Assembly (NCBI RefSeq): GCF_000003605.2
Contig: NW_003140811.1
Coordinates: 1,593,025 to 1,628,911 of the forward strand
Origin: Saccoglossus kowalevskii
Taxonomy: Eukaryota; Hemichordata; Enteropneusta; Harrimaniidae
DNA: 35,887 bases
Direction: 5' to 3'
Every line of letters begins with the position of its first letter. The stretch's first letter is position 1. This document shows, in pieces, positions 1 through 35,887 of this stretch. The notes beneath the pieces are model-generated. The model saw nothing but the letters and a program-made list of their open reading frames with translations. It did not search any database and was not told the origin of the DNA. The position numbers and the translations under genes are program-made.

Positions 1-1772
1 AATGGTTATACACACAATATGCCTTTCATATAAATCGCGCCCCCTAGTGACGAAGCATTTCCAATGACGGATTGAACGTAAATGATTGGCGCGGTGGCCG
101 TTCATATCGTCGATATCGTTTTGATCTGTAGTCGATCATCAATAGAAATAATGTTTTTGAAAAATTTTACTATTTTTTAAATGCAACTACACAACCAAAC
201 ACAACGGCCGAATTGAACGACGTTCCCTTCACCCACATACGCCATACCGGTATGTCGTCACAGAAGCATCCCATTCCTAGAGGGCGCGATTTTCAGGAAC
301 GACTGATCAAGTAAGAATCCTGTGATGCAGCGACTCAGATATTAACGTAAGAGTCTAACACAGCAATAACCAATATATGCTCCCAGTGACAGCAATGTTA
401 ACAATCCAAAATAACCACAATTTAATTTTTAAAAATGTAAAGGGTATATTTTTATCAGCCTGCTATTCCAAAACATTTGGTTTTGCTAAAATTCCACTCA
501 CAAATTCAATGCTTGTTTACTATGGCAATTAATATGTGACAATCAATGATACACAACGCTGTGGTACAAATTCTGATTGTAGTGTGAATCTGAGAAATTG
601 TTAAAAAGCGAGCTGCGGTGGTTGATTTTTTTGTTCTATCGCCATGTTTTACACGGCAGACTAAACTATTAAAACATCAATCTAAAAGTCGTCCATGCGC
701 TGACGTTTTGTCTGATAATTATCACAAAAACACTATGATCGATTACTCTACGCTGATAGATTCACATTGTAAAAATATGACGCAGAGAGAGAGGTCAATA
801 AACGCAGGTATCTGTTTTGAAATCAAATATTACGCATAGATTATCATCAAACGTGCAATGAACATATACCAATTATCTAATCTAATCTAATCTGGTCAGG
901 TTTAATAAAACATCTTAATACATTACCGAATAATAGATATATTTATGGGGGGTGACTATGTCAAAGGTCTCTTCCTTCTTTTTATCTTCTGTTACATTTG
1001 CGCATCACTTAACCTCACCAACGGAGTTTACTTGAATGCAATGCATGCCTGAAAAGTCGGCCAAGTGAATGTTCGACCAATCACTGTGTCCCATAACGGC
1101 CGGATACACCACTTCAGTGTGAACGACAGCATAATTTGACTTTTTTGTTTGTATAATATGCATAAAGTTTGGACACATACAATGCAGATTAGATCTGCCT
1201 GCTTATGTGAATATTTGACAAATAAACCACATAATTATCACATTTTAATAAAACGTTTGAGGTAAATACATAAATGTGATCATGGAGTGATGTTATTCGT
1301 TATTTAATGAACAGATTGTCGCAATGCTGAAAAAAAATGTACAAGTTGTTCATTCTTTTAAACATATAAAAAATGTTCCTGTTTGATTTGTTAACAACTA
1401 TTTTCTCATTGTCCTTTCAATGGCATACGTAACATACAAGTTCCACCTTTCCAATATTAGCTATTAATAATTGTTACTGTTACAACTTTTAGTATTACTA
1501 ATTATTGCTTTACCAATTTTGTTACTGAGAAGATTATTTTGTATTTAGTGCAGCTTAAAACAAAACAAAAATACCCCCCTCCATTTTTATAGGTTAGCTG
1601 CATAATAATTGGTTAAAAGTCTCATATCACAAGAAGAAATGCACCCCGGAGTCATATTAATGCGAATAGAGGATTTTAAAAAGCCTAAATATCTTTGCTT
1701 TAAGCCCTGTAATTCCAAATGTATTTCTGGACTATGTGACTTATTTGGTACATAAATATATGTCCATTTCAG
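1..1772. other. Upstream of gene A exons: probable intron, no gene seen
   Basis: AT-rich sequence with only short chance reading frames. I looked for the exon that precedes HVWW in genes B and C (pattern LSAIIMVALRGIF) and did not find it. A short (TCTAA)n run lies near 876-895 and a CATACCGGTATG palindrome near 243. The acceptor before 1773 (tttcag) is good, so at least the right-hand end should be intron if gene A is functional. Confidence 0.4.
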
Positions 1773-4141
1773 CATGTATGGTGGGTGACGTGTGTTTGTG
1801 TTATTGTGTTTGACGTCGACGTTGGACTTTTGATGGGCGTGGGATATGCTATATTCATGCACGTGTGGAGAACACAAGAACCCTATTGTACCTTACTAGG
1901 AAACATACCAAACACAGATATATACAAAGACATAATGTGGTATGAAGATGTAAGTACATACATAACTAATTCTAATCTATCAAGATTACCTGTATTACAC
2001 CTATCGCATATATCTGTTTTTGTATCACCTTCTAACATATCTTTGCATAATTAATTAGTTATTTAATTGAAATAATTGATTTATATATTACAGGCCAATG
2101 AGATTCCGGGTATCAAGATATTTTGCATGCAATCATCACTGTACTTTGCGAATACAGCTCATTTCAAGGCAAGAGTGTTTAAACTAACAAAGATCAACCC
2201 AAGAAAGATACTACAGGCCAGAGCTCGGCAGCAGGCAATCGAAGAAGCGGAAGAGAGAAAAAGAAGAAAACAAATGAAAAAAAATGGAGATCTTGAAAAT
2301 ATAGGAGAAGAATTAGGAGATACATCAACACAGGTATGTGTAAGTTACGCACTGAACGCTTTCACTATATCATTATATCTTCGCAACTAACGAGTATTTG
2401 TAACATCCGAACTCACAATTCCGTGACGCAGTCACTGCGTTTGAAATTAAAATATCCCACACCAATACAGTTGATCATTTGTTAAAGTCAATACAGTTGA
2501 TCATTTGTTGAAAAGTTTCAATAATTTCAAATTCCTCGAAACAAATTCAAGTTTAATATATAACTTCGATCTACAGAACAATAACCTGAGACATAGACGA
2601 GGAAATTCTAAGAGTTCTTCTATCTCGGCTGGTAGCGTCAAGAGCGATAAATGGGAAAGTGGTAAAGAAATCGACAAGGAGCCCGGTGCATATATACCTG
2701 AGTACGAAAATAGCGACGATGATAGTGACAATGGCGGAGTAGAGATTTTACCCGAAAACCAAATCCACACAATTGTTTTCGACTTTGCGCCCCTTAATTT
2801 CATCGATTCGACCGGGCTGAGTGGATTGCAGCAGCTGTACAGGCAATATCACAAAGTTGGAGTCAAACTATGCTTTGCTCACTGTAAAAGTATGTTTTGA
2901 TTTAAGTTGTTCTGCGTTTCCTGCCCTCCCCCTAATTTACCTAGAAGATTTTTTTCAGCAACGAAATGTCGATTTAACATACAATATTTTTTCGTGGATG
3001 TCACAAAGTTTTATTGTGCACAACTAATCAATCAACCAATCAACCATATAACGATATCACACATATTTATCCTTTTGTTCCAGAGCGTGTTCGTGATTTC
3101 CTTTCTAGATGTGATTTTTACGAGAGCGCTGGATGTGAGGAACATGACACTCTGTTCGTTACTGTCCACGATGCTGTCGTCAGTGTAACTAGACGTAAAG
3201 AACTTGAGGTATAGTAAGAATACCATGACTGAGATATTGATTGATTGATTTATTTGATTGATTGATTGATTGAATGATTGATTGAATTTGTCTCTTCGCC
3301 CAGATATTTGTATAGTGTTCTCTTATTATAGATGCAGAAATCCATTTTCCCAATTAATGCTGTATTTCTAACAGCTTTGCCCTATGACCAGTCTTCCAAT
3401 AGGTTCCACATAGCATATTCACGCCACAAGTTCGAAACTGTGTACTTAAACTTACAACGCCTGTTTTTAAAATAAAATCCAGGAAAATAATAAGCCCTCA
3501 TCAAAGTTCTACATTTCCCCCTTTTCTCAAAAAAAAAAAAAAAAAAAAAAAAAAACACTCTAAATTTCCCCAACCCCCAGGAAATTATTTCCCTGTCCTC
3601 GACAATAATCTTCTTTGAACAACGTTTTTTTATTAACAGCTCAATTGACTGTACCTTATTAGTGGTTGGGTGGGTGGGTGCGTGAGCGAAGGTTACTGCT
3701 GGTGAAGCCATCAATATATCAATACACGCATTTTGATTGTTGGTCATCAAAACCACCTAAACAGACCAAAATTAGCCACAGTCTGTGGGATTAAGAATTA
3801 TTTTACACAGAGGAGAACCCCTTCATTATTTGATAATCAAAACAGCGTGTAAATCATATTGTCATTGCAGTTAACCTGATACACCGTATACACATATGTG
3901 ACCCAATAAAGCTGATTGGCGGACATTTTAGTTTCATAGTGTTCATACAGAAATATACACGATATACTTATGTCTATTGCAACTAAGAATGTTACATGAT
4001 GTCATCACATGCGTCTCAACAAAAAACAATTGTTTATTTTTCCCTTTTTCCCACCAGAACAGGATCTCGCCAAGGAATGATGGCATGCCACCGGAAGAGA
4101 CAATTATCACAGAGGATGGTATTCAGATTACGAGACTATAG
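1773..4141 (+). CDS. SLC26-like: SLC26-family anion transporter, gene A (3' part only)
   Basis: Five exons are visible: 1773-1949, 2094-2333, 2577-2889, 3084-3208 and 4058-4141 (stop TAG). All introns are GT/AG, with phases 0, 0, 1, 0, and the joined frame is open for 312 residues. The first exon encodes the last membrane segments (HVWWVTCVCVIVFDVDVGLL) and the family motif around VWRTQEPYCTLLG. The next encodes the first STAS strand ([17 protein letters not shown]) and a Lys/Arg-rich linker. The third holds an acidic, Ser-rich insert (SDDDSD, RRGNS) and the STAS core NFIDSTGLSGL. The protein ends ITRL, a class I PDZ-ligand form. The layout matches genes B and C exon for exon. The exon that should precede 1773 is not in the 1.77 kb available, so the gene either continues leftward past a long intron or is 5'-truncated. 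No frameshift is seen. Transport substrate is not inferable. Confidence 0.9.
3232..3290 (+). repeat. (TTGA)n microsatellite in gene A intron
   Basis: About 13 imperfect copies of a TTGA/GATT tetranucleotide lie just after the donor at 3209. A second simple run, 27 A residues at 3529-3555, lies in the same 849-bp intron (3209-4057). Confidence 0.8.
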
Positions 4142-4227
4142 AGATGGATTCTCGATTTAGACCTATTTCCGAGGGATGTCCGATCATGTGTCCGAACTGT
4201 GTGTTTAGTTTTCAAGACAAAATGTGA

Positions 4228-4233
4228 AATAAA
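4228..4233 (+). promoter_or_regulatory. Poly(A) signal of gene A
   Basis: AATAAA lies 87 bases after the stop codon of gene A on the coding strand. It is the first canonical signal downstream and a plausible 3' end for the transcript. Confidence 0.6.
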
Positions 4234-4404
4234 TTATTATTATGCTAATTCTTCTTATTTACACGATTTCTAATATTTCTGTGATTGTTTAATAATATTG
4301 CTTGATACGGAAATTGTGTGTATTGAAAACTGAAAATATTGATTTTGGCACACAAATTGAGGGGAACAAGAGTCGTATGACACTCTCTCTCTCTTAACGA
4401 GATC

Positions 4405-4444
4405 TCGGCGACTATTTGCCTATGAGGTCTATTCTAGTCGCCGA
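4405..4444. repeat. Perfect 10-bp stem-loop downstream of gene A
   Basis: TCGGCGACTA at 4405-4414 pairs exactly with TAGTCGCCGA at 4435-4444, leaving a 20-base loop. It lies about 170 bases past the poly(A) signal of gene A. Function is unknown. Confidence 0.5.
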
Positions 4445-5761
4445 TGTATAGTTATTTCAAATCGCATTCAGGCAGCTCCTTCTGTCAACCAATTACAAAG
4501 CGCTTTATTGAAGAGCGGTCTGTAACATGAGGTCTGATTGGTTGCTGACCCAACGAGAACTGAGCGTGATTTGGATAGATGCATCTGACTCGCTGAATAC
4601 CGTGTCTAGTAATAATTTATACGTTTAACCTTTCAACAATCACAATTTTAAAGATATTACATTGCTTTCCTTTTTTCTTCATTTTTTTGTGGCAAAAATA
4701 GTTTGGTGTCGTTTTCATATTGCAGAGTATGTCAGGGGCTTTAAGGGGAGAAACGGCAATACTAGTAACTTCAATATTTTTTTTTTGTATTATTTTTGAG
4801 AAAACAATGACATTAGAAAGTGAATATGTAGGAAAGTATAATGTGACTTTATGGGTACTACATAAAACATACATGTTTAATCTCCAATATTAAAAAATCC
4901 GTTCATCGATAAGATTCAGTAATTTCCAGTATCTCGACTATTATAAAAGCGTGCAACTTTTTTTTTCTTGTACTAGAGGACATTTGTTAAAAAATGTAAA
5001 TCGGGCCATATTTCACCACCTGAACCAAATCCACAGTCACAAGACAGACATAACAACATCAAATATTACCTTCCCTGCAATAAGCCAGTTCACAATCAGA
5101 CCGCCATTTTGAATTTTAATGAGATTTTCAATGAACTTGAAGCAATACAAGGCAAAAGTTCGCATGGTACCTGACTGTATGCTATTCCTATGTACTGATT
5201 GCTGTCTTTTTTGGTTACTTTACAAGGCAATAACTCTCTAGTAAAAAAAAGAGCATTTCGCATTGTAGAACTCAGGACCCGGATGTTCAGAAGTCACATG
5301 ATCGCTGTCGAATCGAGATACTGAGAAATACTGTAAATATAACTAGTTTATTTAGTTTTTTTTTTCTCTTGATAATTTTTACTAGAATATGTAGGTGATT
5401 TGTATTTATATTTGATGTAGATTTCTCGAGACACGTACATACAGTTCGGTTCGTTTTGAGGATAATGTTATATTTTTGGTCAAAAACAGGCGGAATACTT
5501 GATAAGTTTATTATTTATGAAGGGAGGCAACAATTATTAGTTTTTTACCTTTCCAATCAAAGCATGGAGTACATGAATTTGATATTTGAATTATAATATA
5601 TAATTCAATTGTTAAAGAGAGAATAAAGATAAAACATTATTAATTAAAAATATTATTATTTTCTGTGATGAAAGTGAGACTTACGCCACTCAATCAATGC
5701 CACCCTTCCCCGACGAACTCTATCGAAATTGTTCTTAGCACTTGATGCATGGGACTAGAAA

Positions 5762-6900
5762 AGCCACTGAGGGCGCTGTACATTTTCGAAATGTTCAGTG
5801 GCTCGCAAAGTTAGACTTATAGCAAAAGACGCAGAAGCACTTTTTAACGCATGTAACCAGTTTAGTGTGGTAGAAAAAGGAAACAGTCATCAAATAACCG
5901 CGGCAATGGACAGGGTGAAGGTCAAGGCCGAAAATATGCGCTTGCGTTTCATTATAAATGCTTTCTATTAATAATTTCACTTTAAAATAATATTCATGAG
6001 TTGTGATTATGTCAGAACCTCATTGAAGTTATTAACATATTGTGTACGCAGTGTGCATGCTTTAGGTCATTCATATTCCACAGTGGTATAGTTGACACTA
6101 AGTGTTCGTCGATCTAGGAAGGGTAATGCCACATACCCACTGTAATTTGTGGGCCATTTTCCCAGTGTTGTTGACAATGACACATGTTGGGATATATATA
6201 TACACTTCTACTTAGTAAGAGGATCCTTTGAACTTAATGTTCAATGGTTCCCCTCTGTAGCGAAGTATGGCATCACCATCATTTTTTTCATAACTCCCTC
6301 CACAAACATCTACATTGTCTCCTTCCTCCAGGGTTATTGGGGAACCAGAATTGTAATTGACATGATAGGAGTGTGTACAAATCCCTTGCAATCTCAGCAG
6401 TAGCTGTGTTGGAGTGGCTTGTTAGCTTGTGTATAAATCTGGTAGCGTCGCTTATGTGTGGGCTTTGAATACAAACACAGCGTTCAACACTCTCAATGAG
6501 ATTGATAAACCTTAGTTACGACGGGTGCTGAACGTCACTTACATAAAACGTAAATTGCAATTGGCCTCACTGTGGGGACGCATTTGTTGTGGAGTACGGA
6601 AAATGAAACCGAAGCATGAACACGCTGCAAATAGCCTTTAATGAAGATATGACGTAGACATTCTCATAATAGTATTTAAAAGTGAAATTATTAATAGAAA
6701 GCATTTATTAAGAAACGCAGGAATCACGTATATTGGGTCTTGACCCCCACTATTGTGGAAATTTGAAGACTGTATACGCTTTCTATCATACTAAACTGGC
6801 GACCAAATTTGACAAGTGTTCCTCGCCTTTACACTGTAAGTCTGCATGAGTGTAGGCAAGCCGAGATAGGTTGCGATTGTATACAGCGCCACCAGTGGCT
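5762..6900. mobile_element. 1.1-kb foldback element with ~223-bp inverted arms
   Basis: The left arm (5762-5984) and right arm (6677-6900) are degenerate inverted copies. The outer ends AGCCACTGAGGGCGCTGTA and the complement of the right end differ at 2 of 19 positions. The inner ends share AAGTGAAATTATTAATAGAA and a following AAGCATTTA. No transposase frame is seen between them, so this is a non-autonomous, MITE/foldback-type element. Target duplication is not clear. Confidence 0.7.
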
Positions 6901-8501
6901 GTTACCTGCTCCAACTTGAAGGCACAATCCATTCTTCCATCAAAAACAATCAACGAATATTAAATAATCTATGTCTACTTCAGTGAACTTCGCCAATTTG
7001 TAGTTTTTGTTCCCATAACTCTGGATAAAATAAAAAAAACATGAATGCATTGGACATAACATGAACACTTCTACATTTTAGGCGGAGTGACTGTGTGTTC
7101 AACGCACGGGTACTGGACCACTTTTCTGTTCCGTAAAAAGTGCGCCCTCTGTCATCTAGCAGTATGCATATGAACATACTGATTTATTGTATATTGTATT
7201 GCGCAGAACTTTGGCGCCGATTAGAAGTCGTGGGACTCCTTCACGTTGTGTGTTTTACCCAGAGAAGAACTTTCATTGGAAAGCTGTATAGGTATGTGCC
7301 ACATTTTGGTTGCCTGGAAAGAGATAGGATTCTGGAGGTTCTCGTGGCACATACCCAACACTTTCCAAAGCAAGTACTCCAGAGGGCCAGGGTGAATAGT
7401 GTGTGTCAGTTCACTTATTCAGCAATGCAAATCTTCAAAACGGTTTTGTAACTGAATGACCGATTGCGAAGAGCACGCCCTCTACGTTCGGAATTGTATA
7501 CCAAGGACGACTGTTTAAAATAAATTAGTACACCCATTGCAACAGGTGCCTCGGAATCCCACACAATTCTGTGAGGCTGGGTTAACAAATATCAGAAACC
7601 TTGTCTTCAATAATACTTTGGTAAATGTTTATTATTTGCGCCAGACTGTGCATGTCTGTTCAATGTGATTACTCAGTATTGCTCTCGATATTATACATAG
7701 CGTAATCTCTATACAGTTCAAAGATATTATACAGACTAAAACCCAGAATGCACAGATCCTATCACCATGGTATATTCTGGAGCCCATCTACAGAGACGAT
7801 GTCAATGAAATTTTGTTAAACTTTCCTATGTATATTCAAAAAGAAGAAATATAAGTTTTCTGTCATGTATGCCAAGGACCACTGTTGCCAAAAACCAAGA
7901 CTCAACGTGCACCCTATGATGCGACATTCTAGCCCTGGACTCTGATGAGAAACAGAATTGTGATGATTGCTACATCTCACTGTCAACAAAGAAAGATGGC
8001 GACCTCCAGTGGTGGCTGTTGTGCCAACAGATGGGTTTCAGTTAAAGGCTTCAAGTCGGGATTATCATCACTGCCCATTTCGTCACGAAAATACGATCTA
8101 ACACATATATGTATTGAATGTCCAAGACGAACACCACTATTTACACTCTGCTCGAGGAAGACAACATTCCATTAGCGTACTACGTACTACGACCACCAGG
8201 GGGTAAGTCGACATAATAATAATATCACCAGAATTAGGAAACTGATAAGTCTTCTTCAAACAGGCGCTCTACAACGTTTCAAAGCCCGGTTGAAATCCAG
8301 AATCAACAACAAATACCATTTCCATGTTATAACACGTTCAGTTATTAACACTTTCACACTACACAGTGGTGTCTCAACAACGCCTTGGCTTCAGTTACCA
8401 ACGAGGCATAGGGTTACCCGGACTATATTGCAAAGAACGAGAGCACTTTTCCAGCGATTATCTTAGCTCAGTACCAATGAATTCGCGAAGTTTGTGTCAA
8501 C

Positions 8502-9420
8502 ATTAAGGTAGAGATGCAGTTTACCTGACAGGTAGCTTAATTAGTTAATTAGGAAACCAAAATGACCTCCCTTGTCCACAAAACTATATATTTTCGGAAA
8601 GCTTATTGTATGAATTTTAAACATTTTTTAGTATTTTTTTATGGACACTGTAGTTTGAAATATGCACAAAAATGTGCTTTTTTGGTCAAAAGTGATTAAA
8701 AAAAATAGCTCCTAAACCATGCTTCTGTCAAAATTGGTTTATGGGTACATCTGTTTACTATGAAGAAAGCGCCGTCTTGAAAACTGTCTACCAGTTATCA
8801 ATTTTGCAGGGCAGCAGCCCAAATTTTACTACTTCAAGTTTATGCATAAATTAACACCCAGACTAGTTGTCTGTACGATTGTTGTAACACTGTTCAACCA
8901 AAATCAATGCTCCGACGGCGTTTTGAAGATAAACACATTGTCAATCATTTGTGAAAATTTCAAAACAAAAGGTCAGAGCGTCTAGGAGCTATTTTTTTTA
9001 AAGTTCTGGGATGTGCACTAAAAAGAAGCTGATATAATTGCTAATTTGCATAACAATTCACTCAGTAAGAAGTTTGCTAATGCTCATAATAAAAATGGCT
9101 GTAACAGTTCCAAATTTAAATGTATTATCGTTTTGTTGAAAGTTAAATATAGTGCATAATATGGAGATCCCGTCATTTCTTTTTTTCATCATGTTTCTTT
9201 TTTATTATTTATGTACAGCCTTGCTAAATCTTGCTAAGCATTCAAATAGAAGAATGTTTGCACCTGTTATCTATATTTTAAAATCGTTTTTTGAGTATGT
9301 TCCACTATTCACAATTCTACAAAATTTTAACAGTCTATAGCCAAGACTGTTTGAATAATAAAAAGCAACAACAAAAAATTTCACTCCCAAGTGCCCACAA
9401 ACATGCATCTCTACCTTAAT
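8502..9420. mobile_element. TTAA-flanked inverted-repeat element (MITE-like)
   Basis: The left end ATTAAGGTAGAGATGCA (8502-8518) is an exact inverted copy of the right end (9404-9420). If TTAA is taken as the target duplication, the terminal repeat is GGTAGAGATGCA. Inside is a second perfect 19-bp inverted repeat, 8696-8714 with 8983-9001, itself bounded by TTAA. No transposase is recognisable. TTAA targets are typical of piggyBac and Kolobok transposons, but the family assignment here is inference. Confidence 0.65.
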
Positions 9421-10645
9421 TACACATTCTCATGATTATTGTAAATCGCCAACTAACACTCGTTGACGTTGCTGTATCAACTTGAAACTTGGTATTTATA
9501 TAACGTTTTTAATTCTCTTTTTAATCTGTAAATATGATGTACAATTTCTTTTAATAATCGCGAAATATAAGACTCAAGGCGAGATTATGTTGCCGTTGGT
9601 GGCGCACGCTCTCTTGGATCAAAAGGCAAAGTTAGCACAAGCCAAAATTTCTCTACCTACAGATTCAGCATTATACAGCACAAAATAAAAAAAGTGTATA
9701 CTTTACGACGACGTCAAAGACGTGGAGACCTAATTGAAGAACTTAAACTCTGGTTGATAAAGTTGGTTCTCTGCTAACAGAAATATAAATGTCGCAGTGT
9801 GAGTACAAAAGCAATGCTGGAATTCAAAATGGCCGACTGAATTATCGTTTATATTTCAGTATAACATCGACAGAATGAATACAAATGTGACTAAACGTTG
9901 CCTTTCTGCCAACATAAACGTGTGAAAATATTTAGTGAGCAAAATAGAAGGACAAAAAACCTTGACTTTTATAACACCGACTTACCCTCAATGAATATGC
10001 GCAAATCTCTAAAAAGTACGCCCTCTAAAGTCAGACGTTTCAGTTTGTTTTGCAAACATGTCTGGTACGCATAGCAAACGGTCAATAGCAGACTGGTCCA
10101 GCCGTGACAACGTTATTGTTGATGCAAAACTTTTTCAGGTAATTTCGCATCGAACCAAGATTTGAAATAAAAAAATAAAAATACAATACAATAAAATACA
10201 ATACAATTACCGCGGTTGGGGAGAGTCTAGGTCAATAGGTCATTTTTTTGTTGTCGGTGTTCCAAATACAGTGTCAACAATAAGCAAATATTTTAACACA
10301 TTGTTAAAGGTAGCACTACTCATGAAAGTTAGATTATGTTATTTTAATTACTCTGAGTCTCGTATCTGATCAAAGTCCTTAGCCATAAATTTAACCACTG
10401 TATTGGTTCCGCATACTGTTCTTAGTCATATTTTATTACTAAAATAGTTGTGGACTCTATGCGTTATGCTTATGGCGTTCAGTTAAATATTACCTTTGTG
10501 TTGACTCGGCGTTATATATTTAATTCATTGATATTGACATTATTGAAATAATCCAGCGTCTTCGTCACGCATACAGGGTTCATTTGTAGTAACAACTCCA
10601 CTGTGAGCGCTACCAGCAGGTAACCGCTGGACACCTGGCCTGGAC

Positions 10646-13600
10646 ATGACTTCATCAGTGTCACTTGAGAACTTAGTCAGCGACAACGAGATAGATCAGG
10701 ACCTTGGGCTGGATCAGCCGCTTCAAGACGAGACGCAGTTCCCACACGTATATTCTAACGGCAATGAAGAAACGGACGAGGTCATCACGCCGGCTACTAA
10801 TGTACATATCTCATTGGAACAAGACAGTAACGATGACGACGCACACACCTACGATGCGGACCAAGAAAGTCAAATCGAACGTCTACAGACGTACCGTCAT
10901 GCAAATATGCCCCTGTACACCACCGAGCAGGAGTTCCAAAACCAATATAAGGAAAACGAGTTTGAGTACGTACCGTACGGTCAGAGAATTAAAACTAAAA
11001 TGAAGAAGTGCCGATGCGGTCCTCAATGTTGTAAAGGTTGCATGGTGTCAACGGTGCCAATTTTAGGTTGGCTACCCCGGTACGTGATTCGAACCCAGCT
11101 ATTAGCAGATATCGTATCGGGCATAACAGTCTGCGTTATGAACATACCGCAAGGTTAGTATAAAAATTGTAAAAAAAAAAAAAAAAGAATTTAAGGGGTC
11201 ATTAACAAACATGAAGAAAACAGGTCCCAATATCGAGCACGCCAATTTGGACATGGGCTGAGGTGGACATTTACACTTGTACACTAAGTACGTTCAGATA
11301 ATTTGTCATTCAATCAAGCTTATCACCTTTTATCCCATTTTTTACAGTTTATCTAGAAGTAAAGCACGATTGACTGTAAGAAAGGCATTTGATAAGTCAA
11401 TATAGATCGCGCCTGTCATTTTCCCGTTATCTGTATTCGAGAGAATATAATTACATACATTTATGAGTGTGGTGTAAATAGAGTGTGACGTCCTGGAACC
11501 CCACTCATTTTCACATATGAGTATATTTTGAGTCAAACATGTATACATAACCTGCAAGGTCTAGGATCTTGATAACAACTGCTAACGCTGATATGAGGCG
11601 AAAGTTGTTCATATCAAACCACCTATCCTCATAAAAAAGCAGGAACACTTTTGCCATCTTTCATTAAATAGATAGGTTAACTCCTAAAGTGCGCAAATGT
11701 AAGCTAAAGACCTTAATATGACAGAAACACCACATATTAGTAATATGGCTGGATTACAATCAAGACTAGTTGCCTTGGTAATAGACAAATTACATAATTA
11801 ACATGTTACAAATTAACATGACAGGAACGACGATGTGAGCAAAAATCGGCGAGACTCATTCGAGCCCATTATTAAAGCGAGTATCCCCGTCCGAGCCCTG
11901 TTATCACGCAATATTGGACATTGCTGAGTCCTTAATTTCAATTTAAATACCACGGACTGTAACAAAAAATTGAATATACGCGCGGTGGTAGCTTGCGAGG
12001 AAAAAATATACAGTGTGGTTAGTTAGCGTGCCGGGAACGCTTGTATTTCATTTACGCGTAGAAGAGCACACGACATGCGAACTATTTTTTAGCTGTAAAT
12101 GTAGGAAAACATCGAATATTGACGAATTGCACGACCTTGTTCGTATGTCCGTGCATTTACCTCAAGCACAGTCCAGTGCGATAACAATCGATAACAAGAC
12201 CGCACGAGGTGCCGATCGACCAATGGAAATGCGGTGTTTCAATAAAAAGGACAGTAATTTCATTTATTTTGTCTATAATTTTTATAGGATGACCACATCT
12301 CATGTGTCTTGTGTTGAGCATATTCTGTTTATAATAATCTCTTTGAAACAATATTTATCAACGCAAATACTACTGACACAAATCAAGGTCAGATGCACCT
12401 CTAAATCGCCGTTCCTTAAATGGTGCATGTTCATCACACGTGATAGACTTCGCACTCCCACAATGACCGTTTCAATTTCTTCAAATTGTCCAATCATTTA
12501 CTTCATTATCTTGCTAGTTGTACACTCTCAAATCTCTGTCAATTTAAAACACTGCATTGGTAAACAGACTAGACTTGGATGTCACGCAATCGATCACATT
12601 CTGTTAGATTTGAATTCATGAATGAACCTCGGGTTTATGGACAACTTGACCCCTGACCCATACAGTCACCGTACACCAAATAGATGAAGTAAAGAATGAA
12701 TGTCGTACTTCTTCATCACCAAGTCAGTCGGGATTGATTGGTTCTTCAATGTCGAATTTTGGGGGATATTTCTCGGGGATAAATGCTCGTTTACGTCAAT
12801 AACCACGCAAAGTAATACGTTAAGACTATTGTCTCTCTGAACAGAAGAGTAGCCAGAGCCACCGCCAAACTAATGTAAGTCAAATTGTTTATTCGACTAC
12901 TTAGCGAAAGGGAATAATGCGCGTTAGAAAGTTTCTGACATAAACCCCGCCCCCTAACGTTAAATTAGCCAATTGCATGGAAATTCATTTCTTAGTATTG
13001 AGCCGTCCAATTATTATAAGTTCACCGGGGTTATCACGAGTTCAAGCTACCGTTTAGATATCATCTGATGACAGCGCGTATGCCAAACAGAACCATCAGC
13101 TCGCAAAAAATCCATGACACTTTATGTAGTACAGCCTTGAAAAGAACGTTGAGTTTTCTGTTCCGCACTTTAATAACCATTGAGTAAATAATAAACGTTC
13201 TGTCTCTTCTATGATCCAAAAAACTGAGATAATTTATTACAGATTTAACTACATGTTTCAACGTATTCATTATTATATTCTATATTAACAACACATTTAA
13301 CTATATAATATTTTATGTGAAGTGTGCCCGTTGATACCATAGATCAGTAGTGTTATTTTGTAGTTATCGAACAGAAATACACCCTTTTCGTGTATCATGC
13401 CTTATTTATATAAACAACGTTCACGAAACTAACCAAACTAAAACCAAACAGATGATCTGATGTCTACAGAATTATGTGCTCAACATTGTTCAATGCATCG
13501 ACGTGGTTAACACGAGTATTATGGCTTTATTACAGCTCTCGACAACAATCGCGTTTTATGGCTGTATTACGGTTTGTAATAAAGCCATAAAACGTGCTAG

Positions 13601-16600
13601 GCATGTCGATGCATCGAACAAAGTTAAGACCACTGACCGTATTCCAGTTTTCAGATGGCAAAGTACTCACTCGTCTTAAAATTGTGCGTCGGTTAGGTCA
13701 CAACGCTCAAGCCACATCTCAGGGTGTTACGTAATGAGAATACACACTAATGCAGGGTAAATAATACAGAATACTACTCCACAGAAATTGGGGAGTCACT
13801 AGACGCAATTGTAGATATTATAGGTACTAGCAAACATATCTACGAATCTACGTATACTGGGAATATTAAAATCATTAAAAACGGGCAGAGTGGGGGAATT
13901 ATCAAAAGCATTACGATGAGGGTGAGTGTGGAAACGAACATTTGTGCATTATAACAGTCGTTACAATACGGGAGAGAGGACTTTTCTATCTTATCGGCAG
14001 CCGTGGACGTAAAATACCGAGACAATACGTAAACACGACTCGATATTATGTATTAGTCTCTAAATACTATATATATATGTTTAATTATGTATATTATTGA
14101 TTTTTTTTAAATTTATGATATGATATGATTTGATTTGTGTTTTATCTAGGCATGGCGTACGGCATGCTGGCGTCATTACCTGCAGTATATGGTCTATACC
14201 TGGGTTTCTTTGCACCTATTGTGTACGCACTGACAGGCACATCTAGAGAGCTAGCCATGGGTGAGTCATTTTATAGAAATACACATTTACATTGGAAGAG
14301 TTTTCTCGTAAAATAGTCTTACACGTGCGTTCCAGGGCGTAGAACCATGTTTAATAATTACGTCCCTAGGTACGTATTCTGTCATAAGTATAATGGTAAG
14401 CTCGGCTATAGAGGGAGTGGTACCGCAATATCCCGTCGACCAACCACCGCCGACTGGGTTTTTTAACAATACAAACACAACAGCTACTAGTATGCCGGAA
14501 TGGGACAGACAGCAAGAACTGATAGACGCTGCTATTATACTGGCACTTCTAGTTGGAATTATACAGGTTAGTATTATTTAGAATGCTTTCACTGAATGTG
14601 AATATCTATTTTCGTTCATAATGTTGATAACATCTCACATATTTGAATGAACAATCCGTTTTAACAATTTTCAAAAGAATAATACGAAATAAACTCTCAG
14701 AGAATGCAATCATTGACTCAGAGATTAAGTCGTTTGTCTATAAACTTGTTGGGGATCATGTAATAATCTTATAATATGTATATTCTATAGTAATTACGTA
14801 CTAGTATCTCGCTGAATGAATTGATAATTAATTAATTATATGTGTTTTAATTAATCAATTTATTAATTAATGCTAGTAGAGTGTTGAACTCAATACATAT
14901 ACGAACACAAGGCTATTGAAGTGCTTATTCTAATTCAGTTAGCAATGGGTATACTGCGTCTCGGCTGGGTTACTATATACCTATCTGACCCATTCATTAG
15001 AGGGTATACTACGGGTTCTGGTGTCCACGTGTTCACCAGTCAAGTCGATGAGATATTAGGTGTAAATGTTGCCAGCTACGATGGTGCATTTAAACTATAT
15101 TACGTGAGTATAACAACTAATATTCGCATATGTACATCGGTCACATGTTATAGTCAAGAGTTTCAAAACTTGTGTTACGATAAGTGGACTCAATGACCTT
15201 TCAGAACAATGTAAAATGATAAAGTTGGATACTAGTATTCTGATTTATTTATGTCAACCGTTTTGTAGGTTTACCGAGACCTATTCGCCGCTGCCGATGA
15301 TTGGAACCATGTAACCATATTGCTCGCAATGAGTTGTGTTGTAGTGTTAATTCTTATTAAAGAAGTAGAAACCAGGTACAAGAAACAACTGCATGGATTC
15401 CCCTTAGGAGCCGAGTTAGTTGTGGTATGTACCGCTTATATCATATACTTATGAGATATATATATATGTATATATGGGTACATTGTGGTCATGGATGTCT
15501 ATTTCATATAATGGCGAAATAAAATGTAATCGTTACTGAACCAATAGTTGGAATGGCAATACATGTGTAAATATAAGTATATGCAGTTGATAATATACTG
15601 ACATTTTATTCCATACCTAGGTAATACTGGCTACGTTATCAAGTTACTTGTTGAACTTGGAAGAAAACCACGGTGTTGAGATTGTTGGTGAGATACCTGC
15701 TGGGTAAGAAGATTTTATGAAATGATTTCATTATACATTGTGCGTAGATCGTATTTATTTATTTCCTGTTATTGGATTTTAAACATTATTAAATTCTCGT
15801 TATGCATATTATTCTTGACGATGTACGTATTTTAGGCTAATTAATCATTAATAAATTAATATTTTAAAATATGGTGATAATTTCTGACTTTTGCTGAATC
15901 ACTACGTATTATTATTGATAATTAGACATTCACTTTATAAACATAGCGATTTAAAATGATTCGTTCATTTCACAGAATACCCGCTCCAAGTATACCGTCA
16001 ACTACATACCTCACAGACTTGATTGGTGCTGCCTTTCCTATTGCAATTGTTGCTTATGCAATCGCTGTTGCCATGGCATCACTATTCGCTCAGAAAAAGA
16101 ACTACAAAATAGATTCAAATCAGGTATGGATATGGTGCAAATGTGTGGAGTTGATTTATTATTGCATATGTGTATAAAAACTATTTGAATTATTACAAGT
16201 TACACTATGCCGACTTTACTATTTGTATAATGCAGACATATTTTAAATATCTGAAAAGTGAAATATGCACTCCTTGTTATCACGAATATATTGTAAACAT
16301 GTACTGATGCCATTTTGATTTTGCATATATTAACACTCATTATGCATATGTAATGTGTACAGTCGTACCTGATTGGCCTATATGTTGTTACTCGTCGTGC
16401 ATATTCAATAAGTATATTTGCATGTATTTTGCTACTGTTGTCGCTTTCTTGAATACAGGAACTGGTTGCTGCTGGAACCACAAATTTTGTGTGTTCATTT
16501 TTCTCCTGCTACCCAGCCAGTGGTGCAATGGCTCGTAGCTTAGTCCAAGACAGTTCTGGGGCCACTTCACAGGTCTGTACATCGTATAATAATTTCCCAT

Positions 16601-19600
16601 ATTTTTTTCGATAATACCATCAATGCATCAATGTGTGATTCGTCTACTCCAATACTATGTATGTGGGTGGACACATACGTTTCCTTGAAATTTGATCAGA
16701 TCGAAATTGCCTCCTCGCAATACTAACAATGTATGGTTTATTTTAATTTCAGATTGCAGGCTTAGTAAACAGTGCATTGATGTTAGTAGTGCTATTGTGG
16801 ATTGGTCCTTTATTTGAGACTCTTCCAACGGTAACATTCATATCACATTCAATTTGCTTATCACTTGAGATAATTTTAGCAGCGACTGAGACTACTAGCC
16901 CAATGATTACATCTCTAAAACTATCAGCTAGATGTTTTTCATATTTATTTTTTTAGTGTATTGTTGTTTTTTTAATTCCGTGTTGCATGGTTTGTATACG
17001 CAGATAACAAGTAGGTTTAGATTAATTAACTATGAAATTTATTTCCACATAATTTTGACACGTTTGACACATTGAGAAAAAACTTTATGTATGTTTGCAT
17101 TAAATATATAATAACCCAGTCCGTTGTGAAAATAGTAATACTCGCTCGTTGCAGTGTGTGCTGTCTGCCATTATAATGGTTGCCTTAAGAGGAATATTCC
17201 GACAACTTCTGGATCTCCCGAGACTTTACAAGTATGACGTCACCGACTTTGTAAGTACGCCCGCACTTCGCACCATTCACACATATATTTTTTTGTTTTT
17301 CAAACGATTTTAATGTGTAGAGTTTAACGTTATATTTATAATTTTCTCGCATCTCTCGTATAACTTGTAGATTGTTTGTGAATGTCGATACCAGAAATTG
17401 TCACCTCCAATTTACCCGTGGCACAATTGGGTGAATTTATGTTTTCGATGCATTGAATTTCACTCAGTAACTTCCTCTCTCACTTTTTGAGCAACAGCTT
17501 CATAAATTAGCCGATTCCACGTGGAAGATAGAAGTAGTTATGCACTCGCCAATATCAATAGATAAGACTTATCTCAAACATTCCTGTTGCGAGTGGACTC
17601 GTTTTAGGACTACAGACTAAATGTAAACATACTAGAAATCAAATCAAGTGCTTCAAAAATAGTCGTAGCTGCAGAGCCCATCATTGTTAACCGCGGACGG
17701 ACGTATTGAATATTTGTGGCAACTGTCGCATTTTACATTGTGTTGATTACACGGTAACTCCACCATTGATCTTACCCTGTGCTGACTTCATGTTTGCCAA
17801 CTTTACATGGAGATTATTTAATATAATTTGTATATTACAGCATGTGTGGTGGGTAAGCTGTGTAGCCGTTATACTATTTGATGTTGATATAGGACTATTA
17901 CTCGGTGTGGGGTTTGCAATATTTGTACATGTCTGGAGAACACAGGAACCATATTGTACATTACTGGGTAGAATACCAGGAACAGATATTTATAAGGATA
18001 TTAAGTGGTATTCAGTTGTAAGTACATACCGTCACAGCGCTGCGAGTATGCCCTGCTCCCACTCACGAAGGACAATGTCATTAATACTGAACTCAGTTTG
18101 ACACGAGATACGCAGTTTGACTTTTTAAACCACGACACCGGCGCAAGCATATGCGAACGTACACTAGGGGCGTTTCGCTTAAATAAAACAATATTCTAGT
18201 CCGAAAAAAATAAGGTATCGGCCGTACTGAATAATCGTGCATAGATTATGTTGTGATATAGTGCAATGTTGTCATTTCCATCAGATGATAGACAACTGAT
18301 AATTTAAGTTATATGAACACAGAAATAACCAGAAAACTCATAGTTTGTCCTGTAATATATCTCAAATTTTTATTCAACTTCTCGACTTTGTACAGGTCAC
18401 AGAAATTCCGGGTATAAAGATATTCCGTATGCACTCGTCTCTGTACTTCGCAAACACTGCTCATTTCAAATCCAAGGTGTACAAACTGACTGGCGTCAAT
18501 CCAAGAAAGATATTACAAATTAAGGCGAGACAACAGCAGTTACAAGATTTAGAGATGAGAAGAGAAGAAAAGAAGAAAAACAAGGAAATGAAGAAAAGAG
18601 TGAAAGAAAATGGTAATGTTATCGAAGATGAAAGAACAGCCGATGGCACGCCAAAGGTCAGTGTCGGTGTAGTAGTCGATTTTGATGCTAATTAATAATA
18701 ATTAATAATTATTTTATTGAATATGATTATGACTTAACGCCAACTCGTATGTATTCTGATACCAAAATAATAATAAACAATCATCATACGCAACAAAGTG
18801 ATTCGTGACGAAAATTACATTTTCCGAAGTATGTCCGTGTATATAATATAATATTATAATTGGATAGATGTCACAAATATATCCGTAAAGTATTTTTTTG
18901 TTTATTTTTCGCCAGTTGTCTGCCCCTGCAAATCCAGTATTATATAATGGCCGGAATGACGAATTCACCTCCAATGAACATGGAGCACACATAGTCGAAC
19001 TCGACGACGATTTTACAGGAGACAGTGGGTTAATTACAGATTTGTCACCAGAAAACAGCATCCACACAATTATCCTCGATTGTTCATCTTTCAATTTCAT
19101 TGATTCGACGGGACTGAATGGACTACGACAACTGTTCAGAGAATATGACCAGGTTGGAATCAAAATTTTGCTCGCACACTGTATAAGTAAGTACACGTTA
19201 TTTGAATCGCAATGTAGTGAATATTCATATTATGTATTAGTCCCAGCTAGTAATCTATGTGGAACATGTGTATATTAGGCGGAAGATGAATCACCCCATA
19301 TTGTATTTCGTAGAACGTACACATAGAAAAGCGAGGCGCCTGACAACATCTCTAGTGTATTTCCGTAAAACCAAAAACACACTGTTTCCCAACATCAGTT
19401 GTGCCCCAAAAGGAAATCGAATTGTTGAAGTTGTCTCAGATCTCGATCGAACTCTCCAATACAGTGAATGTCGTCACATGTTTTTGTTATATATTTAAAC
19501 GTATGTGAGTTTAATAGGTTCGCTGGGAAATTATTTACGCAGATATTACAATTTCTTTTTTTGTTATTTTAGAGTTTTCTTTCATTCGAAAGTTTACAAC

Positions 19601-20115
19601 GTGAACTAGAATTAGTTTGATGCATTGTGGGTAGCATACTTGAAATTGAAAACGGTCATTTTTCTCTTCTTTTCCAGAGCGAGTCCGGGATTTTTTCTCC
19701 AGGTGTGATTTTTATGAGACTGTTGGCTGCGAAGCAAACCGTTGTTTGTTTGTAACTGTGCATGGCGCTGTGATGAGTGCAATTGAAGATGACACAGATG
19801 AGGTGAGAGCAGCCAAAAATTGTAATGCGTGTCTGCCTGCAAGTTTGGACGTCCTGATTACTTATTGTGATTACGATACAACTACTATCGTTATGTTTAT
19901 TTAAAGTATGTTTGGGTTATGATTGCCTATGTATTAAACATATTTTTCTCATTTTTTTTTCACAGAACAACATAACATCAGCAAAAGTACGTACCGTTAT
20001 ATCAAATAAAAATGTCACATCGACATTTATGGCAAAACAAAGTCCCGCACCAGGTGCGAATAATCATACCGATGACCATACCGATGCCAATTCTATTGAA
20101 TCAACGAAGCTATAG
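10646..20115 (+). CDS. SLC26-like: SLC26-family anion transporter, gene B (complete, 15 exons)
   Basis: Exons: 10646-11153, 14150-14260, 14370-14566, 14939-15103, 15269-15424, 15621-15703, 15976-16123, 16459-16572, 16753-16830, 17155-17250, 17841-18017, 18396-18656, 18916-19186, 19678-19802, 19966-20115. They join to 879 residues with no break, and every intron is GT/AG. The ATG is the first after an in-frame TGA at 10604, and MTSS is conserved in gene C. An acidic N-terminus (1-120) is followed by a Cys cluster (122-132), WLPRY (142-146) and PQGMAY (168-173). A glycosylatable loop (NNTNTT) comes next, then the signature [14 protein letters not shown] (294-307) and the anion-site segment [17 protein letters not shown] (about 470-486). 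The STAS domain starts near 612, has a Lys/Glu-rich linker, and carries DSTG at 761-764. The C-terminus is STKL. The product should be a plasma-membrane anion exchanger or channel of about 14 transmembrane spans; the substrate is not determined. Confidence 0.95.
11187..11616 (-). pseudogene. Decayed non-LTR reverse transcriptase fragment in gene B intron 1
   Basis: Read on the minus strand, the frames give in order NNFRLISALAVVIKIL (compare NxxRPIS...SKILE), then GAIYIDLSNAF...VNRALLLDKL (palm motif with the catalytic Asp of F/YxD), then CSILGPVFFMFVND (compare GSILGPLLFxxYIND). These are the ordered reverse-transcriptase blocks of LINE-type elements (CR1/jockey/L2-like). Stops and frameshifts separate them, and neither endonuclease nor 3' end is recognisable. 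It is a dead fragment lying antisense to gene B. Confidence 0.8.
13488..13619. repeat. Large imperfect hairpin with competing inner stem
   Basis: The left arm 13488-13533 pairs with the right arm 13576-13619, both carrying a GCATCGAC block and the ATGGCTTTATTAC end. Within the loop, 13553-13570 also pairs with 13576-13593 (17 of 18), leaving a 5-base loop. The same right arm can therefore form two alternative stems. It lies in intron 1 of gene B. Confidence 0.7.
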
Positions 20116-20308
20116 TTCATGATGTGTACGCGACATCGTCCTCTTGATTTATTATAAATCATATGCAATGTCTTCGTTCATCTCGCTTTGTCACGGCGTT
20201 ATATGCATTTGTGAAACTTGAATTATCTCCATGATGTTTTCAAGTAATTAACAACATATATCGGTGTATAGATTCAGCACCCAATGTGTATGTGTGACTG
20301 CGTTCAAT

Positions 20309-21206
20309 TGCTACGTTTACACGACAACATTCTATCGGAGCCGAAACAATGTGATTATACGGTCGGGCCGAACGAGGGCCGATATCCTCCCGAGTTCGTA
20401 CAGAGCCGAACGTAACATCGTCCTCAATTACTTATAAATACAACATGGCTGTAAACGATTTTGGTGTCGTGCTTGTGTTGTTTCTTTACATGGCACGATG
20501 CATGTCAGAGTATTATTCTGTTGAGCTCAGAGAAAAAACAAACAGTCATGAGTCTGAGACAATATGGAGTTTTAGTGATTTGGTGATTTAGGTATCTCGA
20601 AAAACAGGATACACGGCAGCTAAACTGAAATACGCTAAATGTGTTACCGCGAAATTTATTGTCATTTACCATCTTGTAATTGTTCGACTGTTGTGACATG
20701 TTTAACAATTGTCAACCTAAACCTAGTAGGATCACGTCGCCGTACTGTGATTGCTTTTACAATTTTTATCTTAGGTGTCTTAAAAAGTTTCTTCAATTTT
20801 CATTGGATCTGTTCAGTCGTCCTTTCAAGTTTTTGTCGCATAATTTCGTACGCCATTTTTCTGTTTCCCGTTGAGCTATCAATCTCATATCGCAGTATTT
20901 CTTTACTCTGCCAAATAGATATTAGGGCGCGTACTTCTTTGTCAAGCCAGAAATTACGCGAAATTACAAACGATGTTTTCTCCGCCATACTAGTAATTGA
21001 AATGAGAGGTTACTTGAAGAAGACGATTGAGGGCGTGATTTCGGTCCGATAGTTGTTCCCCGATGGCCCAAACCTATCGGAGTTCTACCCCGTGTGTTTA
21101 TCGGAGCCGAACTTGGCTTGAGCCGGCTCAAACCGAACGCTACACGGCAATTTTTGCTGACTCGAGCCGTAGGGCTCCGATAAAATGCTGTCGTGTAAAC
21201 GTAGCA
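20309..21206. mobile_element. 898-bp TIR DNA element, Harbinger-like relic
   Basis: The terminal inverted repeats 20309-20342 and 21173-21206 match at 32 of 34 positions, starting TGCTACGTTTACACGACA. They are flanked on both sides by AAT, a possible 3-bp target duplication. Subterminal copies of TATCGGAG and GCCGAAC recur inside both ends. The interior carries a broken minus-strand frame resembling a Myb/SANT-like domain (listed separately). Harbinger-type elements carry such a protein and make 3-bp duplications, although usually TTA/TAA, so the family call is tentative. No DDE transposase is seen. Confidence 0.75.
20800..20988 (-). pseudogene. Broken Myb/SANT-like DNA-binding frame inside the TIR element
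   Basis: The minus-strand frame begins ATGGCGGAG and reads NFWLDKEVRALISIW, then MAYEIMRQKLERTTEQIQ, then stop. The spacing of W...EVRALI.IW, then a short gap, YE.I...L and T.EQ fits the Myb/SANT-like domain (Myb_DNA-bind_4 type) of transposon and domesticated proteins. After the stop the frame resumes with KLKKL, as the family would continue (KIKNL), so the stop probably interrupts an older longer frame. It is likely non-functional. Confidence 0.6.
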
Positions 21207-22868
21207 AATTGTTCAATGTGCAGATTACCAATTCTTACACAAAGAGTGTATTTACAAAAGATAATTGAAAATATTTATTACTCACAGCGAAAAGGGAATT
21301 TGCATAACAATCACTAAACTTTGTAACTTCTTGGCAAATTATTTTCGATTAAATAATATATATTACATACCAATAGCAATGTGTGTATTATACAATTGAA
21401 TGTAAAGGTTTGTCATTCTGTAATGTGTCATTTAAATAGCATAACATGTTGGTTAGAGCTTATATCGATTTCCCACGCCAGGGAAAACAGACCATGGAAC
21501 ACAGTGTGTATGGTTCAAGTTTAGCTAGTACATTGTAGTAGTCATGGTACTACGTATGCTCAAAGTTGCGTGGCCAATTTTAGGAATGTGCATATTGTAA
21601 AATTACGTATTTTTATCATTTGTCGTACTCTTTTTTAAAATTAATTAAATCGTTCACGTGTATGCGAAAGGGAGCTCTATTGTGAGGTAAAACTTGGCGG
21701 CCAGGTGTGAAATTACAGATTTGGGAACATGATATAGCAGGAAAAAGTATTTCTTTGTCGAATGACTACACTATTACTATACGTATATTTCATCGGCCTA
21801 CAGGTCAAGATATAGCGTAATGGTATGGTTATAATACTGCCAAAATGGCAAATATCCACTGAAATACAACCATCATTTTCACGGAAATAACGCTAGTGGT
21901 GACCCTAAATAGATTGCGCCCTAAAACATGCGTTCAATCAGATTTAGCGTTGCCCATGCAATGGAAATCGCAAATAAAATGACGGGATGTAAAATTGACA
22001 CAAAAAACTCATTTTTAATACACGAGACACGAGCCCATAGAACAGGATCTGCCAAGTTATAGTAGTGAGGCGATGAACGAATAAACGGAGTTTGACTGGC
22101 GAAAATGAAACGAACGCGGATAACCCACTTTTTTGTAAAGAAAAAAAAACGTCCAGAGAAAACATATTGTGGTAATAACAAAACCTGGGGTGGCGCTCTT
22201 TCTACGTATTTTGTTCCGTAACGTGTTAACAGTACAATAAATGTTGTCTGCGTGTGGTTGAGGGCGCCACATACGCGACTCGTGTTAATATCGCAAGTGA
22301 AAAAAGGAATATTTTAACTGCGTTAATCAAAATGAACACGATATGAAGTCGAAAAGAAAACGAAAACGAGATATGTTTATATCTCATTAACATGTTGAAT
22401 TAAATTCACACAAAATAATTCTATCGAGGAGAGCCGGTCACATGGAATCGAATAAATCAATTATGTTTCACCAGTGTGTCACGAATGTAAATGCATGAAT
22501 GTGATTGGATGAGAGGTGGTTTTGATTTATGTCAACCGGATGTAGTACGATGTTGCACCAGTCGACCGAGCAGGAAATTGACGAAGACGGCATTATAAAG
22601 TCACTAAAAGATATTTAAGCATGATAATAGTAGCGTTCACGCACAGCTTCTTAGCACGGGCTAGGAGGTCAATGTCTGTTATCGTGGGTTTTACCCCCGC
22701 ACCACTATTGTTATTTGTTATTTAATTAGTGACAGGGGCCATTCAAGATGTGTAAAAAAGGATTATAATTTGAGTCGAGAGTTGCAATCCGGCAACACCA
22801 TGAAAAAGTCTAGTTTATAATAGTGGGGGAGTAGCGAAAATGAGACAAATATATTTAAAGAAACATTC

Positions 22869-22874
22869 TTTATT
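22869..22874 (-). promoter_or_regulatory. Candidate poly(A) signal of gene C
   Basis: AATAAA on the minus strand, about 380 bases after the gene C stop. It is the first canonical signal I see downstream on that strand. Confidence 0.45.
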
Positions 22875-23251
22875 AAAAATTAACACAAGTTATTCCAACT
22901 GCCTGTGACCCAATAATTCTAATACAGTTTCGTTTTAAAAAAAAAGAAGAAGAGCTTTAAAACAAAGAAGAGTGTTGGGGTTGATTTTCAAATTTGAAAT
23001 TCAGTGAAATAGGTTAATTTTTCAGTACGACTATTATGTCCCACATATACATATATCAAGTGCCTCCTGTCACATTTCGACGCGAACAGTACAATTGAGA
23101 ATCAATAACAATATTGTGATTCTGAACGCCAGACCGAACAGCTGGCTGATCAGTTCACACGGTAAAATGAACGAAAAAACACCTGTAATCCCAGTTAGTA
23201 TGGACATTTTTCATATTGAGCAGGGTATCAAGCACAGAACAAAACGCTTCT

Positions 23252-23383
23252 CTACAGTTTGGTCATCTGAACATCGGCGTTCTCGGGCTGGTAACTATTA
23301 ACGGTCGTCGATGCAGGTGTTGTCATATTAGCGTTCCTCGTCATTGAGTGGATTTTCTTTTCTTTGGCCTTTGCTTTGAAAAC
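23252..23383 (-). CDS. SLC26-like: Terminal coding exon (exon 15) of gene C
   Basis: Found by looking for an acceptor in phase 0 after exon 14 and a short tail ending in a PDZ-type ligand. The acceptor is ...gaattgcag at 23384. The exon encodes 43 residues beginning [11 protein letters not shown] and ending MTKL, then TAG at 23254-23252. The match in position, phase, size and last three residues to the gene B tail (49 residues, STKL) supports it. The body of the tail is not conserved between paralogs. Confidence 0.85.
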   Translation of the reverse strand, partial: VFKAKAKEKKIHSMTRNANMTTPASTTVNSYQPENADVQMTKL

Positions 23384-26300
23384 CTGCAATTCACAACAAT
23401 TACATCGTGGTTGGTTATGTGTTACTTACTGATACAGACTGAGTACTTCTACCTTTACAGTCACACTTGTCGCCACATCTCTGAGAGTGTGGCGGGTAAC
23501 AATACAGCAAACGTGTTTCTAATTTGCGCTCACATTTTCGACTGAAATTTGATCTTTATTACATTTACATGGCCATTAGTCTAAAAAAAGACGCTGCAAA
23601 ATCGCATTATTCTGTCGGAGAAGGGAAGAACAAAATGCTATATACACATAGATCGATATCGAAAAAATTTACATAAAATGTTACTTCATGTTCAGGTGTA
23701 AACAGGTCACGGAGTACGCGATTACAGTGATCAAATTTGAGGGATGTACAGATTGACTGGATGTCAACAAAGAATCGACTACATCTCAGTGTTTGTTGTG
23801 TATAACATAGTACGCCATTGTGAAATGGATGTGCCTTAGGCTGCAACAGCACGCACACTGATACCGCGAAGAAAAATACAAATCCATTCATTACAGTGAA
23901 AACTACTAACTAATTTATTTACTATTTAAAATTCGCCGTCTCTTTCTAACTGCGATGTAACGTAATATGGGTATACAAGTCTCGATAATTAGTTAAAATT
24001 AAGATTTATGTAAATAGACGACGACGGAGAGTGAAATGCAAATTAGCTAATTAATATTTACTGAAATATAATGACCACGCCCCTCACTGTAAATGAAACC
24101 ACGAGAATTTGTGACATATACTAATATGAAAGCATACCTCAGCCGTAGAATATAGAACAGCATCATGGATAGTAACAAATATACAACTCTCGCCTTTGCT
24201 TCCAACTTTCTCATGAAAATTACCTTTTGAAAGAAAATCACGGACGCTCTCTGGAAGAAAAAAAATAGCGATTTGAAGTGCACACATGTAGAAATGTGTG
24301 TACATCTACTTCTACTTCTATAATTGCCAAGTCGGTTTATGTATAAACGCAGACAATTCAACAGATAAAACGACGCGCATAAATTAAAATTAATGCGCTA
24401 CGGTAGTCACGCATCGCGCGTCCAAATTTGATGTTAATGCATTTTACACGCGTTGTACACGTCGTATGGGACCCACATCGAACACGACGCGGTGCGACGA
24501 TTGCATGCATTAATATATACGTAGATTTGTGCATTTACACTTTTAAGTTACATTTTCCGATGTATTGTAATTGAACTGCTGACTTGAAATTAACATACAT
24601 ACATAGTTGAATAATTGAAAATCATTTAAATATATAATTGTAAAAAAATCGGTTGCAAAACGGCACATTGTTCGTTTGTTCGAATACCAACTTCAAAAAA
24701 CAAATATTCTTGTACTTTCAATAATTTAAGTTGTAAAAAATATATTTTCAAACGTTGAACTTATTTTTTTTAAACTGTTTACATATATACGACCCCACTT
24801 TAGTGTGTACATATGCTATTAAAATCATCGCGGCAGCAAAACTTACTTCTGCAATGTGTCAGCAACACCGTAATGTCTACTTGTCGGAATTCGTTGACAA
24901 GTTGTCTTAGTCCATTTAACCCTGTAGAATCTATAAAACTAACCGGAGAACAGTCGATAATAATCGTGTGGATGTTACATCCGGGCGACTGGATATCTTC
25001 AAACTTGGTCACGTGATCGCCATGTTCACCGTCGTCCTTTGATGTTTTCCGGTCAATATTGATCAGGTGATCTATGGCAGGGGTGGACAATTGACGAGAG
25101 CGCTCAGCCTTCTGGGAAGGTGTGTATTTCTGCTATAAATGTATAGAAGACTCCGTGTATTTATAGGTCCACCGTGAGGGCGTTTTCTCTTTATATTACG
25201 CTCGGTTACTCTGATAATATTCTCAACACTTACCTCACTTTCATTTACGTGTGCGATTTTATTTTCACTTTCCTTGATTCCTTTTTTCCCCGAATTTTCA
25301 TATTGTTGCTGTCTGGACTTTAACTGGAATGTTTTCTTTGGATTTAACCCTGTCAGTTTATACACCTTTGACTTGAAATGAGCGACATTTGCATAATACA
25401 GCGATGCCTGCATACAGAATATTTTGATTCCTGGAATCTCTCTTGCCTGGAACACAATTGACAATTCAGTTCATTTACGTGTATGTTATAATTCCTGTTG
25501 GAGAACTGATGTTCGATAGTACTGCGGGCTCAGTGGAGATCACGGGCGAACTCTTCTCCCTCTGTACCATCGAAGATCACGTCGTTACAATTTTTCAAGT
25601 AATTGTCTTGTGTACAAAATAATGAACGCGTAAAATGTCGTGTGCAGACAAATTTAAGCTATACAACCGAATCAAGAAATTTCACGGAACGTGACTTGTT
25701 ATCTCACGTGAAACACTTGTTAGTTGACCAGGGTCGTCCATTACATTACATTACATTACATTACATTACATTACATTACATTACATTACATAGTCTACAC
25801 GTATCCTCGTACACATCTGTTCCTAGTATTCTACCAAGTAACGTACACTGTAGTTTCTGTGACATGTACACATATTGTGATGGACTATACTTACACTGGA
25901 ATACCACTTAATATCTTTGTAAAGATCTGTTCCTGGTATTCTACCCAGTAATGTACAATGCGGTCTTTGTGTTCTCCAGACATGTGCGAATATAGTGAAT
26001 CCCACTCCAATTAACAGTCCTATATCCACATTAGATAGTATAACCGCTAGGCAGCTAACACACCAAACAGCCTGGGGGGGGATATCACTTTTAATATCGC
26101 CCTTGTATAAAATGTTGCCAAATAATTGAAGTTGTCAAACTTAAACTGATATTTTCAGCAATACATATAATTGAAACCAAAACTTCTGACACATATTTTT
26201 CATTTTATTGTTTATTTATTGCCTGATGACAGTATATATAGAAGTGAGTATTAAGATATTGATATCCAAGAAGGCGAGATATTTTGTAAAACACTGAAAC

Positions 26301-29300
26301 ACATACATTGATTTTTAGGAAATTGACTAGTGGTTTGATTAGACTGAATCTTTATTCAGTGAATTTATAGGCTGAAATACATACATCGATTTTTAGGAAA
26401 TTGACTAGTGGTTTGATTAGACCGAATCTTTATTCAGTGAATTTATAGGCTGAAATACATACATCGATTTTTAGGAAATTGACTAGTGGTTCGATTAGAC
26501 AGAATCTTTATTCAGTGAATTTATAGGCAGAAATACATACATTGATTTTTAGAAAATTGACCAGTGGTTTGATTAGACCGAATCTTTATTCAGTTAATTT
26601 ATAGGCTGAAATACAAACTATGATCACCCCGTAATGTGATAAACGGGAACGATGCCCCCTGTGTATACTTACAAAGTCAATGACGTCATACTTGTAGAGT
26701 GTCGGAAGATCAAGAAGTTGTCGGAAGATTCCTCTTAATGCCACAATTATAATAGAAGCAAGTACAGCCTGTAACGGAATACAATTACACTAAAATAAAC
26801 ACTACATAACTGGACATGTACACTAAAGGACTGGTTATATACACTCCATGGCTGGTCATATACACTACAGAACCGATAAAGACTACTAGTATATGACTGA
26901 TGATGTACACTACAAGACTGGCAATAAACACTAGATTATTAGTCATATATAATACAGAGCCGGATATGTTATTAATTGACTGGTTATATACACTATACGA
27001 TTTGTCATTTACATCACTTGACAACATATATTGCCGAATTATAGTGAGATAATAAAGTATTATTTGTATTTACCGTTGGAAGAGTCTCAAATAAAGGTCC
27101 AATCCACAATAGCACTACCAACATCAATGCACTGTTTACTAATCCTGCAATCTGAAATTAAAGAGTGAATCCAAACTACTAATTATTATATGATCTAACC
27201 TTTAACCTATGTTATGCATCGTGATGCTAATTCGTAAGTACAATACCAATACCAACATACATACATATGAAGTAAATTGCTGGTAATAATTAATACGTTT
27301 TGTTATATTATATTATATGAATCTCTAGTTTTTGTTGTTGACACTCAGTTGTTGATACTGTACTGGTTATGAATACAACGTGTTTCAGTTATTTTAAAAT
27401 GTTCAGACCTGTGAAGTCGCCCCTGAACCTTCTTGGACTAAACTCCGAGCCATCGCGCCACTGGCAGGGTAGCAGGAAAAAAATGAACACACCACATTAG
27501 TGGTGCCACAAGCCAACAATTCCTGTATTCAGAAAAGAAAATGCAGACACAGAGTGAGTTGATAAATTCACATTGCTATCATAGTGCGACAACAAAACAG
27601 TGTCATCCATTGTGTAACCATGACAACGACTTTAAATATGACCAATGTTATTTTTATACCATTATTCATAACAGAGAAAGTCACAAAGTGGTTCGTCAAT
27701 GAGGTTGTTGATCTATCCATATGTATAGTGAGCGCGACTCTTTTTCCATATTTACCATGGAACCTGGTTTGTCCGTGCCCTGTTTTTTGAGTCACTCGAT
27801 TAGGGACCAATGTTTTGTTAACAGGAATATGTTGTCAGGTGAATTATTTATAAATGTCAGTTAATTTCTTTTTCAACATACCTGGTTTGCATCGATTTCA
27901 TAATTTTTCTTCTGGGCAAATAACGACGCCATGGCAACAGCAATTGAATATGATACTATTGCAATCGGGAAAGCAGAACCAATCATGGAGGTGAGATATT
28001 TAGTTGATTGGAGACTCGGTGCGGGTAACCTTTTGAATATTCAAAACACAATCAGTATAGAATAAAAACGTATAATCACACACTTAGTACACTGTATAGT
28101 GTTCTTTGAAATTACATCCGACTTTCTATTATATAAAGACCACTTCATAATCACTTACCCAGCAGGTATCTCTCCAACAACATCGACATTGTGATTCGCT
28201 TCTAAATTTAGGAAGTAGCTAGATAATGTACCAAGTATGACCTAAATTGGAAAAACAGTTATCAACTCTTAATGATAGGAATGGTCAATTAGCAAGATGA
28301 CAGATGATTGGGCATTTAAGTTCATTTTTCAGGCTTGTCAAGCATTTATATATGTGCATACACCTGAGAGTACAAATAAGAGAAGGGTCACAACCTTAGT
28401 GCCTGGCAAAAAGTTGATGCAATTGTATTTATGAAAAAAATCTGATGTGACATTTACTGTAATTTAGAGACAGGGTTGCATTCATTCAGCAAGGTGACTA
28501 TGGATAAATACATCAACCAGCTGTTAGCGCACCAAATGGAACCACCAAATGGAGCCAGTCCAGAATGTCAATCACATCATCCTAGATGAATCAATCTAGA
28601 AGCAATGAAGAAGTGCTTGTAAAGCCCTTACTGCTTTGGAGATATCGACCTGCTCTCTCGCCTCTTAAAGCTAAGGTGAGAAAAGAAAGATCATTTTGGA
28701 GAAGGAATTTGACTCCAATCCTGTACTTTATATCAACTTAGGACTACCAGAAGGACATCCTAGATCTTTACGCCACTGGTAAAAATAACTATGTTTTACG
28801 ATACAGAAGAGAAAAGGCTTGGCTTAAACCACCGCTGAATGAGGCAACAACTCAGGGAATGACTGAGCGGTTTTTTTTTTGGGGGGGGGCATTGTCATTG
28901 ACTGCATACAAACTATCCATTGATGAATATAACTACATTCTACTACCAGGTGAATGAATCCATAGCACTATCAGGAGTCATATATCCTGATTAACATTCA
29001 GGTCACCTCCCAGGGTACTGTTGTTTGATTTAAAGACAGTTATGAATCTAACTGCGGTGCTAAATATGACAAGAACAGTAAAAACATTGACATCAATACT
29101 ATCACTCTCAAATGCCTCATCCCGATTAGCACTAAATGGAAACCTTAAATCTCAGTTTGTCTGAGAGTAAAGACATTGGACAGGTTGACAAGGCTAAAGA
29201 ACGACGGAACAATGACACAATATTAATTCTGGTATATGATGATGATGTAAAAGGGTTTCAACTATAGCCAGCCAGTCACCCTTGACATATCAGGTGGCAG

Positions 29301-32300
29301 CAGTATGATATCCATGAAAGAAAGCACAACTTTGACCATGCCATGAAACGTCATCTCCGGCCGGATCATCATGTACATATCAGGAATAATAGTCTTGATG
29401 TGTCAGTCAATGCCTTGAAGTACAATGTGAAAGAGTCAGGATATTTCCTTCTACAGCACAATGTTCATGCAATAGATGTCAGCAATAGACATGAGCATAT
29501 TTTGAGCTATGGTGGGCCCAGCATATCCCTTTGGTGATCAGTGAATCGGTTAACCAATTATAGTAGAAGTTGATTACACCTGTAGGGGCCTGGTGAAAGG
29601 GATGAGGCAGGCCCTGGGGGACTTATATATACTGTTCAATCTGATTGAGATAACAGACAGAGACATGGCTCCTACACCATGGCAATTACTTACGACAACT
29701 AACTCTCCCCCTAAAGGAAATCCATGTAGGTGCTTCTTAAATTTCGACTCTACTTCTTTGATGAATATTAAAACAAGAATACAGCTAATTGATAGAAGTA
29801 TAGTCACGCAATTCCATTCCTCTATCCCTGTAAATATGTCTCGATACACCTGTAATAGTATGTATGTATATATGTTTTAAATTGTATTGTAATAATGATT
29901 TAACGTATTCTGAGTATTATATAAAGGGAGTATTTACTTACGTAATACAGTTTCACTAGGCCATCATAACTACCGACTTTGACTCCAAGTATATTATCTA
30001 TTTGGCTCGTGAACACGTGGACACCAGATCCTGTAGTATATCCCTTGATAAAGGGATCCGATAGATATACAGTAACCCAGCCAAGGCGCAGAATACCCAT
30101 AGATAACTAGAACAAGCAAAGTCAGATTATATTTTGAAAAGATTATTCGTAAAAGTCGACAGGATTTGTGATAAAAGTGAGCGACAATTGCATGTCAACT
30201 TCTAGTGTTATTAATTGCAATTATCTTGATAATCGCTTCATGTCAACTGAAACATACAACACTTTAACACGTTACTTTAGATTTGTGCAGTATAAGTGCA
30301 ATAAATACAATTATTATGACATTAGATACATGTATATTGGTTATTGGTGTTTTCTGGTAAATCTGGCAAAATAATAAAGCAAATTTGTCGCATACGACTT
30401 GTTTACCACTTCCGTGTTACTGAGAATGTTCTAGAACCGTACTATGTCTGGGTGGAATATTCTAGATTTTTTTTTAGAAACTGGTTGAATAGGTAATAGA
30501 ACACTGTAGAATAGAAGGTAATGGAACATTCTAGAAATTTGTAGTAAATTCCAGACTCATTATGTATGCTGATGTAATGGTCTATTTATAGACAGTGGGG
30601 GTATATATAGGGGAGTTGTTCAGCACTGATTTCAGATCGGAGATCTCGTTGAATGGTATTGGAGTTTAAGTATCTAGTCATTGGAGAAGTGGAGTTTTAC
30701 CGCGTTATTGTACTTGATGTTTGCAGAGTATAATAATACCAGTACCAGTTGAAACCTCATCTGTTGGCTCCGTGTTCGTATTTTATCATCGCCGCCAGGG
30801 AAGTCTTTCTGTTACTGTTGCCATTTTGGTATTTGAACCATCACACCTGTACTATACCAATTATGGTAATATTACGTTGCGTGTGACAAAATTGAATTTT
30901 CTGTTTTAATGGGTGAAACTGTCGTTTGCCTGCTAGAACAAAGTTTTTAATCGCACACACCACTTTCATCACCGTGACTCATAATACCGACTAAACCCTG
31001 AGAACCAATTACTACAAGTCATACTGAGTATAAATGAAAGTACTGTAAATAGTTTCACTAGAACATACACATTCGTTAATCAATAGATATCTGGATGATA
31101 TGATGATAACTCCATCCATTCAAAAAAGAATGTGTTCTTGGAATTGCAAAAAAAAAAAAAAAAAAATACTGGACTTAATCACATTTTATTAATTCTATAC
31201 TAACCTGTATAATTCCAACCAGGAGTGCCAATATAATAGCAGCATCTATCAGTTCTTGTTGTCTGTCCCACTCTGGTATAGCGGTTGCTTCTGTATTATT
31301 GAAATACATACCGTTGGTAGGTGGTTCTTCCATATCGTCGGGATATAGAGGTACGGCGCTTTCTATTGCTGTGCCTACCAGTATGCTAAGAACAGAATAA
31401 GTACCTACAGAACAGACACGAGTAAGTGACATATCACGCCTAGGAGATAAGTGTGGATGTCAATAAAAAACGTTTTGCTCTGGAGAAAGGTTGTTGAGTT
31501 TTTCTTGAATATGGTGAACACATCGGGGTTGTCATTGTCACTCAGCATAATCAGCCTTAAAGCGGGAGGATCGTCACCTGCGCACGTGCGGGAATTGAGT
31601 TCCAAGCGACGATAACAACGCACGCTAAAACGCAAAGGCTAATGGGTAGATGCTTGTTTGTAAACAATGACACACTAGCCATCTGACGCATGCGCAGGTG
31701 ACGACTCCCCTGCTTTAACTGTAGATCCATAGCTCTTCTTGTGTAGCTCTTTAGTCTTTTTGATGTTATTTCAGTCATTTCTGATACATTTGGTGTCATT
31801 AATTCTGCTATTTTCAGACATTAGTATATGGTACCTCCCATAGAAAACCGTGACAAAAATGGTCTGTTTGAAGTTGTTTTTCCCGGGATTTAGCTGCTAA
31901 AACTTACGTAAATCTAGTGACAGTCATTTTCGTGAGGTTCGAACGAGGATTACTTTGCTAAATGGCGTCACTGTATTAGAACTTACCTCGGAAAGTGGAA
32001 CAGCTAAAAACGCCAGGTCGTCTGCTACTATTAGTATTTTGCTATAGACTTCGTGGTACTGTTGTCTATGTTCTCTAAATCCTATACATGCATGGAAAGA
32101 CATATATTTGTATATTTCTCTTAAAAAAACTGTGGGCAGTATACGCATGCATCTAAAGTAGACGACGAAGAGTAGTTCGCTTTACGGGCGTATTCAACAA
32201 GTTATCGGGGATACCTTCTCCAGTGACGTCACATTGTCCTCGATCGACCTGCAGAAAATGGCTGCCACCGGAGTAACGTGTGGCTCGGAAAACTAAATCC

Positions 32301-34318
32301 CGGGAAAAAGAACTTCAAACTTATAATGGTTTTTGTCACGGTTTTGATTTTGAATATTCTGCTTTTGTCGACTTTTATTTGCGATGCCATTTGGCGTCGC
32401 ACGTTTGTGTTACGCAAGTCTATGGGAGGAACTATAGCTCTTCTGTGTCGAAAAAAATCCCAATACTAGTAGCTGAAAATAAAAAAAAATATAAGGACAC
32501 AAAATACATCAGAAATGACTAAAATACCATCACAAAAACTAAAGACCGACACAAGAAGTGATATGAACCCACAGCTAAATCAGCCTGCCAAGTTATATAT
32601 ACTGTATTTTGTTTATATGTCTTACCCATTGCTAGCTGTTTAGATGTGCCTGTCAGTGCATATATAATTGGTGCAAAGAAACCCAGATATAGACCATGTA
32701 CTGGAGGTAATGATGCCAACATAGCATATGCCATACCTATACACAGACAAGTACAATTAGTGTGACTATGCAAGAAATTATATTCCCTCATTGTTATTTA
32801 GACAAAACCCGACTACGAATAATGTGTTAGATCTTGTTCAAATATATTGTGACCTTTTCAGAGGGTCATAACCGCTAGTGACGTAAGGCTTCACAAGCGC
32901 ATGTGGTTAGTTCTACGTTGAAAGCACAGATTTATACTTTGGCTCGATTTCGCAATTGCGTGACAAATATATATCTACCAACTTATACAAAAATCAACTT
33001 AACAACGGCATGGCAAATATACATATTTTCAAATCGGTTCAACAGCAATAGTGCAATATCATACTTTCGTACATTAAATGAACAAGGATTTTGAAATTAC
33101 TGTCGAAAACAAAACTTTCTAATTATATATAGTTGCATTAAAGCTGAAAACAGAAAAAATGTTCTGTCGAATTATTATACGAATAACTCCAACTAGCAGA
33201 TGCTTACAAATTGGTAAGAACACAAACTGAATGAATAAAATTAAATCTCATCTTGGAAGGCCGTGTACATATTATGCTATCACGACCACATCGATGCCTC
33301 TTTGTGCTGGCCTGATTAATTGCAATTACTGGCAAAATATATCGAGCTTTGATGTATGTGACTACGCGTTGATAAGATGTTAATGTGTAAATTTGCTAAC
33401 ACGTTAGACACGAGGCACAGCGTTGGCATACTTCAGAGACAGACCATGGCAATACAATCGTTATTGCTTATTTCGGAGACGACATTACGCACCACACACG
33501 CAGACTCAAATGTAAAAAATATTCTACGCAAACTATACTATATGTACAACATCTTCCATCTTTTAAACTTGTCAACAATCAAAAACTGTTGCGGGGACGT
33601 CCCGAAGACTTGGGACAATTAATTTGAAACGACACCGAAGGAATTCGCGTTGTGATTCGCGTACGTGCGATATTGAACAACAAATCTATTAAAAAAAAGG
33701 CTATAAAACACTCAAGAGAGTCTACTTATCCATATTGGATACATTCGCCTTCGTGTTAACGACGTTGACTTTTTCAACTCGCCTACTTGTTATCAATTCG
33801 TACGAAAGTTAGCGTAGAGTTTATCGCTGTAGTATATTGGAGTGGGTACACTTTCTACACTAACCTTGCGGTATGTTCATAACGCAGACTGTTATGCCCG
33901 ATACAATATCTGCTAATAACTGGGTTCGAATCACGTACCGGGGTAGCCAACCTAAGATTGGCGCCGTTGACACCATGCAACCTTTACAACAACGAGAACC
34001 GCATCGACACTTCTTAACCATAGTTTCAATTTTCTGACGGCATGGCACATATTCGAACTCGTTCTCTTTATATTCTGTGTGGAAACCTCGCTCCGTGTAC
34101 ATCGGTCGATTTATTTGGTAGATCAGGGAGGGGTCAGTTTGATCGGCGTCATCTTGATCGGCGACGTCTTGCACAACGTATGCAGTAACGTCTTGGTCGT
34201 GGTGGTCCTGCTTGTAGCTGTGATTGTACAAGACATCCTGCAGTGGTCGGTCGACCCCGAGGTCTACTTCTTCCTCGTCCGCGCCAACTAAATGTTCTAG
34301 GGACATGGATGAAGTCAT
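23252..34318 (-). CDS. SLC26-like: SLC26-family anion transporter, gene C (complete, 15 exons)
   Basis: Minus-strand exons: 34318-33865, 32736-32626, 31404-31205, 30106-29942, 29849-29694, 28241-28159, 28029-27882, 27522-27409, 27151-27074, 26768-26673, 26071-25895, 25446-25234, 25111-24847, 24250-24138, 23383-23252. They join to 834 residues with no break. Ten of the 15 exons have exactly the length of their gene B counterpart, and all 14 intron phases agree. Shown: Cys cluster (104-114), WLPRY, PQGMAY, a loop with [54 protein letters not shown] core [10 protein letters not shown] (DSTG 726-729) and C-terminus MTKL. The start is set by the MTSS shared with gene B; in-frame ATGs at 34381 and 34357 could add 21 or 13 residues. 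Exon 11 has AVWCVSC...SNVD where genes A and B have HVWWV.C...FDVD. The role is membrane anion exchange or channel; the substrate is not determined. Confidence 0.95.
25739..25792 (+). repeat. (TTACA)10 microsatellite
   Basis: Ten perfect TTACA units at 25741-25790, in intron 11 of gene C beside the exon 11 relic. Confidence 0.95.
25806..25880 (-). pseudogene. Relic partial duplicate of gene C exon 11
   Basis: This stretch resembles the 3' two-thirds of exon 11 (about 25916-25995) at roughly 110-118 bases offset. It shares TCTGTTCCTAGTATTCTACC (one mismatch) and the TGTACA...ACATGT context. It lacks 8 bases present in the exon and has an in-frame stop when aligned, so it cannot serve as a coding exon. 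It lies directly behind the true donor at 25894, in intron 11. Confidence 0.75.
26296..26619. repeat. 78-bp tandem repeat, 4 copies plus a partial
   Basis: Unit starts at 26296, 26374, 26452 and 26530, with a partial at 26608: an exact 78-bp period. Units differ at only a few positions. Each carries CTTTATTCAG, which reads as AATAAA on the coding strand of gene C. The array lies in intron 10 of gene C (26672-26072). Confidence 0.95.
26795..27015. repeat. Degenerate 21-bp minisatellite in gene C intron 9
   Basis: Repeats of a unit like TACACTCCATGGCTGGTCATA, decayed but still in a 21-bp rhythm in the best part (26819-26860). Because 21 is a multiple of three, the minus strand shows an apparent repetitive open frame that is not a gene. 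Confidence 0.7.
28242..29693 (-). other. Intron 5 of gene C with unidentified ~1.2-kb insert
   Basis: The matching intron of gene B is only 196 bases. The extra sequence, roughly 28440-29570, is less AT-rich than its surroundings and contains broken plus-strand frames, for example one ending near 29537 that includes [21 protein letters not shown]11-G9 run lies near 28870. I do not recognise the protein fragments or clear element ends. A decayed transposable element or retrocopy is the likeliest explanation. Confidence 0.4.
30424..30609 (+). promoter_or_regulatory. Three heat-shock elements plus TATA box in gene C intron 3
   Basis: GAATGTTCTAGAA (30424-30436) and GAACATTCTAGAA (30524-30536) are perfect nGAAnnTTCnnGAA heat-shock-factor sites. 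GAATATTCTAGAT (30455-30467) has one mismatch. TATATATA at 30602-30609, set in a G-rich context, follows, and TTTCAGAT places an initiator-like A at 30634, about 32 bases downstream. The layout is that of a heat-inducible promoter firing antisense to gene C. It may belong to an old LTR or other element; no clear long terminal repeat boundaries were found. Confidence 0.5.
31131..31167. repeat. Poly(A) run in gene C intron 3
   Basis: An 18-base A run near 31149-31166 lies just downstream (plus sense) of the antisense promoter-like block and just before exon 3. On the gene C strand it is a poly-T run. It could mark the tail of an inserted element. Confidence 0.4.
31557..31718. mobile_element. Short palindromic MITE flanked by TTAA
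   Basis: The two ends (31557-31584 and 31691-31718) are inverted copies at 24 of 28 positions, both beginning TTAAAGC and sharing TCGTCACCTGCGCA. The body is about 154 bp between TTAA sites. It lies in gene C intron 2 and abuts the next foldback element. Confidence 0.65.
31715..32579. mobile_element. Foldback element in gene C intron 2
   Basis: The left arm (about 31715-31900) is an inverted, degenerate copy of the right arm (about 32285-32579). Shared blocks include CTTCTTGTGT, TCATTTCTGAT, CCTCCCATAG, AAAACCGTGACAAAAA and TTTTTCCCGGGATTTAG. The right arm has roughly 100 extra bases between the last blocks. No coding frame is recognised. It is a non-autonomous element. Confidence 0.65.
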
Positions 34319-35887
34319 ATTCGGGCGATTTATGATAGACACCAGGCTGTTCTTCATACAAGTGTACTGCGCCAATGACACTTTTTTTATTGCTGAGGAT
34401 GTTTGTTCGGTAAGTCATATATCAATCGAATCGATGCGTAGTTATGAATATGATGTATGTCAAAGGTTAAACAAATATGACTGTTTTTTATTATTTTTTA
34501 TTACTTTTTGGAATACGTTTCAATAATGTTCTAACGAAAGTGGATTAGATTTTGAATTCACATAATTTTTGTGAGCAGCATTTACGGCGAGATTTGTGAG
34601 ACTTTGTTCGTATTATGAAACCATGGGAGGATTTTAATATGTAGAATCGCTAATTTGCGAATTACTGGTTTAATAGTTACCCTAATTCCCTAAAATTCTC
34701 AGTGTGACTCAGAGTTAGTTGCGTAATTAACTACTGCGCGAGATAGCGATAATAATTGTGGAAGTGATTGCATAACCAGTATTGTGGGCATCACGACGTC
34801 ACTAACATTATACGTCACGCTTCGTCTAATTCGACCACTCAGGCTGACACAAATGATCAGCCAGAGGCAACACACATTTCAAGACGCTTAATCAACGTTT
34901 TCAACAAGCAGTGAACATAATCTGAGGTTATTACGAAGATACTGCAATGTATGCACGAAGACAGTACAGCGGAGCATCGACTAGCGCGCAGCATCCTCGT
35001 AATGACCTTATTATTATACATTTTCTCCCAAGAATACATCATGGGTATTTCGAAATCCAAGTTTAGAACAGATTTAGCGAACTTCTTTGTGTGGGGTCCG
35101 GTCAAACCCTGGGACGGCCATGTTTTTTTTTATTATTAGAGGACGCTTACACACGTAATCGTTCCATGTTCCGCGTTTCCTGATATAGTAGGATGAAAAT
35201 ACCCCATAAAATACCGCAAAATTACGACACGCTGTAACTTATGACGTTACGGTGACAGATGTAGAATAATATTATTTATTAATATCACACTATAGCATCA
35301 AGAATACTACTCATTACCTCTTAACATGATTTTGTAGTAAAAAACACAATATTAAAGTAAAATTCAATTACATTTATATCTTACATATTACCGGTACTAA
35401 GATGATATGACATTATCCTAACTTCGACAATGTTGCCATGTCACAGAAAGTTGAACTGCTAAAATTGTAAAAAAAAAGTCAAATGCTGCACGTAATTAAT
35501 CATTGTTGAGGTTTTAGGCAGTTTTTTATTCAGTCGTGTTTTCAATTGAACGTTACTTATTTGGTCTGATTACGCATGCGCGTAATAAGTTTAAATACGT
35601 ATAACATATCATAATAAATGTCAGTGAAGCAGTAGTTAACTCTTATTTCCACGAGTGTTTAATATTTGTCTATAAATTCAGAGTTAAAAATAGCAAGAAA
35701 GAAAAAAAATCAAATGATATTGAAACAGGTGTGAACAACGCAATTACTACGTGAATAACGACTGTAGGTCAATACTCTAACCATTATCCCGCCTGTCACG
35801 TGATGCCTTTCTGGATGTTCTGCCACAATCGTCATCTCAAGGTAGATTTTATGTATGCTGTCACAAACGTTACAAATAAAAGAAGAT
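34319..35887. other. Upstream flank of gene C
   Basis: No gene is supported. The stretch should contain the gene C promoter and 5' untranslated region, but I see no convincing TATA/initiator pair. Two in-frame upstream ATGs (34381, 34357) could extend the protein. A GCATGCGC core within an ATTACGC/GCGTAAT inverted repeat near 35570-35587 resembles an NRF1 site; this is weak. Confidence 0.4.

Follow-up and report, generated by a model that had tools for sequence, protein, structure and literature searches.

Four published reports describe HSF sites that lie in LTRs, in other kinds of mobile DNA or in antisense repeats (PMC5059998, PMC10236774, PMC6927752, PMC3334603). For Brassicaceae LTRs with HSF sites, one of them gives transcript rises of up to hundred-fold with predicted 3P sites and up to thousand-fold with 4P sites, traces the strong ONSEN site to duplication of a proto-site, and records that, of the ONSEN fragments and solo LTRs in A. 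thaliana, 16 in all, none had functional sites (PMC5059998). In the bovine leukemia virus LTR, an HSE in U3 is reported to mediate activation by HSF1 in reporter assays (PMC10236774). HSE-bearing Helitrons rewire the heat-shock response of Caenorhabditis, where HSF-1 and polymerase occupancy were measured (PMC6927752). In human genes, Alu repeats lying antisense carry HSF sites that have been associated with antisense RNA and a drop in sense RNA (PMC3334603; also covered in a review, PMC9032817).

The locus described here, in a stretch of 35,887 bases (the window), comprises a cluster of HSEs followed by a TATA box and an initiator-like site (the module). Like ONSEN/COPIA78 and other heat-responsive Brassicaceae COPIA LTRs, it has nGAAn units in adjacent groups of three (3P; PMC5059998), at 30424 and 30524. 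Bovine leukemia virus is a precedent for an HSE within U3 in a retroviral LTR of animals (PMC10236774), the Helitrons for mobile DNA bringing HSEs beside genes (PMC6927752), and the Alu repeats for repeat-borne HSF sites antisense to a gene, with heat-shock antisense RNA (PMC3334603). The systems differ in kind, ONSEN/COPIA78 being a plant Ty1/copia element, the Helitrons DNA transposons and the Alu repeats SINEs; bovine leukemia virus is an exogenous retrovirus with one short site (PMC10236774), whereas the putative solo LTR here has several sites of greater length. Moreover, heat response was measured for ONSEN/COPIA78, occupancy for the Helitrons and a two-fold reporter induction for the Alu repeats, whereas the present candidate, including its TATA/initiator outline, is a reading of the sequence (PMC5059998, PMC6927752, PMC3334603). 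Because LTR, Helitron and Alu precedents for HSF sites exist, the finding probably belongs to a known kind.

Promoter-like module antisense to an SLC26-type gene

Gene C, on the minus strand, is, on the strength of its matches, an SLC26/sulfate-permease family transporter gene. Its exons 3 and 4 matched Pfam Sulfate_transp (E 3e-05 and 3.8e-12, respectively), and its first exon, which gave no Pfam family up to E 0.1, matched SLC26 chains, pendrin and prestin among them (best E 2.8e-11; 14 distinct sequences). Exon 3 (31205..31404, minus strand) was delimited by alignment to a paralogue, by Pfam and by reading the borders by hand, and the borders of intron 3 (30107..31204, minus strand, 1098 bp) were likewise read by hand from the sequence. 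The whole module lies inside this intron, antisense to gene C.

A pattern search found two perfect GAAnnTTCnnGAA sites in the whole window, at 30424 and 30524, together spanning 113 bases (30424-30536); the opposite register, TTCnnGAAnnTTC, has no perfect match there. On the plus strand, the order of the sites is perfect GAATGTTCTAGAA (30424..30436, 9/9), near-perfect GAATATTCTAGAT (30455..30467, 8/9), degenerate GAACACTGTAGAA (30499..30511, 7/9), perfect GAACATTCTAGAA (30524..30536, 9/9) and degenerate GTAAATTCCAGAC (30544..30556, 7/9); 7/9 units in the same register as GAAnnTTCnnGAA are located at 30477, 30499, 30514, 30534 (overlapping) and 30544. At least three contiguous alternating nGAAn units, one criterion for a heat-shock promoter, are present at both 30424 and 30524. 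A degenerate direct duplication with 25-base spacing was also observed (30490-30511 versus 30515-30536, 18 of 22 bases identical), one copy of which holds the 7/9 HSE at 30499 and the other the perfect HSE at 30524.

Downstream of the HSEs, pattern matching located a TATA box, TATATATA (30602..30609, plus strand, symmetric and thus present on both strands), and an initiator-like TCAGATC (YYANWYY; 30632..30638, plus strand) whose A at 30634 is the predicted start and lies 32 bases beyond the T that opens the TATA box (30602). By sequence, a candidate core promoter is present at the usual spacing, with an initiator match on either strand, that on the minus strand lying 34 bases from the symmetric TATATATA. 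Among 63 TATAWAWR on the two strands of the window, seven are followed by an initiator 28-34 bases on; two of the seven are the TATA at 30602 read on either strand, and the other five lie elsewhere in the window.

Every element named in an earlier note on this DNA, that is, three HSF sites (two of them perfect and the one at 30455 8/9) within 113 bases and a TATA box and initiator at the right spacing, is present where it had been placed, and the HSF sites, their spacing and their position in the intron are direct observations. The promoter-like anatomy of the module is, as judged from these motifs, real. The orientation proposed there, opposite to gene C, agrees with the HSEs lying on the antisense-upstream side but is not fixed by the core elements; the plus direction rests mainly on the HSEs upstream of 30634, because the TATA box is symmetric and an initiator match exists on either strand.

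LTR-like ends around the module

A search for ends and duplications, combined with simulation, identified a candidate solo LTR of 503 bp, TGTCGCAT...GTGTGACA (30386..30888, plus strand), which encloses the whole module. Comparison of the flanks revealed a 5-bp duplication, AAATT, with a left copy at 30381..30385 and a right copy at 30889..30893; these ends and the flanking AAATT were observed directly. The inverted tips agree exactly over 4 bases and in 6 of 7 overall. From the predicted start, U3 would extend over about 30386-30633 and R-U5 over about 30634-30888 on the plus strand, so that a predicted promoter defined by the TATA at 30602 and the initiator at 30632 has its start inside the candidate LTR, near the middle of the 503 bp. 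Length, ends, duplication and central start fit a solo LTR.

TG...CA tips are a weak criterion alone: eight pairs in the window pass when the end test is strict, and simulation gives a mean of 4.3. Around the module, nine pairs of TG...CA ends with a 4-6 base duplication were found; the duplication has 4 bases in eight of them and 5 in the ninth, 30386-30888, which has AAATT at either side. A wider search gave three 5-base pairs that enclose the module, of which 30386-30888 alone has inverted tips of at least 4 bases. In 60 simulated Markov-3 sequences with TGT tips required, the number of such ends expected by chance to enclose a 217-base stretch ranged from 0.004 for lengths up to 600 to 0.019 for lengths up to 1100; the window itself, without the demand for TGT tips, gave 0.013 to 0.045.

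The possibility raised in the earlier note that the module is the promoter of an inserted stress-responsive retroelement thus gains moderate support from the LTR-like ends and the 5-bp duplication, and is held back by the rival end pairs, by a missing AATAAA and by the lack of another copy in the window. The predicted R-U5 contains no AATAAA, ATTAAA or eight other variants, AATAAT at 30732 being the only one of 11 hexamers found, and blastn self-comparison gave no second copy of the module or of the candidate LTR within the window. No match to 30386-30888 was obtained by blastn against phages and plasmids, nor by exact search with three patterns from the segment in viral contigs and one in prokaryote contigs, results that say little as these collections hold no animal genomes. 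Scans of the window with Rfam at gathering score and for tRNA gave no match.

Two further LTR-like pairs were examined. The pair 31536-31922, with a GTCAT duplication, 7/7 tips and better ends, was set aside because a diverged repeat (31844-31949 versus 32345-32237) continues past its right border. The pair 28336-29190 shares only short matches with the candidate at 30386-30888 (best E 0.63).

Taken together, the sequence makes it quite possible, and we tentatively prefer the reading, that the module belongs to a solo LTR left by a heat-responsive LTR retrotransposon in intron 3 of the SLC26-type gene, in antisense orientation. By analogy, the bovine leukemia virus precedent raises the case for this reading slightly; the symmetric TATA box with its initiator match on the minus strand lowers it slightly, as does a weak inverted pair around the module (see below).

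Alternative origins of the module

Promoters of HSP genes have HSEs, a TATA box and an initiator in an order and spacing like those of the module. The module could accordingly be a heat-shock promoter of the host with no connection to a retroelement, serving a stress-induced non-coding or nested transcript or representing a stranded duplicated fragment of an HSP promoter. This is rather unlikely, as the LTR-like ends would then be a coincidence and no HSP-like frame lies downstream: between 30634 and the border of exon 3, a single plus-strand stop-to-stop frame of at least 60 residues is wholly contained; it is 63 residues long and gave no Pfam hit up to E 0.1. A nested heat-shock gene downstream was rejected, since the six frames of 30001-31210 contain no long frame outside the exons and the 63-residue frame is Pfam-negative.

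Origin by chance, as a functionless cluster in AT-rich intron DNA, is clearly unlikely. Two perfect sites within 113 bases occurred in 7, 8 and 3 per 1000 simulated windows at Markov orders 1, 2 and 3, respectively, so that a scan of many windows would meet such pairs (0.3-0.8% of simulated windows); in 10,000 Markov-3 windows there were 94 close perfect pairs, 41 of which had a third register of at least 8/9. The symmetry of the TATA box and the initiator match on either strand are likewise compatible with chance. Against it stands the cluster as a whole, scored by weights for 9/9, 8/9 and 7/9 registers within 140 bases, with overlapping HSE registers counted alike in data and simulation. The observed score of 19, compared with 6 for the next-best cluster anywhere else in the window and 12 for the simulated 99.9% point (Markov-3), was reached in none of 10,000 Markov-3 windows, which bears out the contention of the earlier note that the cluster is unlikely by chance, and the TATA-initiator pair would be a further uncommon coincidence. 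These per-window figures overstate the case, as the module was chosen by eye after the fact, possibly among many windows, and it is for this reason that chance is still accorded some weight.

It is very unlikely that another kind of transposable element with HSEs, either a Helitron as in Caenorhabditis or an element with terminal inverted repeats, accounts for the module. Helitrons are DNA transposons without LTR ends. HSE-bearing Helitrons have been published (PMC6927752), intron 3 of gene C is longer than its counterpart in gene B, and the module is spanned by a 14-base inverted pair (30421-30434 and 31058-31071, 86%); the left arm of the pair, however, runs into the first HSE, and its outer 5-base flanks are unlike each other. 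A terminal-inverted-repeat transposon was therefore rejected, this weak pair with unduplicated flanks being the only one that spans the module, and so was a retroposed RNA with its end at the A-run near 31149-31167, because no exact repeat (at least 7 bases, compared between about 29951-30424 and 30641-31260) starts right after it, at 31168.

Predicted antisense transcription, paralogues and other repeats

If the module does belong to a solo LTR, its U3 would carry two perfect, one near-perfect and several degenerate HSF sites, the TATA box and the initiator. When heat or proteotoxic stress occurs, trimers of HSF would presumably bind the 3P-type sites, and RNA polymerase II, directed by the TATA box, would start a plus-strand RNA near 30634. 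Unless ended early, this RNA would cross exon 3 of gene C at about +572 to +771; the first AATAAA after 30634 on the plus strand is located at 31462. We infer from the sequence the insertion, the binding of HSF and the transcription, as well as any consequence for the transporter gene, which is speculative. The two options of the earlier note, an antisense RNA across exon 3 and an inserted retroelement, do not exclude each other.

Open literature joining HSE with LTR or retrotransposon terms listed plant, fungal, nematode and retrovirus papers, and no animal LTR retrotransposon with HSEs appeared among the listed titles and the opening parts of the abstracts; a case in D. melanogaster is referred to in PMC5059998, and heat-induced retrotransposition in Drosophila is cited in PMC9032817. 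An LTR family of this kind, should it exist and be heat-responsive, would stand in animals where ONSEN stands in plants and would give mobile DNA a direct way to add genes to the heat-shock response. That an animal LTR family has put HSF-driven promoters in introns and that the antisense RNA of this copy lowers the SLC26 transporter while the paralogue is unaffected is, as a whole, scarcely probable. For gene C, a paralogue in the same cluster that lacks the putative insertion would provide a built-in comparison.

Three SLC26-type paralogues lie in the window (1-3200, 10600-20000 and 24000-34420), two on the plus strand and one on the minus strand. Paralogue B (about 10.6-20 kb, plus strand) aligns with C over most exons, and part of the third, A, is found at the left end of the window. 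The intron of gene B corresponding to intron 3 of gene C (14567-14938) has 372 bp, i.e., 726 bp less than in C, and gave no blastn match to the module, both of which favour the LTR reading; counting against it, removal of 508 bp from intron 3 of gene C would still leave it longer than that of gene B. Identity between aligned stretches of B and C varied from 96.8% (16742-16834 versus 27162-27070) down to about 69%, a spread that may reflect gene conversion. The CpG ratio is near 1, which, like the gene structure, would fit an invertebrate.

Several other repeats were observed. Mostly in intron 2 of gene C, a dispersed repeat forms a diverged inverted pair (31710-31949 and 32237-32583; 77.7% over 121 and 74.5% over 110 aligned columns), and the same intron contains a MITE-like structure at 31557-31718, with TTAA tips and 28-base inverted arms, 86% complementary and 106 bases apart, of which no full second copy is present in the window. 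Within gene B, a weak reverse-transcriptase-like frame on the minus strand (11342-11560; Pfam RVT_1 E 0.017, below the curated cut-off) is possibly a retroelement remnant. A long imperfect palindrome of about 150 bases, matching its own reverse complement at 68%, occupies 13479-13628, and an inverted pair of about 170 bases, 74% identical, is located between genes A and B (5857-6028 and 6636-6799). Inside gene C, 26294-26615 is a tandem array of 4.1 copies of a 78-base unit with 94% matches.
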